From: Acidobacteriota bacterium
GTDB taxonomy: Bacteria; Acidobacteriota; Terriglobia; Acidiferrales; UBA7541
Assembly: GCA_016201285.1 (NCBI GenBank)
Contig: JACQDE010000019.1
Coordinates: 1 to 64,000 of the forward strand
Direction: 5' to 3'
DNA length: 64,000 nucleotides
Shown here: in pieces, positions 1 to 64,000 of the stretch
Position numbering within the stretch: the stretch's first letter is position 1
Layout of the letters: each line of letters opens with the position of its first letter
The notes under the pieces: generated by a model
Database searches by the model: none
What the model was told of the DNA's origin: nothing
What the model saw: only the letters and a program-made list of their open reading frames with translations
Program-made: the position numbers and the translations under genes

Positions 1-421
1 CAGGGAAGGAACTCAGCCGTGCGCAAGAATAAAACACGGATACCACCGGAACCAAAAGCCGCTCCGTGCAGACTCACGTTGACTCGCAATGGCACCCGCA
101 TCGAAAAAATCACCCGTTCTTCAGCACCCTGCTAATCCCTGTCCCCTATTCAAATCGCAGCGCTTCCATCGGCTCCGCCTTTGTGGAATTCGTTCTCTCC
201 ATGTTCAGCCGCGGATTTGCCGGTGACGTCCGGCGAACGCGGCGGCTGACAATAGCGCGCTCACGCCAAGATAAACGAATGGCATCCCCGCGGCAATGGC
301 CGCGGGGCGCACACCCCGGTGTCTCTCCTCTACTTCATCTACCTCCTTTACTTCCTCGACCTCACATACCGCGCCTCCTTTGCCCGATTTGGAGTTTTCC
401 GCGATAATGTTCTGTTTCGCG
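1..421. other. Upstream non-coding stretch with hairpin and polypyrimidine tract
   Basis: No convincing gene is visible here; the short frames have no family features. A GC hairpin (CCGCGG, CAATGG as part of the loop, CCGCGG) lies around 288-305. From about 318 to 363 the + strand is a nearly pure pyrimidine tract of CTTC/CTAC/CTCC words, so the complementary strand is a GAAGTAGAGGAG-like purine tract. It sits just before the first gene and may be a dispersed low-complexity repeat. Confidence 0.5.
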
Positions 422-2233
422 ATGACCCGCCGCTTCCACATTTTGTTTCTGCTCGCGCTGGCGCTGGCGCTCTACGTCGGCACTGCCGCCGCGCCCGCGC
501 TGATTGACGACGCCGACGGCGGCCACGCCATCGCCGCTCGCGAGATGCTCGAGCGCCGCGACTTCGCAGTGATGCACATCAACGGCATCCGCTGGCTCGA
601 GAAAGCGCCGTTCCACTACTGGCTTGTCGCCGCAAGCTACGCGCTGCTCGGCGAAAGCACCTTCGCCACGCGCCTGCCCCTCGCTCTCGGAGTCGTGGGA
701 CTTGTGCTGATGGTGTACTTCTTCGGCCGCCACTTCTGGGGCGAGCGCGCCGGATTCTACGCCGGCCTCGCCATCGGCACCGGCATCGGCACCTGGATTT
801 ACACCCGCGCGATGATTCCGGAAGCGATGTACGCGCTCCAGTTCACCGCCGCGTTCTATCTTTTTCTTCGCGCCTGGCAGGGGACGCTCTCGCCACGCGC
901 GGGCTACTGGGGCTGCGCTGCGGTGATCGGCCTCGCCATGCTCACCCGTGCGCTCATCGGCGTGATCTTCCCGCTCGGCGTGATCACGCTGTTTGTGCTC
1001 GCCACGCGCGGCCAGTCGGACGGCCAGCCGCGCTGGCGCGAGCTGCCCGTCTGGTCGAGCGCGCTGGTCTTTCTGCTCGTGGCCGCGCCGTGGCACATCC
1101 TCGTCGGCCTGCGCGCGCCCGGGTTTTTCTCCTTTTACTTCATCAACGAGCATTTTCTCCGCGCGATCGGCGCGCGCTATCCCGCCGACTACGGCTCCGT
1201 TCCGCTGCTGCTGTGGTGGGCGGAGCATCTCGTCTGGCTTTTTCCATGGAGTTTTTTCCTGCCGTTCGCCTTGCGTGAGCTTCCCAAGCCGCGCAAATGG
1301 AAATCACTCGACCACGCCGCGCAGGCGCGCCTGCTCACCTTTCTCTGGGCGGGACTCATCCTGCTGTTCTTCAGCGTCTCGAAACGCATGGAGTACTACA
1401 GCTTCGGCGCGTGGCCTGCTCTTGCGCTGCTGGCCGGCCTGGCGCTTGCGCGCATGGAAGAAGAGCGCGACGTGTGGCTGCCGCGCGTCACCGCCGCTCT
1501 CGCGGTCCTCGGTGTGGTAACCGCGGCGGGATTCGGCACGCTCGTCTGGCTCTCGCGCAACGTCCCCGCCGGCGGCGACATCGCCCGACTCCTCGAAGTC
1601 CGCCCTGTAGCCAACACCACCGCCTTTGACAGTTTTTCTTTTCTTACCGTGCAGGCCTTCGCTGCGCTGCGCGGCCCGGCGCTCGGCGCCGCCGCGGGAT
1701 TCTTTTTCGCGCTGGTGATTTCCTGGATCGTCCGCCGCCGCGGGCGCGCCCTTGCCGCCAACATCGTCATGGCGCTCGGCATGGGCATGTTCATCTTCGC
1801 CGCGAATGCCGGCTTCGCCGCCTTCGAGCCGCACATGTCCTCGCGCCCGCTCGCGGAGAAACTGTTGCCGCTGCTCCAACCCGACGACCAGCTCGTCATC
1901 TACGGCGAGTTCTACGGCGGCCCCACGCTCAGCTTCTACACCCACCGGAAGACGTGGCTCTATAACGGCCGCTACAACGGCCTCGAGTTCGGCTCCTACT
2001 ATGCCGATGCGCCCAAGATCTTTCTCACCGACCAGGACTTTCCCGCCTTCTGGCGCGGGCCGCGCCGCGTCTTTCTGTTTGCACCACAGAATCTCCGCCG
2101 CGAAGTTCTCCTGCGCCTGCCGCCCGATGCGAGCTACCTGGTCGCCGAAATCGGCGGCCGCGCGCTCTACGTCAACCGCCCGCTCACTCCCGACCAGCCC
2201 TCACTCGCCCAACTCGCCGCCGTTCGCAATTGA
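422..2233 (+). CDS. ArnT-like glycosyltransferase family 39 (GT-C) membrane protein
   Basis: This is a polytopic membrane protein of about 603 residues. The first periplasmic loop after the N-terminal helix carries acidic residues (IDDADGG) followed by a REML...G.RWLEKAPFHYWL pattern. That is the usual signature of ArnT/PMT-like GT-C enzymes, which transfer a sugar from a polyprenyl-phosphate donor on the outer face of the membrane. About ten further hydrophobic segments follow, and then a soluble C-terminal part. The ATG at 422 is preferred because the helix MTRRFHILFLL begins there; an ATG at 407 and a longer frame from 296 are possible, and none has a clear ribosome binding site. The sugar and acceptor cannot be read from sequence. 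A second GT39-like gene lies at 34459-36054. Confidence 0.8.
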   Translation: MTRRFHILFLLALALALYVGTAAAPALIDDADGGHAIAAREMLERRDFAVMHINGIRWLEKAPFHYWLVAASYALLGESTFATRLPLALGVVGLVLMVYFFGRHFWGERAGFYAGLAIGTGIGTWIYTRAMIPEAMYALQFTAAFYLFLRAWQGTLSPRAGYWGCAAVIGLAMLTRALIGVIFPLGVITLFVLATRGQSDGQPRWRELPVWSSALVFLLVAAPWHILVGLRAPGFFSFYFINEHFLRAIGARYPADYGSVPLLLWWAEHLVWLFPWSFFLPFALRELPKPRKWKSLDHAAQARLLTFLWAGLILLFFSVSKRMEYYSFGAWPALALLAGLALARMEEERDVWLPRVTAALAVLGVVTAAGFGTLVWLSRNVPAGGDIARLLEVRPVANTTAFDSFSFLTVQAFAALRGPALGAAAGFFFALVISWIVRRRGRALAANIVMALGMGMFIFAANAGFAAFEPHMSSRPLAEKLLPLLQPDDQLVIYGEFYGGPTLSFYTHRKTWLYNGRYNGLEFGSYYADAPKIFLTDQDFPAFWRGPRRVFLFAPQNLRREVLLRLPPDASYLVAEIGGRALYVNRPLTPDQPSLAQLAAVRN

Positions 2234-2294
2234 CTCATCCCCGTCGTCGTTGTACTCTCTGCGCATTCCGATTAAGAGAATTTAGGAGCGCCCC

Positions 2295-2663
2295 ATGGCC
2301 AAAATCCCGTACACCATGGTTTTCGTCAGCGACATGCAGCGCTCCATTGCCTTCTACCGCGACGTCCTGGGCCTGCCGCTCAAATTCGAATCTCCCGGCT
2401 GGACCGAATTTGCCACCGAAGGCACCACGCTGGCGCTGCACAAGGCCAGCATTCCGGCCGCCGCCGGCGCCGATTCCACTGTGAACCCCGCCGGCTCCTG
2501 CCGGTTCGGCCTGCACGTGCCCAGTCTCGACGCGCTGCACGAACAGCTCACTGCCAAAGGCGTGCGCTGCATCATGCCGCCCACCCTGCAGGACTTCGGC
2601 GCGCGCCTCTCGGTTTACGCCGATCCCGACGGCCTCCCCATCTCCTTCGGCGAATCCAAATAG
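2295..2663 (+). CDS. Glyoxalase/bleomycin-resistance (VOC) family protein
   Basis: A 122-residue single-domain VOC protein. It starts with the usual beta-strand and helix (MVFVSDMQRSIAFYRDVLG) and has the paired beta-alpha-beta-beta-beta layout, with a second half beginning near RFGLHVPSLDALHEQL and ending in VYADPDGLPISF. These small VOC proteins typically dimerise and bind a divalent metal. The substrate cannot be told: glyoxalase-like, dioxygenase-like and resistance proteins share this fold. The start follows a TAGGAGCG ribosome binding site 62 bases after the glycosyltransferase stop, so the two genes may be co-transcribed. Family is sure, function is not. Confidence 0.85.
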   Translation: MAKIPYTMVFVSDMQRSIAFYRDVLGLPLKFESPGWTEFATEGTTLALHKASIPAAAGADSTVNPAGSCRFGLHVPSLDALHEQLTAKGVRCIMPPTLQDFGARLSVYADPDGLPISFGESK

Positions 2664-2683
2664 CGTCGGCATCTCCGGTTTCT

Positions 2684-2757
2684 GGTCCGATGAATTGCAT
2701 CGGACCACCGGAGTCCGCACACCGGACCTGCCGGCTCCTCTCCAAGAGCCGCCGGGA
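2684..2757. repeat. Cluster of three hairpins after the VOC gene
   Basis: Three hairpins follow one another: GGTCCGATG (2684-2692) pairs with CATCGGACC (2698-2706), GTCCG with CGGAC around 2713-2727, and CGGCTC with GAGCCG just downstream. There is no T-run, so this looks more like a REP-type repeat cluster than a classical intrinsic terminator, though it may still end transcription. Confidence 0.6.
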
Positions 2758-2892
2758 TGGTTCGACTTCGCTCCCCGCAAAACCATCCGGGGCAGGCACC
2801 ACAGGCGGCGGCGCTACACAATGCTGACCACTGAAAGCTGATAGCTGAGCGTTGTTTGCTGGTAAAATCTGCGCTTCTCAAATGGAGGCAAA

Positions 2893-4266
2893 ATGATTTC
2901 GAGGACCTGGATGGCGCGCGCGTTTCTGGTGGTCGCGGTGGCGGTGCTGTGTTTTGGCGTGGCCTACCCCCGCGAGCGCGAACCGAACGGCTCCTACGCC
3001 GAGCGCCGCGCCCGGCTCCGCGCCCAGGTGGACGCCCCGGTGGTGATCTTCGGCTTCACCGGCAAGGAGGACGCGTCGCCCTCCTACATCTTCGGCCAGG
3101 AAGAAAGCTTCTACTACCTCACCGGGCACAACGAGGAAGGCGCCGTGCTCGTGCTTCTGCCGAATGGCGGGCTAAAGCCCGCCGCTCCACCGGAAAAATC
3201 CGATAGCGGCCCGAAGGAAATTCTCTTTCTCCCGCCGCGCAACAAACTGGTTGAGCGCTGGAACGGCCCGCGGCTCGGCCCCGACGATCCCGGCATCGCG
3301 GAGAAGACGGGTTTCGCCGTCGTCGAGCCGTACGCCAGGCTGAAAGACGAGTTAGAGCGGCTCGCCAAGGACTACATCTACTTCTACACGCTGCTGCCCG
3401 GGCAGAACGAAGCCGGCTACCCGCACCGCGCCACCTGGTCCAACTGGCTGCGCCAGAATTTTCCCATGATGAACCTGCGCGACGTTTCGCCGCCGATCAA
3501 CGCCATGCGCCAGATCAAGTCGCCGAGTGAAATGGTCGTCCTCGGCCGCGCCATCGAGCTTTCCGCGGACGCGCACCTCGAGGCGATGAAAATGATCCGC
3601 CCGGGCCTCTTCGAGTACGAAGTCGCCGCGCGGATGGAGTATGTCCACAAGCGCGGCGGCGCCGAGCGCGAAGGCTACGCGCCCATCGTCGGCGCCGGCT
3701 TCAACTCCACGCTGCTGCACTACAACGGCGTGCGCGCGCAGATCCAGGACGGCGACCTGGTGCTGATGGACGTGGCCTGCGAATACGGCGGCTACTCCGC
3801 GGACATCACCCGCACTGTTCCCGCCAACGGCAAATTCACTCCGCGCCAGCGCGAAATCTACGAGATCGTGCTCGCCGCTGCCGACGCCGCCATCGCCGCC
3901 ATCAAGCCCGGCGTGACGCTCGGCGGCAACACGCCCGGTAGCCTGCAGAAAATCGCCTACGACATCATTGACTCACGCGGGAAGGATAAGGAAGGCCACT
4001 CGCTCGGCCGCTATTTCATCCACGGCCTCGGCCACCACATCGGCCTGAACGTCCACGACCCGGGCGTCCCCGGCCGCGCCCTCGAGCCCGGCATGGTGAT
4101 CACCGTCGAGCCCGGCATCTATATCCCCGGCGAAAACCTGGGCGTGCGCATCGAAGACGACGTGCTCGTCACCGAAACGGGCTACAAAGTGCTCTCCGCG
4201 CGCGTGCCGCGCACCGTCGAGGAGATCGAAAAGCTCATGGCCGAGGCGAAGAAGAAAGGGAATTGA
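2893..4266 (+). CDS. Secreted Xaa-Pro aminopeptidase-like M24 metallopeptidase
   Basis: A 457-residue protein with an N-terminal signal-like helix (ARAFLVVAVAVLCFGVAYP), an aminopeptidase P N-terminal domain (about 30-180) and a pita-bread M24 catalytic domain (about 205-450). The metal ligands of the family can be recognised: the DVACEYGGYSADITRT strand with two Asp, His in HGLGHHIGLNVHD, Glu in TVEPGIYI and Glu in GVRIEDD. It probably cleaves the X-Pro bond of peptides outside the cytoplasm. The start has GGAGG at 2883-2887. Codons 92-99 (GGLKPAAP) are encoded by a perfect palindromic repeat inserted in the N-terminal domain, away from the active site. Confidence 0.9.
   Translation: MISRTWMARAFLVVAVAVLCFGVAYPREREPNGSYAERRARLRAQVDAPVVIFGFTGKEDASPSYIFGQEESFYYLTGHNEEGAVLVLLPNGGLKPAAPPEKSDSGPKEILFLPPRNKLVERWNGPRLGPDDPGIAEKTGFAVVEPYARLKDELERLAKDYIYFYTLLPGQNEAGYPHRATWSNWLRQNFPMMNLRDVSPPINAMRQIKSPSEMVVLGRAIELSADAHLEAMKMIRPGLFEYEVAARMEYVHKRGGAEREGYAPIVGAGFNSTLLHYNGVRAQIQDGDLVLMDVACEYGGYSADITRTVPANGKFTPRQREIYEIVLAAADAAIAAIKPGVTLGGNTPGSLQKIAYDIIDSRGKDKEGHSLGRYFIHGLGHHIGLNVHDPGVPGRALEPGMVITVEPGIYIPGENLGVRIEDDVLVTETGYKVLSARVPRTVEEIEKLMAEAKKKGN
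3166..3183. repeat. In-frame palindromic repeat inside the M24 peptidase gene
   Basis: GGCGGGCT (3166-3173), AA, AGCCCGCC (3176-3183) form perfect 8-bp arms. The element is in frame and encodes GGLKPA. It resembles the short dispersed palindromes found elsewhere in this window. Confidence 0.65.
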
Positions 4267-4381
4267 GAATAGAAATCAGGGGTCAGAAGTCAGAAATTGG
4301 AAGCTGGAATTTCGAACATCGAGGTTCGGATTTTCCCAGCTTGCAGTTGTCAGTTTTCTGATTTCTGATTTTCGAGACTGA
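4267..4381. repeat. AT-rich inverted repeat between convergent genes
   Basis: This junction is much poorer in GC than its neighbours and is built of GTCAGAA/GAAATCAG words on the left and their complements (TTCTGATTTCTGATTTTC) on the right. It can fold into one long imperfect hairpin and may terminate transcription from both sides. A comparable element lies at 29678-29760. Confidence 0.55.
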
Positions 4382-5563
4382 TCACTTGGCCGCGAGGCGA
4401 TAGGTAACGATCTGCGCGCTCTTCAGCAGCCGCAACTGCGGCCGCAGATCGTAGTTCTCCTCGAGCGTGATGATTTCGCCCCGTGCGGTGAGCCAGACCT
4501 CAGCGCTCTGCGAAGGTGGCAGTGGGGTGGAACAGACCGGCGCGGCGCTCCCCAGCCGAAAGAGCACCAGCATGGATTCGCCCTTGTCATTCAGCAGCGC
4601 GCTGCGCCGCAGGCGGCTGTAGCGGGAGAAGTGACCCACCGCCAGATTCGCCGCCTCGCTGACCCGCAGTTTTTGGTGCTCCGTCGAGCCGAATTCGACT
4701 TTTGATTCGCTCTTCTGTTTTCCGGTCGCAGCGTCCAGCGTGAACAGCCGTCCGCCCAGCGCGTAGATGGACTTTCCGTCCGCGGACCACTGGATATCTT
4801 CGGCGGAGACTTTTTCCTCCCACGCATGCAGGCCGCTGACCGTGGAATGGACGGCCAGCCGCGCCTTTCCCGGCCAGCGGGTGGCGCGCCGCAGGATGGC
4901 CAGCCGCTTGGCGTCCGGTGCGAGTTCCATTTCCGTCCATGCGTCCGAGGATTCCAGCGCCAGCGGCAGCTTGCGCCGGAGCTGGCCGGTCGCGGCGTCG
5001 TACAGCCGCACCTCAACGCCGCTCTTGGCCGTCGCTTCGGCGAGATACGACTCCGGTGGCCAGAAGATCACCGCGAGCGTGTCCGAGCCAAACGAGAGTT
5101 TGCCGGGATAGGTTTGGCGCTCGTGGTCAGGCCCGATGTTGTACCGGATACGGCCGGTGGCCACATCCACCACCCAGATTGCGCCGAGGGTCCGGACGGC
5201 CAGCAATTCCGCATGCGGTGAAAAGGCAGCGTCCAGCATGCGCCAGACGACGCCCGGCGGCAGCGCCGGGGGAACGAGCTCGATGCGGTGCGATTCTCCT
5301 TCCGCCCGCGCGCGCAATGTCACTTCGCCGCCGCGGCTGGTGTGGACGTAGAGCGCGAGCCACCGTCCGTCGGGCGAAACCGCGAGGCCCGTGCCAGCGG
5401 CCACTGTTTCCCGCGACGCGATGCTCACCGCGGCGCAGGTGGAAAGCGCCGTCTGCGGCACGATCGTGTCCTGCGCCGCCACCCACTTGGGCAGCGGCAA
5501 GAAACACAGACTCGCGGTCAGGCAGCAAAGGGTGCTCAGAAAGCTTAAGGGCGACCGGGCCAT
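4382..5563 (-). CDS. Secreted beta-propeller (WD40/TolB-like) protein of unknown function
   Basis: About 393 residues from the ATG at 5563, which begins a good signal peptide (MARSPLSFLSTLCCLTASLC to WVAAQ). The mature part is made of repeated beta-propeller blades with typical phrases such as AVSPDGRWLAL, AFSPHAELLAV, ELAPDAKRLAI and QWSADGKSIYAL. No catalytic motif is seen. Such proteins usually act as binding platforms or sensors in the periplasm. The frame is open upstream to 5587, but the downstream ATG fits the signal peptide better. The gene is divergent from efp and shares its roughly 130-bp upstream region. Confidence 0.75.
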   Translation of the reverse strand: MARSPLSFLSTLCCLTASLCFLPLPKWVAAQDTIVPQTALSTCAAVSIASRETVAAGTGLAVSPDGRWLALYVHTSRGGEVTLRARAEGESHRIELVPPALPPGVVWRMLDAAFSPHAELLAVRTLGAIWVVDVATGRIRYNIGPDHERQTYPGKLSFGSDTLAVIFWPPESYLAEATAKSGVEVRLYDAATGQLRRKLPLALESSDAWTEMELAPDAKRLAILRRATRWPGKARLAVHSTVSGLHAWEEKVSAEDIQWSADGKSIYALGGRLFTLDAATGKQKSESKVEFGSTEHQKLRVSEAANLAVGHFSRYSRLRRSALLNDKGESMLVLFRLGSAAPVCSTPLPPSQSAEVWLTARGEIITLEENYDLRPQLRLLKSAQIVTYRLAAK

Positions 5564-5579
5564 AGTCAGGTCCCATAGT

Positions 5580-5609
5580 TTGACCAATTTTGCGCCTCGC
5601 GGCTATAAT
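5580..5609 (+). promoter_or_regulatory. Sigma-70-type promoter of efp
   Basis: TTGACC at 5580-5585 and a perfect TATAAT at 5604-5609 are separated by 18 bases. Transcription would start near 5616, giving a leader of about 80 nucleotides before the efp start. Confidence 0.7.
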
Positions 5610-5696
5610 GATTTTCGGCGATTGGGTGTACTCTGCACCACGTCCCGCCTCCGACCGCAGGTCCGCGAGGGAACCCCGAAGCAGAACGAGGAAGCG

Positions 5697-6260
5697 ATGA
5701 CGGTCAAAGCGACACAGTTGCGCCCCGGAATGGTGATTCGCCATGAGGGCGAACTTTATACGGTCTTCAGCGTGGACCACCGCACGCCGGGCAACAAGCG
5801 CGGCTCGATGCAGACCCGCATGCGCAGTCTGCGCACCGGCTCCATTGTGGACTACCGCTTCCGGGCCGAGGAATTCGTCGAGCGCGCCATCCTCGACGAG
5901 GTCGAGTTCGAATACCTCTACAACGACGGCGACGGCTACCACTTCATGAATACGGAGACCTACGACCAGGTCTGCCTCACCCACGGCATCCTGGGCGAAG
6001 CGGTGGACTACCTGATTCCCAACATCCACCTGAACGTGGAGTTCTACGACGGCAAGCCGATCGGCGTGGTCTTGCCGGACACCGTGGACATGAAGGTGGT
6101 GGAGACCGAGCCGGGCATCAAGAGCGCCACGGCCAGCTCGGTGACCAAGCCGGCGAAGCTCGAAACGGGACTGACGATTCAGGTGCCGCCGTTCATCAAC
6201 AACGGCGACAAAGTGAAGGTGGATACCACCGAGGGCCGCTACATCCAGCGGGCGCAATAA
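5697..6260 (+). CDS. efp: Translation elongation factor P
   Basis: A 187-residue protein with the three EF-P beta-barrel domains: KOW-like N-terminal domain 1-65, OB domain about 67-125 and C-terminal OB domain about 130-187. EF-P binds between the P and E sites of the ribosome and relieves stalling at polyproline. The loop that normally carries the modified Lys or Arg reads TPGNKRGSMQ, two residues longer than the PGKGQ loop of Escherichia coli, with Lys at position 34. The ATG at 5697 follows GAGGAAGC; the frame is open upstream, but EF-P homology begins here. A strong promoter lies at 5580-5609. No modification enzyme gene is visible nearby. Confidence 0.95.
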   Translation: MTVKATQLRPGMVIRHEGELYTVFSVDHRTPGNKRGSMQTRMRSLRTGSIVDYRFRAEEFVERAILDEVEFEYLYNDGDGYHFMNTETYDQVCLTHGILGEAVDYLIPNIHLNVEFYDGKPIGVVLPDTVDMKVVETEPGIKSATASSVTKPAKLETGLTIQVPPFINNGDKVKVDTTEGRYIQRAQ

Positions 6261-6265
6261 CGGCG

Positions 6266-6979
6266 CTATTTTTTCGGCGCCGGCTCCTCTTCGGCGACGG
6301 CTAGGATCAGCGGCAGCAGAAACTCCTGCAGGCGTTCGCTCTCCGCCGGGTTTACATTCGCGAGCTCGATCCCCATGCAGTCTTCGCCGATCACCCGCGC
6401 CACTTTGCCGCTGGCGCGCAGCGGCGCCGCGCCGGGCTTGAGTTGCACCGTGATGGTGACCGGCGTGCCCGCCGACAGCGCCGTGCTTGCCTGCACCAGC
6501 ACACCGTTCAAGCTCATGTCCAGCGTCATGCCTTCGATGCGCTCAGTGCTGGACTCCACCGCAGCCTTGCAGCGCACGCTGACTCGCTGGAAGCGGCGCC
6601 GCTCCTGCTGGATGGAACCTTGCGTCACGCGCAGGATGCGCAACAGCCGCCGGCGATCCAGCGGCTTGTAAAGAAAAAAGTTGGCGCCGGCCTTGAACGC
6701 GCGCGCCTGAACCGCGGGATCGGCATCGCCGGTGATCATCACGATCGGCGTCTTCTGGTTGAAGCCGGAGGAGCGCGCCCGCCCGGCCAACTCGATCCCG
6801 TCCGGCGGCGGCATCTTCACGTCGAGGAAGACAGCGTCGAATTTCTCGCGCATCAGGTGGCTGGCCGCCTCCTGGCTGTTCGTTACCGCCAGCACTTCCA
6901 TCCCCGCAGAGCACAGCACCGCCTGCACCAGCTCGCAGATTTCCGGCGCATCATCTACGACGAGAACTCTTCGATTCAC
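6266..6979 (-). CDS. Response regulator with REC and PilZ domains
   Basis: 237 residues. The receiver domain (1-118) has the acidic pair D9-D10, phospho-acceptor D53 in FLDVKMP and Lys in YKPLD. A PilZ domain follows (about 128-220) with RRRFQR and DMSLNG, the two c-di-GMP-binding motifs (RxxxR and D/NxSxxG), slightly altered. The protein therefore probably couples phosphorylation to c-di-GMP binding. The start is GTG at 6979: AGGAG at 6986-6990 lies six bases before it and the receiver fold begins exactly there. It is the last gene of the leftward signalling array; its upstream neighbours are a GGDEF remnant and a broken receiver gene. Confidence 0.9.
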   Translation of the reverse strand: MNRRVLVVDDAPEICELVQAVLCSAGMEVLAVTNSQEAASHLMREKFDAVFLDVKMPPPDGIELAGRARSSGFNQKTPIVMITGDADPAVQARAFKAGANFFLYKPLDRRRLLRILRVTQGSIQQERRRFQRVSVRCKAAVESSTERIEGMTLDMSLNGVLVQASTALSAGTPVTITVQLKPGAAPLRASGKVARVIGEDCMGIELANVNPAESERLQEFLLPLILAVAEEEPAPKK

Positions 6980-7061
6980 GTTTGACTCCTCCCGCAGCGG
7001 CCGCGGTCTCTTTTCGGGGAAAGGAGGGCGAAACCGGCGGAGCAAACGAGGAGTCCGGTCC

Positions 7062-7270
7062 GGCAATTTCCACCCGATTGCGTCCGTCGAACCTGGCCCG
7101 ATCAAGTGCGGTGTCTGCCGCCAGCAGCAGCGCTTCTGCTGCCAACGGCCTCATGCTTTCCGTCACAGGCACGCCCAAGCTTAGGGTAACACCGATTGCG
7201 CCTTCGGGCATCCCAGCCGACGGCCGTCACCGCGAGGACGGTGACCCGCGCAAATCACCTTCCGTTCATG
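7062..7270 (-). pseudogene. Remnant of a diguanylate cyclase (GGDEF C-terminus only)
   Basis: The frame starting at 7211 encodes VTLSLGV, then LLLAADTALDRA and FDGRNRVEIA. This is the typical end of a GGDEF domain (VTVSIGV, ADxALYxAK, GRNRV), but the first two thirds, including the GGDEF loop, are missing. Further upstream an ATG at 7270 preceded by AAAGGA opens a frame that stops after four codons, and the same frame as the remnant is closed at 7227-7229. The simplest reading is a cyclase gene that lost its middle and is decaying. The open frame runs on to 6951, overlapping the start of the REC-PilZ gene. Confidence 0.7.
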
Positions 7271-7294
7271 GCTGAAGTCCTTTCGGAGAAACCC

Positions 7295-7686
7295 TCAGCG
7301 CGCCGTCAGGACGCCGCCTGCCCGGCCCACCCAGCGATCGAGGCAGGTGTGCAGCAACTTGAAATCCACCGTTTTGGCGATGTGGTCGCTGCAGACCGAC
7401 TGGAGGGCGCGCTCGCGGTCAATGGCATGGCGTGTGCGGTGACGGCGATGATCGGGATGCGGGCCAGCCCCGGCTGCCGCCGCATCCAGACCGCCAGCGC
7501 CAGGCCGTCTTCGTTGCCGAGGTTCACATCCAGCAGGACCGCGTCGGGACTTGGCTGGGCCAGGGCGGATTGGGCCGTAGCCAGGTCGCCGGCGGCTCGC
7601 GTTCCATACCCTTCCAATCCGAGCCAGTCGGTCACCAGCTCGCGGCTCGCGGCGTCGTCTTCCACCAGCAGAATGCGGTGCTTCAT
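7295..7686 (-). pseudogene. Frameshifted single-domain response regulator
   Basis: The start ATG overlaps the TGA of the hybrid kinase gene (ATGA at 7683-7686). Residues 1-83 are a normal receiver (HRILLVEDD, VLLDVN with the phospho-acceptor Asp, IIAVTAHAMP). After AMP, near 7423-7427, the reading frame is lost; the neighbouring frame continues the fold as IDRERALQS...AKTVDFKLLHTCLDRWVG to a TGA at 7295-7297. One missing base would explain this. Two conserved positions in the second half are also changed (Gly to Val before the Cys-Asp pair, and Pro to Thr after the Lys), which favours real decay over a sequencing error. In the unshifted frame translation ends at 7306 with unrelated residues. 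Confidence 0.75.
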
Positions 7687-10232
7687 GATCCCATCCCCTG
7701 CTCGAGCGCCAGCACGCGACGGAGCTGCTTGAGCAGCGGCTGCTGCCAGGACTGCTGCTTGTGCAGCAGCATCTCCGTGTGGTTGAGAAGAAAGGCCGCC
7801 TCTTTCCGGGTGAGGTCCTTGCCCGTCAGGACGAACACCGGCAGGTTTGCGGTGCGCGGGTTGCTGCGCCACTCGGAGAGCAGCTCGATGCCGCTTACGC
7901 ACGGGAGCACCAGATCGAGAAGCACCAGGTCGGGAAGCGTGGTGGCCACCCAATCGCGGGCCTGCTGGCCATCCGCGGCGCTGGCGTAGGGGAGCCCCTC
8001 AGAAGCGAGCAATTCGCCAATGACCTCGCGGGTCGCCGCATCGTCCTCCACCAGCAGGATGGGCCGCGCGGGTACGCTCACGCCGCGGCGGGCCAGGCAG
8101 CGGCGCACCGCCGTGAGCAGCGCTGACTTGTCCACCGGCTTGACCAGGTAATCGTCCGCGCCGAGGGCAATTCCCACGCCGGGCTGGTCCACCACGCTGA
8201 CAATGAGGACGGGAATGTGCGCCACCGTGGAGTCCGCGCGCAGCCGCGACAGCACTTCCCAGCCATTGACCGGCTTCATCAGGATGTCCAGCGTGATGGC
8301 CGCCGGCTGCAGTTCGGCGGCCATTTTCAGCGCTCGCTCGCTCTTGCCACAGTGCTCCACGCGATAGCCCGCCGTGGTGAGCTGGGACCGGATCAAATGC
8401 GCCGCCAGCGGGTCGTCCTCCACAATGAGGATCAGCGGCGGCTCGGTGGCGAAGATCTCCTGCGGCGCCTGCGCGACGAACTCCTGCGCGGGCAGGCGGA
8501 AAAAGAAACCGCTTCCTTTTCCCGGCTCGCTTTGCACTTCCAACCGGCTGCCGTGCAGCTCCACCAGGCGGCTGGTGATGGCCAGCCCCAACCCGGTGCC
8601 TTCTTCGCTGGCCTGGCCAGCACTGCGCAAGCGGTAGAAGGCTTCAAAGATACGCTGCTGTTCTTCCAGGGGAATGCCCGGCCCGGTGTCGCGCACCTCC
8701 ACGCGGACGGCACCGCCCTCCGGGCGAGCGGTCAGCTCGATGCTTCCGCCGTCGGGAGTGAACTTCACCGCATTGCCGAGCAGGTTCAGCAGGATCTGGC
8801 GGAACCGCGTGGCATCGGCGCGCAAGGCCAGCCCCGGCTCGGTGCGCTGCAAAAGCGTGTGCGATCTTCTGGCCGCGAGCGGCTGAATGGTTTCCAGCGC
8901 TTCGGAGAAAACCGCCTCCACGGAAATATTCTCCGGGGCCAGCTCAAGCCGCCCGGCTTCCATGCGGGAGAGGTCGAGGATGTCGTTGATGAGCTTGAGC
9001 AGGTGCTGGCCGCCGTTGCGGACGTGGCCCAGGTAGCGCCGCTGGCGGTCGTTGAGCGGGCCGTAGTTTTCGTCGCCCAGCAATTCGGAAAAACCCATCA
9101 CCGCGTTGAGCGGCGTGCGCAGTTCGTGGCTCATGGTGGAGAGGAACTGGTCCTTAAAGCGGTTGGAGCGTTCGGCCTCTTCTTTCGCCCGGAGAATGGC
9201 GCCCTCGGCCCGCTTGCGTTCGGTGATGTCCGCCAACGCGAGCAGGATCAGTTGCGTGTGGTTGCCCTGGTGATAGAGCTTGCGGGCGTTCAGCAGTAAC
9301 GTCCGCCGCCCGAGCCTGGGGAACTCGTGCTCAACTTCGAAATCGTGGAAATGACCGTTTTGGGGAAGAATGTTTTCCAAAGACGCGCGGAGCTGCGGGA
9401 GATTCCATTGTCCCGCGCCGAGGTCGCAGAGATGCCGGCCGAGCGTCTCCGACTCGGTGGCCTGAAAGAATTCGTAGAAGGAGCGGTTGGCGGAGACCAC
9501 GCGCAGGTCGCCGCGCAGCACCAGAAGCGGCTCGCGTACCGTGTCCACGATGCTTTCCGCGTAGGCCCGCGCGTCCCGGGCTTCTATTTCCGCCTGCTGG
9601 GTGCGATGAATTTGCCGCTGGACCAAATGGAAGCAGAAGACAAAGAGCAGGACAGCCAGAAGCGACGAAACCGAAGAAACGAGAATCGCCAGCCGGGCGC
9701 CAGCGCCAGCCGCTCCCGTGCGGACTTTGAGCAATTGCCGTTCTTCCTCCTCCATCTCCGCAAACACGGCCCGGATTTCGTCCATCAGCTTCTTGCCCCT
9801 TCCGGAGGCCACTTGCGCGACGGCCGCGTCGAATCCCTTCCGCCGACGAATTTCCAGGCCCACCTTCATCTCCGCGATGAACTGCGGCACGAGAAGTTCG
9901 AGGTGGTCCAGGCGTTTCTGCTGGCGTGGATTGTCAGCGGTCAATTGTCGAAGCCGGTCGAGTTCCGTCGGAACTTCCGGGAGGGCGTGCTCGTAGGGCT
10001 CGAGATATCTTGGGTCGCCTGTCAGCACGAAGCCGCGGGTTCCCGTCTGGATGTCGAGCAGAGTGATCAACCCTGAGTCGATTCTTGCGAGGACCCCGTG
10101 TGTGTGGAGCAGCCATCGGGTCGTCTCGCCGTACTGGCGCAAGCTGCGGTAGGACGCCACTCCGGCGACGGCAAAGAGCGCAAACACGAGAGCGAGCCCC
10201 ACCGCGGTTCTTCGTTCGATCAGCCATCTCAC
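7683..10232 (-). CDS. CHASE3-PAS hybrid sensor histidine kinase with two receiver domains
   Basis: About 849 residues. Order: transmembrane helix near 7-30, a periplasmic CHASE3 domain (about 32-175, with LLDIQTGTRGFVLTGD), a second helix near 177-202, a PAS domain (about 225-345), HisKA with His369 in STMSHELRTPLN, HATPase_c (N-box LLGNAVKFTPDGG, G1 DTGPGIP, G2 GTGLGLAI), and then two receiver domains (about 595-710 and 720-835) with Asp in TLDILM and LLDLVLP. The second receiver ends unusually, with TGKDLTRKEAAF in place of the usual Lys loop. GTG at 10232 has AAGGAG eight bases upstream and is preferred to a GTG at 10271. Cluster with REC, HD-GYP and PilZ proteins suggests multistep phosphorelay control of c-di-GMP responses. 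Confidence 0.9.
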   Translation of the reverse strand: MRWLIERRTAVGLALVFALFAVAGVASYRSLRQYGETTRWLLHTHGVLARIDSGLITLLDIQTGTRGFVLTGDPRYLEPYEHALPEVPTELDRLRQLTADNPRQQKRLDHLELLVPQFIAEMKVGLEIRRRKGFDAAVAQVASGRGKKLMDEIRAVFAEMEEEERQLLKVRTGAAGAGARLAILVSSVSSLLAVLLFVFCFHLVQRQIHRTQQAEIEARDARAYAESIVDTVREPLLVLRGDLRVVSANRSFYEFFQATESETLGRHLCDLGAGQWNLPQLRASLENILPQNGHFHDFEVEHEFPRLGRRTLLLNARKLYHQGNHTQLILLALADITERKRAEGAILRAKEEAERSNRFKDQFLSTMSHELRTPLNAVMGFSELLGDENYGPLNDRQRRYLGHVRNGGQHLLKLINDILDLSRMEAGRLELAPENISVEAVFSEALETIQPLAARRSHTLLQRTEPGLALRADATRFRQILLNLLGNAVKFTPDGGSIELTARPEGGAVRVEVRDTGPGIPLEEQQRIFEAFYRLRSAGQASEEGTGLGLAITSRLVELHGSRLEVQSEPGKGSGFFFRLPAQEFVAQAPQEIFATEPPLILIVEDDPLAAHLIRSQLTTAGYRVEHCGKSERALKMAAELQPAAITLDILMKPVNGWEVLSRLRADSTVAHIPVLIVSVVDQPGVGIALGADDYLVKPVDKSALLTAVRRCLARRGVSVPARPILLVEDDAATREVIGELLASEGLPYASAADGQQARDWVATTLPDLVLLDLVLPCVSGIELLSEWRSNPRTANLPVFVLTGKDLTRKEAAFLLNHTEMLLHKQQSWQQPLLKQLRRVLALEQGMGS

Positions 10233-10300
10233 GCTCAACGCTCCTTCTTTCCCGGGCGTGCGGTGAAACACCCCGGCATGTCATTCCCTGCGGTTTCTTG

Positions 10301-11338
10301 TCATGGCGTGGAGCTGGCCCTTTCTGCGGCCAGCGGCGCCGAACCGCATAGCAAAGCTTCGAACTCCTTGACCAGGGCGCCATCCCACCAGCCGCGCGCC
10401 GCCTCTCCGCGCATGATGTGGAGGGCTTCCTCCGAGGGAAGAGCGCGGCGATAGGGCCGGTCGGTGGTGAGCGCGTCGTACACGTCCACCACGGTCATCA
10501 CCGCCGCGGTGACAGGGATTTCGGCGGCTTTCAGGCCGTCCGGATAGCCCGAGCCGTTCATCTTCTCGTGGTGGTGGCGGATGATGGGCAGCGCCAGCCG
10601 GAAGGATTTCAGCGGTGCACAGATGCGCTCGCCGATAATGGGGTGCTGCTCCATGACCCGGCGCTCGTCCGGCGTAAGCGCTTCTTCCTTCAGGAGAATC
10701 TGCTCGGGCACGGCGACCTTGCCGACGTCGTGGACGATGCCGGCGCGGCGCAGCGCGACCTTTTCCGCCTCGGAGAGGCCCAGCCGCTCGGCCAGCGCCA
10801 CGGAATACTTGGCGAGCCGGTCGCAGTGCCCGCCGGTGTAGGGGTCCTTGCCCTCGATGCTGAGCGCCAGGCTGAACAGCACCGTCTCCGCATTTTCCAT
10901 CTCGTCGGTGATTTGCTTGAGCTTCAGCAGCGAGCGCACGCGCGCCAGCAGCTCCTCCTTGTGCACCGGCTTGTTCAGGAAATCATCCGCGCCGCACTCG
11001 ATGCCCTGGATGCGGTCCTCGACGTTGGAAAGACCGGTGACCAGCACCACCGGGGTGAGGCGCGTGGCCGGATCGGCCTTGACGGCGCGGCAGACGGCAA
11101 AGCCCGTGCGCCGCGGCATCAGCACATCGAGCAGCGCGAGATCCGCCGGCTGGTGGCGCAATACCTCCAGTGCTTCCTCGCCGTCCTCCACGCAGGTGAC
11201 CTTGTAGCCGTAGGATGTCAGTAGCTCGGAAAGCAGTTCGCGGTTAGCGGCGCTATCGTCCGCCACCAAGACGTGAGCGGGGCGTGCCTCCCCGCCCGAG
11301 GCGGGTCTATCCGACGTGCCGGGCATGGGGTGCCTCAA
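10301..11338 (-). CDS. Response regulator with REC and HD-GYP domains (putative c-di-GMP phosphodiesterase)
   Basis: 345 residues. The receiver domain (about 21-138) has D71 as phospho-acceptor (LLDVLMP) and KP at 123-124. The HD-GYP domain (about 148-335) contains HD at 203-204 in HDVGK, a conserved HPIIGE and HHHEKMNGSGYPDG at 255-268. The family consensus is HHE..DGxGYP, so the usual Asp is Asn here. HD-GYP enzymes hydrolyse c-di-GMP with a metal centre; because HD and the GYP motif are intact, activity is likely but not certain. Residues 8-22 (TSDRPASGGEARPAH) precede the receiver and overlap a GC palindrome. The gene lies between the two hybrid kinases, which may be its phosphodonors. 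Confidence 0.9.
   Translation of the reverse strand: MRHPMPGTSDRPASGGEARPAHVLVADDSAANRELLSELLTSYGYKVTCVEDGEEALEVLRHQPADLALLDVLMPRRTGFAVCRAVKADPATRLTPVVLVTGLSNVEDRIQGIECGADDFLNKPVHKEELLARVRSLLKLKQITDEMENAETVLFSLALSIEGKDPYTGGHCDRLAKYSVALAERLGLSEAEKVALRRAGIVHDVGKVAVPEQILLKEEALTPDERRVMEQHPIIGERICAPLKSFRLALPIIRHHHEKMNGSGYPDGLKAAEIPVTAAVMTVVDVYDALTTDRPYRRALPSEEALHIMRGEAARGWWDGALVKEFEALLCGSAPLAAERASSTP
11291..11305. repeat. Small GC palindrome at the start of the HD-GYP gene
   Basis: CCCGCC (11291-11296), CGA, GGCGGG (11300-11305). It is in frame within the non-conserved N-terminal extension of the regulator and may be another dispersed palindrome. Confidence 0.4.
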
Positions 11339-11569
11339 CTCTTTTTACCGGGGATAGGGGCTCGGAAAGCCGCAGGGCGATGGCCCGCAACCTGAGAGAC
11401 TTCGCCTCGAACAGGCAATCCGAGGGGACTTCCGCGCCGGAAGGGGGGATGCGCTGAAGTCACACTAGCCAAAGTAAGTGAGAAAGTCAACAAAACATCA
11501 GTTCATTACTGAAGCGCGCAATTTCGCACAGGTTTACGGACCGGGAGTGAGAAGACAGCGAAGATCCAG
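11339..11569. other. Intergenic region with a possible structured leader
   Basis: The gap is 231 bases long. A stretch between about 11361 and 11424 can be closed by CTCGG/CCGAG and contains inner complementary pieces (GGGC/GCCC and CCTG/CAGG), so an RNA structure upstream of the HD-GYP start is possible. It does not match a riboswitch consensus that I recognise. The half nearer the kinase gene is more AT-rich (around 11470-11510) and could hold a promoter, but no clear -35/-10 pair was found. Confidence 0.3.
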
Positions 11570-14500
11570 CTAGGCAGACGGCGTCGGCGGCTTCGGCGAA
11601 TCCAGGATCTCGCGGACCTTGCACACCAGGGCCTCCCGCTTGAACGGTTTCTGGAGGAACGCGATCTCCGGCTGGAGAATTCCGTGACGCAAGATGGCGT
11701 CGTCGGTGTAGCCTGACATGAAGAGCACCTTCAGCTTCGGCGAGGATTCCGCCAGGCGCGTGGCCAGTTCCCGCCCGCTCATCTCCGGCATCACCACGTC
11801 GGTGAGCACGAGGCGCACGGAGTCGCCATAGCGCCTGGCCATCTCAACCGCTTCGGCGCCGTTCCGCGCCACGAGCGCGGTGTAGCCCTGCGCTTCCAGC
11901 ACCTGCGAAAGCAGACTGCGCAACGAGTCTTCGTCTTCGACCACCAGGATGGTCTCCGAGCCGCGCGGCAACGCCGACTCCGTTTCGCTGCGCTGATCTT
12001 CGATGGGCGCGTCCACGCGCGGCAGATAAATCTTAAACGTCGTGCCGTGCCCCGGCTCGCTGTACACCCAGATGTAGCCGCCGCTTTGTTTGACGATTCC
12101 GTAGACCGTTGCCAGTCCCAGCCCGGTTCCTTGGCCCTGCTCTTTGGTGGTAAAGAACGGCTCGAAGATCCGCTCCTGGGTCTCCCGGTCCATCCCGGCA
12201 CCTGTGTCGCTCACCGCCAGCATCACGTAGCGGCCCGCGACCACCACTGTGTGACGGATGACGTAGTCTTCGCCGAGCTCCACGTTGGCGGTTTCAACCG
12301 TCAGTCTGCCGCCGGTGGGCATCGCATCACGGGCGTTCGCGGCCAGGTTCATGATGACTTGTTCGATCTGTCCCGGGTCCGCTTCCACGCGGCCCAGCTC
12401 CGCTCCCGGTGAGATGCTTACATAAACGTCTTCGCCCACCAGCCGCGGAAGGGTTTTTTCCAAGTCGGCCAGCACCTGATTCAGATCCAGCACCCTGGGC
12501 CGCAACACCTGCTTGCGACTGAAGGCCAGTAACTGGCGCGTCAGCAGCACCGCGCGTTCCGCCGCGCGCTTGATTTCCTGGACGGCCGCGTGGGCGGAGT
12601 CTTCGAGATCGAGCCGCTCCAGGAGCATTTCACCGTAGCCCAGGATCACGCCGAGCACGTTGTTGAAGTCGTGGGCCACGCCTCCGGCCAACCGCCCGAT
12701 AGCCTCGAGCTTCTGTGCCTGGCGGAGCTGCTCCTCCAGCAACAACCGCTCGCTCAGATCCAGCGCAAACGCTACTCCTTCCGCGCCGGATTCGGCGAGC
12801 AGAGCGGCGCCGAGCAGGATTCGAACGCGGGCGCCGTCTTTGCGGATGTACTCCTTCTCGAAGGGGGTGCACACGCCGGTGGCTCTGACTTCCTCCAAAG
12901 CGCGATTGTCGAGCTCGGTGAATTCGGGCGGCGTGATGTCCTGCCAGCGGACTTTCCCGGCGCGCAGCTCCTCGCGCGAGTAGCCGATGAGCCGGAGAAA
13001 GGCATCGTTCGCTTCGGTCAGGCAGCCGTCCATTTTCCAGAACGCAAGCCCGATCATGCTGGACTGGAAAACGCGCTGGAAGCGGGCTTCGGCGCTGCGG
13101 CGCATTTCTTCGGCGTGGCGGCGGCGTTCCGCCTGATCCATGGACTCAAGCGCAAGGGAGATATCCGCAGCCATTTCTTCGAGCAGCCGGATTTCATCGC
13201 TGTCGAAAAACTGGGGCTCTGCCGCGCAGAGGTTGAACACGCCGGTGACGCGCCCGCCCACGATCAGGGGAAACGACGCCACCGAGCGATAGCCGCGCTC
13301 GATCGCCTCGTCGCGCCAGTGCGCCGTGGGGGCCTCGTGCTCCACATCATTGCACACGTAACTGCGGCCCTCGTGCAGCGCCAGCCCGGCCAGACAATCC
13401 GCTTTCACGACGCCGTCGGGACACAGGCAAATCGTGTCGAGGAATCCCTCGTCAGCGCCATAGGAGGCCGCGGGCCTGAACCGCGAGGCCCCATTGTCCG
13501 CGATGCCGATCCAGGCCAGGCGGAACAGTCCCTTCTCAACGGCAATGCGGCAGGCGGTGTGGAGCAGCAGTTGCCGGTCGCGGACGCGGACGATGGCCTG
13601 GTTGATGTCGCTCAAGACGGAATAGACATGGTTGAGCCGCCGGACACGTTCCTCGGCGCGGCTGCGCTCGATGATTTCCAGATGCAGAGCCTGGTTGGCG
13701 CTGGCCAGTTCCGCGGTGCGCTCTTCGACGCGAATTTCCAGTTCGTCGTGCGCCTGGCGCAGCGCTTCCCCCGCCCGCCTGCGTTCGGAGATATCGCGCA
13801 CGATGCCCGTGAAAAATTTCTCATCGTTGGCCGTCCAGAAGGCCAGCGAGAGCTCGATGGGAAACTCGCTGCCGTCCCGCCGGAGGGCGGCCACCTCCAC
13901 CACCCTGCCGATGAGCCGGGATTCTCCGGTGCTGACCAGGCGCTTCATTCCCCGTTCGTGCGCCTCGCGGAACCTCGCCGGAATGACGGTGGTCAGAGGC
14001 CGGCCCATCATTTCTCCGGCGGTGTAGCCGAACATCGTTTCTGCCGCGCGGTTCCAGAAAACAATGTCGCCGCCGCTATCCACGTTGATGATGGCGTCGC
14101 ACGCCGTCTGCACCACGGAACGGAAGCGCCGCTCGTTACTTTCCAGCGATTCCAGTGTCCGGCTGTTCAGCAGCGCCACCGCGGCCAGAACACCAAACGC
14201 TCCGGCCAGGCGCGCGTCGTGGTCGTCGAACCCGCCCGGCTTGTTTGCCAGACCCAGGATGCCGTGCCCCTTTCCGTCCAGCACGAGCGGAGCGAATAGA
14301 ACACTCTGAAGTTCCAGATGCCCTGCCGGCATCAGTCGGGCCCACTCGCTGTTCGAGAAGTCGTTGTCGAACACCGCACGCCCCGCCCGATAGGCTTCCG
14401 CGCGTAGCCCGCGGACGGGCATGGGCAGCGAAGTGTCCACCGTGCAGGGTTGTCCGCCCGTGTCCAGAAAGAGAACCTCATTCCGGGTGCCGTCCTTGCT

Positions 14501-15373
14501 CAGCAAGGCCACATAGCCCCCGGTCGCTCCGATGAGTTTCTTGCATTGGACGAAGATGCGGTGCGCGGCCTCTTTGAATTCGTGCACCTCCAGCAGAGCC
14601 CGCGAGGCGGTCAGCACCGACGCGACTTCCGTCTGGCTGTGTCCGGATTGCTCCAGTGCGCCGCGCAGCGATTCCTCCAGGCTTCTCCGCGTGGCCAGAT
14701 TGTTCAGCCAGTTGCGCAGCATGGCCGACGGCTGGTGATGTTCGAGAACCATTTTCGGCGGGAGGAAGTAGGAATTGTCATATAAGGTTGTCCCCAAGAC
14801 GGCCAGGGGGTGAGTGGCGAGCACGTCCAGGAGAAGGGCAGGCGGGAAGCAGCGGCAATCGTACTGGCAGAGGGCCAGGCACCGGCTGCCGGGGAAGAAA
14901 TGGTTGAGCTTTGCCTCGTACTCGATCAGGCGGTCGTAGTCGGCACCCCCTTTCAGCGCCCAGCTCATCTCGCCCGTGGCGCGAAGCGCTGAAAAACCTT
15001 CCGCCAGCGCGCGCTGCGTTTCGGATCGCAACAGCGCAATGGCGGCGTCCGGGTCAAAGCGCCCCGAACGCAGGTAGAAGTCCTCCACAGAAAGAATGCG
15101 GAGCTGACCCGCGGCGAGGAAAGGCATCACGTCGAGCCCGGCGTCGCGCAGGTAGTTCAGGATCTGCTCCGGGCTATGCGCGTCGGCGATGTACAGCACT
15201 TTTTCGTTTTGTCCGAGACCCTGGCGCAGGAAGGGCGTCAACAACGCCCGATGCTCTTCTTCCGTTTCAAACAATCCGCAAAGATGATCGCCGGGCTTCA
15301 GATCGGAGAGTGAACGCAGCGTGGGCGGAAACTCTTTCAGAGGGGTGCGCCGGTCCTGCAGAACTTCCAACAT
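11570..15373 (-). CDS. MEDS-domain multi-sensor hybrid histidine kinase
   Basis: 1267 residues with no transmembrane helix, so cytoplasmic. Order: MEDS domain (about 20-200, [16 protein letters not shown] and the ATGEMSWAL motif), GAF (about 255-405), PAS (about 411-530), a coiled coil (about 530-575), a second GAF (about 585-745), a second PAS (about 760-880), HisKA with H901 in GGVAHDFNN, HATPase_c ([30 protein letters not shown]) and a C-terminal receiver (about 1135-1255, LTDVVMP). MEDS domains are known from DcmR-like regulators and from kinases of methanogens and methylotrophs, and are thought to sense hydrocarbon derivatives; the ligand here is unknown. The HDFNN H-box is typical of kinases carrying their own C-terminal receiver. 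Confidence 0.9.
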
Positions 15374-15450
15374 AAGTCACGCAGCGGCTTTCGTGCACTG
15401 GAAAGGGCAAGCCCGGGGTCGGCAGGCATGCTCCCCAGGCGCGGGCCATA

Positions 15451-15479
15451 AATCTGACACCGTATGCAGAAGGTGTCAA
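15451..15479 (-). promoter_or_regulatory. Palindrome overlapping a possible promoter of the MEDS kinase gene
   Basis: TGACACC (15455-15461) and GGTGTCA (15472-15478) form perfect 7-bp arms 10 bases apart. On the - strand the right arm is part of a consensus TTGACA (15479-15474), with a weak CAGATT 17 bases on. Such a palindrome over the spacer would suit a repressor operator; it could also be a hairpin after purB. It lies about 80 bases before the kinase start. Confidence 0.4.
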
Positions 15480-15517
15480 GTGCATATTCATCAGTGAGTC
15501 AATCGGCGCGGCACACT

Positions 15518-16819
15518 TCATCGTCCAAAGACGCGCGCAAAAATCGCGTCCACGTAGCGAAGCTGGCGCTTCAAATCGAATGTGTGCGCGAGGGCGGCGG
15601 CGTCCAGAAACCTGGAAATGCGCGGATCGGCGGCCACGCGCTCGCGGAAACTCGTTTCCGTCTGCCAGGCGGCCATGGCGTGCTCTTGCGCGCACGGGTA
15701 GGCTTCCTCGCGCGGCATGCCTCTTTCCACGAGATCTTGCAGAAACTGGCCGCTGAAAACCAGCCCCTGGGTGGCTTCGAGGTTGCGCAGCATGCGCTCC
15801 GGAAAAACGCGCAGTTCGCCAGCAATCGCGGTCATGCGCGCGAGCATGTAATCCACCAGGATCGTGGAGTCCGGCAGGATCACGCGCTCGACCGAGCTGT
15901 GCGAGATGTCGCGCTCGTGCCACAGCGCGACATTTTCCAGCGCCGCCTGCGCGTTCGCGCGCACCACCCGCGCCAGCCCGCAGATCTGCTCGCAGCCCAC
16001 CGGGTTGCGCTTGTGCGGCATCGCCGAACTGCCGCGCTGCTCGCCGCCAAAGGGCTCTTCGACTTCGCGCACTTCGGTGCGCTGCAAGTGGCGGACTTCG
16101 AGCGCAACTTTTTCCAGCGACGCGGCAATCAGCGCGAGCGTCGAGACGTAATGCGCGTGGCGGTCGCGCTGCAGCACCTGCGAGGAAATCGGCGCGACTT
16201 CCAATCCCAGTCTCTTGCAGATCTGCTGCTCAACGTCCGGTCCGAGGTGCGCGCAGTTCCCCACCGCGCCGGAGATTTTACCCACGGCCATCTGCCGCGC
16301 CGCTGCGCGGAAGCGCTCGAGGTTCCGCTGGTTCTCCGCGTACCAGATGGCCAGCTTCAGCCCGAAGGTGATCGGCTCGGCGTGGACGCCGTGCGTGCGT
16401 CCGATCTGCGGCGTGTCCTTGAACTCGAACGCGCGCCGCTTGAGTATCTCGCCGAATGCTTCCAAACCCTTTTCGATGAGTTGCGACGCCTCGCGGACGA
16501 GCAGCGCCTGCGCCGTATCGACCACATCGTTCGAGGTGAGCCCGTAGTGCAGCCAGCGCGCGGCGTCGGGATCGCTCACCGACTCGCCGACCTGCATGGT
16601 GAAGGCGATGACGTCGTGCTTGACGCGCGCTTCGAGCTCGTTGATGCGCGCGGCGTCCACCTTCGCGCGCGTGCGCAGCGCCGCGGCGGCGCCGCGCGGC
16701 ACCTGACTCAGGTCGGCGAGCGTCTCTGTGGCGGCCAGCTCGACTTCGAGCCATTTCCTGTACTTGTTTTCGTCGCTCCAGACGCGGCCCATCTCCGGGC
16801 GGGTGTAACGTGGAATCAA
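15518..16819 (-). CDS. purB: Adenylosuccinate lyase
   Basis: 433 residues of the fumarase/aspartase superfamily. It catalyses two steps of purine synthesis: SAICAR to AICAR plus fumarate, and adenylosuccinate to AMP plus fumarate. Visible signatures are the N-terminal IPRYTRPEMGRVW, the LTSNDVVDTA region with its catalytic surroundings, GRTHGVHAEP, and the fumarate lyase signature GSSAMPHKRNP. The start is TTG at 16819: AGGAG (16826-16830) lies six bases upstream and PurB homology begins there; a longer frame to 16873 is open but would add unrelated residues. No purine genes adjoin it. Confidence 0.95.
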   Translation of the reverse strand: MIPRYTRPEMGRVWSDENKYRKWLEVELAATETLADLSQVPRGAAAALRTRAKVDAARINELEARVKHDVIAFTMQVGESVSDPDAARWLHYGLTSNDVVDTAQALLVREASQLIEKGLEAFGEILKRRAFEFKDTPQIGRTHGVHAEPITFGLKLAIWYAENQRNLERFRAAARQMAVGKISGAVGNCAHLGPDVEQQICKRLGLEVAPISSQVLQRDRHAHYVSTLALIAASLEKVALEVRHLQRTEVREVEEPFGGEQRGSSAMPHKRNPVGCEQICGLARVVRANAQAALENVALWHERDISHSSVERVILPDSTILVDYMLARMTAIAGELRVFPERMLRNLEATQGLVFSGQFLQDLVERGMPREEAYPCAQEHAMAAWQTETSFRERVAADPRISRFLDAAALAHTFDLKRQLRYVDAIFARVFGR

Positions 16820-16974
16820 GTTGGACTCCTCGGAAACCGGACGAACGGCAGGGGTAATTCCCTGTCCCATCATACCTGAATTCGGACCTGCGCGGCGGAC
16901 TGCATTGCAACCTGCCGCCCGCCACCAGCTACTCCTTCAGTGCTAGACTTCTCCCGCTTTACCGGGAACAATCC

Positions 16975-17733
16975 GTGAGCTTCTGGCTGGGGATTTTTCT
17001 GACCGCGCTGATGGGCGTCTCGCTCGGGCTGCTGGGAGGCGGCGGCTCGATCCTCGCCGTGCCGATCCTGGTGTATGTGCTCGGCGTGGAAGAGCACGCC
17101 GCGATTGCGATTTCGCTGGTGCTGGTGGGCAGCACGGCCTGGGCCGCGGCGCTGCAACATCACCGCGCGGGGCTGGTGGACTGGAAGGGCGGCTTCCTTT
17201 TTGCCGGGTGCGGCGCGCCCGTGAGCCTGCTCGGCGCAACCCTCTCGAAGCGCCTGCCCGGCACGCTGCTGATGCTGCTCTTCGGCGCGTTGATGCTGGT
17301 GGCCGGCGCGGCCATGTACCGCCGGCGCATGGAAAACTACGGAGAGGAGCGAAAACGGAATCTGCTCGTGCTCGCCGCGTGCGGCGCCAGTGTGGTATTT
17401 CTCACCGGGTTTCTCGGCGTCGGCGGCGGTTTTCTGATTGTCCCCGCGCTGGTGCTGTTCCGCCGCGAGCCGATGAAGTCCGCCATCGGCACATCCCTGT
17501 TCGTCATCGGCGCGAACTGCGTGGTCGCGCTGTGGGGCCACTGGGAAGCGCTGCACATGAACTGGAAAATACTGCTGCCGCTCGGCGGGGCGGCGCTTGC
17601 GGGGACCTTCGCGGGTGTGGCCGCCTCGCACCACTTCAACGCCGGGCAATTACGGAAAGCGTTTGCCGTGTTTATCGTGCTGCTCGGCGCGTGGATGGTG
17701 CTGCGCAACTCGGCTGCGTTTCTTCCCCGGTAA
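16975..17733 (+). CDS. TauE/SafE family membrane transporter
   Basis: 252 residues with about eight hydrophobic segments in two homologous halves. Each half begins with a Gly-rich turn (GLLGGGGSILAVPIL near 18 and GFLGVGGGFLIVPAL near 145), the internal-repeat signature of TauE/SafE (DUF81) proteins. Members export sulfite, sulfoacetate or other small organic anions; the substrate here cannot be assigned. Translation probably starts at GTG 16975, divergent from purB. The small PH-like gene begins 71 bases downstream and may be co-transcribed. Confidence 0.9.
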   Translation: MSFWLGIFLTALMGVSLGLLGGGGSILAVPILVYVLGVEEHAAIAISLVLVGSTAWAAALQHHRAGLVDWKGGFLFAGCGAPVSLLGATLSKRLPGTLLMLLFGALMLVAGAAMYRRRMENYGEERKRNLLVLAACGASVVFLTGFLGVGGGFLIVPALVLFRREPMKSAIGTSLFVIGANCVVALWGHWEALHMNWKILLPLGGAALAGTFAGVAASHHFNAGQLRKAFAVFIVLLGAWMVLRNSAAFLPR

Positions 17734-17804
17734 GGACCAGGCCCTTCCGAAGGATGGACGCTTCCGTTCGGCGCCGATATACTGCCGCCAGGAGGTTCCC
17801 GTCC

Positions 17805-18107
17805 GTGCCCGAAGAAAAATACGCATTCCACGCCAGCCGCTGGACCGCCGGGAATCTGTTTTTCCCCGTGCGGATCGAGATCACCCGCCAACACGTGATC
17901 CGCATCAAACCCCGGCTGGTAGGATCCGACGAGGAAAGCATTGCCATCGCCAAAGTTGCCTCGGTTAACATCCGCACGGGATGGATCTGGTCGGATATTC
18001 GCATTGATTCGAGCGGGGGCTCGAACCCGATCACCAGCCACGGTCACCGCAAGCAGGATGCGCGGCAAATCCGCGACCTGATTGAACGATTCCAGCGAGA
18101 GCAGTAG
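17805..18107 (+). CDS. Small bacterial-PH-like protein of unknown function
   Basis: A protein of about 100 residues with one beta-rich domain. Alternating strands (NLFFPVRIEITRQHVIRIKPRLVG, then IAIAKVASVNIRTGWIWSDIRIDS) are followed by a C-terminal helix (KQDARQIRDLIERFQRE). This matches the layout of short bacterial PH domains, in which seven strands are capped by one helix. There is no signal peptide or membrane segment. The GTG at 17805 follows GGAGG at 17791-17795, a better start than any in the longer open frame. A clear terminator lies 45 bases after its stop. The fold assignment is an inference from strand pattern only. Confidence 0.6.
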   Translation: MPEEKYAFHASRWTAGNLFFPVRIEITRQHVIRIKPRLVGSDEESIAIAKVASVNIRTGWIWSDIRIDSSGGSNPITSHGHRKQDARQIRDLIERFQREQ

Positions 18108-18151
18108 CGACGGAAGGATTCTGCAAAACTTCTCCCTGCACGGAAAAACGT

Positions 18152-18186
18152 GAGGGCGCAACATTTTGCGCCTCTACATTTTTTTT
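18152..18186 (+). terminator. Rho-independent terminator after the TauE/SafE and PH-like genes
   Basis: GAGGGCGCAA (18152-18161) pairs with TTGCGCCTC (18166-18174) with one bulged G and a CATT loop, followed by TACATTTTTTTT. Confidence 0.8.
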
Positions 18187-18246
18187 GCGCGCGTGTGCGG
18201 AGAACGCGCCACGTGCCCGCCGGAAGACGGGCGCGACGCGCGGCGG

Positions 18247-18293
18247 GCCTCCCGACGAAAAGCATCGGGACGCACAAATCGCGAAACTCGCCG
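18247..18293. repeat. Hairpin repeat near the 3' end of the MBL gene
   Basis: TCCCGA and TCGGGA arms around 18249-18271 flank CGAAAAGCA, followed by GCGAAACTCGCCGCTAC up to the stop of the leftward gene. It may end that transcript. The TCCCGA/TCGGGA arms recur at 33205-33236. Confidence 0.45.
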
Positions 18294-19139
18294 CTACAAA
18301 TTGAACGGGCCGAGGGGCACGCGCTGAGAGGCAATGTGGAGCTGCCCGGCAAACGCCGCTCCAATGCGCCGGCGGAGGGCTTCTTCGGCGGAGATGCGGG
18401 CGACGTCGGGGTTGTTGTTGTTTTCGGAAAGATGCGCGAGCACAAGGTGGCGCGGCTGCGCGTCGAAGCTTTCGCCGTCGGCGAGGTATTCGCTCACGGT
18501 GTGGTTCGAGAGGTGCCCGGTGCGGCTCATCACGCGCTGCTTGATGTGCCACGGATACGGCCCCACTTTCAGCATTTCCAGATCGTGATTTGATTCCAGG
18601 ATGAGCAGGTCGGCGCCGCGCAGGTGCTGCTTCACCAGCTCAGGCAGGTAGCCGAGGTCGGTGACGATGGCCACCTTTGTGCCGTTGGCGCGGAAGGTGA
18701 AGCCCAGCGGGTCCACCGCATCGTGCGGGATGGCGAACGCGGAAACTTCGATGTCGCCGATAGTGAAGCGCTGCCCGGCGTGGATGTGCTCGACGCGGTC
18801 CAGGCGCGGCGTCTTGCCGTTGGACAAGATGCGCTCGACTTCGATCAGCGTAGGCTGTGTGGAATAGACCGGCGCGCGCCACTTGCCGAGGAGTTGCACC
18901 AGCCCGGCGCAGTGGTCGGTGTGCTCGTGGGAGATGAGGATACCGTCGAGCTGCTCGGGGCAGGTGCCCAGCGCCGTGAGGCGGCGGAGAGTTTCCCGCT
19001 TGGAGAGTCCGGCGTCAATCAGGAGGCGCGTGTTCGCCGTTTCGAGCAACGTGCTGTTGCCCGCGCTGCCCGACGCCAGAATCGAAACCCGGAACGAGAT
19101 GTGCCGTCTCCGTGTGAAGTGTACGCACGATGATGGCAA
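18294..19139 (-). CDS. YycJ/WalJ-like metallo-beta-lactamase fold hydrolase
   Basis: 281 residues as drawn. The domain starts at FRVSILASGSAGNSTLLE, a hallmark of the YycJ/WalJ group, and carries the zinc motif HEHTDH (71-76 from the TTG at 19139), DAGLSK, and further His and Asp near IPHDAVDP, TDLGYL and LAHLSENNNN. Known members are hydrolases or nucleases linked to DNA repair and cell-wall control; the substrate is not known here. The start is uncertain: TTG at 19139 is the longest, while CGGAGA at 19107-19112 sits six bases before an ATC at 19100, close to where family homology begins. Confidence 0.85.
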   Translation of the reverse strand: MPSSCVHFTRRRHISFRVSILASGSAGNSTLLETANTRLLIDAGLSKRETLRRLTALGTCPEQLDGILISHEHTDHCAGLVQLLGKWRAPVYSTQPTLIEVERILSNGKTPRLDRVEHIHAGQRFTIGDIEVSAFAIPHDAVDPLGFTFRANGTKVAIVTDLGYLPELVKQHLRGADLLILESNHDLEMLKVGPYPWHIKQRVMSRTGHLSNHTVSEYLADGESFDAQPRHLVLAHLSENNNNPDVARISAEEALRRRIGAAFAGQLHIASQRVPLGPFNL

Positions 19140-19222
19140 AGCGCGAAGCGCGCGTCAATGGGGTGAAGACAGGTGCGTCTGCCGGTCAGCCGCTCCCGCA
19201 GCGACCCGGTGCGGGCGCGCGT

Positions 19223-22200
19223 TCAGCGGACAGTGAGGGTGACAGTGGCGATGCGCTGCGTCGTTCCGGCGGCGCCCGTCACGGTGACGGTGTAAGTGCC
19301 TGGAGTTGTGCCCGGCTGGGGCGGTGGCGGTGGATTGCCGCCTCCTCCGCCTCCGCACGAAAGCAGCAGAGCCACGGAGAGCATCACCGCCGTGAGCACG
19401 AGGGCTCGCGCGAAACGTGTCTTTCTCACGCGTCCAACCAGCATTGCCAGAGACAACAAGGCCATAGCGGCCAGCGTCCACAGGAGGACCGGCGGCGGCG
19501 AGACCGGCGCCGCAAGTGGCGCGGCGAGACCACTGCCCGCCGTGGTGGTGATCGTGAGCGTTGAGTTCGCCGGATTGGAACCCGGCGTGACGCTGGCCGG
19601 CGAGAAAGAACACGTGCTCAGGCTGGGCAGGCCGGAGCAGGTAAGCGCCACCGCGCTGGTGAACGCGCCGACCACCGGCGTGACGGTAATCGTCACGCTG
19701 GCCGGCTGGCCGCGATTGACCGTGGGCGCAACCGGCGAGGCGCTGAGGCTGTAGTCCGGGCCAGGCGCGGCGGTCGAGGTGAGCCCAAAAACCGTGAACC
19801 CTCCGTCGGCGGCAGCGGCGGAGACCATGAAGTGGTAGGTGGCGCCCGCCGTGACGTTGAAGGAGACCTGGGAGCCAGGCGAACCGCCGAAATCGTCGTT
19901 GCAGGCGACTTCGGTCAGCGCGCCGGGATTGCCGGAGAAGGCGGAGAGAATGGTGTCGTACAGGCTGGCCCTCGTGTCGGCGGTGACCGTACCGTTGGCG
20001 GACGGCGTGAAACGGTACCAGGTGCTTTTGGCGCGACCGCCGCTCAAGGCGCCAAGGGCACAGGTGGGGATGGGGTCGGTGGACTGAACCGTCGCCGCCA
20101 TCGAATTCACCAGGTCGAAAAACGGTAAGGTGCCGACCGGCGTGGCGCCGCCCAGATCGTCGTTGGGCGGCGGCGGGAAGAAGTCGAGGTTGAACGTAGT
20201 GGTGCCGCCGTCGCCCGCCCACGCCGAGATCATGAAGAAATAGGTGGTGCCCGCAGTGGCAGTGAAGCTCACCAGCGAAGGGGCGCTAAACTGACCCGGC
20301 GGGTCGTCGTTGCAGGCCACCACGGTGAAAGCGCCGGGCGAGCCGGTGACGACGGTAAGAATCGTATCGTAGACGCTGCCAAACGTATCGGCGATGACCG
20401 CGCCGCTCGCCACCGGCGTGAACTTGTACCAGATGCTGTTGGCGGCACCGTTCGAAGCAGCGCCGGTGGTGCAGGTGCCTGGGGAAATGACGGGGTCGAG
20501 GCGGCCACCGGTGTTGGCAGTGGCGAATCCGGAATTCTTCGTATCCATGAAGGGGGCGGGGCTGGCGTTGATGGCGTTATTGAAATCGTCGTTGACCGGG
20601 CCCGGGCCGGTGACGCTGAAGATCAAGGGCGAAGACGCGCCGCCGCCGGGCAAGGGGTTGAACGCGGTCACTCGAAATTTGCCGCTGGTGGCAATGTCTG
20701 CGGCGGTGATCTGCGCGGTGACTTGCGCGCTGCTGACAAAGGTGGTGACGCGGGAACTGCCGTCCCAGTTTATTTCCGTGGTGGGGACGAAGCCGGCGCC
20801 GTTGACGGTCAGGGTGAAGGAGCCGCTCCCGGAGGCGACGCTCGTCGGGGAAAGGGAAGTGATCTGCGGACTCGGATTCAGGATGGTGACCAGCAATGCG
20901 TTCGTTGGCCCGAGAACGGAGTCCACCACAGTGACCTGCGCCGGAGGACCGCCCACAAGGAGAGAGTTCGGCACGGTGGCGTCGAGCTGCGTCGCGCTCG
21001 TAAACGTGGTGGGGTTGAGCGGCGCGCCGTTCCAATGGACGACCGAGCTGGCGGTGAAGCCATTGCCGCGGACCGTGATGCTCGCCGGGCCGGAGCCGGG
21101 AGCAAAACTCGATGGCGAGACGGAGCTGAGTGTGTACGCGGGCAACGCGGAGTATTGCAAATCCCACATGCCGCGTCCATGCGTGCCGGCTCGGAGCGTG
21201 CGCGATGCCCTCCGGAGCTGCAACGAAAGCACGGCGACGCGCGGCAGGCCGGTCACCAGCGTGGCCCAGGTGGCGCCGCCGTCGGTCGTTTCGAAGACAC
21301 CGACATCCGTGCCGATGAAGATGCGGTTGCCCACCGGCGCGAAATCGGGATCAATCGCGATGGCGTTGACGGGAGTATTGGGCAGGGCGCCCGCGCCGGT
21401 ACCTCTGATGTCGGTCCAAGTGGCGCCACCGTTGGTGGTCTTGAAGATGTGGCCTTTCGTGTCGCTGCCGAATGTGAAGCCGGAAAACGCGACGAACGCG
21501 GTGTTGGGATCGGCCGGGTGAACTGCCATGGCGGTAATCACGCGGCTGGGCAGATCGATTGCCGAAGAAATCTCCGACCACGTTGCGTTCACGCCCGCTC
21601 CAGCATTCACGGTACGGAAGATGCGCGCATTGCGCGCGCCTGTGTAGACGACATTCGAATCGCTGGGGGCCACAGCGATGGCGCGGAGCGAAGCAATACT
21701 GTTGGTGAGGTCGGGTGAAATCGCCACCCAGTTCTGTGCGCCGTCATTGGTCTGATAGATGCGCGAGGTGCCGAAGTAGAGGCGATCGGGGACATTCGGG
21801 TCGCCAATCATGGGCGGGATGAAAGCCACAAGATCGAGAGGGTTGATGCCGTTAATGGCGAGGTTGCCGGAGCCGGGGGCGCCGTTCACGATGGATTTGA
21901 AAATGACGCCAAACTGGCACATGAAATACCACGCGCTGGGCAAAGCGCGGTCGATGACAGTATAGCCGCCGTCGCATCCCGGGCCGATGGTCTCCCAGGG
22001 CAACGCCCCCGTGAATTTGAGCGTGTCGTTGTCCTGCGTGCCCCCCATGCCGATCTGCTCGTCGGAAGGGTGGATGGAGTTGCCGGGATAAAACTGCGCG
22101 AGCTGGAGCGTGCCGTTGAGGTTCGTCCAAGTGAGCGTCGAGGCGGTCGGGTTCGAAACATCCGCGCTCCAGACGCCGCCGTCATTGCCGAGATACAGCT

Positions 22201-23641
22201 TCACGGCGGTGGGGCCGAGGAAGCCGAAGTCCATCGCGTGCTGGTCCACGTGAATGAACTCGGCCGGCACGGCCGTCGTCAGGAAGGCGGACCAGGTCAC
22301 CCCGCCGTCGGTGGAGCGCGAGAAAAAACCGCTCGTCGCGGAGCCGCCGACGTAGATCACGTTTGCGTTGTTGGGGTGGACGCGGACAACGTTGTCGTAG
22401 AAGCACTGTCCGGCGCAGTAGTTCGGGGTGGCCGTGAGTTGCGTCCAATTCAAGCCGCCATCGATGCTTTTGAAAAAGCCGAGCAGGTCGTCGGAGAGGA
22501 CATCCACGATGCTGGCGTACAGGGTCGAGGGGGCGGAACGCGCGATGGCCAGTTTGATCACGCCCACGCTCGCGGTGGGCAGCTTGCTGGTGCCGGCGGC
22601 ATCGGCGCGCGCCCACGTTTGCCCCGAATCGGTGGACTTGTACACACCGTTCAATGAGCTTCCTCCCGGGCTGCCCAAGGCGGCATAGGCATCGCCAGGA
22701 CGTGCCGGATCGGGAGAAAACAAAACGTCGGATGCCGTGGCGCCGGAGGCCGTCGACACTAGGGTCCAGGTCGCGCCGCCGTCCATGGAACGATAAACGC
22801 CGGAACCCGTCGCCCCATTTCCGATGTCCACGCCGGCCAGAATCACGCTGCCGTCTCTCTTCACGGCTATCGCGCTGATGCGCGCTCCGCCCTGGCTGAA
22901 ACTTCCTCCAAAAGGCCCGACGAACGGAGAACCCGGCGGAGTGCCAAGCTGTGTCCAGGTGGCGCCCGCGTCGATGGATTTCAAAACGCCCGCGCCGTAG
23001 TAGCTGCTGCTGGAAAACGTCTGCTCGCCGGTGCCGACGTAGATCGTGCGGCAGGGCGCCGGGGTGCAACTCGACGGATCGATGGCGATCGCGCCGACGG
23101 CCAGCGACGGCTGAGAGTCGGTGAGTGCCGTCCAGTTCTGGCCGCCGTCGGTCGTCTTCCAAACTCCACCCTGTGCCCCGCCGAGATAAACGGTGTTGGC
23201 GTCGGTGGGATCCGCGGCGATCGCGCCGATACGACCGGAGACGGCTCCGAAGAACGAGGAGTTGCCGGGCTGCGGTCCGATCGGTGTCCACGCGGACTGG
23301 CCGGCCTGGATTAACGCCTCGATGCCGGGGGCCTGCGCTCGCTGCCGTTCGGCGCGGCGCATCTCTTCCAGGCGTTCGATCGCTTTCTGCCGAATGCCGG
23401 CAGGAATCTGCTTGAGGGGATAGGCGCGCTGCTCGTAGAACCAGCGCTCGCGTTCACGCGGCATGTCCTGGCGTTCCCTGCGCTGCGCCGTTTTCTTGCC
23501 TGGCGGTCTAGCGGTGGCTTTTTTTTGCTGAGCGAAAGCCAGCGCCGACTGAAGCAGGCATCCAATCAGCAAAACGGCGAGCCCGCGGAGGAAGCGAGGA
23601 AGAGAACAACGATGGCAAGTATTCGTAAGCGCCTCCGACAT
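19223..23641 (-). CDS. Large secreted BNR/sortilin-repeat, TIG and PPC domain protein with membrane tail
   Basis: 1472 residues. An N-terminal signal peptide (GLAVLLIGCLLQSALAFAQ) precedes a charged stretch rich in Arg. Residues about 110-810 are BNR/VPS10-type propeller repeats with many Asp-box-like phrases (TTDGGQNWTAL, SIDAGATWTQL, SMDGGATWTLV, TTNGGATWTDI). Two IPT/TIG Ig-like domains follow (about 815-1010), then two tandem PPC-like domains each beginning NDD (about 1018 and 1140) and an Ig-like domain (about 1270-1345). The end is unusual: a membrane helix (VLLWTLAAMALLSLAMLVG), Arg-Lys, a second helix ending LLLSCGGGGGG, a Pro-rich linker and a TPGTYTVTVTG strand domain. No active site is recognised; adhesion or a binding scaffold is likely. 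Confidence 0.85.
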   Translation of the reverse strand: MSEALTNTCHRCSLPRFLRGLAVLLIGCLLQSALAFAQQKKATARPPGKKTAQRRERQDMPRERERWFYEQRAYPLKQIPAGIRQKAIERLEEMRRAERQRAQAPGIEALIQAGQSAWTPIGPQPGNSSFFGAVSGRIGAIAADPTDANTVYLGGAQGGVWKTTDGGQNWTALTDSQPSLAVGAIAIDPSSCTPAPCRTIYVGTGEQTFSSSSYYGAGVLKSIDAGATWTQLGTPPGSPFVGPFGGSFSQGGARISAIAVKRDGSVILAGVDIGNGATGSGVYRSMDGGATWTLVSTASGATASDVLFSPDPARPGDAYAALGSPGGSSLNGVYKSTDSGQTWARADAAGTSKLPTASVGVIKLAIARSAPSTLYASIVDVLSDDLLGFFKSIDGGLNWTQLTATPNYCAGQCFYDNVVRVHPNNANVIYVGGSATSGFFSRSTDGGVTWSAFLTTAVPAEFIHVDQHAMDFGFLGPTAVKLYLGNDGGVWSADVSNPTASTLTWTNLNGTLQLAQFYPGNSIHPSDEQIGMGGTQDNDTLKFTGALPWETIGPGCDGGYTVIDRALPSAWYFMCQFGVIFKSIVNGAPGSGNLAINGINPLDLVAFIPPMIGDPNVPDRLYFGTSRIYQTNDGAQNWVAISPDLTNSIASLRAIAVAPSDSNVVYTGARNARIFRTVNAGAGVNATWSEISSAIDLPSRVITAMAVHPADPNTAFVAFSGFTFGSDTKGHIFKTTNGGATWTDIRGTGAGALPNTPVNAIAIDPDFAPVGNRIFIGTDVGVFETTDGGATWATLVTGLPRVAVLSLQLRRASRTLRAGTHGRGMWDLQYSALPAYTLSSVSPSSFAPGSGPASITVRGNGFTASSVVHWNGAPLNPTTFTSATQLDATVPNSLLVGGPPAQVTVVDSVLGPTNALLVTILNPSPQITSLSPTSVASGSGSFTLTVNGAGFVPTTEINWDGSSRVTTFVSSAQVTAQITAADIATSGKFRVTAFNPLPGGGASSPLIFSVTGPGPVNDDFNNAINASPAPFMDTKNSGFATANTGGRLDPVISPGTCTTGAASNGAANSIWYKFTPVASGAVIADTFGSVYDTILTVVTGSPGAFTVVACNDDPPGQFSAPSLVSFTATAGTTYFFMISAWAGDGGTTTFNLDFFPPPPNDDLGGATPVGTLPFFDLVNSMAATVQSTDPIPTCALGALSGGRAKSTWYRFTPSANGTVTADTRASLYDTILSAFSGNPGALTEVACNDDFGGSPGSQVSFNVTAGATYHFMVSAAAADGGFTVFGLTSTAAPGPDYSLSASPVAPTVNRGQPASVTITVTPVVGAFTSAVALTCSGLPSLSTCSFSPASVTPGSNPANSTLTITTTAGSGLAAPLAAPVSPPPVLLWTLAAMALLSLAMLVGRVRKTRFARALVLTAVMLSVALLLSCGGGGGGNPPPPPQPGTTPGTYTVTVTGAAGTTQRIATVTLTVR

Positions 23642-23722
23642 GAACGATTATCGAATGGTTAGCTATACATGCGGAACGGCCCAGCTGTCAATGGGGCCGT
23701 CGGGGAGAGCGCGGCAGCAGCA

Positions 23723-23775
23723 GGCGAGCTGGCCTGTCCTCAGCGAGGCCGCAGGCCGAGTCGAAGGGCCGCGAG
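23723..23775. repeat. Dispersed GC palindrome between two leftward genes
   Basis: GGCCTGTCCTCAGCGAGGCC and GCAGGCCGAGTCGAAGGGCC occupy the spacer after the M16 gene. On the - strand it reads CGACTCGGCCTGCGGCCTCG. That is close to the element inside mtaB at 30698-30722 (CGACCCCTCGGCCTCGCTCG). Confidence 0.5.
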
Positions 23776-23778
23776 AGA

Positions 23779-25068
23779 TTAGCAGGCCAACTGCTCCCTC
23801 GTGAGATGGAAACCGTTGAGGTTGCCGAGCACGGTGACGCTGATTTGCTCCGGCTGGAAGAATTCGCGGGCGATGTCGCGGACTTCCTCGCGGCTGACGG
23901 CTTCGATGCAGGTGATGATTTCGTCCAGCGTGAAGAATTTTCCGAAGTACATCTCCTGTCGCGCGAGGTTGGACATGCGCGAGCTGGTGGACTCGAGCGA
24001 AAGCATCAGCGAGCCTTTCAAGTGGTCCTTGGCGCGGCGCAGCTCTTCTTCGCTGACGAGCTGTTCCTTCAGGCTCGAGAATTCCGCGGTCACCGAGCGC
24101 ACCACTTGCCCCGCGCGCTCGAGCGCCGTGCCGGCGTAAATGGAGAGCACGCCGGTGTCGCGGTACGGGCTCAGCTCGCTGAACACGGCGTAAGCCAGTC
24201 CCTGGCGCTCGCGGATGTTCTGGAAGAGCCGCGAGCTCATGCCGCCGCCGAGGATGTTGTTGAGCACGGCGATGCCGTAGCGCCGCGCGTGCACCATCGG
24301 ATACGACGGCACGCCGATGCACAGGTGCACCTGCTCAAGCTCGCCCTTCGACTTTGTGGTGATGCGCGCCTGCGGCACCGGCGCGGAGTCCACGTAGTGG
24401 TCCCCCGAGGGCTTCATCTGCCCGAACTCCCGCGCCACCAGGTCGCGAAGTTGCTGGTGCTCCAGGTGCCCCGCCGCGGAGATGATCATGTTCTCCGGCG
24501 CGAACCACCGGCGGAAACATTCGGCCACCGGCGCGCGGGTGAAGCTCGAGACGGTCTTGCGCGTCCCCAGGATCGGTTTTCCGAGCGGGTGGTTGCGCCA
24601 GAAGTTCTGCGTGAAGATTTCGTGGACCAGGTAGTCGGGGTTGTCCTGGTCCATCTTGATTTCCTCAAGTACCACGGATTTTTCGCGGGCAAGGTCGTCT
24701 TCGTTGAAGCGCGGGTGCAGCACCAGGTCGGAGAGCACGTCGAAGGCGATGGGCAGGTGCTCGTCGAGCACCTTGGCGTTGAAGCAGATCATTTCCTTCG
24801 CGGTGAAAGCGTCGAGCATCCCGCCGACGGAATCCACCGACCGCGCAATCTCCTCCGCCGAGCGCCGCTCAGTACCCTTGAAGACCATGTGCTCGATGAA
24901 GTGGGTGATGCCGTTGAGCTCCGAAGGCTCGCGACGCGAGCCGGTGCGCACCCACACGCCCACCGAAACCGAGCGCACGTGCTCCATCGGTTCGCTGATC
25001 ACCACCAGGCCGTTGGGCAGAGTCTCCTTCTCGATGTTGCGCGGTTCGTTTCGCATGGTTCTGTTCAC
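23779..25068 (-). CDS. M16 family zinc protease (processing peptidase-like)
   Basis: 429 residues, the length of single-chain bacterial M16B proteins. The inverted zinc motif HFIEH (HxxEH, 56-60) is followed by the conserved downstream Glu region (VVLEEIKMDQDNPDYLVHEIF). The second half carries NNILGGGMSSRLFQNIRERQGLAY, the substrate-contacting motif of the inactive half. There is no signal peptide, so it is probably cytoplasmic or exported by another route. M16 peptidases degrade or process short peptides and presequences. The frame begins with GTG at 25068; an ATG at 25056 is an equal choice, and neither has a good ribosome binding site. A TATAAT box lies upstream at 25128-25133. Confidence 0.92.
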   Translation of the reverse strand: MNRTMRNEPRNIEKETLPNGLVVISEPMEHVRSVSVGVWVRTGSRREPSELNGITHFIEHMVFKGTERRSAEEIARSVDSVGGMLDAFTAKEMICFNAKVLDEHLPIAFDVLSDLVLHPRFNEDDLAREKSVVLEEIKMDQDNPDYLVHEIFTQNFWRNHPLGKPILGTRKTVSSFTRAPVAECFRRWFAPENMIISAAGHLEHQQLRDLVAREFGQMKPSGDHYVDSAPVPQARITTKSKGELEQVHLCIGVPSYPMVHARRYGIAVLNNILGGGMSSRLFQNIRERQGLAYAVFSELSPYRDTGVLSIYAGTALERAGQVVRSVTAEFSSLKEQLVSEEELRRAKDHLKGSLMLSLESTSSRMSNLARQEMYFGKFFTLDEIITCIEAVSREEVRDIAREFFQPEQISVTVLGNLNGFHLTREQLAC

Positions 25069-25127
25069 AGGACGCGCCGCTTGAGCGGTCGCGACTGCAC
25101 CGGGCAGGACTGCTGAGGTTGCTCCTT

Positions 25128-25133
25128 ATTATA
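25128..25133 (-). promoter_or_regulatory. -10 box of the M16 protease gene
   Basis: A perfect TATAAT reads leftward here, about 60 bases before the start codon. The -35 region 17-18 bases upstream is poor (GGCTTT), so this is a partial promoter call. Confidence 0.45.
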
Positions 25134-25234
25134 GGCTCAGCCGCACGCGAAAAGCCATCGGCGCTACACTCTGTTAGACGCCGTTCGGGCAAAGGGAGAT
25201 GCCGGGCCGGGCGCAGCCCCGCGCGCCGCGGGCA

Positions 25235-25263
25235 TTGACCCGCCCCGCCGGCTGCGGTAGAGT
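25235..25263 (+). promoter_or_regulatory. Promoter of the PH/zinc-ribbon membrane protein gene
   Basis: TTGACC (25235-25240) and TAGAGT (25258-25263) are 17 bases apart. Transcription would start near 25270, about 35 bases before the start codon. Confidence 0.5.
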
Positions 25264-25304
25264 CCCGGCAATTTCCGGTTCGATTACCACTCTGGAGGAA
25301 CAAC

Positions 25305-26237
25305 ATGTTCGGTGAGAACGATCCAGTGCATTCGAATCAGATGCCGCGGGTGATGTCGGTGAGCGGGCCGCGTTTTCGCGAGGACACGATTTACTCGAAC
25401 CACAACGGGGAGGTGAAGGACGCCTTCCGCAAGCGCGCCGATTATGCGCTCGAGCACCTCCGGGAGCCGCTCACGAAGGCGCTCCAAAAGGACGAGGTGG
25501 TGCTGTACGTGGCCCGCGCGCTCGCGCCGGCGGCCACCGCCGAACAGCTCACGCTGGGGCACTACATCTACGACGTCAAGCTGGGCTACCTGGTGCTGAC
25601 CAACCAGCGTCTGCTGCATTTCCTGGCCAAGCGCAAGCTGTTCGGCGGCGATACCGGCTGGACGTGGCGGAAGAGCGTGCGCGAGGCGCGCTGGGGCGAC
25701 GTCGCCGAAGCGAAAGTAAAAGGGTGGCTGAGTCGCTCACTGGTGATGAAGTACAGGGACGGCAGGAAGGAAACCTACTGGAGCCTGAGCCGCCGGGATG
25801 CGAAAAAGATCAAAGTGCTGCTGGAAGCGGTGCTGTCCAAGTGCGTGAACGAGGTCACCGCGGCGCAGGGCAGCGCCGCGCTCTGCCCGGGCTGCCTGGC
25901 GGCGCTGACGCCCGGCGTCTATCGCTGCGGCGCGTGCGGGCTTGAATTCAAGGATGAGAAGACGGCCATCCGCCGGACGATTCTGATGCCCGGCGGCGGC
26001 TATTTCTATGCGGGGCTGAGATCTCTCGGCTTCGTGGACCTGTTCTTCGAAGGGATGTTCATGCTCGTGGGCCTCCTGTTCGTGCTGGAGATCTTTGGCG
26101 TGATGGCACCCGATCCCGGCCAAGAGCCCGCCAATTGGGTTGCGGTTGTTTTCGTGCTGTTGTTCATCGGCGTCAAGAAGCTGATCAGCGGTTACAACTC
26201 GACGCGCTTTGTCCGGAACTTCCTGCCGGCACGATAA
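25305..26237 (+). CDS. Membrane protein with PH-like domain and zinc ribbon, unknown function
   Basis: 310 residues. After a polar N-terminus, a beta-rich PH-like domain (about 85-178: YLVLTNQRLLHFLAKRKLFGG, then GDVAEAKVKGWLSRSLVMKYRDGRKETYWSL) ends in a helix, which is the pattern of bacterial PH domains. A four-Cys zinc ribbon follows (C194, C197, C208, C211; CPGC and CGAC), then two hydrophobic segments (about 232-264 and 277-293). No enzyme motif is present. The order PH domain, ribbon, paired helices suggests a membrane-associated sensor or scaffold. The start follows TGGAGGAACAAC, and a promoter lies at 25235-25263. It is a single-gene transcript convergent with the cysteine dioxygenase gene. 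Confidence 0.7.
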   Translation: MFGENDPVHSNQMPRVMSVSGPRFREDTIYSNHNGEVKDAFRKRADYALEHLREPLTKALQKDEVVLYVARALAPAATAEQLTLGHYIYDVKLGYLVLTNQRLLHFLAKRKLFGGDTGWTWRKSVREARWGDVAEAKVKGWLSRSLVMKYRDGRKETYWSLSRRDAKKIKVLLEAVLSKCVNEVTAAQGSAALCPGCLAALTPGVYRCGACGLEFKDEKTAIRRTILMPGGGYFYAGLRSLGFVDLFFEGMFMLVGLLFVLEIFGVMAPDPGQEPANWVAVVFVLLFIGVKKLISGYNSTRFVRNFLPAR

Positions 26238-26274
26238 GGCTCCCGATCGGCGGGCGAATCACACAAATGCGCAA

Positions 26275-26853
26275 TCAGAGCAGTCTTTCTTCAGGGTTCA
26301 ACTTGCCGTACTCGCTGGTGTAGTGCAGATCCACGTCGAAATAGACGCCCTTCTCCGGCTGATAGATCTCGCAACTGTCGTAGGGCCGCGAATAGACGTG
26401 GACGGTGGCGGCGCGCTGCCCGAACTCGGGCCGATTGAGCACCTGGTGCACCGGCGCTTGCGGGTCCACGTAAGCGGGACGGGCGGGGTCCATGTCGAAG
26501 GCGTCGGTGGGGACCAGGCGGCAGGCGCCACGGGCGGGGTCGCGCTGCTCGACGCGGAAATTCTGCACGCGCAGCCGGCCGATGGGCACGGACATCCAGC
26601 AATTCTGATCCCGGTGGTTGTGGATGCGACTCGCCTGGCCGATTTCCCAGCAGATCAGCAGCACCTCGAAGAGCGGGCACTTGTAGATCAGGTTGCGCGT
26701 GTAGTTGCCCTTCGAATAGAAGGAGTATTTTTCGAGCGTCTCCGGCCGGACGCCGTGCGCAAGATGAAAGGCGTGCACGCGCCCGATGGTGAAGTCCTTC
26801 TCCCGAATCGCGGCAAGCCGTTCGACCCAATCGCTGATCGCGAGATGTTCCAC
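26275..26853 (-). CDS. Cysteine dioxygenase
   Basis: 192 residues of the type I cysteine dioxygenase cupin family, which uses non-haem iron to oxidise L-cysteine to cysteine sulfinate. The three His ligands can be placed at H78, H80 (RIHNHRDQNCW) and H136 (APVHQVLN). The pair that forms the Cys-Tyr cross-link in the mammalian enzyme is also present: C85 lies five residues after the second His and Y154 lies in VHVYSRPY. R53 in YTRNLIY probably contacts the substrate carboxylate, as in the family. The start is a GTG at 26853. Related thiol dioxygenases share this fold, so the exact thiol is inferred. Confidence 0.85.
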   Translation of the reverse strand: MEHLAISDWVERLAAIREKDFTIGRVHAFHLAHGVRPETLEKYSFYSKGNYTRNLIYKCPLFEVLLICWEIGQASRIHNHRDQNCWMSVPIGRLRVQNFRVEQRDPARGACRLVPTDAFDMDPARPAYVDPQAPVHQVLNRPEFGQRAATVHVYSRPYDSCEIYQPEKGVYFDVDLHYTSEYGKLNPEERLL

Positions 26854-26960
26854 TGCAGTGCCCTCCCCAACTTGAGATCGATGGGCGGGATTATAGCCGC
26901 CTCTTCGCCGCGCGGCAGCAGAAAATCGCGCCGCACGCCGCGTGCTAAGATGGCTCCGTA

Positions 26961-26982
26961 GGACAGGCGTCCACGCCTGTCC
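26961..26982. repeat. REP-like palindrome upstream of rlmN
   Basis: GGACAGGCG (26961-26969), TCCA, CGCCTGTCC (26974-26982), perfect 9-bp arms preceded by GTA so that the element reads GTAG then the hairpin. It is 15 bases before the rlmN start and would be in the leader or ribosome-binding region. Confidence 0.75.
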
Positions 26983-26997
26983 GGCACGGCGCTCGCA

Positions 26998-28134
26998 ATG
27001 CCTGACGACCTTCTTGGCAAACCGGCGGACGAACTTCGCGCGCTACTCGCGGCGCTGAGCGAGCCCGCCTACCGCGGCGCTCAGGTCTATCACGCGCTCT
27101 ACGCCGAGCGGCGCTTCGATTTTGCCGCGATGACCAACCTGCCCGCGGCGCTCCGCGAGCGCCTCGCGCGCGAGGCGCGCATCGCCCTGCCGCAAATCGT
27201 CAAGCGGTATCACTCCGCCGACGGCACAGTGCGCTATCTGCTTGCTCTGGATGCGGATGTAGGGGCGGACCTGCGTGTCCGCCCGGCCAGCGAGGGCGCA
27301 CACATCGGTCCGCCCCTACGTGAGCAATGCAAACCCACCACGATTGAGACCGTGTTCATGCCGGAAGAAAGCCGGCAAACGATTTGCATCTCGACGCAGG
27401 CGGGTTGCGCGGTGGAGTGCCGTTTCTGTCTGACGGCGACGCTGGGATTGATTCGCAATCTAACGGCGGGAGAGATCATCGGGCAGGCGCTCGTTGCGCT
27501 CGAGGAAAATCGCGCCGCGCTCAAGCCGCAGACCAACGTGGTGCTGATGGGCCAGGGCGAGCCGCTGTTGAACTACGACGCGGTGCTGGCCGCCGTGCGC
27601 ATCCTGCTCGACGCGAACGGCGCGGCGCTTTCGCCGAAGCACGTTACGCTGTCGACCAGCGGCATCGTCCCCGGCATCGAGCGCCTGGCGCAAGAAAAGA
27701 TTCGCCCCAAGCTGGCCGTCTCGCTCAACGCATCATCCGACGTGCAGCGCGACCTGATCATGCCCATCAACAAAAGGTATCCGCTGGAAAAACTGCTCGA
27801 GGCTTGCCGCAGCTATCCGCTGCGCCCGTGGGAGAAGCTGACGTTCGAATACGTGCTGCTCGGCGGGTTCAACGATTCACCGGAGGACGCGCGCCGCGTC
27901 GCGCGCCTGCTCGCGAATCTGCGCTGCAAGGTGAACCTGATTCCGTGGAACCCCGGGGAGCTGCCCTACGAGCCGCCCAACGCCGAACGCATCGAGGAGT
28001 TCCGCCGCATCCTCACCGAAAAAAGTCTGCCGGCGTTTGTGCGCACCTCGCGCGGGCAGGACATCATGGCCGCCTGCGGACAGCTTGCCCTGCTCGAATC
28101 CGCCGGCGCCGCGCTCACACAAATCACGCCGTAG
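26998..28134 (+). CDS. rlmN: 23S rRNA (adenine-2503-C2)/tRNA-37 methyltransferase, radical SAM
   Basis: 378 residues. RlmN methylates C2 of A2503 in 23S rRNA (and A37 in some tRNAs) with a radical SAM mechanism. The cluster-binding CxxxCxxC is C137, C141, C144 (GCAVECRFC). Also conserved are MGQGEPLLN, LSTSGIVPGI, LAVSLNA and the C-terminal TSRGQDIMAACGQL containing the methyl-carrying Cys. Residues about 87-112 (from DVGADLRVRP to EQCKPT) are not part of the family. They are encoded by an in-frame palindromic repeat at 27259-27319, placed between the N-terminal accessory domain and the radical SAM barrel. A REP palindrome precedes the start and a BIME begins at the stop codon. Confidence 0.93.
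   Translation: MPDDLLGKPADELRALLAALSEPAYRGAQVYHALYAERRFDFAAMTNLPAALRERLAREARIALPQIVKRYHSADGTVRYLLALDADVGADLRVRPASEGAHIGPPLREQCKPTTIETVFMPEESRQTICISTQAGCAVECRFCLTATLGLIRNLTAGEIIGQALVALEENRAALKPQTNVVLMGQGEPLLNYDAVLAAVRILLDANGAALSPKHVTLSTSGIVPGIERLAQEKIRPKLAVSLNASSDVQRDLIMPINKRYPLEKLLEACRSYPLRPWEKLTFEYVLLGGFNDSPEDARRVARLLANLRCKVNLIPWNPGELPYEPPNAERIEEFRRILTEKSLPAFVRTSRGQDIMAACGQLALLESAGAALTQITP
27259..27319. repeat. BIME-like element inserted in frame in rlmN
   Basis: Outer perfect 12-bp arms GTAGGGGCGGAC (27259-27270) and GTCCGCCCCTAC (27308-27319), with an inner hairpin GGCGGAC/GTCCGCC at 27264-27283. The ends are GTAG and CTAC, as in the elements at 28134-28204 and 29205-29269. Confidence 0.85.
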
Positions 28135-28204
28135 TAGGACAGACGTCCACGCTTGTCCACTGCCGAAGCTTGCAGGAGTGGACAGGCCTGGAGGCCTGTC
28201 CTAC
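28134..28204. repeat. BIME-like element between rlmN and pgeF
   Basis: Outer arms GTAGGACAG (28134-28142) and CTGTCCTAC (28196-28204), with inner hairpins built on GACAGACGTCCACGCTTGTC and on GGACAGGCCTGGAGGCCTGT. It fills the whole gap between the convergent genes. The rlmN stop ends on its first base, and the pgeF stop TAG is part of its right end. Confidence 0.85.
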
Positions 28205-29139
28205 ACGCGGATTCCGATCACACCCATCAGGCGGCCGGTGCGGCCGAATTCGGCGCGGTGGCTGAAGAGAATGTCCTTGCGGCAGGCGGTGCAGAGATTG
28301 CTCGCAAGAATATTCGCGGTGGGCACGCCGGCATGTTCGAGTTGCCAGCGGTTGGCGGCGAGCAAATCAAGATGCACGGAAGGCGGAGGCGGCTGGTGGC
28401 CGGGCGGGTGCATGTTGAGCCACTGGAGGGGGTTCGGCGTGTCGTCGCTGACGAGGCGCTCGAAGGGGCCTTCGAACCACTCCGCGGCGTGCGCGAATTG
28501 CGAATGGAACGCCTGCGCAACTTCCGCGCCGACTTCGTAGCAGCCGCGGCCGATGCCCGGGCCGAGCACGGCGAGAACGTCACGCGGGCACGTGCCGAAC
28601 GTCATGCGCATTTTCCCTAGCGTTTTTTCGGCGATGCGCGCGAGCGTGCCGCGCCACCCGGCGTGCACCGCGGCCACCGCGCGGCGCTTCGTGTCCGCCA
28701 GCAGGATGGGCACGCAGTCGGCCGTGAGCACGGCCAGCAGCAACCCCGGCGTGCGCGTGATGAGCGCGTCGCCCTTTACGGGTTGCTCGGGCGCGGCATC
28801 GAGCACGCGCGTCAACGTCGAATGAAACTGCCGCTGCGAGACAATCTGCATCGGCTTCGCGCCAAGTGCTGTGAGCAGTTTTCCCCGGTTGGCGAGCACG
28901 TTTTCGCGCGTGTCCCAGTCGGTGCGGCCGAGATTGAAGACGCGCTTTCCATCGAGCATGCTCGCGCCGCCCGGGCGCAGCGTGAACCCGTGCACCAGCC
29001 AGGGAATTTTTCCGAGCGCGCCGGCTTCGAGGATCTGCACGCCCTGCGCGCGCCGCGTGCGCCAGACGGCCGCGGCAAGCTTGGCCCGCCGCATGACGGT
29101 TGTCTTGCGCGCAGTCTTAGAAAGGGCTCTGGTCTTCAC
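28201..29139 (-). CDS. pgeF: Laccase-domain purine nucleoside phosphorylase (PgeF/YfiH family)
   Basis: 312 residues as drawn. The family motifs are clear: FNLGRTDWDTRENVLANR, QFHSTLTRV, LTADCVPILLAD (zinc Cys), AAVHAGWRGTLA (zinc His), GPGIGRGCYEVG, and a C-terminal AGVPTANILASNLCTAC with FSHRAEFGRTGRLMGVI. These proteins are purine nucleoside phosphorylases or adenosine deaminases, formerly called polyphenol oxidases. The first 30 residues are poorly conserved and basic; the start is GTG at 29139, with an ATG at 29094 also possible. The stop codon lies inside a dispersed repeat. Confidence 0.9.
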   Translation of the reverse strand: MKTRALSKTARKTTVMRRAKLAAAVWRTRRAQGVQILEAGALGKIPWLVHGFTLRPGGASMLDGKRVFNLGRTDWDTRENVLANRGKLLTALGAKPMQIVSQRQFHSTLTRVLDAAPEQPVKGDALITRTPGLLLAVLTADCVPILLADTKRRAVAAVHAGWRGTLARIAEKTLGKMRMTFGTCPRDVLAVLGPGIGRGCYEVGAEVAQAFHSQFAHAAEWFEGPFERLVSDDTPNPLQWLNMHPPGHQPPPPSVHLDLLAANRWQLEHAGVPTANILASNLCTACRKDILFSHRAEFGRTGRLMGVIGIRV

Positions 29140-29148
29140 GAGTCACGC

Positions 29149-29154
29149 TATAAT
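29149..29154 (+). promoter_or_regulatory. Possible -10 box for acpS
   Basis: A perfect TATAAT reads rightward 146 bases before acpS. The -35 region is not recognisable, and the leader would run through the BIME at 29205-29269. Confidence 0.3.
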
Positions 29155-29204
29155 CAGTCTGCGGACTGGCATTGTAGAGGCAAGCAGGCGGCCTAGCAAA
29201 CCGC

Positions 29205-29269
29205 GTAGCGCAGCCACTCCTGGCTGCGCAATTTGTGCTGCCCGGCGCAGGCAAGAGTGCCTGCGCTAC
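29205..29269. repeat. BIME-like element upstream of acpS
   Basis: Outer arms GTAGCGCAG (29205-29213) and CTGCGCTAC (29261-29269). Two inner hairpins have perfect 9-bp arms: GCGCAGCCA/TGGCTGCGC (29208-29229) and GCGCAGGCA/TGCCTGCGC (29245-29266). Same design as the elements at 27259 and 28134, but with a different core sequence. Confidence 0.85.
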
Positions 29270-29299
29270 CTGTTGTCCGCTGGAGCGGCCGAGGGGAGA

Positions 29300-29677
29300 A
29301 TGATCATCGGACTGGGCGTGGACATCGCCGAAATTGACCGCATCGAAGCCGCCATCGGGCGACACGGCCGTCACTTCATCGAACGAATTTACACGCCTGA
29401 CGAAATCGCCTACTGCGAGGCGTACCGCGCGCGCTTCGAGCGCTACGCCGGACGCTTCGCCGCCAAAGAAGCGGCGATGAAGGCGCTGGGCACCGGCTGG
29501 CGGCAGGGCGTGCGCTGGGTGGATATCGAAGTCGTCCGAGCGCGCGGCGGCCGCCCCACCATTGTCCTGCACGGCGCCGCGAAGGAACACGCCGACCGCC
29601 TCGGCGTGAAAAACATCTCCCTCTCCATCACCCACAGCGGCAATACCGCCTACGCGCAAGTGATCTTTGAAAACTAG
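29300..29677 (+). CDS. acpS: Holo-[acyl-carrier-protein] synthase
   Basis: 125 residues, the usual AcpS length. It transfers phosphopantetheine from CoA to the serine of acyl carrier protein. The two signatures are present: GLGVDIAEIDRIE with the metal-binding Asp8, and RFAAKEAAMKALGTG with the conserved Glu and Lys. The C-terminal SLSITHSGNTAYAQVI closes the fold. ATG 29300 follows GAGGGGAG; the frame is open far upstream but without homology. It converges on mtaB across an AT-rich inverted repeat. Confidence 0.95.
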   Translation: MIIGLGVDIAEIDRIEAAIGRHGRHFIERIYTPDEIAYCEAYRARFERYAGRFAAKEAAMKALGTGWRQGVRWVDIEVVRARGGRPTIVLHGAAKEHADRLGVKNISLSITHSGNTAYAQVIFEN

Positions 29678-29760
29678 GCAAAAATAGAAAAGGGAAAATA
29701 GAAAATAGGCTCCCTGGCAAGCTCTTCCTCTTTTCTAATTTCTATTTTCTATTTTCGCTT
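29678..29760. repeat. AT-rich inverted repeat, probable bidirectional terminator
   Basis: AAAATAGAAAAGGG and GAAAATAGAAAATAGG on the left are complementary to CCTCTTTTCTAATTTC and TATTTTCTATTTTCG on the right. The long AT-rich stem, with T-runs on both strands, lies between convergent acpS and mtaB. The last codons and stop of mtaB are inside the right arm. Confidence 0.7.
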
Positions 29761-31207
29761 CTGTGGACAATTCCCCGAAAAGGCCTTCGCCATTGGCTGC
29801 CAGACTCACTTCGAGAAACTGATTGCGTGAGAGATGGCCGGCCACCCGGAGTTGGAGATAGTTGTCGCTGAGGGCGGCGGTCCAGGGGCCGGAAGAATCT
29901 TCGCCCTGCTCGCGCAGAGTGAGGACGCGGAGCGTCGAGCCGCTCTGCGCGGCGCGGAAGGCGGCTTTCTTTGCTTCCGCGAGCGCGCGCAATTCCCGGC
30001 TGCGTTGTTTGATCACCTGCGGTGAAACTTCAAGAGAAGTGCCGGCCTCCCTCGGCTTCGCTCTGGACAAGTTCCGGCCGGCGCTACACAGCTTCTCGGC
30101 AGCGGTGCCCGGACGCTTCGAAAACGAAAAGACATGCAGGTAACTCAACGGCAACCGCTCGACAAATTCCATCGTGGCGCGATGGTCAGCGTCGGTTTCG
30201 CCCGGAAAGCCGGCAATCACGTCCGCGCCGACGGCCGCGGCGGGAATTATTTCCCGAATCAGCTCGATTTTGCGCGCGTAGTGTGCAGCGCGGTACCAGC
30301 GGTGCATCGCCGCGAGAACGCGGTCGGAGGCGGATTGCAGCGGGATGTGGAAGTGCCGCGCAACGCGGCCGGATAAAGCAACGAGATCAACAAGGTCCTG
30401 CGTTACGTCCTGCGGCTCAATCGAGGAAAGGCGGAGGCGCTCGAGCGGCGTTTCGTCGAGGATGCGCCGCGCCAGGTCAATCAACTCGACGCGCGGGGCG
30501 AGGTCGCGGCCGTAGCTGCCGAGGTTGATGCCGCTCAGCACGATTTCCTGGTAGCCCGCGCTGGTGAGCTTGCGGATTTCCTCGATCACGCGCGCCGGAG
30601 TGAGGCTGCGGCTTCTTCCGCGAACGAACGGAATCACGCAGTACGAGCAGCGGTTGTTGCAGCCATCCTGAATTTTCAAGATGGGGCGCGTGTGGCCTGC
30701 CCCGAGCGAGGCCGAGGGGTCGCTCTCGCCCCCGAAAATCGGCGCGACGAGCACCTCGGTCTGCGCGAAGATGTCGCCAGTGAGAATCTTCGCCGGGGCA
30801 GAAGCGAGGGAAACGAAATCGGACATGCCGGCCTGAAGGCCGGCGCAACAAGTATCCTGAACAGGCCTGAAGGCCTGTCCTACCAGCGCGGCGATTTCGG
30901 TTTTGTGGGAGTTGCCGACCACCCACGCGACGCCTTGGATCTGCGCCAATTCCTCCGGCGCGCGCTGGGCGTAGCAGCCGGTGACGATGATGCGCGCCTG
31001 CGGATTCTCCGCATGAAAGTGCCGAATGGCCTGGCGGGCCTGCGAATCGGCGTTGGCGGTGACGGTGCACGTGTTGATCACCACCACGTCCGCGCCCGCT
31101 GCGCCAGCGGCGGGCGCGAAGCCGCGCTCGACGAGTTGCCGCTCGATGGCGGCGGCATCGGCCTGCGTGGCGCGGCAGCCGAATTGCTCGATGTGGAAGG
31201 TAGCCAT
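29735..31207 (-). CDS. mtaB: tRNA threonylcarbamoyladenosine methylthiotransferase
   Basis: 490 residues, about 50 longer than usual for MtaB. It adds a methylthio group to t6A37 of tRNA with two iron-sulfur clusters: C11, C47, C78 in the N-terminal UPF0004 domain, and C183, C187, C190 (DGCNNRCSYC) in the radical SAM domain. RLSSIEPQDV, HFHIPLQSASDRVL and GADVIAGFPGET confirm the group, and a TRAM domain ends the protein. Three segments look like in-frame palindromic insertions: about 109-130 (GQAFRPVQDTCCAGLQAG), 160-174 (ESDPSASLGAGHT) and 373-394 (CSAGRNLSRAKPREAGTS). All fall between domains or in loops. The final STEAKIENRN is encoded by the flanking AT-rich repeat. Confidence 0.92.
   Translation of the reverse strand: MATFHIEQFGCRATQADAAAIERQLVERGFAPAAGAAGADVVVINTCTVTANADSQARQAIRHFHAENPQARIIVTGCYAQRAPEELAQIQGVAWVVGNSHKTEIAALVGQAFRPVQDTCCAGLQAGMSDFVSLASAPAKILTGDIFAQTEVLVAPIFGGESDPSASLGAGHTRPILKIQDGCNNRCSYCVIPFVRGRSRSLTPARVIEEIRKLTSAGYQEIVLSGINLGSYGRDLAPRVELIDLARRILDETPLERLRLSSIEPQDVTQDLVDLVALSGRVARHFHIPLQSASDRVLAAMHRWYRAAHYARKIELIREIIPAAAVGADVIAGFPGETDADHRATMEFVERLPLSYLHVFSFSKRPGTAAEKLCSAGRNLSRAKPREAGTSLEVSPQVIKQRSRELRALAEAKKAAFRAAQSGSTLRVLTLREQGEDSSGPWTAALSDNYLQLRVAGHLSRNQFLEVSLAANGEGLFGELSTEAKIENRN
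30039..30087. repeat. Palindromic insertion 3 in mtaB (C-terminal)
   Basis: GTGCCGGCC (30039-30047) and GGCCGGCGC (30076-30084) are near-perfect arms. On the - strand the element begins GTAG (30087-30084). It is in frame and encodes SAGRNLSRAKPREAGT. Confidence 0.75.
30698..30722. repeat. Palindromic insertion 2 in mtaB (middle)
   Basis: On the + strand: GGCCTGCCCCGAGCGAGGCC then GAGGG. It is an imperfect palindrome, in frame, encoding PSASLGAGH just before the radical SAM cluster. It is related to the spacer element at 23723-23775. Confidence 0.55.
30827..30883. repeat. Palindromic insertion 1 in mtaB (N-terminal)
   Basis: Two perfect 8-bp hairpins: GCCGGCCT/AGGCCGGC (30827-30844) and ACAGGCCT/AGGCCTGT (30861-30878), each with a GA loop. 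The right one continues into CCTAC, so it reads GTAGG then the hairpin on the - strand. It encodes QAFRPVQDTCCAGLQAGM in frame. Confidence 0.85.
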
Positions 31208-31456
31208 GGAGAAGTCGACAGTTGATCGCGGACAGCGATTAGCTTTCAGCGGTCAGCTATCAGCAAAAACCAAATTCGATCCCGCAGCGGCGCGACGAAA
31301 CTCGCTCGGAAGCCAACAGTATAGCAGCCGGCGCTGCCGGAGCAGTTCCCGGCGAGAAGATCGAATGGCCGCTGCGCCGGCAGAGGAAGTATCCCCTGGT
31401 GAAATGAAGAACCCGCGTGAATCGACAGCGGCGGAAGAAACATCTAAGATGTGAGG
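31208..31456. other. Divergent spacer upstream of mtaB
   Basis: About 250 bases between mtaB and a small membrane protein gene. It contains AGCTTTCAGC and GGTCAGCTATCAGC words; TCAGCTATCAGC (31253-31264) is the reverse complement of GCTGATAGCTGA at 2837-2848. A CATCTAAGATG inverted repeat lies at 31441-31451. No convincing promoter pair was found. Confidence 0.4.
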
Positions 31457-31624
31457 ATGGCCGTGAAGACGATTCGGCGGATTGCGTTCGGCGCGCTGGG
31501 CCTCGTTTTTTTTGTCGAGGCGGCGCGGTCGTTTCAGCAGGCTGGACTCACGCAGGCGGCGGTCTTCCCCGCGGCGATGGGCGCGCTGCTGGCGGTGATG
31601 GCCATCTGGGGCAAAAGCGGTTGA
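31457..31624 (+). CDS. Small membrane protein, unknown function
   Basis: A 55-residue protein: basic N-terminus (MAVKTIRR), a hydrophobic helix (IAFGALGLVFFVEAA), a short polar turn (RSFQQAGLTQ) and a second helix (AAVFPAAMGALLAVMAIWG) ending KSG. The codon usage is GC-rich like its neighbours and the two-helix pattern is coherent, which argues for a real gene. GTGAGG precedes the ATG. No family is recognised. Confidence 0.5.
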   Translation: MAVKTIRRIAFGALGLVFFVEAARSFQQAGLTQAAVFPAAMGALLAVMAIWGKSG

Positions 31625-31924
31625 GACGCCGTCTAGCTTCCGCGTGACGGAAGCGAGCGACAAGGTCAGGGTTTTGGGTGCCGGGTTCAGGTCACTCCGC
31701 AGAAACAACAATCTCCCCATGGGCTCCGTTTGAATCCCGGCAGATTTCTCGCCTCGCTGGGCAAGACAGCACATCACTTTTTCGGCATGTTGCTGACACA
31801 GCGCCGCCGCGCACTGTGATGGAGACCTTGTCAGCGCCGGTTTCTGCCGCGAAGCAAGAAGTCCGGCACAGGGCTTTTTCCGCAAGGCCGCGGCAGCGTA
31901 TACTCACCCGCGCCGGCAGACATC
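31625..31924. other. Intergenic region before the MFS gene
   Basis: No gene is supported here. CGTCTAGCTTCCG and CGGAAGCGAGCG near 31629-31656 form a small hairpin (CTTCCG/CGGAAG) that may end the small-protein transcript. A TATACT box lies at 31899-31904, 21 bases before the MFS start, without a recognisable -35, so a leaderless or very short leader would result. Confidence 0.4.
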
Positions 31925-33163
31925 GTGAACCGAAAAACCATCGCGAGCTGGTGCCTCTTCGACTTCGCCAACTCTTTCTACGCCGTGCTGCCTGCGGTGA
32001 TCTGGCAGACCTACTACCAGCAAAACATCGTCGGCAACCAGAAGGGCGCAGGAGCGCTCTGGTGGGGCTATGCGATTTCCACGACGATGTTGATCGTGGC
32101 CATCACTTCTCCTGTGATGGGCGCGGTGGCGGACTATGCCGGGCTGCGCAAGCGCCTGCTGGTTGCCTACACGCTGCTCTCGGTGGGATTCGTGTGTCTT
32201 TATGTGACCGTAGAGCCGGGGATGGTGATTTGGGGCTTTGCGGTGACGGTGATTTCCTACGTCGGCTTCGAGGGCGGCATCGTCTTTTACAACGCCTACC
32301 TGCCGGAAATCGCCCCGCGCGAATACCAGGGCCGCGTGTCCGGCTGGGGCTTTGCCACAGGCTACGTCGGTTCTCTGTTCGGCCTGATGCTGGCCATACC
32401 GCTGGCGCAGCGCGGCATGTTGAACGCCGCCTTTCTCTGCATCGCCGCGGCCTTCTTGCTCTTTTCTCTTCCCGCGTTTTTCAATCTGCCTCCCGACGGC
32501 CGGGCGCGGCTGGGCTTGCGCGCCGCCGCCGAGGCCGGCGTGCGGGAATCGTGGCACACCTTCCGTGACATTCTGGGCCTGCGCGATACGCGGCGCTTCC
32601 TGCTCAGCTATTTCTTCTATGAGGACGGCGTGAACACGGCCATCAATATGTCCGCCGGCTTCGCGGCACAGACGCTCGGGTTCAAGGTGGGCGAGCTGCT
32701 GGTGCTGTTCGCGGTGGTGCAGGTGTCGGCGCTGGCGGGCGCGTTTCTGTGGGCCGGGCCCACCGACCGGCTGGGGCCGAAGCGCGTGGTCAGCCTGATG
32801 CTCATCCAGTGGTCAGCGGTGGTGATCAGCGCCTACTTCGTGCAGACCAAGACGCAGTTTTTCGTGGTGGCGGTGCTGGCGGGGACGGGCATGGGGGCGA
32901 TCCAGGCGGCTTCGCGCGCGTTCATGTCCACGCTGATCCCCAGGGGGCGCGAGGCGGATTTCTTCGGCTTCTACTCGCTGTGCGGCAAGTCGGCGGCGGT
33001 GATGGGCCCGCTGATCTTCGGACACGTGGCGGTGGCGGCGGGAGGCAACCAGCGGGTGGCGATTTTCTCGGTGATGGCGCTCTACATCATCGGCTGGTTC
33101 CTGCTGCGGCGCGTGCAGGCCGGCGGGCCGACCTGCCTGCCTCCAACCGAAGCGCAACCCTAG
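31925..33163 (+). CDS. Major facilitator superfamily transporter, UMF1/Atg22-like
   Basis: 412 residues with about twelve hydrophobic segments. The N-terminus (ASWCLFDFANSFYAVLPAVIWQTYY) is the hallmark of the UMF1 (Atg22-like) MFS group, and the loop between helices 2 and 3 reads GAVADYAGLRKRLL, the usual MFS G-x3-D-x2-G-x-R-K/R motif. Fungal Atg22 exports amino acids from the vacuole; bacterial members are uncharacterised, so the substrate is open. GTG 31925 is the start. The C-terminus ends in a short polar tail. The gene is monocistronic and converges on the CBS gene. Confidence 0.88.
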   Translation: MNRKTIASWCLFDFANSFYAVLPAVIWQTYYQQNIVGNQKGAGALWWGYAISTTMLIVAITSPVMGAVADYAGLRKRLLVAYTLLSVGFVCLYVTVEPGMVIWGFAVTVISYVGFEGGIVFYNAYLPEIAPREYQGRVSGWGFATGYVGSLFGLMLAIPLAQRGMLNAAFLCIAAAFLLFSLPAFFNLPPDGRARLGLRAAAEAGVRESWHTFRDILGLRDTRRFLLSYFFYEDGVNTAINMSAGFAAQTLGFKVGELLVLFAVVQVSALAGAFLWAGPTDRLGPKRVVSLMLIQWSAVVISAYFVQTKTQFFVVAVLAGTGMGAIQAASRAFMSTLIPRGREADFFGFYSLCGKSAAVMGPLIFGHVAVAAGGNQRVAIFSVMALYIIGWFLLRRVQAGGPTCLPPTEAQP

Positions 33164-33204
33164 TGCGCTGGCTGTTGCGGTCTTCCGATGCATGTGGCGG
33201 CGTA

Positions 33205-33236
33205 ATCCCGAAGTCCCGAAGCTTCGGGATTCGGGA
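33205..33236. terminator. Palindrome between convergent MFS and CBS genes
   Basis: A perfect 16-bp palindrome TCCCGAAGCTTCGGGA (33214-33229) is nested inside outer TCCCGAA/TTCGGGA arms. It probably forms a bidirectional hairpin; there is no T-run. Confidence 0.5.
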
Positions 33237-33254
33237 CGGGACGCTGCTACCATC

Positions 33255-33689
33255 CTAGCGCTGCGGGAAGATGTAGGACTCGAGCATGTCGGCGCGGGCC
33301 TTGTGGTCGGTAGCGATCACGCGCAGCAGGTCGGCCACGGAGATCATCCCGCGATAGCGCGATTTCTCGTCGAGCACCAGCAGGTGGAAAATGCCGTGCT
33401 CGTCCATCATGCGCAGGCAGTCGTCAAGCGGCGTTTCCGGCGTAGTCAGCACCAGGTCGGTGGACATGATCTCCGTGACGCGCATCCACGCCGGGCATTT
33501 GTTCTCGGCGGCCACCTTATCGGAGATGTCCGACTGCGAGATGCAACCCACCAGCTTGCCGGCGGCGTCGCAGATGCCCACGGCGCGCACGCCTTTTTCG
33601 CGCAGGTAGCGCGCGGCGTCGTGCACGGTCATGTCCACAGGGATGGAGTACACTTCCTTGCGGGACTCGATCAGGTCCTTCACTTTCAT
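33255..33689 (-). CDS. CBS-domain pair protein
   Basis: 144 residues consisting of two CBS domains (about 8-63 and 78-135). The first begins VYSIPVDMTVHDAARYLREKGVRAVGICD, the second DLVLTTPETPLDDCLRMMDEHGIFHLLVLDEKSRYRGMISVADLL. Such two-domain proteins form dimers that bind adenine nucleotides (AMP, ATP or NAD) and regulate a partner. No partner domain or neighbouring IMPDH-type gene is present, so the target is unknown. The start ATG has GAGGAGGGG upstream. Confidence 0.9.
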   Translation of the reverse strand: MKVKDLIESRKEVYSIPVDMTVHDAARYLREKGVRAVGICDAAGKLVGCISQSDISDKVAAENKCPAWMRVTEIMSTDLVLTTPETPLDDCLRMMDEHGIFHLLVLDEKSRYRGMISVADLLRVIATDHKARADMLESYIFPQR

Positions 33690-33938
33690 CGGACCCCTCC
33701 TCGAGCAGGGTATCGTTCGGGTTCCCCCATTCCTAAGCGGGGGCGGGGGAGAAAATGGTAGGACGATCGCCCCGCGGTTGCAACTGAAAATGCGCTACGG
33801 GCAAAGGGCGCCATGACGGCGAGTCTGAATGCACCGGGTTGCAGGGAGCAGGGGCTAGGGTGTTGAGTGTTGAATTCAGCGATTCAGAGTCAGATCCGAT
33901 AGAACGGATGTGCATTCGCGCGTGCTAAGATTCGCGTG
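33690..33938. other. Divergent spacer between the CBS and PCYCGC genes
   Basis: No gene is visible. A run CCCCCATTCCTAAGCGGGGG near 33725-33745 forms a hairpin. TGCTAAGAT at 33924-33932 resembles an extended -10 box just before the PCYCGC gene (the same word occurs at 26944-26952 before rlmN), but a -35 is not clear. Confidence 0.35.
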
Positions 33939-34439
33939 ATGAGTTCCGGGATGCCGCAAGACAAACTGCCGGAGGATGCCGGTCAGCAGCGCAAGAACCG
34001 CCGGTTGCGCGTGGCGCTGGCGAACCTGAGCATTTTCTTGTTGCTCGCGGCGGTTACGCTGGGCACCTGGCACGTGCTCTCGCCGCGGTCGAGTCTCATC
34101 AACTATTTCCTGACCAGGAATGCGCTGCCGGCTGTGCCGCGTGCGCCGCGCCCGGCGACGCTCGACCCCGCGACCTTCGCCGGGCGTGCCGCCGAAGGCT
34201 ACCGTGTGGCGCGCGAACGCGCGGAGGTGCTCGAGCAGATCCCCTGCTATTGCGGCTGCTACCACACCGACGGGCACCAGAACAACCTCGACTGCTTCCG
34301 CGACCGCCACGCCGCGAACTGCGCCGTCTGCCTGGACATTGCCCTGCGCGCGGCCGCGCTCGCCCGCGAAGGCTACGCCCCCGCCGATATCAAGACGCTG
34401 ATTGACCGGGAGTTTGCCCCACGCAAAAGTCAGGACTGA
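33939..34439 (+). CDS. PCYCGC-motif membrane-anchored protein
   Basis: 166 residues. A cytoplasmic basic N-terminus is followed by one membrane helix (about 25-45, ANLSIFLLLAAVTLGTW). The outer domain has the PCYCGC signature (C103, C105, C107 in IPCYCGCYHTDGHQNNLDCF) and further Cys at 119, 128 and 131 (NCAVCLDIA). This is the Cys set of the PCYCGC family (Pfam PCYCGC). The family has no proven function; a metal- or redox-binding role outside the membrane is plausible. The ATG at 33939 is one codon after an in-frame GTG. Confidence 0.8.
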   Translation: MSSGMPQDKLPEDAGQQRKNRRLRVALANLSIFLLLAAVTLGTWHVLSPRSSLINYFLTRNALPAVPRAPRPATLDPATFAGRAAEGYRVARERAEVLEQIPCYCGCYHTDGHQNNLDCFRDRHAANCAVCLDIALRAAALAREGYAPADIKTLIDREFAPRKSQD

Positions 34440-34458
34440 TTCTTGGTGAACGGCCGCG

Positions 34459-36054
34459 TCAGTTCGGCCAGGGACGTCCGGCGAGGCGGTTCAGGTCGGC
34501 CTTGATGTCTTCGCGGAGCGTCATCATCGGGAGCGTGACGGTGGCATCGGAGCGGCGCAGTTCGCCTTTGAAGCGATAGACAGTGGCGCGCCGGTCGTTG
34601 AAGGAACGGTTGTTGGATTTGATGTTGTAGGTACGGAGCACCTCGAACTGGTCCGACTGCAAGGCCACCCACACCGGGCCCAGGCCGTCGATGAATTCCC
34701 GGTTTTCCACCACCGCATAACGGATTCCCCACTTCTGAAACATGGCGATCACTTCTTCCGGCGTGTTCATGATCCGGCGCGTGCCGTAGCCCACGTTGAC
34801 CTTGGTGGCCACAATCTGTTTCTCGCGCGCAATGAGTCGGCGCTTTTCCGGGTCGTACTTGCGGACAAAAAAAATGAAGTCGCCGTTGAGGAAGCCCTGG
34901 TAGTAGAGGACTTCGGAATCCGGCTGCGCCACAAGGTACTGCGCGATCGGCTCGATCCCGCTGACTTTCGGTGCCTCGATGCGCACCGCCTTCACTGCCG
35001 AATACGCGGCAAGAACGCAAAAGGCCGCGATCACCCAGTTGCGCCGCGGCAACAGGTTTTCCAGAGCCACCAATGCGAAATACACCAGCACCGGGATCCA
35101 GATCATCGAGTGCCGGATGGATTTTTCCTGAATCAGCGTATAGCATACGTAACAGGCCACGACCCAGATCAGGAAAAAGCGGTGCTCCCGCCGCGCCCGC
35201 AACAACGCCCAGACGAAACCGGCCATTCCCGGCACGCCTAACAGTATTCCCATCTGCGGGGTGACGTGCCCCAGGTAGTAGAAAAGGTGCGCGTAGGTGG
35301 CGGCATGCTCGAAGCCCTGTCCGGCCACGCGCTCGTAGGAAAGGGAGAGCTTGTGCAGCATGAACAGGTACCAGGGTACAACCGTCACCACGGTCAGCAG
35401 CCCCGCCACCCAGACGTCCCACCGCTTCAACAGCCGCCAGCGCCGCTCCACCAGAAAGTGGAGCACCACGAAAAACGGCAGAAAGACCGCCTTCTGGCTG
35501 GTGAGAAACGTCGCCACAAGAAAGGCAGCAAACCACCACAGGTCCCGGGCACGTTCCTCGCGCATGAAGCTCTGCCAGAAATAAACGGCGGCAAGGCACA
35601 GGGCCACCTTGGGGACCTCCAACATGGTGACCCGCTCGTACACGAGCACGAACGGCAGCAATGGGAAGATGAACGCGGAGGCCAGCGCGCGCCGACGCGG
35701 GCCCTCGCGCTCCGCGATCTTGTACCAGAAATAAACACCCAGCAGCGCGAAGGAGAGGATCGTCAGCCGGCTCGTCACCACCGAAATGCCAAAGACCAGG
35801 AAGAAGAGGCCTTCGATGAAGTGGAACAGCGGCGGCCAGTACAGCAACCCCAGCGACGGATACTTGGCGTAATACTCATACACGTACTGGATGGGGTGGC
35901 TCCAGGGGTGATCCACGATCAAGTCGCGGAAGAAGACCCCCGTCATGGCATGGCGCATCTCGTCGCCGAAAAAGTGGAACTCGCCTTCGGTGATCCCGAC
36001 ACTGATGATCAAACCGACGACAAGAAGTACCAGCCAGTGGAGACGGTTATTCAT
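34459..36054 (-). CDS. GT39-like (GT-C) glycosyltransferase membrane protein
   Basis: 531 residues, about eleven hydrophobic segments and a soluble C-terminal part (about 370-531). The first outer loop has the acidic pair of GT-C enzymes (FFGDEMRHAMTG), followed by YYAKYPSLGLLYWPPLFHFIEGLFFLVFG, the equivalent of the KPPL-YW region of ArnT. It probably uses a polyprenyl-phosphate sugar and acts on the periplasmic face. GGAG lies eight bases before the ATG at 36054. The 3' end faces the PCYCGC gene with only 19 bases between stops. The gene may be transcribed with the upstream PilZ gene (95-base gap), hinting at c-di-GMP-linked glycan synthesis, but that is only proximity. Confidence 0.82.
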   Translation of the reverse strand: MNNRLHWLVLLVVGLIISVGITEGEFHFFGDEMRHAMTGVFFRDLIVDHPWSHPIQYVYEYYAKYPSLGLLYWPPLFHFIEGLFFLVFGISVVTSRLTILSFALLGVYFWYKIAEREGPRRRALASAFIFPLLPFVLVYERVTMLEVPKVALCLAAVYFWQSFMREERARDLWWFAAFLVATFLTSQKAVFLPFFVVLHFLVERRWRLLKRWDVWVAGLLTVVTVVPWYLFMLHKLSLSYERVAGQGFEHAATYAHLFYYLGHVTPQMGILLGVPGMAGFVWALLRARREHRFFLIWVVACYVCYTLIQEKSIRHSMIWIPVLVYFALVALENLLPRRNWVIAAFCVLAAYSAVKAVRIEAPKVSGIEPIAQYLVAQPDSEVLYYQGFLNGDFIFFVRKYDPEKRRLIAREKQIVATKVNVGYGTRRIMNTPEEVIAMFQKWGIRYAVVENREFIDGLGPVWVALQSDQFEVLRTYNIKSNNRSFNDRRATVYRFKGELRRSDATVTLPMMTLREDIKADLNRLAGRPWPN

Positions 36055-36149
36055 CTCGCTCCAAGGGAAACCACCTGGATTCTACTCTGGAAGCTTCTGG
36101 GAAGGGGCGGGGCCGTGCTGCCCGCGGAGCATCGGCGGAGTGAAGAAAC

Positions 36150-36488
36150 TCAGGATGCGACCGGCTCGGCCCGGATGATGTCGTATTTCTCAATGACCGC
36201 GGCGACGCCAAGTTTTTCGGTGCCGTCTTCCGACTTTCGTTCCACTCGAACCACCCGTCCGTGGGCCCGGATAAAAACCTCGGTGCCGCGGGTGATCTCG
36301 GCCGGCAGCGTGAGGGTAAAATCGAGTTCCGCGCCAGGAGCCATATCTTCTTCGATCAAGAAGTACACGCCCCGGGTGGAGATGTCGCGCGTCTGACCGT
36401 TGCGCGCTTCCAGTTGCCGCTCGATCGGAGAGCGAACGACGACGGGAAGGGACAATTCATACCGACGAGCTATGCGTCGTTCCGTCAT
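36150..36488 (-). CDS. Single-domain PilZ protein
   Basis: 112 residues, nearly all one PilZ domain. The c-di-GMP motifs are RRIARR at 4-9 (RxxxR) and DISTRG at 35-40 (D/NxSxxG), both intact, so binding is likely. Stand-alone PilZ proteins act as adaptors that change partner activity when c-di-GMP rises. The GT-C gene starts about 95 bases downstream and could be a target. Three more PilZ-containing genes lie in this window. Confidence 0.88.
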   Translation of the reverse strand: MTERRIARRYELSLPVVVRSPIERQLEARNGQTRDISTRGVYFLIEEDMAPGAELDFTLTLPAEITRGTEVFIRAHGRVVRVERKSEDGTEKLGVAAVIEKYDIIRAEPVAS

Positions 36489-36841
36489 AAGCCTATTTCC
36501 CCCGGTTTAGAATCACAGTATGCACCTACCCCGCCGGCAGATAGGAGTTGCAATCCCCCTTCCAAAGCCTTGCCAGCAAGGAATCTGTTTTTCCTCAGAC
36601 GCTTGGTACCGGGCAACCACTGCCCTCACGGAATGCCTTCTGCGGCTACCTACATAACCCGTTTGAATACAATGTGCAAGGGCCAAATTACCAAAATAGG
36701 GCTCCGCCCAGTGCATCTTTCAACACATCTGTGGTCTTGGGCCCGTATTTCCGGGCCTCGCGAAAACTACACAACAGGCTCCGGAAGGCTCTCTTTGCGA
36801 CGGCTATGCCTTGAATATGCAACCCATTTCACTTTGGGACG
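36489..36841. other. Intergenic region with a hairpin after the NtrC gene
   Basis: Lower GC than average and no supported gene. GGCCCG (36740-36745), TATTTC, CGGGCC (36752-36757) is a perfect hairpin about 85 bases beyond the NtrC stop and could end that transcript, although it lacks a T-run. No -24/-12 promoter (GG and GC ten bases apart) was found for the PilZ gene. Confidence 0.4.
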
Positions 36842-38278
36842 TCAGGTGGTGCGCGGCGCCGAAGTCGCTGGGGCCGACCGGGGAGCCCTTCCGGCGTCCA
36901 GTTTGAACTGGCGCATCTTGTAGAGCAGAGCCTTGTAACTGATGCCCAGCATCCGCGCCGCTTCCTTGCGGCTCCAGTTGGTTTTCTCCAGGGCGTCGGC
37001 GATGGCTTCCATTTCCGCTTCATCTTTCAAGCCGCGCACGAGCGCCTTCAGGCCTTGCTCCTTTTGCGGCACGCCTTCCTCGCGCGGAGAAGTTCGCTGG
37101 CGAGTGGCCGCCATTTCCAGCAGCTCACGGAAGCTGCCTTCGTCGTCCTGCAGGATGATGTAGCGCTTCACGAAATTCTCCAGCTCGCGGAGGTTGCCCG
37201 GCCAGGGGTAGTTCATGGCCGCTTCGATCAGACTGCCCGAAGGCTCCATCGCCTGCTTCTGAAACTTCTCGCTGTACTTCTCCAGGAAGTGCCGGAACAG
37301 CAGCGGGATTTCCCGGGTGCGTTCCCGCAGCGGCGGCACGTTGATGGAGAAGACGTTGAGGCGGTAGTAGAGGTCCTCGCGAAAGCGGCCGGATTGGATC
37401 GCTTCGCGGACGTTGACGTTGGTGGCGGCGAGCACGCGCACGTCGCACTGCACCAACTGGCGCCCGCCCAGCCGGCTGAACTGGTGGTCCTGCAGCACGT
37501 GCAGCATCTTGGCCTGGAGCTGCGGGCTCATCTCCGCGATCTCATCGAGGAAAATGGTGCCCTTGTTGGCCATCTCGAACTTGCCGGGCTTGGCGCGCAA
37601 CGCGCCGGTGAACGCGCCCTGCTCGTAGCCAAACAGCTCCGATTCCAAAAGTTCGCTGGGCAGCGCCGCGCAGTTCACCTTGATGAACGGCTGGTGCACG
37701 CGCGGCGAGCGCATGTGGATCATCCGCGCCACCACTTCCTTGCCCACGCCGCTTTCCCCGGCGACGAATACCGGCACGTCCACCGGCGCAATCTGCAGGA
37801 TCTGCTGCCGGATCTTCACCATCTGGGGGCTGGCGGCTAGGAAGCTCAGATCCTCGGTCAGGTGGTCGCAGTAGTCGCGCAGCGCGTCGTTTTCCCGGCG
37901 AAGTTCCCGCTTCTGGCGGCACTTCAGCATGGCGGCGTCAAGTTCGGATTTCTCGAAGGGCTTGGTCAGGTAGTCGTGGGCGCCGATGCGGATGGCCTCC
38001 ACCACCGTGGTGACTTCGTTCGAGCAGGAGAGCATGACCACGTTGAGCCCGCGGTCAATCTGCATCATCCGCCGCAGCGTCTCCAGCCCGTCCATGGCCG
38101 GCATCAGCACGTCCAGGATAACGAAGTCGGGCCGGTCACCGTTCCCCAGCAACTCGAGCGCTTCGCCGCCTGAGCTCACGGTGTTCACTTCGAAGCCGTC
38201 CACCTCCAGCAGCGTCTGGAGGTATTTGCGGATGCTCGGCTCGTCGTCCACCACTAGGATTCGTTCCTTGGTCGTCAT
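36842..38278 (-). CDS. NtrC-type sigma-54-dependent response regulator
   Basis: 478 residues. Receiver domain 1-120 with phospho-acceptor D56 (FVILDVLMP) and KP at 106-107; AAA+ domain about 150-375 with Walker A GESGVGKE (174-181), the sigma-54 contact loop GAFTGA (221-226), Walker B TIFLDEIAEM and the arginine finger region FREDLYYRLNV; Fis-type helix-turn-helix about 430-465 (NWSRKEAARMLGISYKALLYKM). It should activate sigma-54 promoters when phosphorylated. The cognate kinase gene lies 35 bases upstream in the same direction. The C-terminal 15 residues are Pro/Ala/Arg-rich. Its HTH is very close in sequence to that of the activator at 42153. Confidence 0.93.
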   Translation of the reverse strand: MTTKERILVVDDEPSIRKYLQTLLEVDGFEVNTVSSGGEALELLGNGDRPDFVILDVLMPAMDGLETLRRMMQIDRGLNVVMLSCSNEVTTVVEAIRIGAHDYLTKPFEKSELDAAMLKCRQKRELRRENDALRDYCDHLTEDLSFLAASPQMVKIRQQILQIAPVDVPVFVAGESGVGKEVVARMIHMRSPRVHQPFIKVNCAALPSELLESELFGYEQGAFTGALRAKPGKFEMANKGTIFLDEIAEMSPQLQAKMLHVLQDHQFSRLGGRQLVQCDVRVLAATNVNVREAIQSGRFREDLYYRLNVFSINVPPLRERTREIPLLFRHFLEKYSEKFQKQAMEPSGSLIEAAMNYPWPGNLRELENFVKRYIILQDDEGSFRELLEMAATRQRTSPREEGVPQKEQGLKALVRGLKDEAEMEAIADALEKTNWSRKEAARMLGISYKALLYKMRQFKLDAGRAPRSAPATSAPRTT

Positions 38279-38313
38279 TCCGTTGCCTTCCTCTCCCTGT
38301 TTGTGAAACCCGT

Positions 38314-39555
38314 CTATTCCGTGTCCGTGGGCAGCAGGAACGCGAATGTGCAGCCGCGTCCCACTTCGCTCTCCAGCCAGATTTTCCCGCGGTGCGCCTG
38401 GATCAGCCGCTTCACGATGGCCAGGCCGAGGCCCATGCCCGAGGAGGAGCGGTCCACGCGGACGAACTCCTCAAAAATTTCCTGGTGATATTCCGAGGCA
38501 ATGCCGGCTCCGGTGTCGGCTACCGAGATGCGCACGCTGTTGGGATGATCGAGCCGCGCGCGCCGGCGCTCCTCGCTCGTGTTGATCACCGCGGCGCGCC
38601 GCTCCCAGAAGTGGGGCTCGGCGCTCAACGTCACCGACCCGCCCGCCGGGGTGTGCTTGAGCGCGTTGTCCAGCAGGTTGGCCACGCTTTGCTGCACCTT
38701 CTGGTAGTCGAACTTGAACGGATCGAGCTGCGCGCCGATTCGCGCATCCATCCGCACCTGCTTGCGCTGGAAGGCGTCCTGCCAGCGCGAGATGAGCTCG
38801 CCCAAGCAATCGCGCAGGTCGTTCTCGCGCAGGTGCAGCACCAGCTTGCCGCTCTCCAGCGCCGAATAGTTCAGGAACATGGAGACCAGCCGCACCAGCC
38901 GGTCGCAGCTTTCCTTCGATTCCTGCAGGATGTCGCGCTGCCGCTCGGTGAGCTTGCCGAGCGACCCGGAAAGCAGCAAGTCGTAATAGCCCTTCATCAC
39001 CGCCAGCGGCGTCTTCAGTTCGTGCGCCGCCGAGGCCAGAAACACCGTCTTCTGCCGGTTCACTTCCTGCAACCGCAGATAGGCCGCCAGCAGGTTGCGA
39101 TACGTGATCTCACGCTCCTGCAGGAGCTCTTGCAGGGTGTTGCGCATCACGGCGTCGTCGGAAGCGGTGCTCCCCTGCGGGGAATCAATGGACACCACCA
39201 GCCAGTCCGGCTCCGGCAGCCAGCGGATGCGTGCGTGGCCGTCGTTCTCGTCGCCGCCTTTCATCGGCAGCGCAATCTCGCGCTCGCCGCTTTCGAGCTG
39301 GCCGAACACCGCCGCCGGCTCCAGCTTGAGCAAGTCGTGGAACAGATTCAACCGGCCGAGCTGCGGCAAACCGTGCGTCTTGATGCACTGTTGCGCGCGG
39401 TGATTGGCCAGCAAAACGCGCCCGCTGCGCTCCGCCACCAAAATGGGGCGTTCGACCGTGTCCAGCAGGCTCACCACCTGCGAGAGCGCCAGAGTACGCC
39501 CGGCCGCGGGTTCGACTGCAGCGAGATTGCTCAAGGAAGCCTCCGTCAAGACCAT
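38314..39555 (-). CDS. Soluble PAS sensor histidine kinase, partner of the NtrC-type regulator
   Basis: 413 residues, no membrane segment. A PAS-like sensor region (about 22-150: LLDTVERPILVAERSGRVLLANHRAQQCI) is followed by a coiled coil, HisKA with H178 (SAAHELKTPLAVMKGY) and HATPase_c (about 270-410) with NLLDNALKHTPAGG, DTGAGI and GMGLGLAIVKRLI. The ATG at 39555 has AAGAAGG upstream. The regulator gene follows after 35 bases, so the two form one operon and a likely two-component pair. The signal is cytoplasmic and not identifiable. Confidence 0.92.
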   Translation of the reverse strand: MVLTEASLSNLAAVEPAAGRTLALSQVVSLLDTVERPILVAERSGRVLLANHRAQQCIKTHGLPQLGRLNLFHDLLKLEPAAVFGQLESGEREIALPMKGGDENDGHARIRWLPEPDWLVVSIDSPQGSTASDDAVMRNTLQELLQEREITYRNLLAAYLRLQEVNRQKTVFLASAAHELKTPLAVMKGYYDLLLSGSLGKLTERQRDILQESKESCDRLVRLVSMFLNYSALESGKLVLHLRENDLRDCLGELISRWQDAFQRKQVRMDARIGAQLDPFKFDYQKVQQSVANLLDNALKHTPAGGSVTLSAEPHFWERRAAVINTSEERRRARLDHPNSVRISVADTGAGIASEYHQEIFEEFVRVDRSSSGMGLGLAIVKRLIQAHRGKIWLESEVGRGCTFAFLLPTDTE

Positions 39556-39900
39556 GCCTTCTTTCGAGACTGAGCCATTAGTTCAGTCCGTGTTTGACGT
39601 GGGAGGCAAATTTCAGTGGCGAACGGCAACAGAATACTCGCAGGGTGGGGGGTCTAGAGTCAATGGGAAATGAGTCCTAGTTTGCACATAAAAAGAAAAA
39701 CGATGGAACGAAGGGAAAACCTTGTCCACGGGAAAACATTTTCCCTTTCGTCGATTTTGTTATAAGGCTTTTGCATTCAGTAGTTTGTATAGAATATCCT
39801 TATGGACGCTATTTAGCATTCGAATTGCGGTAAGAAGTGGGGTACTAGTCCGATGGTACCACCGGGCGGCCCCAAGATTACAAATTCGGAGAGCGAACGC
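39556..39900. other. AT-rich divergent spacer with a long stem-loop
   Basis: CGAAGGGAAAA (39709-39719) and TTTTCCCTTTCG (39739-39750) form a long stem with one bulge in a region much more AT-rich than the rest. No gene ends here in a direction that would need a terminator. TAGAAT near 39790 is a possible -10 for the PilZ gene at 39901. GGGGTACTAGTCC and GGTACCACC lie just before it. Confidence 0.45.
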
Positions 39901-40224
39901 ATGAGCTCTAACCCCGCAGAGCGGCGTCGTTCGCCGCGCCTTCATCTGCAGCTTCCGATCTTTGTGCGCGGCGTTGATGCGAGTGGCGACGATTTTCTAG
40001 ACCTGAGCCGGACCATCGACATTAGCTCGGTGGGCGCTTGTTTGGCTATCAGCCGCTCGATGAAGCTGAGTGAAGTGGTGTCGCTCACCATCCCCGCACC
40101 GCCTCCGACATCCGCAGGATTAGTGCCGGCCGAGACTCGCCCCATCCAGGGGCGCGTGCGCCGCAGTTCTCCGGCCGGTGACGTCCACTTGATCGGCGTC
40201 GAGTTCACCCGCCCCTTGGAGTGA
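39901..40224 (+). CDS. Single-domain PilZ protein
   Basis: 107 residues from the ATG at 39901, preceded by CGGAGAGCG. It is a PilZ domain with RRRSPR (8-13, RxxxR motif) and DISSVG (39-44, D/NxSxxG motif), so c-di-GMP binding is likely. The central loop (PAPPPTSAGLVPAETRP) is longer than usual. It lies between a two-component operon and a GGDEF-PilZ cyclase gene, both probably part of the same signalling circuit. Confidence 0.85.
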   Translation: MSSNPAERRRSPRLHLQLPIFVRGVDASGDDFLDLSRTIDISSVGACLAISRSMKLSEVVSLTIPAPPPTSAGLVPAETRPIQGRVRRSSPAGDVHLIGVEFTRPLE

Positions 40225-40341
40225 GCCCCTTTGGAAAGGTCGCCGGTGCCGAAGAAGGAACAAGCCCAAAAAGTGCAGCGTCTTTCTTTTCTGAAAGTTG
40301 AGTGGGCATTCGAGAATCCGCGGAAATCCTCAGCAAAGCAG

Positions 40342-40371
40342 TTGACTCCAATCAAAGAAGAGACTTACAGT
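40342..40371 (+). promoter_or_regulatory. Promoter of the GGDEF-PilZ cyclase gene
   Basis: TTGACT (40342-40347) and TACAGT (40366-40371) with an 18-base spacer. The leader to the start codon would be about 100 bases. Confidence 0.5.
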
Positions 40372-40478
40372 GCCCAACCTAGGGAGAGATTTAGCGAGGG
40401 CAGTGGCACGCCTCGTGCTGGTTAAGTCCGGGGGGCAGTGTGGTGTGAAGTTATTCCTGGAAGGGGAGTGACCCGGTC

Positions 40479-41693
40479 TTGAACAGAACAGCCCCAGCAC
40501 CGAGCGCCTATGATCCCTCGCGTTCGCCGGTTCCCATGACAGCGCAGGATTCCTTTCTGGATTTGTTGATCGAAACTCTGCAGGCCCTCGACCGTCCTGT
40601 CCGCGGCCAGTTTCTCCAGCGCTTCTTCAAATCTATCGCCCAGGTGGAGCTACCCGAAGCCGTCACTCTCGACCTCTGGGAACAAATCCTTCTGCGCCGG
40701 CAGGAACTTTCGGAAAACCTCGGCAAGCCCATTTCACTGAAGACTGCAATCGTGGACGTGCTCGCCTCGACGAATTTCCTGCGCACGCCCGTGTTGATGG
40801 AGTACGAAGAGTTGAAGAAGTTGCAGGTGAACGCGGCCACCGACGCGCTCACCGGGCTCTACAACCGGCGGCTCTTCGAAGAGTACTTCGCCAAGGAATT
40901 AACCCGCGCCAAGCGCTACAACCAGCACATGGCGCTGGTGATGATGGACCTCCACAAGTTCAAGGAAGTGAACGACCGCTTCGGCCACCTGCAGGGCGAC
41001 CAGGCGCTGCAGCTTGCCGCGGCCACGCTGCGCAAAACGCTGCGCACCTCCGACTACGCCTTCCGCATCGGCGGCGACGAGTTCGCCCTGCTGCTGCTGC
41101 AATGCGATCCGGAGCAGGCCAGCACGCTCAGCCGCCGCCTGCGCGCCAACTACGAAAGCGCCATTGCGCCGCTCAAGTTCGACGTGCCGCTGGCACTGGA
41201 CTTCGGCGTCTCCATCTATCCCGAAGACGGCGAGAACAAGGAATCGCTGATCCGCGTGGCCGACGAGCGGCTGTATGAGTTGAAAAACGCCAACCGTGTG
41301 GCTTCGGCCTCCTCGCGCGTTATCCCCATCGAAACGCCCACGGTGCGCGAGGCCGCGCAGACGCCGACTCCGGTGATGTCCATGGCCGCCGCCGCAGCAT
41401 CGGCCGCGGCCGCCAAGTCCGGCGCCGAGCGCCGCAAGTGGGAGCGCGTCTCGCTGGTGGGCACGCGCGCCTACGCCGTGCTCCACGACAACACCGAAAA
41501 AACCGCCCGCGTGCTCGATCTGAGTTACGGCGGCGTGGCGTTGCAATTCGATCCGGGCGAGGAAGCACCGCAGAGCTTCCACGCCGTGCTCCACGTGCCC
41601 ATCCTGCCGCCGGTGCGTGTCAGCCTGAAAAAAACCTACGTGCACTCCGCCGACGAAACCGGCACCCGCATCGGCTGCGCCTTCGTGTCGTAA
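40479..41693 (+). CDS. Diguanylate cyclase with C-terminal PilZ domain
   Basis: 404 residues from a TTG start (AAGGGGAG eleven bases upstream); an ATG at 40536 is the next choice. An N-terminal helical region (about 20-110) leads into a GGDEF domain (about 112-275). The active loop is GGDEF at 198-202, and an RxxD inhibitory site (R189, D192) lies exactly five residues before it, so the enzyme should make c-di-GMP and be product-inhibited. After an Ala-rich linker (about 300-315), a PilZ domain follows with RRKWER (318-323) and DLSYGG (347-352). Joining synthesis and binding in one chain suggests self-sensing. No signal peptide or membrane segment. Confidence 0.9.
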   Translation: MNRTAPAPSAYDPSRSPVPMTAQDSFLDLLIETLQALDRPVRGQFLQRFFKSIAQVELPEAVTLDLWEQILLRRQELSENLGKPISLKTAIVDVLASTNFLRTPVLMEYEELKKLQVNAATDALTGLYNRRLFEEYFAKELTRAKRYNQHMALVMMDLHKFKEVNDRFGHLQGDQALQLAAATLRKTLRTSDYAFRIGGDEFALLLLQCDPEQASTLSRRLRANYESAIAPLKFDVPLALDFGVSIYPEDGENKESLIRVADERLYELKNANRVASASSRVIPIETPTVREAAQTPTPVMSMAAAAASAAAAKSGAERRKWERVSLVGTRAYAVLHDNTEKTARVLDLSYGGVALQFDPGEEAPQSFHAVLHVPILPPVRVSLKKTYVHSADETGTRIGCAFVS

Positions 41694-41706
41694 GCAAACC
41701 CCACGT

Positions 41707-41904
41707 TCACGACTTTTCCCCGCACCGTTGCAATACCGCGTTCATATGCCCGTGGAGCACGCCGCGATTGCCTTCCGTTGATTTGTAGTCTGACACGCCG
41801 GACTGCATCAGAAATCCGAAGTACTCATCGCCCTTCGCCTTCGGCGTTGCACCCTTCCAGATGCGAGCGATTATGCCCGGTTTCTCCCCTGCGGTTACGG
41901 CCAA
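41707..41904 (-). pseudogene. Truncated antibiotic-biosynthesis-monooxygenase (ABM) domain remnant
   Basis: The 65-residue frame contains IIARIWKGATPKAKGDEYF, then GFLMQSGVSDYKSTEGNRGV. This is the N-terminal half of the small ABM-type monooxygenase family (IARIWHG...A.EY..FL...GV.DY..TPGNRG). After GNRGV the sequence changes to an unrelated tail and stops, and the C-terminal half with the second strand set is absent. It lies directly behind the cyclase gene. A remnant is the best reading; a real 65-residue protein is less likely. Confidence 0.6.
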
Positions 41905-42152
41905 TTAAAGCCCTAGGCAGCCCTGAGAGCACTCGCGAGTGTATGACGTTAAAACCCTCCACTAGCGGCAAGCGGACATTCAGAACCATCCTGAAGAGGA
42001 AACAATTTTCACATCGGAGAATACTTTTTCCCACGGATGTTGATCGGGGCGATGCGCTCAAACAGTAGTCATTTCATCACAACTTCTTGTAAATACATGG
42101 CTTAGTTCCACTTTACAGGAGTACCATATTGAGTGAGTACTTGGCCGCCTAG
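41905..42152. other. Low-GC spacer before the sigma-54 activator gene
   Basis: About 250 bases, clearly more AT-rich than the surroundings. No gene, clear promoter pair or strong hairpin was seen. The base composition fits a regulatory region or recently joined DNA next to the ABM remnant. Confidence 0.35.
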
Positions 42153-43238
42153 ATGCAAATCTCCTGTAGGCAAGTTGAAAGACGATTCAGCTTTGAAGCA
42201 GGGATGAACGTGGCAAAAGCGCAACAAGTCGCCGCAGGTGCAGAAGCGGGCCGTAACGGCTTGGGGCCGGACGTCCTCTTCGGCTGCACTGATGAAATGC
42301 TCCGCATCCGTCGCACGGTCGAGCGCGTAGCGGCGATCCGCGTGCCGGTGCTGCTCGAGGGCGAAAGCGGTTCGGGCAAGGAAATCCTGGCCAACTATCT
42401 TCATCAGGTGTCTCCGTGGAACGAGCAGCCGCTGGTGAAGGTGAATTGCGCGGCGATTCCCGGCTCGCTGCTGGAATCGGAACTCTTCGGCTACGAAAAG
42501 GGGTCGTTCACGGGAGCGTACAACAGCCGCGCCGGCAAGTTCGAGCAGGCCAACGGCGGCTCGATGGTGCTCGACGAAATCGCGGACATTGATTCGGGCC
42601 TGCAGGCGAAGCTGCTGCAGGTGTTGCAGGACGGCTGCTTCAGTCGCCTGGGCGACCTGGAAGAGCGCCGCTGCGACGTGCGCATCATGTGCATCACCAA
42701 CCGCGACATCCAGGCAGAAATCCAGCGCGGCTCGTTCCGCGAAGACCTCTACTACCGCATCAACGTGGTGAACATCCAGATGCCGCCGCTGCGGCGCCGC
42801 CTGGAAGACTTGCCGATCCTGGTGGACTACTTCCTGCGGAATTACGGCGAGCGGTTCGACCGCAAGGTGCAGCCGCTCTCCAGTGCCGTGATGGAGCGTT
42901 TCCGCCAGCATCATTGGCCGGGCAATATCCGCGAGCTGGAAAACTATTTGAAGCGGTACGTCATTCTCGAATCGCCGGATTCGATCCTGAGTGAACTCGA
43001 AGAGCGCCGCTCCGGCCCAACCAGCGCCGGGGGTTTTCAGCTTCCTCCGGTGACGGACTTTTCGCTGAAAAAATATTCCAAGATGGCGAGCCAGAAGGCC
43101 GAGCACTACCTGATCCTCGAGGCGTTGAAACAGACGCGCTGGAACCGCAAGCGCGCCGCCGAGCTGCTGGGCATCAGCTACCGCGCCCTGCTCTACAAGA
43201 TCAAGGAAGCGGGCCTGCCGCAGAAAAAGCGCGCCTAG
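42153..43238 (+). CDS. Sigma-54-dependent activator lacking a receiver domain
   Basis: 361 residues from 42153; an ATG at 42204 would give 344 and loses only a non-conserved start. The AAA+ domain (about 43-275) has Walker A GESGSGKE (70-77), Walker B SMVLDEIADI and the sigma-54 loop as GSFTGA (117-122), where the second residue is Ser instead of the usual Ala. The Fis-type HTH is at about 325-355 (RWNRKRAAELLGISYRALLYKI). With no sensory domain, it may be controlled by a partner protein or by level, like PspF. A Fis-type HTH very close to that of the NtrC gene at 36842 suggests related targets. Confidence 0.9.
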   Translation: MQISCRQVERRFSFEAGMNVAKAQQVAAGAEAGRNGLGPDVLFGCTDEMLRIRRTVERVAAIRVPVLLEGESGSGKEILANYLHQVSPWNEQPLVKVNCAAIPGSLLESELFGYEKGSFTGAYNSRAGKFEQANGGSMVLDEIADIDSGLQAKLLQVLQDGCFSRLGDLEERRCDVRIMCITNRDIQAEIQRGSFREDLYYRINVVNIQMPPLRRRLEDLPILVDYFLRNYGERFDRKVQPLSSAVMERFRQHHWPGNIRELENYLKRYVILESPDSILSELEERRSGPTSAGGFQLPPVTDFSLKKYSKMASQKAEHYLILEALKQTRWNRKRAAELLGISYRALLYKIKEAGLPQKKRA

Positions 43239-43245
43239 TTTTCCT

Positions 43246-43254
43246 GCTACAATC
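43246..43254 (+). promoter_or_regulatory. Extended -10 box before the deacetylase operon
   Basis: TGCTACAAT is an extended -10 (TGn plus TACAAT) ten bases before the start codon, with no recognisable -35. It would give an almost leaderless transcript for the three-gene operon at 43265-46340. Confidence 0.35.
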
Positions 43255-43264
43255 TTCCCGCGCG

Positions 43265-44293
43265 ATGCGTCCCTACCTGCTCATCACGATTGACGCGGAG
43301 TCCGACGACCTGTGGGCGCGGCGGGCGGAGCTGACGTTCGAGAACATCGGCGCGATGCCGCGGTTGCAGGAATTCTTCGAGCGCCACGGCGTGCGGCCCA
43401 CTTGGCTCGTCACCTACCCGGTCGCCACAAGCGAAATCGGCCGCCACGTGTTCGGTGAAATTGCGCGGCGCGGCAGCGCGGAAATCGGCAGCCACATGCA
43501 CGTCTGGACCACGCCACCGCTCGCGCCGCTGACGCCGAACGACCACAAATACTGCCCACTGGCCAGCGAGATTTCCTATGAGCAGCAGTACGAAAAGATG
43601 CTCAACGTCACGCGGGCCGTGGGCGAGCTGGCCGGCGCGGCGCCGCGCGCGTACCGCGCCGGGCGCTACGCCCTCGACGGCAACGGCCTGCGCGTGCTCG
43701 AGGCGCTCGGCTACACGGTGGACACCAGCGTCACGCCGCTGCTGAGCTGGCGCGAGCCCGGCCACGATGGCGGCTGGCGCGGCCCGGACTTCACTCGCGC
43801 GCCGCTCGAGCCCTACCATCCCGCCAACGAAGACCTCACGCGTGCCGGCGCGAGCCCCATTCTCGAAGTGCCCGTTTCGTTTTTCCTGACGCGTCCGCTG
43901 CCCTCGGGGCTGGCACGCTGGCTGGTGCGGCTGCCGCGCAACAACAACCTGGTCCGCGCGCTGCGCTGGAGCGGCGTAGTGCGCCACTCCTGGCTGCGGC
44001 CGGGGCGCGAGGTCAGCGGCCGCACGCTGGCCGGTGTAGCCCGCGCGCTGATCGCCGCAGGCATTCCCGTGCTCAACGTGATGTTCCACTCCTCAGAGAT
44101 GGCCGCGGGCACCAGCCCGCATACCAAGACGCAAGCGCAGGTGGAAGAATCATACGAGCAACTGGACTATCTCTTCCGCGCAGCGATTGGCGGGATGGGC
44201 GCGCAGCCCATGACGCTTTCGGAATTTGCCGCGGCCCACGCCGCCGCGCAGCCGGCCGCGCCCCCATTGGCGGATTCCCATGCGCGAGGATAA
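43265..44293 (+). CDS. Polysaccharide deacetylase (NodB-like) family protein
   Basis: 342 residues, no signal peptide. The NodB fold is recognisable: catalytic and metal Asp in LLITIDAESDD, the His pair in EIGSHMHVWTTPP, the AYRAGRYALDGNGLRVLEALGY strand and a late His in NVMFHSSEM. Members remove acetyl groups from N-acetyl-sugars in glycans. The absence of a secretion signal suggests action on a precursor in the cytoplasm. It is the first gene of a tight operon: the ATP-grasp gene starts inside its last codons and the PHP gene follows after 9 bases. Confidence 0.85.
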   Translation: MRPYLLITIDAESDDLWARRAELTFENIGAMPRLQEFFERHGVRPTWLVTYPVATSEIGRHVFGEIARRGSAEIGSHMHVWTTPPLAPLTPNDHKYCPLASEISYEQQYEKMLNVTRAVGELAGAAPRAYRAGRYALDGNGLRVLEALGYTVDTSVTPLLSWREPGHDGGWRGPDFTRAPLEPYHPANEDLTRAGASPILEVPVSFFLTRPLPSGLARWLVRLPRNNNLVRALRWSGVVRHSWLRPGREVSGRTLAGVARALIAAGIPVLNVMFHSSEMAAGTSPHTKTQAQVEESYEQLDYLFRAAIGGMGAQPMTLSEFAAAHAAAQPAAPPLADSHARG

Positions 44294-45515
44294 CCAGCCC
44301 GCGGTCCTGTTGCTGGACGGCAACTCGCTTGCTTCGCTCGCGTTCACGCGTTCGCTCGGCCGCGCGGGCATTCACGTCACCGTTGCCGACCCTGCGCTGG
44401 ACGCGCCGGTGCGCCACTCGCGCTACTGCGCTCGCTACCTGCAATATCCTTCCCCACTCGACCACCCGGAAGCCTTTCGCGAATGGCTGTTCCACGAAGC
44501 GGCGAACGGCGGGCACGGCCTGCTGATCGGCACGACGGACTACACGCTGCCACTGCTCGACGAATGGCGCGAGGCACTGAGCGCGCATCTGCGCGTGGCT
44601 CTGCCCGCGCGCGATGCCTTTCGCCGCGCCTACGACAAGGCCGCAACCCTCGAGCTCGCGCGCGAAGCCGGCCTCGCAATCCCGCCCACGCATCTGCCCC
44701 GGAGCATGGAAGAGTTGGAGCGCCTGGCGGCCGGGAGCCGCTGGCCGCTGGTGATCAAGCCGCGATCGAGCGTGCTGGCCTCACAGCAGCGCCGCAGCGC
44801 CGCCGGTGTCGAGTACGCATGGAATGCGGAGGAGTTGCGCCAGCGCTACGCCGCTGTGCACGAGAAAAGTCCGTGGCCGATGGTGCAGGAATACGTCAGC
44901 GGCGCCGGCGCGGGCTGCTTCTTCCTGATCCGCGACGCCTGCGTGCTCGCGCAGTTTCAGCACCTTCGCATCCGCGACAAAAATCCCACCGGCTCCGGAA
45001 GCTGCCTGCGCCTGAGCGTCCCGCCCGATGAAGCGCTGATGGCCTCGAGCGAGCGCTTGCTCCGCGGCATGGGCTGGGATGGCCTGGCGATGGTGGAGTT
45101 CAAGGTGGACGCGGACGGCATGGCCTATCTGATGGAAGTGAATCCGCGGCCATGGGGATCCATGCAGCTCGCTGTCGAGGCGGGCGTGGATTTTCCGCTG
45201 CTGTGGTACCGTGTGTGGACCGGCGCGCCGGTGGAGCCCGTGCTCAACTATCAGAGCGGGATTCTGTGCCGCTATCTGGTGGGAGATCTCAAGCATCTGG
45301 AAAGCGTGCTGAACGGGCCGCCGCCCGGCTGGCGGCTGCCGTATCCGAAGCGCCTGCCGACGCTACTGAATTTTCTGCGTTTCTGGGGACGCAACCTGCG
45401 CTATGACGATTTCGCCGCCGGCGACTGGCGTCCCGGCCTGGCCGAGTTGGGCGCGCATTTCCGCGAGCTTGCTGGACACCTCTTCCGCAAGCTGCGGCGG
45501 GCCGGCGGGGCGTGA
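44280..45515 (+). CDS. ATP-grasp ligase of unknown substrate
   Basis: About 411 residues from the ATG at 44280, overlapping the deacetylase stop by 14 bases. An N-terminal Rossmann-like region (VLLLDGNSLASLAFTRSLGRAGIHVTVAD) is followed by ATP-grasp subdomains: WPLVIKPRSS (ATP-binding Lys), WPMVQEYVSGAGAG, then GLAMVEFKVDADGMAYLMEVNPRPWGS with the metal-binding Glu and Asn. It resembles carboxylate-amine ligases related to carbamoyl-phosphate synthase large chain and found in many glycan gene clusters. It should join an acyl-phosphate made from a carboxylic acid to an amine, plausibly the free amino sugar released by the deacetylase. That pairing is an inference from order only. Confidence 0.85.
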   Translation: MREDNQPAVLLLDGNSLASLAFTRSLGRAGIHVTVADPALDAPVRHSRYCARYLQYPSPLDHPEAFREWLFHEAANGGHGLLIGTTDYTLPLLDEWREALSAHLRVALPARDAFRRAYDKAATLELAREAGLAIPPTHLPRSMEELERLAAGSRWPLVIKPRSSVLASQQRRSAAGVEYAWNAEELRQRYAAVHEKSPWPMVQEYVSGAGAGCFFLIRDACVLAQFQHLRIRDKNPTGSGSCLRLSVPPDEALMASSERLLRGMGWDGLAMVEFKVDADGMAYLMEVNPRPWGSMQLAVEAGVDFPLLWYRVWTGAPVEPVLNYQSGILCRYLVGDLKHLESVLNGPPPGWRLPYPKRLPTLLNFLRFWGRNLRYDDFAAGDWRPGLAELGAHFRELAGHLFRKLRRAGGA

Positions 45516-45524
45516 CGAGACGGA

Positions 45525-46340
45525 ATGATCTATCGCGGCGCATTCCACGCGCACTCCAAGCACTCCTATGACGGCCAGCAGCCGCTGCCCGCGCTCTGCG
45601 CCGAGTTGCGGCGGCGTGGCGATCACTTTCTTCTGCTGACCGAACACGACGACACGCTCGACGCCGCCGCCTACGAGCGCATCCGCGCCGAGTGCGCCGC
45701 ATTGAGCGACGCGCAGTTCCTGGCCGTGCCGGGTCTCGAGATCCGCTGCTGGCGCACGGAACGCGAGCAGTGGCACATTGCCGCGCTCGGCGTGGGGGCG
45801 TGGATTCCGCGCGGGCCGATCCCCGAAGTGGTGGAGAACATCCGCCGCGCCGGCGGGCTTTCCGTATTCCTGCATCCGCACAAATACTCCCGCCAGATTG
45901 AACTCGCAGAGATTGCCCGGTTCGACGGCCTCGAGTTGTGGAATGGAAAGGAAGACGGCCATTTCGCGCCGCGCTGGAGAACCCTGCGGCTGGCGCGTGC
46001 GGCGGCTGCTCACCGCACCGGCCCGGTGCTCTATTGCGGGCACGACCTGCACGATTTCGATGGCATCGGCCCGCTCGCCCTGGAGATCGAAACGGACGCG
46101 CTGACGCAGGCGGCCGTTCTCTCCCGCCTGCGGGACGGCAACTTCATGCTGCGCGCGAGAGGTTTCCGCTTTCCAGCGGCCCGCGGGCCAAACGCCCTGC
46201 AATCGCTCGGGATGCTCTGCTGGCGCGGAACCTACGAAAGCTATCGAGCGCTGCGCCGGCTGCCGCTGGTGGGCGGCGCGGTCAGCGCCGCGCGGCGCGC
46301 ATGGCGGCCCTCGGATTCCGGCCGCAGACCGGAAGAATAA
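45525..46340 (+). CDS. PHP-domain phosphoesterase-like protein
   Basis: 271 residues. The PHP metal motifs are visible: GAFHAHSKHSYDG (HxH), LLTEHDD, VPGLEIRC, FLHPHKYS and CGHDLHDFDG. PHP proteins are di- or tri-metal phosphoesterases such as histidinol phosphatase, polymerase PHP domains and bacterial tyrosine phosphatases. The C-terminal 50 residues (GMLCWRGTYESYRALRRLPLVGG) are basic and may contact the membrane. It is the third gene of the deacetylase, ATP-grasp, PHP operon and ends before a strong hairpin. Confidence 0.85.
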   Translation: MIYRGAFHAHSKHSYDGQQPLPALCAELRRRGDHFLLLTEHDDTLDAAAYERIRAECAALSDAQFLAVPGLEIRCWRTEREQWHIAALGVGAWIPRGPIPEVVENIRRAGGLSVFLHPHKYSRQIELAEIARFDGLELWNGKEDGHFAPRWRTLRLARAAAAHRTGPVLYCGHDLHDFDGIGPLALEIETDALTQAAVLSRLRDGNFMLRARGFRFPAARGPNALQSLGMLCWRGTYESYRALRRLPLVGGAVSAARRAWRPSDSGRRPEE

Positions 46341-46341
46341 T

Positions 46342-46390
46342 CGCCGCTGCGCACGCCTCGCCCGTGCAGGAAGCAGCGGCGGCGTCCCGC
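46342..46390 (+). terminator. Hairpin after the deacetylase/ATP-grasp/PHP operon
   Basis: CGCCGCTG and CAGCGGCG are perfect 8-bp arms with an inner GCAC/GTGC pair, followed by CGTCCCGCCTTTTC. It is likely a terminator, with a short T-run. Confidence 0.55.
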
Positions 46391-46658
46391 CTTTTCACCT
46401 GGTCAGGTCCGGCTCCTGTCCGGTCAGCGAAGCGCCAACCGGCCCCGGTCGGTGGTGCTCAGTTTGAGCTTGCCTGGACCGGTGCACTACCGGTAACGTA
46501 TTCTCAGAAGATTAGTTGCATTGAGGCGCGCCCCTCTTTAATCTAGGCGTGCTCGGGAAGCCCCCTCCCGGGCCTGGGTTTTCGTGATGACCCATTCCAG
46601 CCCGAATGCCAAAACGGCAAAAGGGAATAGCCGACTGTGCCCGGCCACGCGGAGCGCC
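46391..46658. other. Leader region of the giant lipoprotein gene
   Basis: Several small hairpins: ACCGGT repeated around 46478-46495, AGATTA/TAATCT around 46509-46544 enclosing GAGG/CCTC, and CCGGG-rich pairing near 46550-46575. A TTGCAT and TAATCT pair 17 bases apart near 46514-46543 is a weak promoter. No other gene is supported. Confidence 0.35.
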
Positions 46659-49600
46659 ATGAGTCTTCCATCGCGGCAAGTCTTTGATACCAATTCGAAA
46701 TCCGCTGGTCACCTGTGGGCCATTGTACTGATCGTGGCGCTGGGCCTGCTCCAGACCGCATGTGGTGGGGGATTCGCCCCGCCGGGCAGCCAGCCTGGTT
46801 TCGGCAACAATGCTGGCGGAGGCGGCGGCGGCACAATTACGGTTCCCCCGGCGGGGCTTCGCCTGACGCTTTCGCCCGCCTCGGCCAGCGTGGCGCCGGG
46901 CGGCCAGGTGCAGTTGAACGCCGTCATTCAAAACGCAACGAATCCCACGCTCAACTGGGCGGTGAACGGCGTGCCCGGCGGCAACCTGACGGTGGGCACC
47001 ATCAGCAGCACCGGCGCCTACCAGGCGCCCACGGTAGCACCCACTCCGAACACGGTTACGGTGACCGTCACCAGCCAGCAGGATCCGACCAAGTCCGCCT
47101 CGTCTTTGATCGTCATCACCACGCCGCCGACGCCGGTGTCCGTCAGCGTGAGTCCGGCCACCGCCACGCTGCAGACCGGTTCGGTGACGGCGTTCAACGC
47201 GCTCGTCACCGGCACAATAAACACCGCCGTGACCTGGAGCGTGAACGGCGTTCCCGGCGGAAGCGCCACGGTCGGCACGATTACGGCCGCCGGCGTGTAC
47301 ACGGCGCCGGCCAGCGTGCCCGCGCCGGCCACGGTGAGCGTCACCGCCACCAGCGCGGCGGATCCCACCGCCTCGGGCGCGGCCTCGGTGACCATCCAGC
47401 AGCGGGTGCAGGTAAGCGTCTCGCCGGGCAGTGCGCAGGTGTTGACGACGGCGAGCCAGCAGTACACGGCCGCAGTAAGCGGCACAGCCAACATGAACGT
47501 CACGTGGGGCGTCAACGGCATCGCGGGCGGCAACGCGACCTTCGGCACGATTGATAACACCGGCCTCTACACTGGGCCAAACGCCGTGCCTACACCCACC
47601 ACCGTCACCATCAGCGCCACCAGCGTAGTGGATCCCACGGCCATCGGATTTGCCAGCGCCACGATTCTGCTTTCGCCGGGCGTCACTGTCACGGTCACGC
47701 CGGCCAGCGCCACCGTCTCCATCAACCAGACGCTGCAACTCACGGCCACCGTGGCCGGTCTTTTCCGCGGACTGCCACCTTCGCAGCAGGTGACGTGGTA
47801 CGTGAGCACCGTGGTCGGCGGCAATCAGACGGTGGGCTTCATCTCGCCCGCCGGACTCTACACCGCGCCGGCCGCAGTGCCGTTCCCCAACACCGTCACC
47901 ATCCAGGCCTTCAGCGTCACCGACAACACCGCCGTGGGCACGGCGGTTGTGACCATCACGGCGCCGACGCTGGTCACCGTCACGGTTGCGCCCGCCACCA
48001 CCTCCGTCCAGGTGGGCACTTCGCAGACCTTCAGCGCCACGGTGGGCGGCACTTCGAATACAGCGGTCTCTTGGAGCGTGAACGGCATCCCGGGCGGCAA
48101 CGCCACTGTCGGCACGATCACGGCGGCGGGCATTTATACCGCGCCGGCTTCCGTGCCCTCGCCGGCTACGGTCACCGTGACCGCGACGAGTTCCGCGGAC
48201 CCGAGCGCCTCTTCGACCGCGCAGGCCACCATCCTGGCTGCGCCGGTGCCGATCGCCGTTTCCGTCAACCCCGGCAGTGCGAGCCTGAATCTGCAGCAGC
48301 AATTGCAGTTCAACGCCACCCTCACCGGCACCACCAACCAGGCGGTGACGTGGGCCGTGAACGGCGTCACCGGCGGCAACGCTACCGTCGGCACAGTTTC
48401 CGCGGCGGGTGTGTACACGGCCCCGGCCACGCTGCCTTCCCCGGCGACGGTCACCGTGCGCGCCACCAGCGTGGCGGACAACACGAAGTTCGCCACCGCC
48501 AGCGTCACGCTTCTGCCGCCTTCGACGATTTCGCTCACGCCGTCTGCCACCACCGTGCAGGTCGGCCTTGGCGCGCAGTTTTTCGCCACCGTCACCGGCG
48601 TTGCCAACACCGCCGTCAACTGGGCCGTCAACGGCATCGTCGGCGGCAACAGCACCGTAGGCACGATTGACGCCAACGGCCTCTACATCGCCCCGGCCGC
48701 CGTGCCGACACCGAATCCGGTCAGCATCACCGCCACCAGCGTGGCCAATTCGAACCTGGTGGCCACTTCGACGGCCACGATTGCTGTGCCGGTCACGGTC
48801 ACCGTGGCGCCCGCCACCGCCACGCTTGCGCTTTCTGCCACGCAGCAGTTCACCGCGACCGTCACCGGCACCGCCAACACTGCCGTGACTTGGAGCGTGA
48901 ACGGCATCGCGGGCGGCAACGCCACCGTCGGCACCATTGACAACACCGGCTTCTACACTGCGCCAGCCAGCTTGCTGTTGAGCGGCAACTTCACGATCAC
49001 CGCCACCAGCGCCGCCAACCCCACGCAGACCGGGACGGCCTCGGTGCTCGTCACCGTTCCTGTAGCCGTTTCGATTTCGCCGCTCACGCCGAGCGTGCAG
49101 GTGAGCAACACGCAGCAGTTCAGCGCCACCGTTACCGGCACGGCCAACACCGCCGTGACGTGGAGCGTCACCGGCGCGGGCTGCGTCGGCCCTGCCTGCG
49201 GCACGATTACCGCCGGCGGTCTCTATGCCGCTCCAGTCACGGCCCCGGCGCCGAACACGGTCACGGTAAAAGCCACCAGCGTCGCCGACATTACGAAGTT
49301 CGCGTCCACCACCGTCACCATCACCACGCCGCCCATTTCCGTATCGGTGAATCCGGCCACGGCCACGGTTTCCGCCAACGGCAGCCTGCAATTCGCCGCC
49401 ACGGTGGCCAACTCGTCGAACCAGAGCGTCACGTGGACGGTCACCGGCACAGGCTGCGCCGGTCCGGCTTGCGGCGCGATCAGCGCTGCGGGCCTGTACA
49501 CCGCGCCCGCGCTGGCGCCCACGCCGAATACGGTGACCGTCACCGCCACGAGCGTAGCCGACAACACCAAGTCCGCTTCGGCCACGGTCACCATCCTGGC

Positions 49601-52600
49601 CGTCGTTTCCGTCACGGTGAGTCCGACCACCGCCTCAGTCCTCGCCGGCGGCACGCAGCAGTTCACGGATACCGTCACCGGCACCACAAACACAGCGGTC
49701 ACCTGGAGCGTGACCGGCAGCGGCTGCGCCGGCGCCACCTGCGGCACAATTTCCGCGACGGGCCTCTACACCGCCCCGACGGTCGCGCCAACGCCCAACA
49801 CGGTGACGGTGCGCGCCACCAGTGTGGCCGACAACACGAAATTCGCCACCGCCGCGGTGACCATCTCCATCATCAGCGTGACGGTGAATCCAGCTATCGC
49901 AAACGTCTCCGCCAGCGGCAGCCTGCAATTCAGCGCTGTAGTCAACGGCAGCGTGAATCAGAGCGTGACGTGGAGCGTCACCGGCACCGGTTGCGCCGGC
50001 GCCGCCTGCGGCACGATCACCGCGGCCGGCCTCTACACCGCACCGGCTGTTGCGCCTGCACCCAACACCGTGACGGTGCAGGCGACCAGTGTGGCCGATA
50101 GCACCAAGTCCGCGACTTCCACCGTGACCATCGTCGCAGTGATCGCGGTCTCGGTGAGTCCCAGCAGCGCCAACGTGCTCACCAACGGGACACAGCAGTT
50201 CACCGCCACCGTCACCGGCTCCGCCAACACTTCGGTCGCCTGGGACGTGAACGGCGTGGCGGGCGGGAACGCCACTGTCGGCACGATTTCTGCCGCCGGC
50301 CTCTACACCGCGCCGGCCGCGGTGCCTTCGCCGGCGACGGTGACGGTGCGTGCCACCAGCGCCGCGGACAACACCAAGTCCGCTACGTCCTCCGTCACGA
50401 TTGCCGCGCCGGTGATTTCCGTGAGCGTGAACCCGGGCACGGCCAGCGTCTCCGCCAGCGGCAGCGTGCAGTTCAATGCCACGGTGAGCGGCACGGCGAA
50501 TCAGAGCGTCACTTGGACCGTGACCGGCGCGGGCTGCGCCGGCGCCGCCTGCGGCGCCATCTCCGCCGCGGGTTTCTATACCGCGCCGGCCATTGCGCCC
50601 TTCCCGGCGAGCGTGACAGTGACCGCCACCAGCGTGGCGGACAACACCAAGTCCGCTATCGCCAGCGTGACCATCGTTGCCATCATCGCCGTCGCCGTCA
50701 GTCCCAACTCGGCCACTGTGCTGACCGGCGCAACGCAACAGTTCACCGCCACCGTCACTGGCTCCGCCAACACCATCGTCACTTGGAGCGTGTCCGGCTC
50801 CGGGTGCAGCGGGATCGCCTGCGGGACCGTCAGCGCCACGGGCCTCTACACCGCGCCGGGGGCAGTGCCTTCGCCCGCCACGGTCAGCGTCACGGCGACG
50901 AGCGTGGCCGACGGCACTAAGTCCGCTTCCGCCACGGTCACCGTGGCCGCGCCTATTTCCGTCAGCGTGGCGCCCGCCATCGTCAGTCTAGTCACCAGCC
51001 AGAGCCAGCAGTTCACCGCCACCGTCAGCGGCACCACGAACCAGACGGTCACGTGGAGCGTGAACGGCGTCGTGGGCGGCAATGCCGCCAACGGCACGAT
51101 CAGCCCCTCCGGCTTCTATCGCGCCCCGGCGCTCGTGCCGACGCCAAACACCATCACCATCACCGCCACCAGCGCCGCCGACTCGACAAAGACCGCTTCG
51201 GCCACGGTGACGATTACTTCGCCGCCGGTGGGCGTGCTCGTCTTCGTCTTCCCGAAGAACCGCAACCTGCCCATCGGGCGCACGCAGCAGTTCACCGCGG
51301 AAGTGATCCGCGCACCCAACAACGCCGTCAACTGGACCATTGGCGGAACTGGCTGCGCCGGTGCGGGCAACCCCTGCGGCACGATCAGCGCGACGGGCCT
51401 CTACACGCCGCCGGCCACACCTCCGGCGCCGGCCAGCATCACCATCACCGCCACCAGCCAGGTGGACGCGACCGCCTCGCAGACAGTGAACGCGAAGATC
51501 GTGGTGGGCGTCAGCATTTCGCCGTCCTCGGCGAAGCTCAATCCGAAGGGCACGCAACAGTTCACGGCCGCGATTGCCGGCTCGGCGAACACCAGCGTCA
51601 CTTGGGCCGTGGTCGGCAGCGGGTGTTCCTTGCCCGGCAACCCGTGCGGCACGATTTCCGCCACCGGCCTCTACACAGCGCCCAGCTTCGTGCCGCGCCC
51701 GGGCATGTTCACCATCACCTCTACCAGCGCCGCTGATCCCACCGAACCGGGCGTCGCCACCATCGAGATCTTGCCCGCCAGCGTGCAAATCTCTCCGGCC
51801 ACCGTGCAGGTGTTGCCCGGCGGGCAGATGCAGTTCATCGCCGTGACTAACATCTACCCGCCGCCGGTTTCCACCCAGCCGGTTCTTACCTGGTCAGTGA
51901 ATGGCGTCGTGGGCGGCAATGCCACCCTCGGCACGATTTCAACATCCGGGCTCTACATCGCCCCGCAGACAGTTCCTACGCCCGCCAGCATCACTGTGGC
52001 CGCCGCCAGCACGGTCACGCCGACGACGACTGCCAGCTCGACGGTCACCATCGGCGCGCCCACCGGCGCCAGCCCTGTGACCCTGCTTCCGAGTCTCCAG
52101 AAGGTACGGCCCTACGATGTCCCCACGGGCGCCGCCACGCTCACGGTCACTGCCGCCGGGAACCAGTACGCCTCCTGGCAGGTGCTTATCGAGGGCCGCA
52201 ACGAAGACCTCACCGGCGTGGACGTCACACTGAGCGACTTCACCGACACCAGCGGCAACCGCATCACCGCGGCCAGCAACGCCGTCATCTATCTCGAGAA
52301 ATTCATCAACGTGCCCTACGTCTCGCGTGCGCAGAGCGTGCCGGGCGAATGGCCCGATCCACTGGTCCCGAAGAAGGACCCGTTCGCCAACGAGGTCCGC
52401 AACGCCTTCCCGTTCGGCGTGAACCGCATCTCGCCGGCCCACAAAATCTATCCGCGCTTGGCGGGCGACACAGTGAATACCGGCATGGGCGACGGGCGTG
52501 TGGCCCCCGGCGGCGTCTCCACGGCCAGCAGCTTCCGTTTCTTCGTGGTCACTATTGACCGCGCCGGTACGATTGGCGCAGGCTCCGCCACCTTCAAGTG

Positions 52601-55337
52601 GTCCAACGACGGCGGCGTCACGTTCCAGCAAATCAACCAGCCCATCCCCAACTCCAACGCTATCCCGCTCTCCGATGGCGTGACCATTGCCTTCCAGCCC
52701 GGCACCGTCACCGGCGTCACCGACTTCAACGTCGGCGATACCTACTGGATCTTCGCCGGGCCCATCCGCCAGCAGCCCGTGTGGATCGATCTCTTCGTCC
52801 CCAGCACTGCGCCGGCCGGCGCCTACACCGGCACCGTGACCGTGATGCGCAGCGGCAAGACCAACGTGACCCTGACCGTCACCTTGAACGTGAAGAATTT
52901 CGTGTTGCCGGTCAGCTCCTCCATTCCCGCGTTCTTCGGCATGAACTGGACGAGCCTGCTCAACGCCCATTACCTGGCCACGTCCGGCTCGCAGACGCTG
53001 GCGCTCGGGCAGCTCTACGGCCAGGCCTGCCTGATCAATCGCATCAGTTGCGACACGGTCAGCAATTTCCAGCCGGTCTTCACTTTCAACCCGGATGGGT
53101 CCATCGCAACCTTCGATTACAGCACCTTTGACCAGGCCACCGGGCCGCTCGCCAACGGCACCATCACGCCGCGCAACGAGCAATTGAGCCTGATCCGCCT
53201 GCCGCGCGTCGGCTCCACCGCCAGCCAGCAGTACTTCGCCACGCAGCATATGCTCGGCGAATTCGGTCGCCGCGGCTGGCGCGCCCGAGCCTTTGATTTC
53301 AGCTACGATGAGCCGGTCACCTCTTCCGACTTCCTGGCCGCGATGGACCGCGTCAGCCTGGTCCGTGCGGTGGACCCGCTGCTCCGCGCCACCGTGACCG
53401 CGGACATCTCCAAGTTCAATTACAACCTGATCGGCTATAACAACGTCTGGACGCCCAACTGGACCACGCTGGAGAATAAGGAATTCTTCAGCGGCCCGAA
53501 TCCCTCGGCGCGCGCCTTCTACGACGCGCCGCTCGCCACTGGCGACGAGCTCTGGTGGTACGAATCCTGCCTGACCCACGGCTGCGGCTCCACCGGCGCC
53601 TCGCCGCAGCACGACAACTATCCCAACTTCAACGTGGATGTCCCGGCACTCTTCAACCGCTCTTGGGGTTTCTCCGCCATTCAGCCGTATGGAGTCACCG
53701 GCCTGTTCGGCCAGAACGCCGTGCTTGCCTACTCGCGCTTCTTCCAGATGGCGGCGCCGCGCGTGGACGTCTGGGACAGCGTGTACTACCTCGGCGGCAA
53801 CGGCGATGGCACGCTCTTCTATCCGGGCCGCCCGAGCGATATCGGCGGCACGACGCACGTCCCGGTCGAATCGCTCCGCCTGAAGATGATCCGCGACGCC
53901 CTGGTGGATCAGGAGGTTGCCATCTTCCTCCAGAACCGCGGCGACGGCCCGTTCGTGGCCGACACCATCTTCCAGGAGGCCAAGAACCTCACGTCGGTGC
54001 TGGCCGACCCGAACCTGTTCGTTTCGAGCAGCCGCGCGCTGATCAACCAGGCCGGCTCGCCACCGCTGCCGCCGCCCATCAACGTACCCGCCGCGGGCGG
54101 ATGCTACACCGATCCCGTCACCGGCAACCGCGTCTGCCGCGTCACCGACCGCGCGCTGTGCGCCCGCGCTGCGCACCACTTCTATTCCTATTGGCCCATC
54201 TGGAACCAGACCGGCACGCACATGATCGTGGAGTGCCTCAGCTGGTCGGGCGCTCCATTGGCTTCGTCCACAGCCATCCTCGTCCGTGATTCGGATCTCG
54301 CGGTGCTGGGAAATGTGCTGGCGGGTATGCCTGCGGGAGTCAGCCTGAAAACAAGCAATCTGTTTTGGGCGTGGAACAATCCAAACAAATTCTTCGGCTA
54401 CGGCACCGGTGCATCCAAGACGCAGTTGTGGGAATGGAACCCATTTACGAAGACGGGCGCGCTGATCAAGGATTTCGCGGGCTTGACGTTCTTCGGCCGA
54501 TCGCTTACGAGCATTACGCTTTCGTACGTCAGTTTCGACGATAACTATTTCCTGCTCGAAGGCAACGACACCACAGGTCTCACCACAATCCTGTTTGTTT
54601 ACGATCGCCTGGCAAATACCGTTCTGATGCCAGGGCTGGATCTGAACCAGTTCCCCTACTACGACGAGTCGGTGATGACCAAGGCCAACAAGCCCTATGT
54701 GCGCGCAAACGACTCGAGCAACATTCCGCAGGCCTGGGTTTACAGCCTGGACTTTACGACAAAGATTCGACCCTCCGAAGGCGGGCATCACGCCCACGGT
54801 TTGCTGCCGAACGGCACGCCCGTTCTCACCAAGGCATCTTCCAACCGGAGCTGCCCAGCCGGATCAATTTCCGGAGTTCCGGGAAGCAGCTGGAAGCCGA
54901 CCGCCGTCGTGGTCGACGAAACCGTGGACACCACGGGAGCGGGCCAGAATGCGGATCCGCTCGCTTCGGTGTTCCTCAAGTTGGGCTGCGGCGTGCCGGG
55001 CCAGCACAACTTTGACCACTGGTCCTGGAACAACACCCAGAAAGACCGCTTCTTCAATTCGAGCCTGAGCTACAGCGGTTTTGCGTCCGACCCGATCGCC
55101 TTTGGCATTCTCCGCTTCCGGCTGCAATTCAATGCCCTGGGCAACATCACCGGCGATCAGATTGACCTGCTTGCCCATCATCGCTCGGACGACACCAAGT
55201 ACGGCTACTTCGCTAAGCCGCGCGCCAGTTGCAACCAGCAGGGCTCGCGCTGCATCTTCTCCAGTACGATGACCATCCAAACCAACAACCTGGACCCGCA
55301 AGAGCATCTCTATGTCGTGGATGGCTTCCCACCATAA
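46659..55337 (+). CDS. Giant lipoprotein: 19 Ig-like repeats, DUF4091 module, His-rich propeller-like module
   Basis: 2892 residues from the ATG at 46659 (GGAGCGCC upstream; the frame is open to 46584). A lipoprotein signal ends in LLQTAC with the lipid-bearing C35, followed by a Gly-rich linker. Residues about 65-1800 are 19 tandem Ig-like repeats of 85-95 residues. Residues about 1806-2465 form a DUF4091 (GH123-like) module with EWPDPLVPK, DFSYDEP, WWYESCLTHGCG, GGNGDGTLFYPG and SLRLKMIRDALVDQE. Residues about 2475-2892 form a beta-rich module with GGHHAHG, GQHNFDHWSWNN and AHHRSD. The last two modules match the separate genes at 56848-58920 and 55443-56828. It should be a surface lipoprotein presenting glycan-active modules on a long stalk. 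Confidence 0.88.
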   Translation: MSLPSRQVFDTNSKSAGHLWAIVLIVALGLLQTACGGGFAPPGSQPGFGNNAGGGGGGTITVPPAGLRLTLSPASASVAPGGQVQLNAVIQNATNPTLNWAVNGVPGGNLTVGTISSTGAYQAPTVAPTPNTVTVTVTSQQDPTKSASSLIVITTPPTPVSVSVSPATATLQTGSVTAFNALVTGTINTAVTWSVNGVPGGSATVGTITAAGVYTAPASVPAPATVSVTATSAADPTASGAASVTIQQRVQVSVSPGSAQVLTTASQQYTAAVSGTANMNVTWGVNGIAGGNATFGTIDNTGLYTGPNAVPTPTTVTISATSVVDPTAIGFASATILLSPGVTVTVTPASATVSINQTLQLTATVAGLFRGLPPSQQVTWYVSTVVGGNQTVGFISPAGLYTAPAAVPFPNTVTIQAFSVTDNTAVGTAVVTITAPTLVTVTVAPATTSVQVGTSQTFSATVGGTSNTAVSWSVNGIPGGNATVGTITAAGIYTAPASVPSPATVTVTATSSADPSASSTAQATILAAPVPIAVSVNPGSASLNLQQQLQFNATLTGTTNQAVTWAVNGVTGGNATVGTVSAAGVYTAPATLPSPATVTVRATSVADNTKFATASVTLLPPSTISLTPSATTVQVGLGAQFFATVTGVANTAVNWAVNGIVGGNSTVGTIDANGLYIAPAAVPTPNPVSITATSVANSNLVATSTATIAVPVTVTVAPATATLALSATQQFTATVTGTANTAVTWSVNGIAGGNATVGTIDNTGFYTAPASLLLSGNFTITATSAANPTQTGTASVLVTVPVAVSISPLTPSVQVSNTQQFSATVTGTANTAVTWSVTGAGCVGPACGTITAGGLYAAPVTAPAPNTVTVKATSVADITKFASTTVTITTPPISVSVNPATATVSANGSLQFAATVANSSNQSVTWTVTGTGCAGPACGAISAAGLYTAPALAPTPNTVTVTATSVADNTKSASATVTILAVVSVTVSPTTASVLAGGTQQFTDTVTGTTNTAVTWSVTGSGCAGATCGTISATGLYTAPTVAPTPNTVTVRATSVADNTKFATAAVTISIISVTVNPAIANVSASGSLQFSAVVNGSVNQSVTWSVTGTGCAGAACGTITAAGLYTAPAVAPAPNTVTVQATSVADSTKSATSTVTIVAVIAVSVSPSSANVLTNGTQQFTATVTGSANTSVAWDVNGVAGGNATVGTISAAGLYTAPAAVPSPATVTVRATSAADNTKSATSSVTIAAPVISVSVNPGTASVSASGSVQFNATVSGTANQSVTWTVTGAGCAGAACGAISAAGFYTAPAIAPFPASVTVTATSVADNTKSAIASVTIVAIIAVAVSPNSATVLTGATQQFTATVTGSANTIVTWSVSGSGCSGIACGTVSATGLYTAPGAVPSPATVSVTATSVADGTKSASATVTVAAPISVSVAPAIVSLVTSQSQQFTATVSGTTNQTVTWSVNGVVGGNAANGTISPSGFYRAPALVPTPNTITITATSAADSTKTASATVTITSPPVGVLVFVFPKNRNLPIGRTQQFTAEVIRAPNNAVNWTIGGTGCAGAGNPCGTISATGLYTPPATPPAPASITITATSQVDATASQTVNAKIVVGVSISPSSAKLNPKGTQQFTAAIAGSANTSVTWAVVGSGCSLPGNPCGTISATGLYTAPSFVPRPGMFTITSTSAADPTEPGVATIEILPASVQISPATVQVLPGGQMQFIAVTNIYPPPVSTQPVLTWSVNGVVGGNATLGTISTSGLYIAPQTVPTPASITVAAASTVTPTTTASSTVTIGAPTGASPVTLLPSLQKVRPYDVPTGAATLTVTAAGNQYASWQVLIEGRNEDLTGVDVTLSDFTDTSGNRITAASNAVIYLEKFINVPYVSRAQSVPGEWPDPLVPKKDPFANEVRNAFPFGVNRISPAHKIYPRLAGDTVNTGMGDGRVAPGGVSTASSFRFFVVTIDRAGTIGAGSATFKWSNDGGVTFQQINQPIPNSNAIPLSDGVTIAFQPGTVTGVTDFNVGDTYWIFAGPIRQQPVWIDLFVPSTAPAGAYTGTVTVMRSGKTNVTLTVTLNVKNFVLPVSSSIPAFFGMNWTSLLNAHYLATSGSQTLALGQLYGQACLINRISCDTVSNFQPVFTFNPDGSIATFDYSTFDQATGPLANGTITPRNEQLSLIRLPRVGSTASQQYFATQHMLGEFGRRGWRARAFDFSYDEPVTSSDFLAAMDRVSLVRAVDPLLRATVTADISKFNYNLIGYNNVWTPNWTTLENKEFFSGPNPSARAFYDAPLATGDELWWYESCLTHGCGSTGASPQHDNYPNFNVDVPALFNRSWGFSAIQPYGVTGLFGQNAVLAYSRFFQMAAPRVDVWDSVYYLGGNGDGTLFYPGRPSDIGGTTHVPVESLRLKMIRDALVDQEVAIFLQNRGDGPFVADTIFQEAKNLTSVLADPNLFVSSSRALINQAGSPPLPPPINVPAAGGCYTDPVTGNRVCRVTDRALCARAAHHFYSYWPIWNQTGTHMIVECLSWSGAPLASSTAILVRDSDLAVLGNVLAGMPAGVSLKTSNLFWAWNNPNKFFGYGTGASKTQLWEWNPFTKTGALIKDFAGLTFFGRSLTSITLSYVSFDDNYFLLEGNDTTGLTTILFVYDRLANTVLMPGLDLNQFPYYDESVMTKANKPYVRANDSSNIPQAWVYSLDFTTKIRPSEGGHHAHGLLPNGTPVLTKASSNRSCPAGSISGVPGSSWKPTAVVVDETVDTTGAGQNADPLASVFLKLGCGVPGQHNFDHWSWNNTQKDRFFNSSLSYSGFASDPIAFGILRFRLQFNALGNITGDQIDLLAHHRSDDTKYGYFAKPRASCNQQGSRCIFSSTMTIQTNNLDPQEHLYVVDGFPP
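46851..52060 (+). repeat. Tandem array of 19 Ig-like coding repeats
   Basis: Units are about 252-288 bases each (most near 265). Two forms alternate. Eleven units have NGVxGGNATVGTI in the middle (units 1-8, 13, 16, 19). Eight units have TGxGCxGxxCGTI with a Cys pair instead (units 9-12, 14, 15, 17, 18). The stretch ATSVADNTKSA recurs almost unchanged in units 6 and 10-15, showing recent copying. Confidence 0.85.
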
Positions 55338-55442
55338 ACCCATGGAAGCAGACCAGCGGGGCCGGACGGCCGGCCCCGTGGCGCAGGTGGAATTCTCTGG
55401 AGCGTCCCCCCTCCTTCGACGTTGAATCACGGAGGAATCCTC

Positions 55443-56828
55443 ATGAACAGATGGCTGGCCGCAGTGCTGTTGTCTCTCGTGCCCCTCTCTCTGCTCGCGC
55501 AGGAGCGCAAGGAAGAAGACCGCAGGGAAAAGCCGGATCGTCAGCCGAAGTTGCAGGCGATTACGTTGCCCGCCGTCGGCGGCTCCTACGTGGATCCGAG
55601 CACCGGCAACCGCATCTGGCGCGTGAGCGACCGCGGCCTCTGCACCCGCGGCGCCAAGCACTACTATTCTTACTGGCCGGTGTGGAACGCGGACGGCTCG
55701 CATCTGCTCGTCGAGTGTCAGGGCTGGCTCGGCAGCCGCGACTCTTCCACCATCCTGCTTGTGCGCGATAAGGATTTGAAGGTCGTCGGCGATGCCCTCG
55801 GCAGTGCCCGCAGTTTCAACAAGGGCCATCTCTTCTGGTCGTGGAAAGATCCTCAGGCTTTCTACGCCTTCCGCGATTCCGAAGTCTGGAAGTGGAACCC
55901 CTTTTCCGGAAAAGGCTCCCGCATCGCTAGCCTGGACAATCTCAAGGTGGGCGAATCCTCCGTTCGCTCCATCGTGCTCGCGTACGTGAGTTTCGACGAC
56001 CGCTACCTGCTCCTCGAACTGCAAGGGCCAAACCTGCGCCGCCAGAAACCCAACCCGCACGACACGCTCGGTCTGCTGACCTACGACATGCAAGCTGGAA
56101 AAGTGGCCGGGCTGCTCGACATCACGACCTGGCGTTTCTACGACGAAGCGGTCTTCACCAAGGACAATCATGTATGGGTGCGCATGACCGACGACGCCGG
56201 CGCACCGCAGAGCTTGCGCTTCTCGCTCGATTTCAGCGAGCGCAACCGCGTCGCCGAAGGCGGCCACCACGCCCACGGGATCCTGCCCGATGGCTCGCCC
56301 GTGGCGGTGAAGGAAGCCAGCAACCGCGATTGCCCGCCCGGTTCGCCCAGCGGCAATCCCAACGATAAGGAGTACCCGGCGAAAGGCTGGAAGCCCACCG
56401 CCGTCCTGCTGGACCCGCGCGTGGATACCGCCGGAGCGGAGCGCAACGCTCCGATTGCTTCCATCCTCTTCAAGCTCGGCTGCCAGATCAAGGGCCAGCA
56501 CGAGTTTAGCCATTTTTCCTGGAACAACTCTCAGCCCGACGTGTTTTTCGGGGAAACGTGGAGCTACGGCTCCGCGGAAGGCAATCCGATTGCCGACGCC
56601 ATCATCCGCGTGCGGTTGAAGTTCGATGGCGGGGGGAAAATCAGCGGCGACGAGATTGACGTGCTCGCGCACCACCGCTCGGACAAGAGACACGGATATT
56701 GGGCCACCCCGCGCGTCTCCTGCAACCAGCAGGGTACCCGCTGCCTCTTTGCCAGTGCCATGTCGAACGGCGCGAACGACTCCGATGGCGGGCCGAACCT
56801 GTACATCGTAGACGTGCCGAAGCGTTAG
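55443..56828 (+). CDS. Secreted His-rich propeller-like protein, paralogue of the giant's C-terminal module
   Basis: About 461 residues from the ATG at 55443 (ACGGAGGAATCC upstream). Signal peptide MNRWLAAVLLSLVPLSLLAQ, a charged linker (ERKEEDRREKPDRQPK), then one module (about 38-461) that aligns along its whole length with residues 2475-2892 of the giant. Shared blocks include PAVGGSYVDPSTGNRIWRVS, KHYYSYWPVWN, AYVSFDDRYLLLE, EGGHHAHGILPDGSPV, LGCQIKGQHEFSHFSWNN, LAHHRSD and PRVSCNQQGTRCLFAS. The clustered His suggest a metal site as in propeller-fold polysaccharide lyases, an inference only. It is 105 bases after the giant and 19 bases from the convergent DUF4091 gene. Confidence 0.8.
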   Translation: MNRWLAAVLLSLVPLSLLAQERKEEDRREKPDRQPKLQAITLPAVGGSYVDPSTGNRIWRVSDRGLCTRGAKHYYSYWPVWNADGSHLLVECQGWLGSRDSSTILLVRDKDLKVVGDALGSARSFNKGHLFWSWKDPQAFYAFRDSEVWKWNPFSGKGSRIASLDNLKVGESSVRSIVLAYVSFDDRYLLLELQGPNLRRQKPNPHDTLGLLTYDMQAGKVAGLLDITTWRFYDEAVFTKDNHVWVRMTDDAGAPQSLRFSLDFSERNRVAEGGHHAHGILPDGSPVAVKEASNRDCPPGSPSGNPNDKEYPAKGWKPTAVLLDPRVDTAGAERNAPIASILFKLGCQIKGQHEFSHFSWNNSQPDVFFGETWSYGSAEGNPIADAIIRVRLKFDGGGKISGDEIDVLAHHRSDKRHGYWATPRVSCNQQGTRCLFASAMSNGANDSDGGPNLYIVDVPKR

Positions 56829-56847
56829 GGTCGTTCGGGGATTGCGT

Positions 56848-58920
56848 TTAGCGGGGGGAGTCTGCCGGCGGTGATTTCTCCGCGATACGACGCGCGAGCG
56901 TGCGGCGCAGCGCCACCCACGCCTGCGGGTCGGCGGACCAGTGGCGGGCGTCCTGCGCCACGCGCTTCACTTCCTGCCGCAGAAATTCCTCTTGCCCCAG
57001 TTTTCGCAGAAGGTAAGCATACTCCGCATCGATGAAGGAGTCGCGAATCATCTTCAGCCGCAGCGATTCAATGGCGATGTGGTGCTGGCCGCCGATCTGT
57101 TCCGGCCGGCCCGGATAGAACAGCGTGCCGTCGCCGTTCCCACCGAAGTAGTAGATGCTTTCCCAGGGATCGGCCGGGCGCGGAGTCTTATCCCAGTTGT
57201 AGTGCAGCGCAAAGACCGTATCCCAGTAGAGCACGCCGGAGACGTCGTAGGTCACCGCGCTGAGCAGGCCGAACACGCGATTAGCCGCGCCGGAAGCGTC
57301 CACCATGGTGCTGGGCCAGCCGGTGTCTTGTGCAGCGCGGCCTTCGCCGCCGCAACCGTGGCTCATACATGACTGGTACCACCAGAGCGTGTCGCCCGCC
57401 TTCAGCCGCGCGTTGTAGTCCGCCCGCGGCTGCATCTTCCCCCAAAGCCACGACTGCACCGGAAAATCCGACGGCGTCGCAAAGGAATTCACCAACGGAC
57501 ACCAGCGGGTAACAATGCCGAACAGCGCATCGTTGAGCTGCGTGGTCGCCAGCCGCGGAATCTGCGGCTCCGCGTCGCGGACGCGCCGGCCGCGCACACG
57601 CAGTTGCTCGAAGTCCTGCAGGCTGTGCGGCTCGTCGAAGCTGTAGTCGAACAGGCGGTCGAACCAGCCGCGCTCGCGGGCGTGCTTCGCGAAATCCTTC
57701 ACCACGCTCGCAAATTGTGCGTCGTTCAAGCCGGCGAACTTCGGCAGCCGCAGCGACGTCCATCGCGCGCCGCGCGGCGTGCCCTGGCCGTCCATGAACG
57801 CAGCGGCCGCTCGGTCCAGCCGCGAGTAGTCCGTGCGCGCGATGGAGCCGTCCGGCTTGAATTCGTACGCCGGCGCGAAGTCCCGCAGGCCGTCAATGGT
57901 GATGGAGTTGCGCAGCGCCGCGCGCGCGTAGGACTGCATCAGCTCGAGCGATTGCTGTTCGCTCGCCTTTCCGCCGAAGTGCGCTGCGGCCACGCCGCTC
58001 GAGGTGAAACCGAAAAAACTCGCCAGCGTGAACGTCGAGGGAATCGCAAAGTTCAGGACTTCGATGGAGAGCGGCAGCCGCAACGCCGCGCCGCCCGCCT
58101 TGACGCGGACTTGGCCGGCGTAGGTGCCGGGCGCGGCATCCGCGGGCACTTGCACGTCCACCCAGACGGGCTGGTGACGCTGCGGCCCAGCAAAGATCCA
58201 GAATTCGTCCCCGGCGAGAAAATCGTTGCCGAGGCCGGCGCCGCGGAAGGCCACGCTGACGCCCTGCTCGAGCGCCGCCGGCTTCCGCGAAGTGGTGCGC
58301 GCCGCGGACGGCGTCGCCGGGCCCGGCTCGCTCCACCACTCGAAGGTGGCCGTGCCCAGCGGCCCGGGGCGCACAATTCGCACCACGTAGCGCTTCGGCG
58401 TCCCGCCGGAGTAATGCCCGCCGGCAACGGCATCACCATCACTCCGCGGGAGTGAAAGCGTCCGGCCTTTTTCCGCGGGATACCACTTGTATGCGCGCGA
58501 GATGCGGCGCAGGTCGTAGGGGAAGGCGTTGCGCCGCTCACCGTACTCTGGGTCCACCTTCGGAATCAGCGGGTCGGGCCACTCGCCGAAGTCTCCCTCC
58601 ACGTTCGAGCGGTAGAAGATGTTGAGGAACTCTTCGCGGTAGATGATCACGTTGGCCGCGGGAATCCGCGACGCTCCGCGGGCGAACCCGGAGACGTCCA
58701 CATCCACGCCCGGGCAGTCCTCGCCGGACGCGGTCACCACCACTTGAAAAGAGCAGATTTCGTTCCGCGCGCAGACCAGCGACGCCGACGACGACGGGAG
58801 CGCGCCGTACGGCCGGACCTTGACCGGGCCTTCGATGATTCGCGCGGAGCAGCGGGGTTGCGCGGGAATCGCGCCCGCCGCGAGGAGAAAAACCGCCAGG
58901 CATGACTGCAAGGCGCGCAC
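56848..58920 (-). CDS. Secreted DUF4091 (GH123-like) protein, paralogue of the giant's middle module
   Basis: About 690 residues from the GTG at 58920, where a signal peptide begins (RALQSCLAVFLLAAGAIPAQ); the frame is open to 58989 but would overlap the GT2 gene. It aligns with residues 1806-2465 of the giant: NVIIYREEFLNIFYRS, GEFGEWPDPLIPK-like text (read DFGEWPDPLIPK), FWIFAGPQRHQPVWVDVQVP, FDYSFDEPHS, WWYQSCMSHGCGGEG, GGNGDGTLFYPGRPEQIGG and SLRLKMIRDSFIDAEYAYLL. DUF4091 is the C-terminal domain of GH123-type glycosidases; the DEP and late acidic residues could be catalytic. It is the final gene of the leftward glycosyltransferase operon, 23 bases after the GT2 gene. Confidence 0.83.
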   Translation of the reverse strand: MRALQSCLAVFLLAAGAIPAQPRCSARIIEGPVKVRPYGALPSSSASLVCARNEICSFQVVVTASGEDCPGVDVDVSGFARGASRIPAANVIIYREEFLNIFYRSNVEGDFGEWPDPLIPKVDPEYGERRNAFPYDLRRISRAYKWYPAEKGRTLSLPRSDGDAVAGGHYSGGTPKRYVVRIVRPGPLGTATFEWWSEPGPATPSAARTTSRKPAALEQGVSVAFRGAGLGNDFLAGDEFWIFAGPQRHQPVWVDVQVPADAAPGTYAGQVRVKAGGAALRLPLSIEVLNFAIPSTFTLASFFGFTSSGVAAAHFGGKASEQQSLELMQSYARAALRNSITIDGLRDFAPAYEFKPDGSIARTDYSRLDRAAAAFMDGQGTPRGARWTSLRLPKFAGLNDAQFASVVKDFAKHARERGWFDRLFDYSFDEPHSLQDFEQLRVRGRRVRDAEPQIPRLATTQLNDALFGIVTRWCPLVNSFATPSDFPVQSWLWGKMQPRADYNARLKAGDTLWWYQSCMSHGCGGEGRAAQDTGWPSTMVDASGAANRVFGLLSAVTYDVSGVLYWDTVFALHYNWDKTPRPADPWESIYYFGGNGDGTLFYPGRPEQIGGQHHIAIESLRLKMIRDSFIDAEYAYLLRKLGQEEFLRQEVKRVAQDARHWSADPQAWVALRRTLARRIAEKSPPADSPR

Positions 58921-58943
58921 GATGGCACCGCCCGCGAGGAATT

Positions 58944-59642
58944 TCAGGATGTGAACCGGATGCGCAGCAAGTGCTTCAGGTAGCGCCACACCTGCGCCGG
59001 GCCCATTTTGCTGCCGCCGTGGGTCCGCTCTTCGAACGTGTACGGCACTTCCGCGGCCTTTTCGTAATTGCCGCGCGCCAGCACTTCCAGCAGGATCTTG
59101 TAGCCCAGCGGCTTCAGCGTCCGGCCTTCGATCACCGAGCGGCGCAGCAGGAAAAATCCGGACATGGGGTCCTTTACGCGGCGGATTCTTCCGGGCAGCA
59201 GGATGGTGGCCATCACCGTGGCCGTCCAGGAAATGATGCGCCGGCGGAATTTCCAGTCGCTCACGCTGCCCTGCTCAACGTAGCGGCTGGCGATGGCCAT
59301 CTGCGCGCTGCCGCTGCGCATCGGCTCGAGAAGCTTCAAGAGGTGTTCCGGCGGGTGTTGCAGGTCGCCGTCCATGACGCCCAGGATGTCGCCCTGCGCG
59401 ACGCGCCAGCCGGCGAGCACGGCGGTGGAAAGGTCGCGCTCGTTCACGCGCACCACCAGCTTCAGCCACGGGCGCTCGGCCTGCAACCGGCGCACTTCGT
59501 CGGCCGTGCCGTCGGGACTGCTGTCGTCCACAATGATCAGTTCATAGACATCGCCGCTCGCGGCCAGCACTTTGCCGGTGCGTTCCACCAGTTGTTCGAT
59601 ATTGGCGCGTTCTTTGTAAGTCGGGACGACGAGTGAGATCAC
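58944..59642 (-). CDS. Dolichol-phosphate-mannose synthase-like GT2 glycosyltransferase
   Basis: 232 residues. The GTG start overlaps the TGA of the upstream gene (GTGA at 59639-59642); an ATG at 59684 would overlap further. The GT-A fold begins ISLVVPTYKERANIEQLV, with LIIVDDSSPDGTADEVR and the nucleotide-metal motif VMDGDLQHPPE. DPMSGFFLLRRSVIEG follows, typical of polyprenyl-phosphate mannosyl- or glucosyltransferases. It lacks the C-terminal membrane helices of some relatives. It probably makes a lipid-linked sugar that feeds the GT-C enzyme encoded just upstream in the same operon. Confidence 0.9.
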   Translation of the reverse strand: MISLVVPTYKERANIEQLVERTGKVLAASGDVYELIIVDDSSPDGTADEVRRLQAERPWLKLVVRVNERDLSTAVLAGWRVAQGDILGVMDGDLQHPPEHLLKLLEPMRSGSAQMAIASRYVEQGSVSDWKFRRRIISWTATVMATILLPGRIRRVKDPMSGFFLLRRSVIEGRTLKPLGYKILLEVLARGNYEKAAEVPYTFEERTHGGSKMGPAQVWRYLKHLLRIRFTS

Positions 59643-61336
59643 GGGCGATTCTCCGCTGCGGGCGCGAGCGCGCTGGCCGGACATCCGGAAGTCCGGGGGG
59701 ACAATTGAAAATATCGCCGGCCTTCGATCTGGAACGACGGCAGCAGGCAGTACTCGTTCTGCAGGAATGACGCAAACTGCTTGAGCGAGGGCCGCGGGTG
59801 CTGCTTCTCGCTCCAGGCGGCTTCCGGCGGGTTCTGCCCCAGCGCCAGCCGGTCCATCACAAAAGCGCGCCCGCCCCGCGACTCCACAGTCTTCACCTTT
59901 TCGTTGAAATAGTTCATCCAGTCGGTGCGGTCCCAGGCGTATTTGGTGTAGTCGTTGGTGGTGTTCAGGAAGCGCGCGCCGCCGTACAGATTCGTCATCG
60001 TCAGGTAGGTGATAGAAGCATCCCGGCCGAAATTGACAGGCAGGTCGTCCGGCTTCAAGAACGGCCGGACCGTTTTCATCTCCGCTTCCAGCACCATGTA
60101 GCGGCGCTGGGAGGGCAACAGAGACTCCACGAAATTGTCCGCGGCAATGAAGGCGAGGCAGGCCACCAGCATGCCGGCGAGCAGGCGCGGCCGGGGAACC
60201 CGGCGCAGCAGGTCCTGCACGGCCAGCGCGCCGAACACGTACTGCGAGAGCATGGAGGGCATGAACCGCTGCACGTCGCTCCCCAGCCAGCCGACGCTGA
60301 AGTACATGTTGATAGCCAGCGGCACGTAGAGAGCGCCGCAAAGAATGCGCATCCGCGTGTCGCCTTTCCACATGAGGTAAAGCGGATAGAGGTACACCGG
60401 CGCCAGCAGCAGCCAGACCAGCACGAACTTTCCGAGCTGCCACGGCAGCGACGCCATCTTCACCAGGTGCGGGTCCTTCAGCATCAGCCCGTTGATCATG
60501 TAGGGCAGCTCGTATATCGCCAGGATGCCGTGCGCCTGGCCGAAGGAAGCCTTCATCGGGCTCAAGGCGTCAAACTGCATCGGCTGCGTGCCCGCCGCCG
60601 CCATCCATGCCTTGATCTCCTGCCGCTCGAGCGGGATCTGCACATACAGCAGGCAGGAAACGGCCAGCACCCCCACCAGTATGATTCCCGTCAGGCTGTA
60701 CACGGTCAAGTAGCTGCACCGGCGGAAAAACGATTTCGCTGGCGGCAGGAAAAACAGCAACAGCCCCGCCCCGATGGCGTTAAACGCGTGCACCAGCCAG
60801 AACGTGCACGCAAAGCATGCATACGTGGCCGCGCCGAACGCAATCACCAAGCGGCGGCCCTCGCTTATCTCCTTCCCCATTTGCAATGCAAGGTAATAGC
60901 CGGCGAAAGCCAGCAACATCGAGGTGGAGTAGAGCCGCCCGGACCCGACGTAGATCCACACACAATGCGCCGTGGCGTAGGCGAACGAGCCGGCAAATGA
61001 GATCGGGCGCGAATTCGTCAGCTCGAATAGGATGCAGTAGAGCAGCATCACCGACAACGCCGCGGTCGTGAAGTCCCAGAGATCCAGGACCGCCCTCATG
61101 CCGGTCTCGATGCCCACGTGGTTCAGCCACTGCCACAGCCACAGCGGCAGCATGCGCTGCTCCAGGTGGCGAAATTCCAGCAGCGCGCGGATCTGGCCCG
61201 TCTCCGCCCAGTACACTGTGTCGAGCGCGTCGTTCTCGTCCCACGAAAAGCTCATCATGTACCCGGCCAGGATCAGCAGGAAGATGAGCAGAGCCTTGCC
61301 GAAGCGTGCGCTCAGGCCGGGGATGGAGGAATTCAT
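59639..61336 (-). CDS. Polytopic membrane protein, probable GT-C glycosyltransferase
   Basis: About 565 residues. The ATG at 61336 overlaps the stop of the upstream GT2 gene (ATGA at 61333-61336). About ten hydrophobic segments follow a short cytoplasmic start; the first outer loop holds an acidic pair (SFSWDENDALDTVYWAETG), as in GT-C enzymes, then HLEQRMLPLWLWQW. A soluble C-terminal domain (about 425-565) contains RDASITYLTMTNLYGGARF and WDRTDWMNYF. No named family was recognised with certainty, so the glycosyltransferase role rests on topology, the acidic pair and the operon. Confidence 0.7.
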   Translation of the reverse strand: MNSSIPGLSARFGKALLIFLLILAGYMMSFSWDENDALDTVYWAETGQIRALLEFRHLEQRMLPLWLWQWLNHVGIETGMRAVLDLWDFTTAALSVMLLYCILFELTNSRPISFAGSFAYATAHCVWIYVGSGRLYSTSMLLAFAGYYLALQMGKEISEGRRLVIAFGAATYACFACTFWLVHAFNAIGAGLLLFFLPPAKSFFRRCSYLTVYSLTGIILVGVLAVSCLLYVQIPLERQEIKAWMAAAGTQPMQFDALSPMKASFGQAHGILAIYELPYMINGLMLKDPHLVKMASLPWQLGKFVLVWLLLAPVYLYPLYLMWKGDTRMRILCGALYVPLAINMYFSVGWLGSDVQRFMPSMLSQYVFGALAVQDLLRRVPRPRLLAGMLVACLAFIAADNFVESLLPSQRRYMVLEAEMKTVRPFLKPDDLPVNFGRDASITYLTMTNLYGGARFLNTTNDYTKYAWDRTDWMNYFNEKVKTVESRGGRAFVMDRLALGQNPPEAAWSEKQHPRPSLKQFASFLQNEYCLLPSFQIEGRRYFQLSPRTSGCPASALAPAAENRP

Positions 61337-62559
61337 TGGGCTTCCCTCTTGGTCGGGACTCCCGGCGACGGCACTGTGCGCGGCGTGGCGGTCCACATCA
61401 CTTGTTGCCGGCCGGTCAGGTACCGTGCCATGCCGTGCAGCAACGCTAGGTTCATCACCGAAAAATAGTAGGCGACCGCAAAGATCCCCGCCGGCGCGCC
61501 GTGCCGCTGCCGGCTGTAGCCCGCTAGCGCGAGCAGGTAGAACGCGGCCTGCGCCGCCAGCGCCGCGGCAAAGAACGGCCGAGCTGCCAGCACTGCGTTG
61601 GAGACCAGCGCCGCCAGCAGGAACAGCGGCACCAGCCAGCGCACCACCTTATGCGAGAAATAGGCAAACGCCGGCAGCCCCTTGAATGGGTTCAGAAAGT
61701 GCGGGTTCCGCAGCAGCGTCTGGTAAGCGCCGGCGCCGATGCGTACTTTCCGCCGGTACTCGGCGGCCAGCGTTGGCGCGGCTTCTTCGGCGCCCACTGC
61801 CTCGGGGTCGTACACCACCCGGTGTCCTTCATAACGAATTTCCATTGGGAGCTGAAAATCTTCTACGATCCACTTCTGCATCGGACGGAAGAGCGAGCGG
61901 CGGACGGCATAGACGCCGCCGTTGGCGCCCAGCACGCAGTTCAGCCTGTTTTCGAGAAACTTCAGGGCCACTTCGTAGCGCCAGTAGAGACCCTCCATTT
62001 CCGTCTTGCCGCCAGGGCTTACCAGCCGCAGCTCGCCGCAGACCGCGCCGGTCATCGGGCGGGCAAAGTGCCGCACCAGCCGCCGCACGCAGTCCGGCTC
62101 GAGTATGGTGTTCGCGTCGGAGAAGATCAAAATGTCGGCCGTGGTGCGCTGGGCCAGGTCGCTGATCACCGCCAGCTTGCCGCGCCGCGCCGGGAACGGA
62201 AACACGCGCAAGCCCGGGTGCGGGAAGCGAGCAGCACGTTCAGGAGTCGAGTCGCTCGGCGCGTCCAGTCCGAGCAGCACTTCCATTTTTTCGGCGGGAT
62301 AGTCGAGCTGCGCGGTGTTCCGCAGCTTTTCCTCAATGACGTCTTCTTCGTTGTACGCAGCGATCAGCAGCGCCACGCGCGGCTCGAACTCGCGGCGCGC
62401 GCCGCCGCGGCGGCTGCGGCGCGTCAGAAGAAAGAGAATGTCGCGCGAGGTCTGCGTCAGCGAGGCCAGCAGAAACAGCAACAGGGGATAGAGGGCATAC
62501 GTGTAAGCCACCGCGCCCACGCTCACCCAGAATACCAGTTCTGCCGCGGACATGGTCAC
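61333..62559 (-). CDS. Membrane GT2 glycosyltransferase (processive type)
   Basis: 408 residues. One N-terminal helix (about 8-35), a GT2 domain (about 58-290) and two or three C-terminal helices (about 310-385), the layout of BcsA/HAS-like and related transferases. Motifs: VALLIAAYNEEDVIEEKL, LLGLDAPSDST, FSDANTILEPD (DxD-like) and a VEDFQLPMEIRYEGHRVVYDPEAVG segment with the catalytic ED. The end of the domain has YRRKVRIGAGAYQTL where many processive enzymes have QxxRW, so that motif is altered. Starts GTG at 62559, overlapping the O-antigen ligase stop by four bases (GTGA). Confidence 0.88.
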   Translation of the reverse strand: MTMSAAELVFWVSVGAVAYTYALYPLLLFLLASLTQTSRDILFLLTRRSRRGGARREFEPRVALLIAAYNEEDVIEEKLRNTAQLDYPAEKMEVLLGLDAPSDSTPERAARFPHPGLRVFPFPARRGKLAVISDLAQRTTADILIFSDANTILEPDCVRRLVRHFARPMTGAVCGELRLVSPGGKTEMEGLYWRYEVALKFLENRLNCVLGANGGVYAVRRSLFRPMQKWIVEDFQLPMEIRYEGHRVVYDPEAVGAEEAAPTLAAEYRRKVRIGAGAYQTLLRNPHFLNPFKGLPAFAYFSHKVVRWLVPLFLLAALVSNAVLAARPFFAAALAAQAAFYLLALAGYSRQRHGAPAGIFAVAYYFSVMNLALLHGMARYLTGRQQVMWTATPRTVPSPGVPTKREAQ

Positions 62560-63989
62560 CAGGCCCGACCTCTCACTCCGCTACCGCCGCGCAGCCGGCC
62601 GACGCCTTCATTCCGGCCGTAAGTGGGCTTGCCGTTTCCCGCCGCCGGCGCCGGTCCCACATGGTCCTTCACCCGGTCATACACGGCCTGCAGCGCGACG
62701 CCGAATCCCGCCAGATAGTACAGGTAGTAGTCATAGGCCAGGTGGGCAAAGAAACCGGCCAGCATGAAGGAGAGGATACTCACCTGCGTGGCCCGCGCCA
62801 GCAGACTGAGTTCGGCTAATTCGGGCCGGTCATGGCATTGCTGGTGAATCCGCCGCATGCTCCGGATGGAGGTGATGAGCAGCGCGACAAAGAGCAGGAA
62901 GGCAGGGATGCCGGCTTCGGAGGAGACCTCCGTATAGGTGTTGTGCGTGCCCTTCCAGGACTGCGAGTCGCGCGTCACCGTGCCGTTCACGATCGGGAAA
63001 TTGCCCAGCCCCAACCCGAACACCGGATTCTGGAACGTGAACTTGATCGAGTGCATGAGCAGCGTCTTGCGCTGCATTTCCGATTGCTCGGCCGAGAGCG
63101 AAGCGGCGCTGGTGGAGTAGCTTTCCTTGTCCCACATGGTGCTGAGCCGGTCCCAGAAGACGCCGGGCGCCACCAGAACCGCCACGACAATGGCCAGCAC
63201 GAAAGCCACGCCCATCAGGCGCGCCTTGGCGCTATCGCGCAGGATCAAGGCCCAAACAAGCAACAGCGAGATGATCACGCAGATCATGTTGCCGCGCGAC
63301 GCCGTCTTCACCGTCATCAGCATCACCAGCCCGAACGTGCTCACCAGCACAAGGGACTTGATGATCGAGCGGCTGCTCACCAGCAGCACGGCAATGTACG
63401 GCAGCATCACGGCCACGGCAATTCCCAGGTAGTTGCCCGAAAAGAAGCCCAGCATGGCCCCGCGCATTCGCCCTTCCGAGTCCATCGCCGGCCGCTGCAC
63501 TAGGCTGTACGCGGAAACAAAGAGCATGCACAGGATCATCGCCCAGAGCAGCTTCCGCACGCGGTCCGTCGTGAATACCAGTTGCGACAGCAGGAAGAAG
63601 ATGATCAGCGTCTTCAACCAGTCTTGGTAAAGAATTTCAAACGCACGGCTCCGCCAGAAGGCGAAGGGAACACTCATGGTGAAAAAAAAAGTCAGGCCGA
63701 GAACGAGCTTCAGTTCGGTCGTCATGATCAGCGGCGCCTGCCCGCGGATCACCGCGAACCCGTACGCTGCGATCGCCATCATCGCCGCAATCTGCGCCAG
63801 CGGAATCAGCCGCAACGGGGGAATAATGTCCGAGGGCCGCGCATAGAGAAGGATAGTGAAGAGTAACAGAGCGAAGTAGGCCGACCTTGCCCGGTGCAGC
63901 GCCGGGTCCCTGGCCTCGATCTCTTCGAGCGAGAGTGTTGCCGTCGCCGGCGCCGCCATGTTTCTCGGAATCGTGCTCGTATAACCCAT
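62556..63989 (-). CDS. O-antigen ligase/polymerase (Wzy/WaaL) family protein
   Basis: 477 residues, about eleven membrane helices; an ATG at 63959 would give 467. The large outer loop (about 280-365) holds the family features: MLMHSIKFTF-like segment (read LLMHSIKFTF), NPVFGLGLGNFP, then GTHNTYTEVSSEAGIPAFLLF, the usual HN-YLE-EGG-type motif. Members join or polymerise lipid-linked glycan units on the outer face. It is the first gene visible in the leftward glycan operon; the window ends 11 bases upstream of the start, so the promoter and earlier genes are not seen. Confidence 0.88.
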   Translation of the reverse strand: MGYTSTIPRNMAAPATATLSLEEIEARDPALHRARSAYFALLLFTILLYARPSDIIPPLRLIPLAQIAAMMAIAAYGFAVIRGQAPLIMTTELKLVLGLTFFFTMSVPFAFWRSRAFEILYQDWLKTLIIFFLLSQLVFTTDRVRKLLWAMILCMLFVSAYSLVQRPAMDSEGRMRGAMLGFFSGNYLGIAVAVMLPYIAVLLVSSRSIIKSLVLVSTFGLVMLMTVKTASRGNMICVIISLLLVWALILRDSAKARLMGVAFVLAIVVAVLVAPGVFWDRLSTMWDKESYSTSAASLSAEQSEMQRKTLLMHSIKFTFQNPVFGLGLGNFPIVNGTVTRDSQSWKGTHNTYTEVSSEAGIPAFLLFVALLITSIRSMRRIHQQCHDRPELAELSLLARATQVSILSFMLAGFFAHLAYDYYLYYLAGFGVALQAVYDRVKDHVGPAPAAGNGKPTYGRNEGVGRLRGGSGVRGRAW

Positions 63990-64000
63990 GTGATTCTTCG

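Follow-up and report, generated by a model that had tools for sequence, protein, structure and literature searches.

How do palindromic DNA segments come to lie, in frame, within a tRNA-modifying enzyme? A sequence-only reading of the window (here, the whole 64,000-nt stretch of Acidobacteriota DNA that was analyzed) had proposed that mtaB tolerates three such segments and that they represent a mobile repeat turned into part of a protein. All three segments were recovered, in about the span it gave, and they resolve into five hairpin units of two element kinds, namely GTAG REPs and a 24-bp element. We conclude that the MtaB segments are very probably short mobile hairpin DNAs that inserted in frame and were tolerated in flexible loops. 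The source genome (G000) is an incomplete and fragmented metagenome assembly of 87 contigs, and gene calls throughout were made with a simple codon model. The features discussed below are as follows (window coordinates):

29735..31207, minus strand: mtaB, encoding the tRNA t6A37 methylthiotransferase (490 aa), above the curated cut-off of TIGR01579; it hosts the inserts.
30859..30883, minus strand: site 1a, GTAG REP GTAGGACAGGCCTTCAGGCCTGTTC (GTAG plus hairpin), residues 109-117; the inverted pair that follows the RAYT fragment of C3 belongs to this subfamily.
30826..30849, minus strand: site 1b, second REP, head-to-tail with site 1a, GTTGCGCCGGCCTTCAGGCCGGCA, residues 120-128; its tag, GTTG, is one base off GTAG.
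30696..30719, plus strand: site 2, lone 24-bp CYTG element, CCTGCCCCGAGCGAGGCCGAGGGG on the plus strand, residues 163-171 (DPSASLGAG); 24 nt missing in the congener.
30040..30087, minus strand: site 3, 48-nt composite GTAG REP, residues 374-390; 51-nt gap in the congener, and present in no relative compared.
30048..30071, minus strand: 24-bp CYTG element CTTGTCCAGAGCGAAGCCGAGGGA, nested inside the REP of site 3, in its loop; a match to the 24-bp pattern.
27259..27319, no strand assigned: inverted pair of GTAG REPs, in frame in rlmN, from the REP scan; congeners are without the REP pair.

The host gene was identified by the MtaB equivalog model TIGR01579 (score of 386 against a cut-off of 357 bits), both the UPF0004 and radical SAM domains were found in the protein, and mtaB is a single-copy gene, the remaining matches in the genome having at most 35% identity. 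Outside the inserts MtaB is under purifying selection (dN/dS ~0.11). Its six cluster cysteines (C11, C47, C78, C183, C187, and C190) are all intact, as expected if the segments avoid them, and the proposed location between domains or in loops also held, since the AlphaFold2 model places all three inserts in loops of lower confidence, with site 1 in the interdomain linker. The extents first assigned to the segments were roughly right in position, and the precise residues are those listed above. Insert-bearing proteins are presumably made and functional, with the insertions tolerated because the frame is kept and the loops are flexible, and the residues gained are most probably carried as neutral passengers. 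Beside mtaB, an A/T-rich imperfect inverted repeat with 32-nt arms (29678-29758) lies between convergent gene ends.

We compared MtaB with its counterparts in members of its family and order, among them a congener of G000 (G002), giving no weight to protein alignment rows L019, L022, and L024. In the DNA alignment with the congener, mtaB had gaps of exactly 24 nt (site 2) and 51 nt (site 3). Residues ~374-390 (site 3) occurred in none of the relatives compared, and residues 163-171 (site 2) were missing from the congener and from nearly all other relatives, with L008 and L030 carrying different additional residues at this place. Residues 109-130 (site 1) lie in the linker that joins the radical SAM domain to UPF0004, the length of which is highly variable among relatives; here the congener carries another GTAG hairpin (GTAGCACAGGCTTCCCGCCTGTGC), which begins at the same codon, in a linker of similar length. 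The absence from relatives that had been anticipated for the inserts was therefore complete for site 3 and nearly so for site 2, while site 1 is taken up by a different hairpin in the congener. Because sites 2 and 3 alone add length relative to the congener (25 residues together, with none from site 1), the extra length of MtaB is about 25 residues and not the roughly 50 originally claimed. There is about an even chance that the REP at site 1 goes back to an old insertion which the genus inherited, with a hairpin that has since drifted or been converted, and not to a fresh insertion in this species. The shared codon at which GTAG begins in G000 and G002, with differing stems, fits such descent; against it, other genera of the order have different GTAG hairpins elsewhere in the MtaB linker, and the genome contains each of the two site 1 stem types as a subfamily of its own, so that independent insertion or conversion at site 1 is equally possible.

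The MtaB repeats belong to families that recur across the genome. Segment 1 had 44 own-genome matches and segment 3 had 41 (each count including the query itself), and site 1b (GTTGCGCCGGCCTTCAGGCCGGCA) is comparable to GTAGCGCCGGCCTTTAGGCCGGCA at another genomic location. Sampled genome stretches totalling 324 kb contained 21 GTAG-tagged strict hairpins against ~1.9 expected at the overall tag rate, and the other leading hairpin tags, TAGG and TAGC, each overlap GTAG by one base. Called genes contained 4 of these 21 hairpins, whereas 80% of all GTAG sites fall in coding sequence (p ~3e-9). Sites 1 and 3 begin with GTAG directly 5' of the hairpin, the second unit of site 1 having GTTG in this position. 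Three Y1_Tnp matches were detected in G000 and four in the congener, and RAYT-type genes are flanked by GTAG REPs in both genomes: an inverted pair of GTAGGACAGGCTTTCCAGCCTGTCC, which belongs to the site 1 subfamily, comes after the C3 RAYT gene fragment, GTAGCGCAGCCACTCTTGGCTGCGC pairs lie on each side of the C50 RAYT gene, and the C61 RAYT gene of the congener has its stop codon within a GTAG REP. By analogy with known RAYT systems, the GTAG REPs of sites 1 and 3 would be copied and moved as single-stranded DNA by the Y1/HUH transposases of the genome, and we infer transposition as the cause of the inserts.

Further repeats were observed in the window and beyond it. The TAG stop of ORF 28201-29139 is supplied by a GTAG REP (28177-28204, minus strand), and an intergenic inverted pair of GTAG REPs from another subfamily (GTAGCGCAGCCACTCCTGGCTGCGC; 29205-29269) resembles the C50 RAYT flanks. 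The RNA-modifying radical SAM gene rlmN (26998-28134, plus strand; identified by TIGR00048, above cut-off) lies three genes from mtaB and contains an in-frame REP pair, while a third tRNA-modification gene, queG (L203 / L109, G000 C5), contains at least two in-frame repeat units. At 46954-52031, ~19 direct copies of a ~270-nt repeat (60-80% identity) apparently make up one long repetitive protein.

The MtaB linker itself attracted attention as a recurrent location of hairpins. Across 76 usable MtaB genes, in which the linker makes up 11% of bases, five GTAG hairpins were found in the linker and two (weak) elsewhere in the gene, with a binomial p of 0.0003, or 0.002 with two congeners counted once, in a test that is free of choice for the other four genomes only, as mtaB was chosen because of the finding. 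When all 256 tags were ranked for the linker by the stricter score, GTAG came top. The segments of G000 are not conserved in distant MtaB proteins, yet other GTAG hairpins occupy the site 1 linker in four further genomes (G002, G033, G034, and G037, in addition to G000). This recurrence in five genomes, and the presence of repeats in the RNA-modification genes rlmN and queG as well, could suggest that hairpins are kept for a function in MtaB at the RNA or protein level (e.g., mRNA stability, translation pausing, or a linker role). We consider such a function very unlikely, as the linker hairpins differ between genomes in sequence, orientation, and position, most relatives have none, and unrelated proteins contain translations of the 24-bp element from every one of its six frames. 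Under our preferred reading of tolerated mobile insertions, the recurrent linker hairpins make a further distinction testable, namely site targeting versus mere survival in permissive places.

A second hairpin element, 24 bp long, occupies site 2 and makes up the core of site 3. This element is distinct from the GTAG REPs, with a sequence of approximately CYTGYCCCGAGCGNAGCCGAGGGR, and the pattern CTTGTCCCGAGCGAAGCCGAGGGG matched 39 places in the genome at three or fewer mismatches, including site 2 and the site 3 core, against 0 for a reversed-pattern control. The copies, 39 in all, nearly always start with C-Y-T-G; this foot is followed by the hairpin YCCC-GA-GC-GNA-GC-CGA-GGGR, in which the outer stem (YCCC/GGGR) is accompanied by GA/GA mismatches and the middle of the GNA loop is the most variable position. 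Base pairing is supported by covariation between positions 5 and 24 (Fisher p 0.012) and positions 8 and 21 (p 0.001). The sequence d(GCGNAGC) is a DNA mini-hairpin of unusual stability, and with standard DNA energies the lone 24-mer folds weakly (-1.5 kcal/mol). No transposase was found adjoining the element, and a literature search with the 24-mer sequence returned no paper. Most copies (34 of 39) are stop-free in all six frames, so that survival inside genes is possible; we dropped this openness as a special trait, however, since ~55% of random 24-mers of like composition are also stop-free.

Of the 39 copies, 30 had flanks that were examined, and 21 of these lie in called genes, part of them weak calls or near gene ends. 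This share is not clearly below the coding fraction of 82% (p 0.08) and is well above that of the GTAG hairpins (4/21; Fisher p 0.0005). Exact gains of 8 residues relative to orthologues were found in ETF-QO, HyuB, TrpG, an S9-like beta-propeller protein, a BNR-like protein (a name based on its sequence alone), and MtaB, and for ETF-QO, HyuB, TrpG, the S9-like protein, and MtaB, we identified empty sites in relatives together with exact 24-nt gains. Insertion would thus add exactly 24 nt, and therefore 8 codons, and at this resolution we saw no sign of a target duplication. The element is present in a SpoIIE-type phosphatase of G000 and G001 and missing from that of G002, and this site is therefore polymorphic within the genus. 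These empty sites in other genes, along with a site 3 insert found in no relative, bear out the proposal that mobile repeats have become protein parts: short stretches of several proteins are encoded by selfish repeat DNA with the reading frame kept. That the genome is metagenome-derived raises the question of an assembly artefact, as the assembly is fragmented into 87 contigs and assemblers may be misled by short repeats; we regard this as extremely improbable given that the frame is kept in many genes and that the SpoIIE-type insert is common to the separate genome G001.

Many 24-bp copies are nested in hairpins, either in the loops of GTAG REPs or, following position 9, in further copies of their own kind, and flanks were complementary more often than when re-paired (6 against 1.4 expected in G000, and 10 against 1.6 in other genomes). 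Nesting in hairpins, and in own copies at one position, is what fold-back synthesis might give, and the segments could accordingly stem from local duplication or template switching at hairpins with no mobile element involved. We judge this origin quite unlikely, because copies of one 24-mer occur in unrelated genes with empty sites in relatives, which requires a source copy elsewhere. In a membrane protein of both congeners (L206 in G000 C49, L279 in G002 C82), a GTAG REP that encloses a 24-bp element lies at a similar position and has diverged; this insert is perhaps an old composite common to both.

Among 299 genomes of the class, core copies of the 24-bp element were patchily distributed, with most genomes having none and others as many as 70 (G000, 39; G002, 4; G038, 32; G039, 19; G040, 36; G087, 70; G111, 24). 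In four other genomes and the congener, for which gene calls were trained on little sequence, 10 of 51 copies were coding and most were intergenic (p 1e-5 versus G000). The genic-rich distribution is thus peculiar to G000, and frame-neutral length alone does not explain the abundance of the element in its genes, which weakens that length as a whole explanation for the genic copies. Judged by sequence, an apparent DnaG primase in another family (L298; G040 C66) carries an in-frame 24-bp element. We put forward tentatively, as somewhat less probable than its contrary, that the 24-bp CYTG hairpin represents a class of mobile DNA not described before. Such DNA would insert as precisely 24 nt, frequently at the tips of hairpins (its own among them), and, being frame-neutral, would have become a general source of 8-residue loop insertions for housekeeping proteins in this lineage. 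A fixed, frame-neutral unit of this kind provides natural repeated experiments on how loops tolerate insertions.

In-frame REPs are already known, and the closest comparison for sites 1 and 3 is with the GTAG REPs of RAYT systems, which consist of a tag and a hairpin, are multicopy and mainly intergenic, flank RAYT genes (PMC3733652; REPINs, PMC3116915), and sometimes provide TAG stop codons or sit in frame within genes (PMC3733652). The intragenic REPs described by Di Nocera et al. (2013) include double inserts in uvrA and differing REPs near one place in recB (PMC3733652). The repeats studied here share the tag, copy number, mostly intergenic location, RAYT flanks, TAG stops, and in-frame cases with the systems covered in the consulted parts of that survey; they differ from the GTAG REPs described there in the 24-bp unit nested in the site 3 REP and in the reuse of one MtaB linker across genera (PMC3733652). 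Within the same parts of the survey, Acidobacteria are represented by TIR repeats of Koribacter only, and an earlier listing of acidobacterial intragenic REPs is possible (PMC3733652); our literature search for acidobacterial in-frame palindromes returned general REP papers only.

For the 24-bp element, the class 3 TnpA-associated structures of Acidobacteria (~600 in Solibacter usitatus, with foot CnGA) offer a similar combination of a non-standard hairpin at high copy number in an acidobacterium (PMC6006769), although the foot of the 24-mer is CYTG and no class 3 gene was shown beside it. CGTC REPs are likewise short tagged hairpins, with an 8-9 bp stem that starts with A-T pairs, and RPE-4 and RPE-6 are counted among them (PMC3733652). 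CGTC occurs in some acidobacterial copies of the 24-bp element, in other genomes only, where G000 has TGTC; the tag in all 39 G000 copies is TGTC, TGCC, or GGTC. We rejected the assignment to CGTC REPs, as this tag is absent from G000 and the stem does not start with A-T pairs.

The likeness to the palindromic elements of Rickettsia suggested by the sequence-only reading stands for behavior and not for family, the elements here being GTAG REPs and a separate 24-bp element. The Rickettsia elements are ~150 bp long and encode a conserved peptide (Ogata 2000, 2002, as reviewed in PMC10969869), whereas the element here is 24 bp long, encodes several peptides in six frames, and comes from a different phylum, with no sequence relation shown between the two. 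In both cases, palindromic mobile DNA lies in frame in many unrelated proteins, in loops that tolerate it (PMC10969869), and our data show such protein-coding palindromes in an acidobacterium as well, where relatives provide clean empty sites and one site is polymorphic within a genus.

Follow-up and report, generated by a model that had tools for sequence, protein, structure and literature searches.

A stalked, predicted surface protein carrying GH123 and PL22-like modules beside free copies of both: candidate enzymes for editing exopolysaccharide in an Acidobacteriota bacterium

Oligogalacturonate lyases of family PL22 (PDB 3pe7 and 3c5m; Pfam PF14583) are cytoplasmic and serve pectin use. 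In family GH123, the Group 1 enzyme NgaCa (PDB 8k2f and 8k2g) is an oligosaccharide-releasing beta-N-acetylgalactosaminidase, a further Group 1 member, NgaMg, was inactive on every substrate tried, and repeating exopolysaccharides (EPS) have been proposed as the substrate of the oligosaccharide-releasing enzymes (Sumida et al. 2024, PMC11087588). Glycan-cleaving enzymes encoded within the synthesis operon of their own glycan have been described in PelA, PslG, and PgaB (PMC9894940, PMC9075953, PMC5933820). The locus examined here would share that arrangement, but its proteins belong to other families and, unlike PelA, PslG, and PgaB, include a surface stalk and paired free copies.

The window, the whole stretch of DNA analyzed here, comprises 64,000 nucleotides. 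Re-reading of its open reading frames bore out the three-gene arrangement of the initial annotation, in which a giant gene lies beside two genes that each encode one of its modules:

43265..44293, +, polysaccharide deacetylase-like protein (Pfam Polysacc_deac_1, 24.0 bits)
44226..45515, +, ATP-grasp protein, start uncertain (Pfam ATPgrasp_Ter)
46659..55337, +, giant gene product of 2892 aa, with a stalk of Ig-like repeats followed by the GH123 module and a C-terminal PL22-like propeller
46659..46763, +, signal peptide of the giant with a probable lipobox at Cys35 (LLQTAC, atypical at -3; from sequence)
46854..52043, +, stalk of the giant: 19 Ig-like (Big_2) repeats of ~90 aa each (Pfam Big_2; motif spacing)
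52083..54077, +, fused GH123 (DUF4091) module, residues 1809-2473 (38% to P0003; NgaCa 8k2f, E 8e-15)
53307..53312, +, Asp2217-Glu2218, the DE catalytic motif, retained by the fused GH123 (alignment)
53712..53714, +, Gln2352 of the fused GH123, replacing a conserved Trp/Tyr (NgaLy W431 position; GLFGQ for G.LYW)
54078..55334, +, fused PL22-like propeller, residues 2474-2892, GC3 below the rest of the gene
55443..56828, +, solo, putatively secreted PL22-like propeller P0002, 461 aa, signal peptide
56848..58920, -, solo, putatively secreted GH123 P0003, 690 aa, GTG start (PF13320, 32.6 bits; curated cut-off 23.1)
57631..57636, -, DE motif of P0003, Asp429-Glu430
58944..59762, -, family 2 glycosyltransferase (Pfam Glycos_transf_2, 105 bits)
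61333..62559, -, family 2 glycosyltransferase
62556..63998, -, Wzy-like / exosortase-A-associated O-ligase (Wzy_C, 53 bits; TIGR03097 below cut-off)

The frame of the giant gene is unbroken over 2892 aa with a GC3 of 0.85, and the repeat motif of its stalk recurs 19 times at a spacing of 89-97 aa (Pfam Big_2, 68 bits). The signs for its description as a lipoprotein are mixed: there is a signal peptide with a probable lipobox, and the orthologous giant in another genome (G346) carries the canonical L-S-G-C, but against the pattern [LVI][ASTVI][GAS]C the window's protein reads Q-T-A-C (LQTA-C35), atypical at -3. The proposed homology of both fused modules with the neighboring genes is borne out by BLASTP, which aligns residues 1815-2473 of the giant with the solo GH123 at 38% identity (675 columns, E 2e-132) and residues 2474-2888 with the solo propeller at 48% (E 1e-132). 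The conserved blocks quoted in support of that homology are all present and in register, which excludes chance likeness.

Assignment of the first module to DUF4091 named the right family, but not one of unknown type, as DUF4091 is now Pfam GH123_cat (PF13320), for which P0003 scores over the curated cut-off. A GH123 profile matches NgaCa over its full length (E 1.4e-141), ahead of every other solved GH123 group. Nine signature positions, those conserved across groups, were mapped by alignment, and P0003 keeps them all (D116, W253, D429, E430, Y515, G562, W566, Y602, and R621). The fused copy keeps eight of the nine, the exception being Gln2352 at the W431 position; a frameshift as the origin of its GLFGQ sequence was rejected, as none was found. 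Both copies are by sequence members of GH123, and the homology of the fused copy stands despite the lost position. Its activity as an enzyme is not assured given Gln2352, and because the residue lost is a conserved substrate-binding aromatic, the fused module may be weakened or chiefly binding. NgaCa and the window's proteins thus share full-length homology, the DE motif, and the DUF4091 assignment, but the latter differ in a clade-specific insertion of ~115 aa in the N-terminal domain (seen in P0003), the Ig stalk, the presence of a solo partner, and the Trp to Gln change at the W431 position of the fused module.

The second module had been called propeller-like, and a propeller fold is supported by two AlphaFold models together with profile-profile comparison. 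With these two separate models, the top three Foldseek matches were of PL22 type (E 5e-14 and 7e-14). A TolB origin was rejected: in hhalign the TolB control reached only 8e-4 over 122 columns, versus 2.6e-6 and 1.7e-10 for PL22-like comparisons, the latter value being that of the propeller family against PF14583 relatives. Besides the predicted fold, the likeness to PL22 includes the start motif DP.TG.R..R.(T/S)D and two histidines, one at the H242 position (25 of 27 family members) and an invariant one near H287 (27/27). In 3pe7 numbering we take Q350, H353, and H355 together with H287 to be the metal site and H242 the base. The metal motif QxxHxH (Q350/H353/H355) is absent from the propellers, and none of the 27 members has a PF14583 match; P0002 matches no Pfam family at E up to 1, and identity to PL22 in structural alignments is ~11-15%. 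The window's propellers also appear to be secreted or surface proteins, whereas PL22 is cytoplasmic. The second module is thus probably a distant relative of oligogalacturonate lyase, and its family, for which Pfam has no model, may form a new branch among PL22-like carbohydrate-active proteins.

To our knowledge, stalked proteins bearing GH123 and PL22-like modules have no known place among the described components of XrtA/PEP-CTERM EPS loci. The surrounding genes identify the locus, by sequence, as one of exosortase-A type: the same contig encodes an exosortase (214.9 bits, cut-off 105.6; XrtA model 210.8, cut-off 208) and a TIGR03013 sugar transferase (453.7, cut-off 393.4), and the Wzy/O-ligase-like protein and an amidotransferase add to the likeness to the locus of Haft et al. 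(2006, PMC1569441). No linkage of GH123 or propeller genes to XrtA loci in general is claimed, because TIGR03015 as a marker of such loci was not clean in 67 genomes, where no match was over the cut-off and most lay on other contigs. Around the tail-to-tail junction, promoter- or terminator-like sites did not exceed those given by shuffles.

Parts of this arrangement recur elsewhere, in a comparison whose relatives of both modules were drawn from species genomes only. Convergent pairs of a stalked and a solo GH123 occur in five other genomes (G311, G312, G317, G324, and G346), mostly beside glycosyltransferase operons, and in G338 the two lie on two contigs; in these recurrent pairs there is no propeller, and the stalked proteins stop right after GH123. 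In g168 genomes, blastp places a member of the ATP-grasp family encoded at 44226..45515 between the two GH123 genes of the pair. Propellers likewise form stalked and solo tandems (G310, G311, and G314). Separate GH123 and propeller genes lie 4-24 kb apart in five other genomes, and the two families share a genome in 11 of 349 cases against 3.8 expected (p 3e-4). A contig profile search with both module alignments found nothing. The initial annotation had named recurrent co-occurrence with Wzy/glycosyltransferase operons as a supporting result; a repeated proximity to glycosyltransferase, Wzx, or Wzy operons was found, as was linkage of separate GH123 and propeller genes in other genomes. It had also expected glycan-acting families, which the GH123 and PL22-like assignments support. 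The modules proved neither to belong to unrelated families nor to lack co-occurrence.

We lean somewhat towards the view that these proteins edit the cell's own polysaccharide outside the cell, in free and stalk-mounted formats. Endo-type beta-N-acetylgalactosaminidases of family GH123 and PL22-like propellers would each be made as freely secreted proteins and also be mounted, within the polysaccharide layer, on a long stalk of Ig-like repeats belonging to a surface lipoprotein, and from this stalk the mounted enzymes would trim or release the polymer of the adjoining exosortase-A-type locus. In the window, one stalk would carry both, a copy of the propeller gene having been appended to a stalked GH123 of greater age. 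Given the conserved position in EPS loci and the paired free and stalked forms, the cell's own polysaccharide is a testable candidate for the substrate on which Group 1 GH123 enzymes naturally act; that it contains GalNAc is only a guess. The paired formats suggest how slime-forming soil bacteria might, in general, set cutting enzymes at a fixed distance from the cell. Against self-editing stand the inactivity of NgaMg, the missing W431-position aromatic in the fused GH123, the absence of the PL22 metal motif and of a Pfam score in the propellers, and the restriction of the fusion to one of the searched genomes. More tentatively, the proteins could represent, in Acidobacteriota-type bacteria, a hitherto undescribed class of machine for editing polysaccharides outside the cell, combining GH123 endo-hydrolases with a new PL22-like lyase family in free and Ig-stalk forms in EPS loci, and here placing both on one stalk so that two linkages of the self-polymer are cut at the same place. 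Joint action of the modules, as originally proposed, is plausible but unproven, given that a conserved residue of substrate binding has been lost from the fused GH123.

That loss, along with the replacement by Val of a near-invariant Tyr (Y634 position), would also suit an adhesin or matrix scaffold, in which the stalk modules hold on to the self-made polysaccharide but leave it uncut, tethering EPS to the surface, while the solo copies either cleave it or bind as well. Adhesins typically bear long Ig stalks, and propellers lacking the metal motif would agree with such a role. We nonetheless consider it unlikely: neither the DE pair nor the Y392 position has changed in the fused GH123, GILYW stands in the G346 ortholog where the window's giant reads GLFGQ, and stalked and solo copies within g168 genomes have remained close (up to 91% identical in DNA), which points to a shared activity of the two formats.

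Under a scavenging reading, foreign glycans (mucin-like, chondroitin-like, or other soil polymers) would be broken down by these enzymes as food, and their genes would adjoin EPS genes only through the tendency of surface-polysaccharide islands to collect genes of this kind; this would fit the part played by PL22 enzymes in pectin use. Characterized GH123 enzymes outside Group 1 act on GalNAc glycoconjugates, possibly foreign ones (PMC11087588). This reading appears rather improbable, as no genes for a transporter, a SusCD-like system, or sugar catabolism were noticed in the vicinity; the neighbors are instead glycosyltransferases, Wzx/Wzy, deacetylase, exosortase, and amidotransferase, and the GH123 pair is kept in glycosyltransferase operons across genera.

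That the giant arose by joining its two present neighbors, as had been supposed, is not borne out in that form. Stalked and solo GH123 each have their own orthologs in another genus (tree support 100/99) and are by this evidence old paralogs, so a single-event fusion of both neighbors was rejected; the propeller appears to be the only late addition. Its fusion looks recent, because it was seen in the window's genome and in none of the others searched, and because GC3 steps from 0.88 to 0.75 at the GH123/propeller joint (p 1e-7). The same two observations would also suit a functionally meaningless accident of tandem duplication joining modules that work in unrelated steps, but this is quite improbable, as the fused reading frame is intact and separate GH123 and propeller genes are linked in the five other genomes.

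The window, which sits on contig C54 of a 3.67 Mb draft genome, holds two modules in both joined and separate form, in the following arrangement:

upstream of the giant: deacetylase-like protein and ATP-grasp protein
46659-55337, + strand: giant, 2892-aa ORF
55443-56828, + strand: solo propeller (P0002), 461-aa ORF, next in row after the giant
56848-58920, - strand: solo GH123 (P0003), 690-aa ORF, convergent
downstream of this three-gene row, within the window: GT2 genes and a Wzy-like gene

Homology of the giant's C-terminal modules to both neighboring genes, as claimed in the initial annotation, is borne out: residues 1815-2473 match the 690-aa protein (38% identity, E 2e-132) and residues 2474-2888 the 461-aa protein (48% identity, E 1e-132). 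The remainder of the giant is made up of 19 Ig-like repeats spaced about 90 residues apart. Its lipobox is atypical, and a canonical lipobox is present in the orthologous giant of G346, a genome of another genus. Past the window, the contig encodes a TIGR03013 sugar transferase and an exosortase, both above cut-off, as well as amidotransferases, a Wzx-like protein, and a heparinase-like protein. By predicted gene content this is an exosortase-A-type exopolysaccharide (EPS) locus, for which a comparison system has been described (PMC1569441). The ATP-grasp gene is separated from the giant by a gene for a PHP-type protein (45525-46340), which is syntenic in G346 (54%) and had no Pfam match at 1e-3.

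The first module, DUF4091, is now named GH123_cat in Pfam. P0003 scores above the cut-off of this family (32.6 vs 23.1 bits); the genome scan with the same model reported no match for the fused copy, which matches the same solved enzymes as the solo copy. A profile built from 21 relatives aligned along the full length of NgaCa (8k2f; E 1.4e-141), with the other GH123 structures scoring far behind; NgaCa is a beta-N-acetylgalactosaminidase that is strictly oligosaccharide-releasing and has an open cleft (PMC11087588). The catalytic Asp-Glu pair is kept in both window copies, and P0003 retains 9/9 family-conserved positions. The fused copy carries Gln2352 at the position of W431 in NgaLy, a related enzyme considerably weakened by an Ala mutation there (PMC11087588), where all others of the alignment have Trp or Tyr, and Val at position 634, where nearly all have Tyr. 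The reading frame around Gln2352 is clean and the G346 orthologue retains GILYW at this motif; the change is therefore particular to the window's giant gene. The N-terminal domain of GH123 carries an insertion of ~115 aa (window 58180-58536, P0003 residues 129-247, and the equivalent giant region), with the pattern ATF.W....G ... GV.VAF ... DF..GD.FWIFAGP, which is confined to the clade that joins the window copies with those of G346. A third G346 copy (L044, G346:C21, 9903-12887), whose Ig-type N-terminus is short, carries Asn-Glu for the catalytic Asp-Glu and GMFYY for G.LYW, and is probably altered or inactive.

The second module had no match in Pfam or NCBIfam, and P0002 found nothing significant in the PDB by sequence; the family profile barely reached the oligogalacturonate lyase 3pe7 (E 0.03). 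In Foldseek searches, the best three matches to the P0002 AlphaFold model (pLDDT 77, pTM 0.80) were oligogalacturonate lyase of PL22 (E 5e-14; next unrelated fold 1.7e-8), and the same three led for a model of a relative 21% identical (pLDDT 89.5; E 7e-14, next unrelated fold 4e-10). PF14583 relatives, which match only 3pe7 and 3c5m strongly in the PDB (one further chain, E 0.098), aligned in profile-profile comparison to a 27-member propeller profile at E 2.6e-6 and to a 16-member profile at 1.7e-10; a TolB control gave E 8e-4 over about a third of the length. One His is invariant (27/27) near PL22 H287, and we propose that the two are equivalent, though aligned two residues apart; a second is kept in 25/27 members at H242. 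We take H242 and H287 to be functional PL22 residues and Q350-H353-H355, which is not conserved among the 27 members, to be the PL22 metal motif. Given the predicted fold and the missing PF14583 match and metal motif, the propeller therefore appears to have a PL22-like fold while falling outside PL22 by the tests made. One relative's propeller carries a C-terminal TIGR03437 (Solibacter-type) domain, which suggests that the window comes from a member of the Acidobacteriota. A second secreted family in many genomes of the class (L114-L127) does match PF14583 (PL22), with H.Y.LEPN in place of QxxHxH and strong PDB matches only to 3pe7 and 3c5m, and may form a bridge between PL22 and the propeller family.

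The missing metal motif, together with the loss of the W431-position Trp from the fused GH123, favors the main alternative, that the stalked modules bind polysaccharide rather than cut it. Glycan-cleaving enzymes are encoded in other polysaccharide-making operons, including PelA, PslG, and PgaB (PMC9894940, PMC9075953, PMC5933820). On balance we lean, by a modest degree, toward editing of the cell's own EPS: GH123 and propeller, perhaps in cooperation, would cut or shape it outside the cell, each of them both diffusing freely and mounted on a stalk. Self-EPS hydrolases are already known, and neither family represents an entirely new kind. The literature searched, with most subscription journals outside the search, held no description of the stalked-plus-free pairing, of a PL22-like family in EPS loci, or of the GH123-propeller double module, and we know of none.

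The expected recurrence beside glycosyltransferases and co-occurrence of the modules were both found in other genomes. G346 is syntenic with the window block from 28 to 64 kb, and its solo GH123 and Ig-GH123 giant converge, with the propeller absent from both the giant and the interval between them. In G312, G311, G317, and G324, two to four genes separate a solo GH123 from a convergent Ig-type or long GH123, and these pairs adjoin GT4 operons; the G338 pair is split over two contigs. A GT group 1 family matches 20/63 ORFs within 4 kb of a GH123 (raw count, 16 GH123 loci). In G314, G310, and G311, a solo propeller comes after a long protein with a C-terminal propeller. Of 349 genomes of the class, 53 carry GH123, 25 the propeller, and 11 both, against 3.8 expected (hypergeometric p 3e-4, genomes treated as independent of ancestry); separate genes for the two lie 4 to 24 kb apart on one contig in 5/10 other genomes holding both (G346, G391, G412, G453, and G521). 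In several genomes of the class (L104, L105, L108), the genes directly after GH123 encode a histidine kinase and a response regulator of the LuxR type, a possible regulatory unit.

The homology stands, but the trees do not support a history of two neighbors fused. The window's solo and stalked GH123 fall in two clades, each with a G346 orthologue (support 100/99), and their duplication thus predates the two genera. The fused and solo propellers are sisters (100/99), and GC3 at synonymous codons is lower in the fused propeller (0.75) than in the fused GH123 (0.88; p 1e-7); from these placements and this difference, the propeller was probably joined later onto an already existing stalked GH123. 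In the g168 genomes, by contrast, the solo and stalked GH123 of one genome are sisters (support 80 to 100). Such sister pairs are seen at L046 (G312:C96; 6386-8059 and 11895-15221) and L047-L051. The G312 copies, inverted about 4 kb apart, share 91% DNA identity with tracts of 97-99%, which suggests gene conversion between them.
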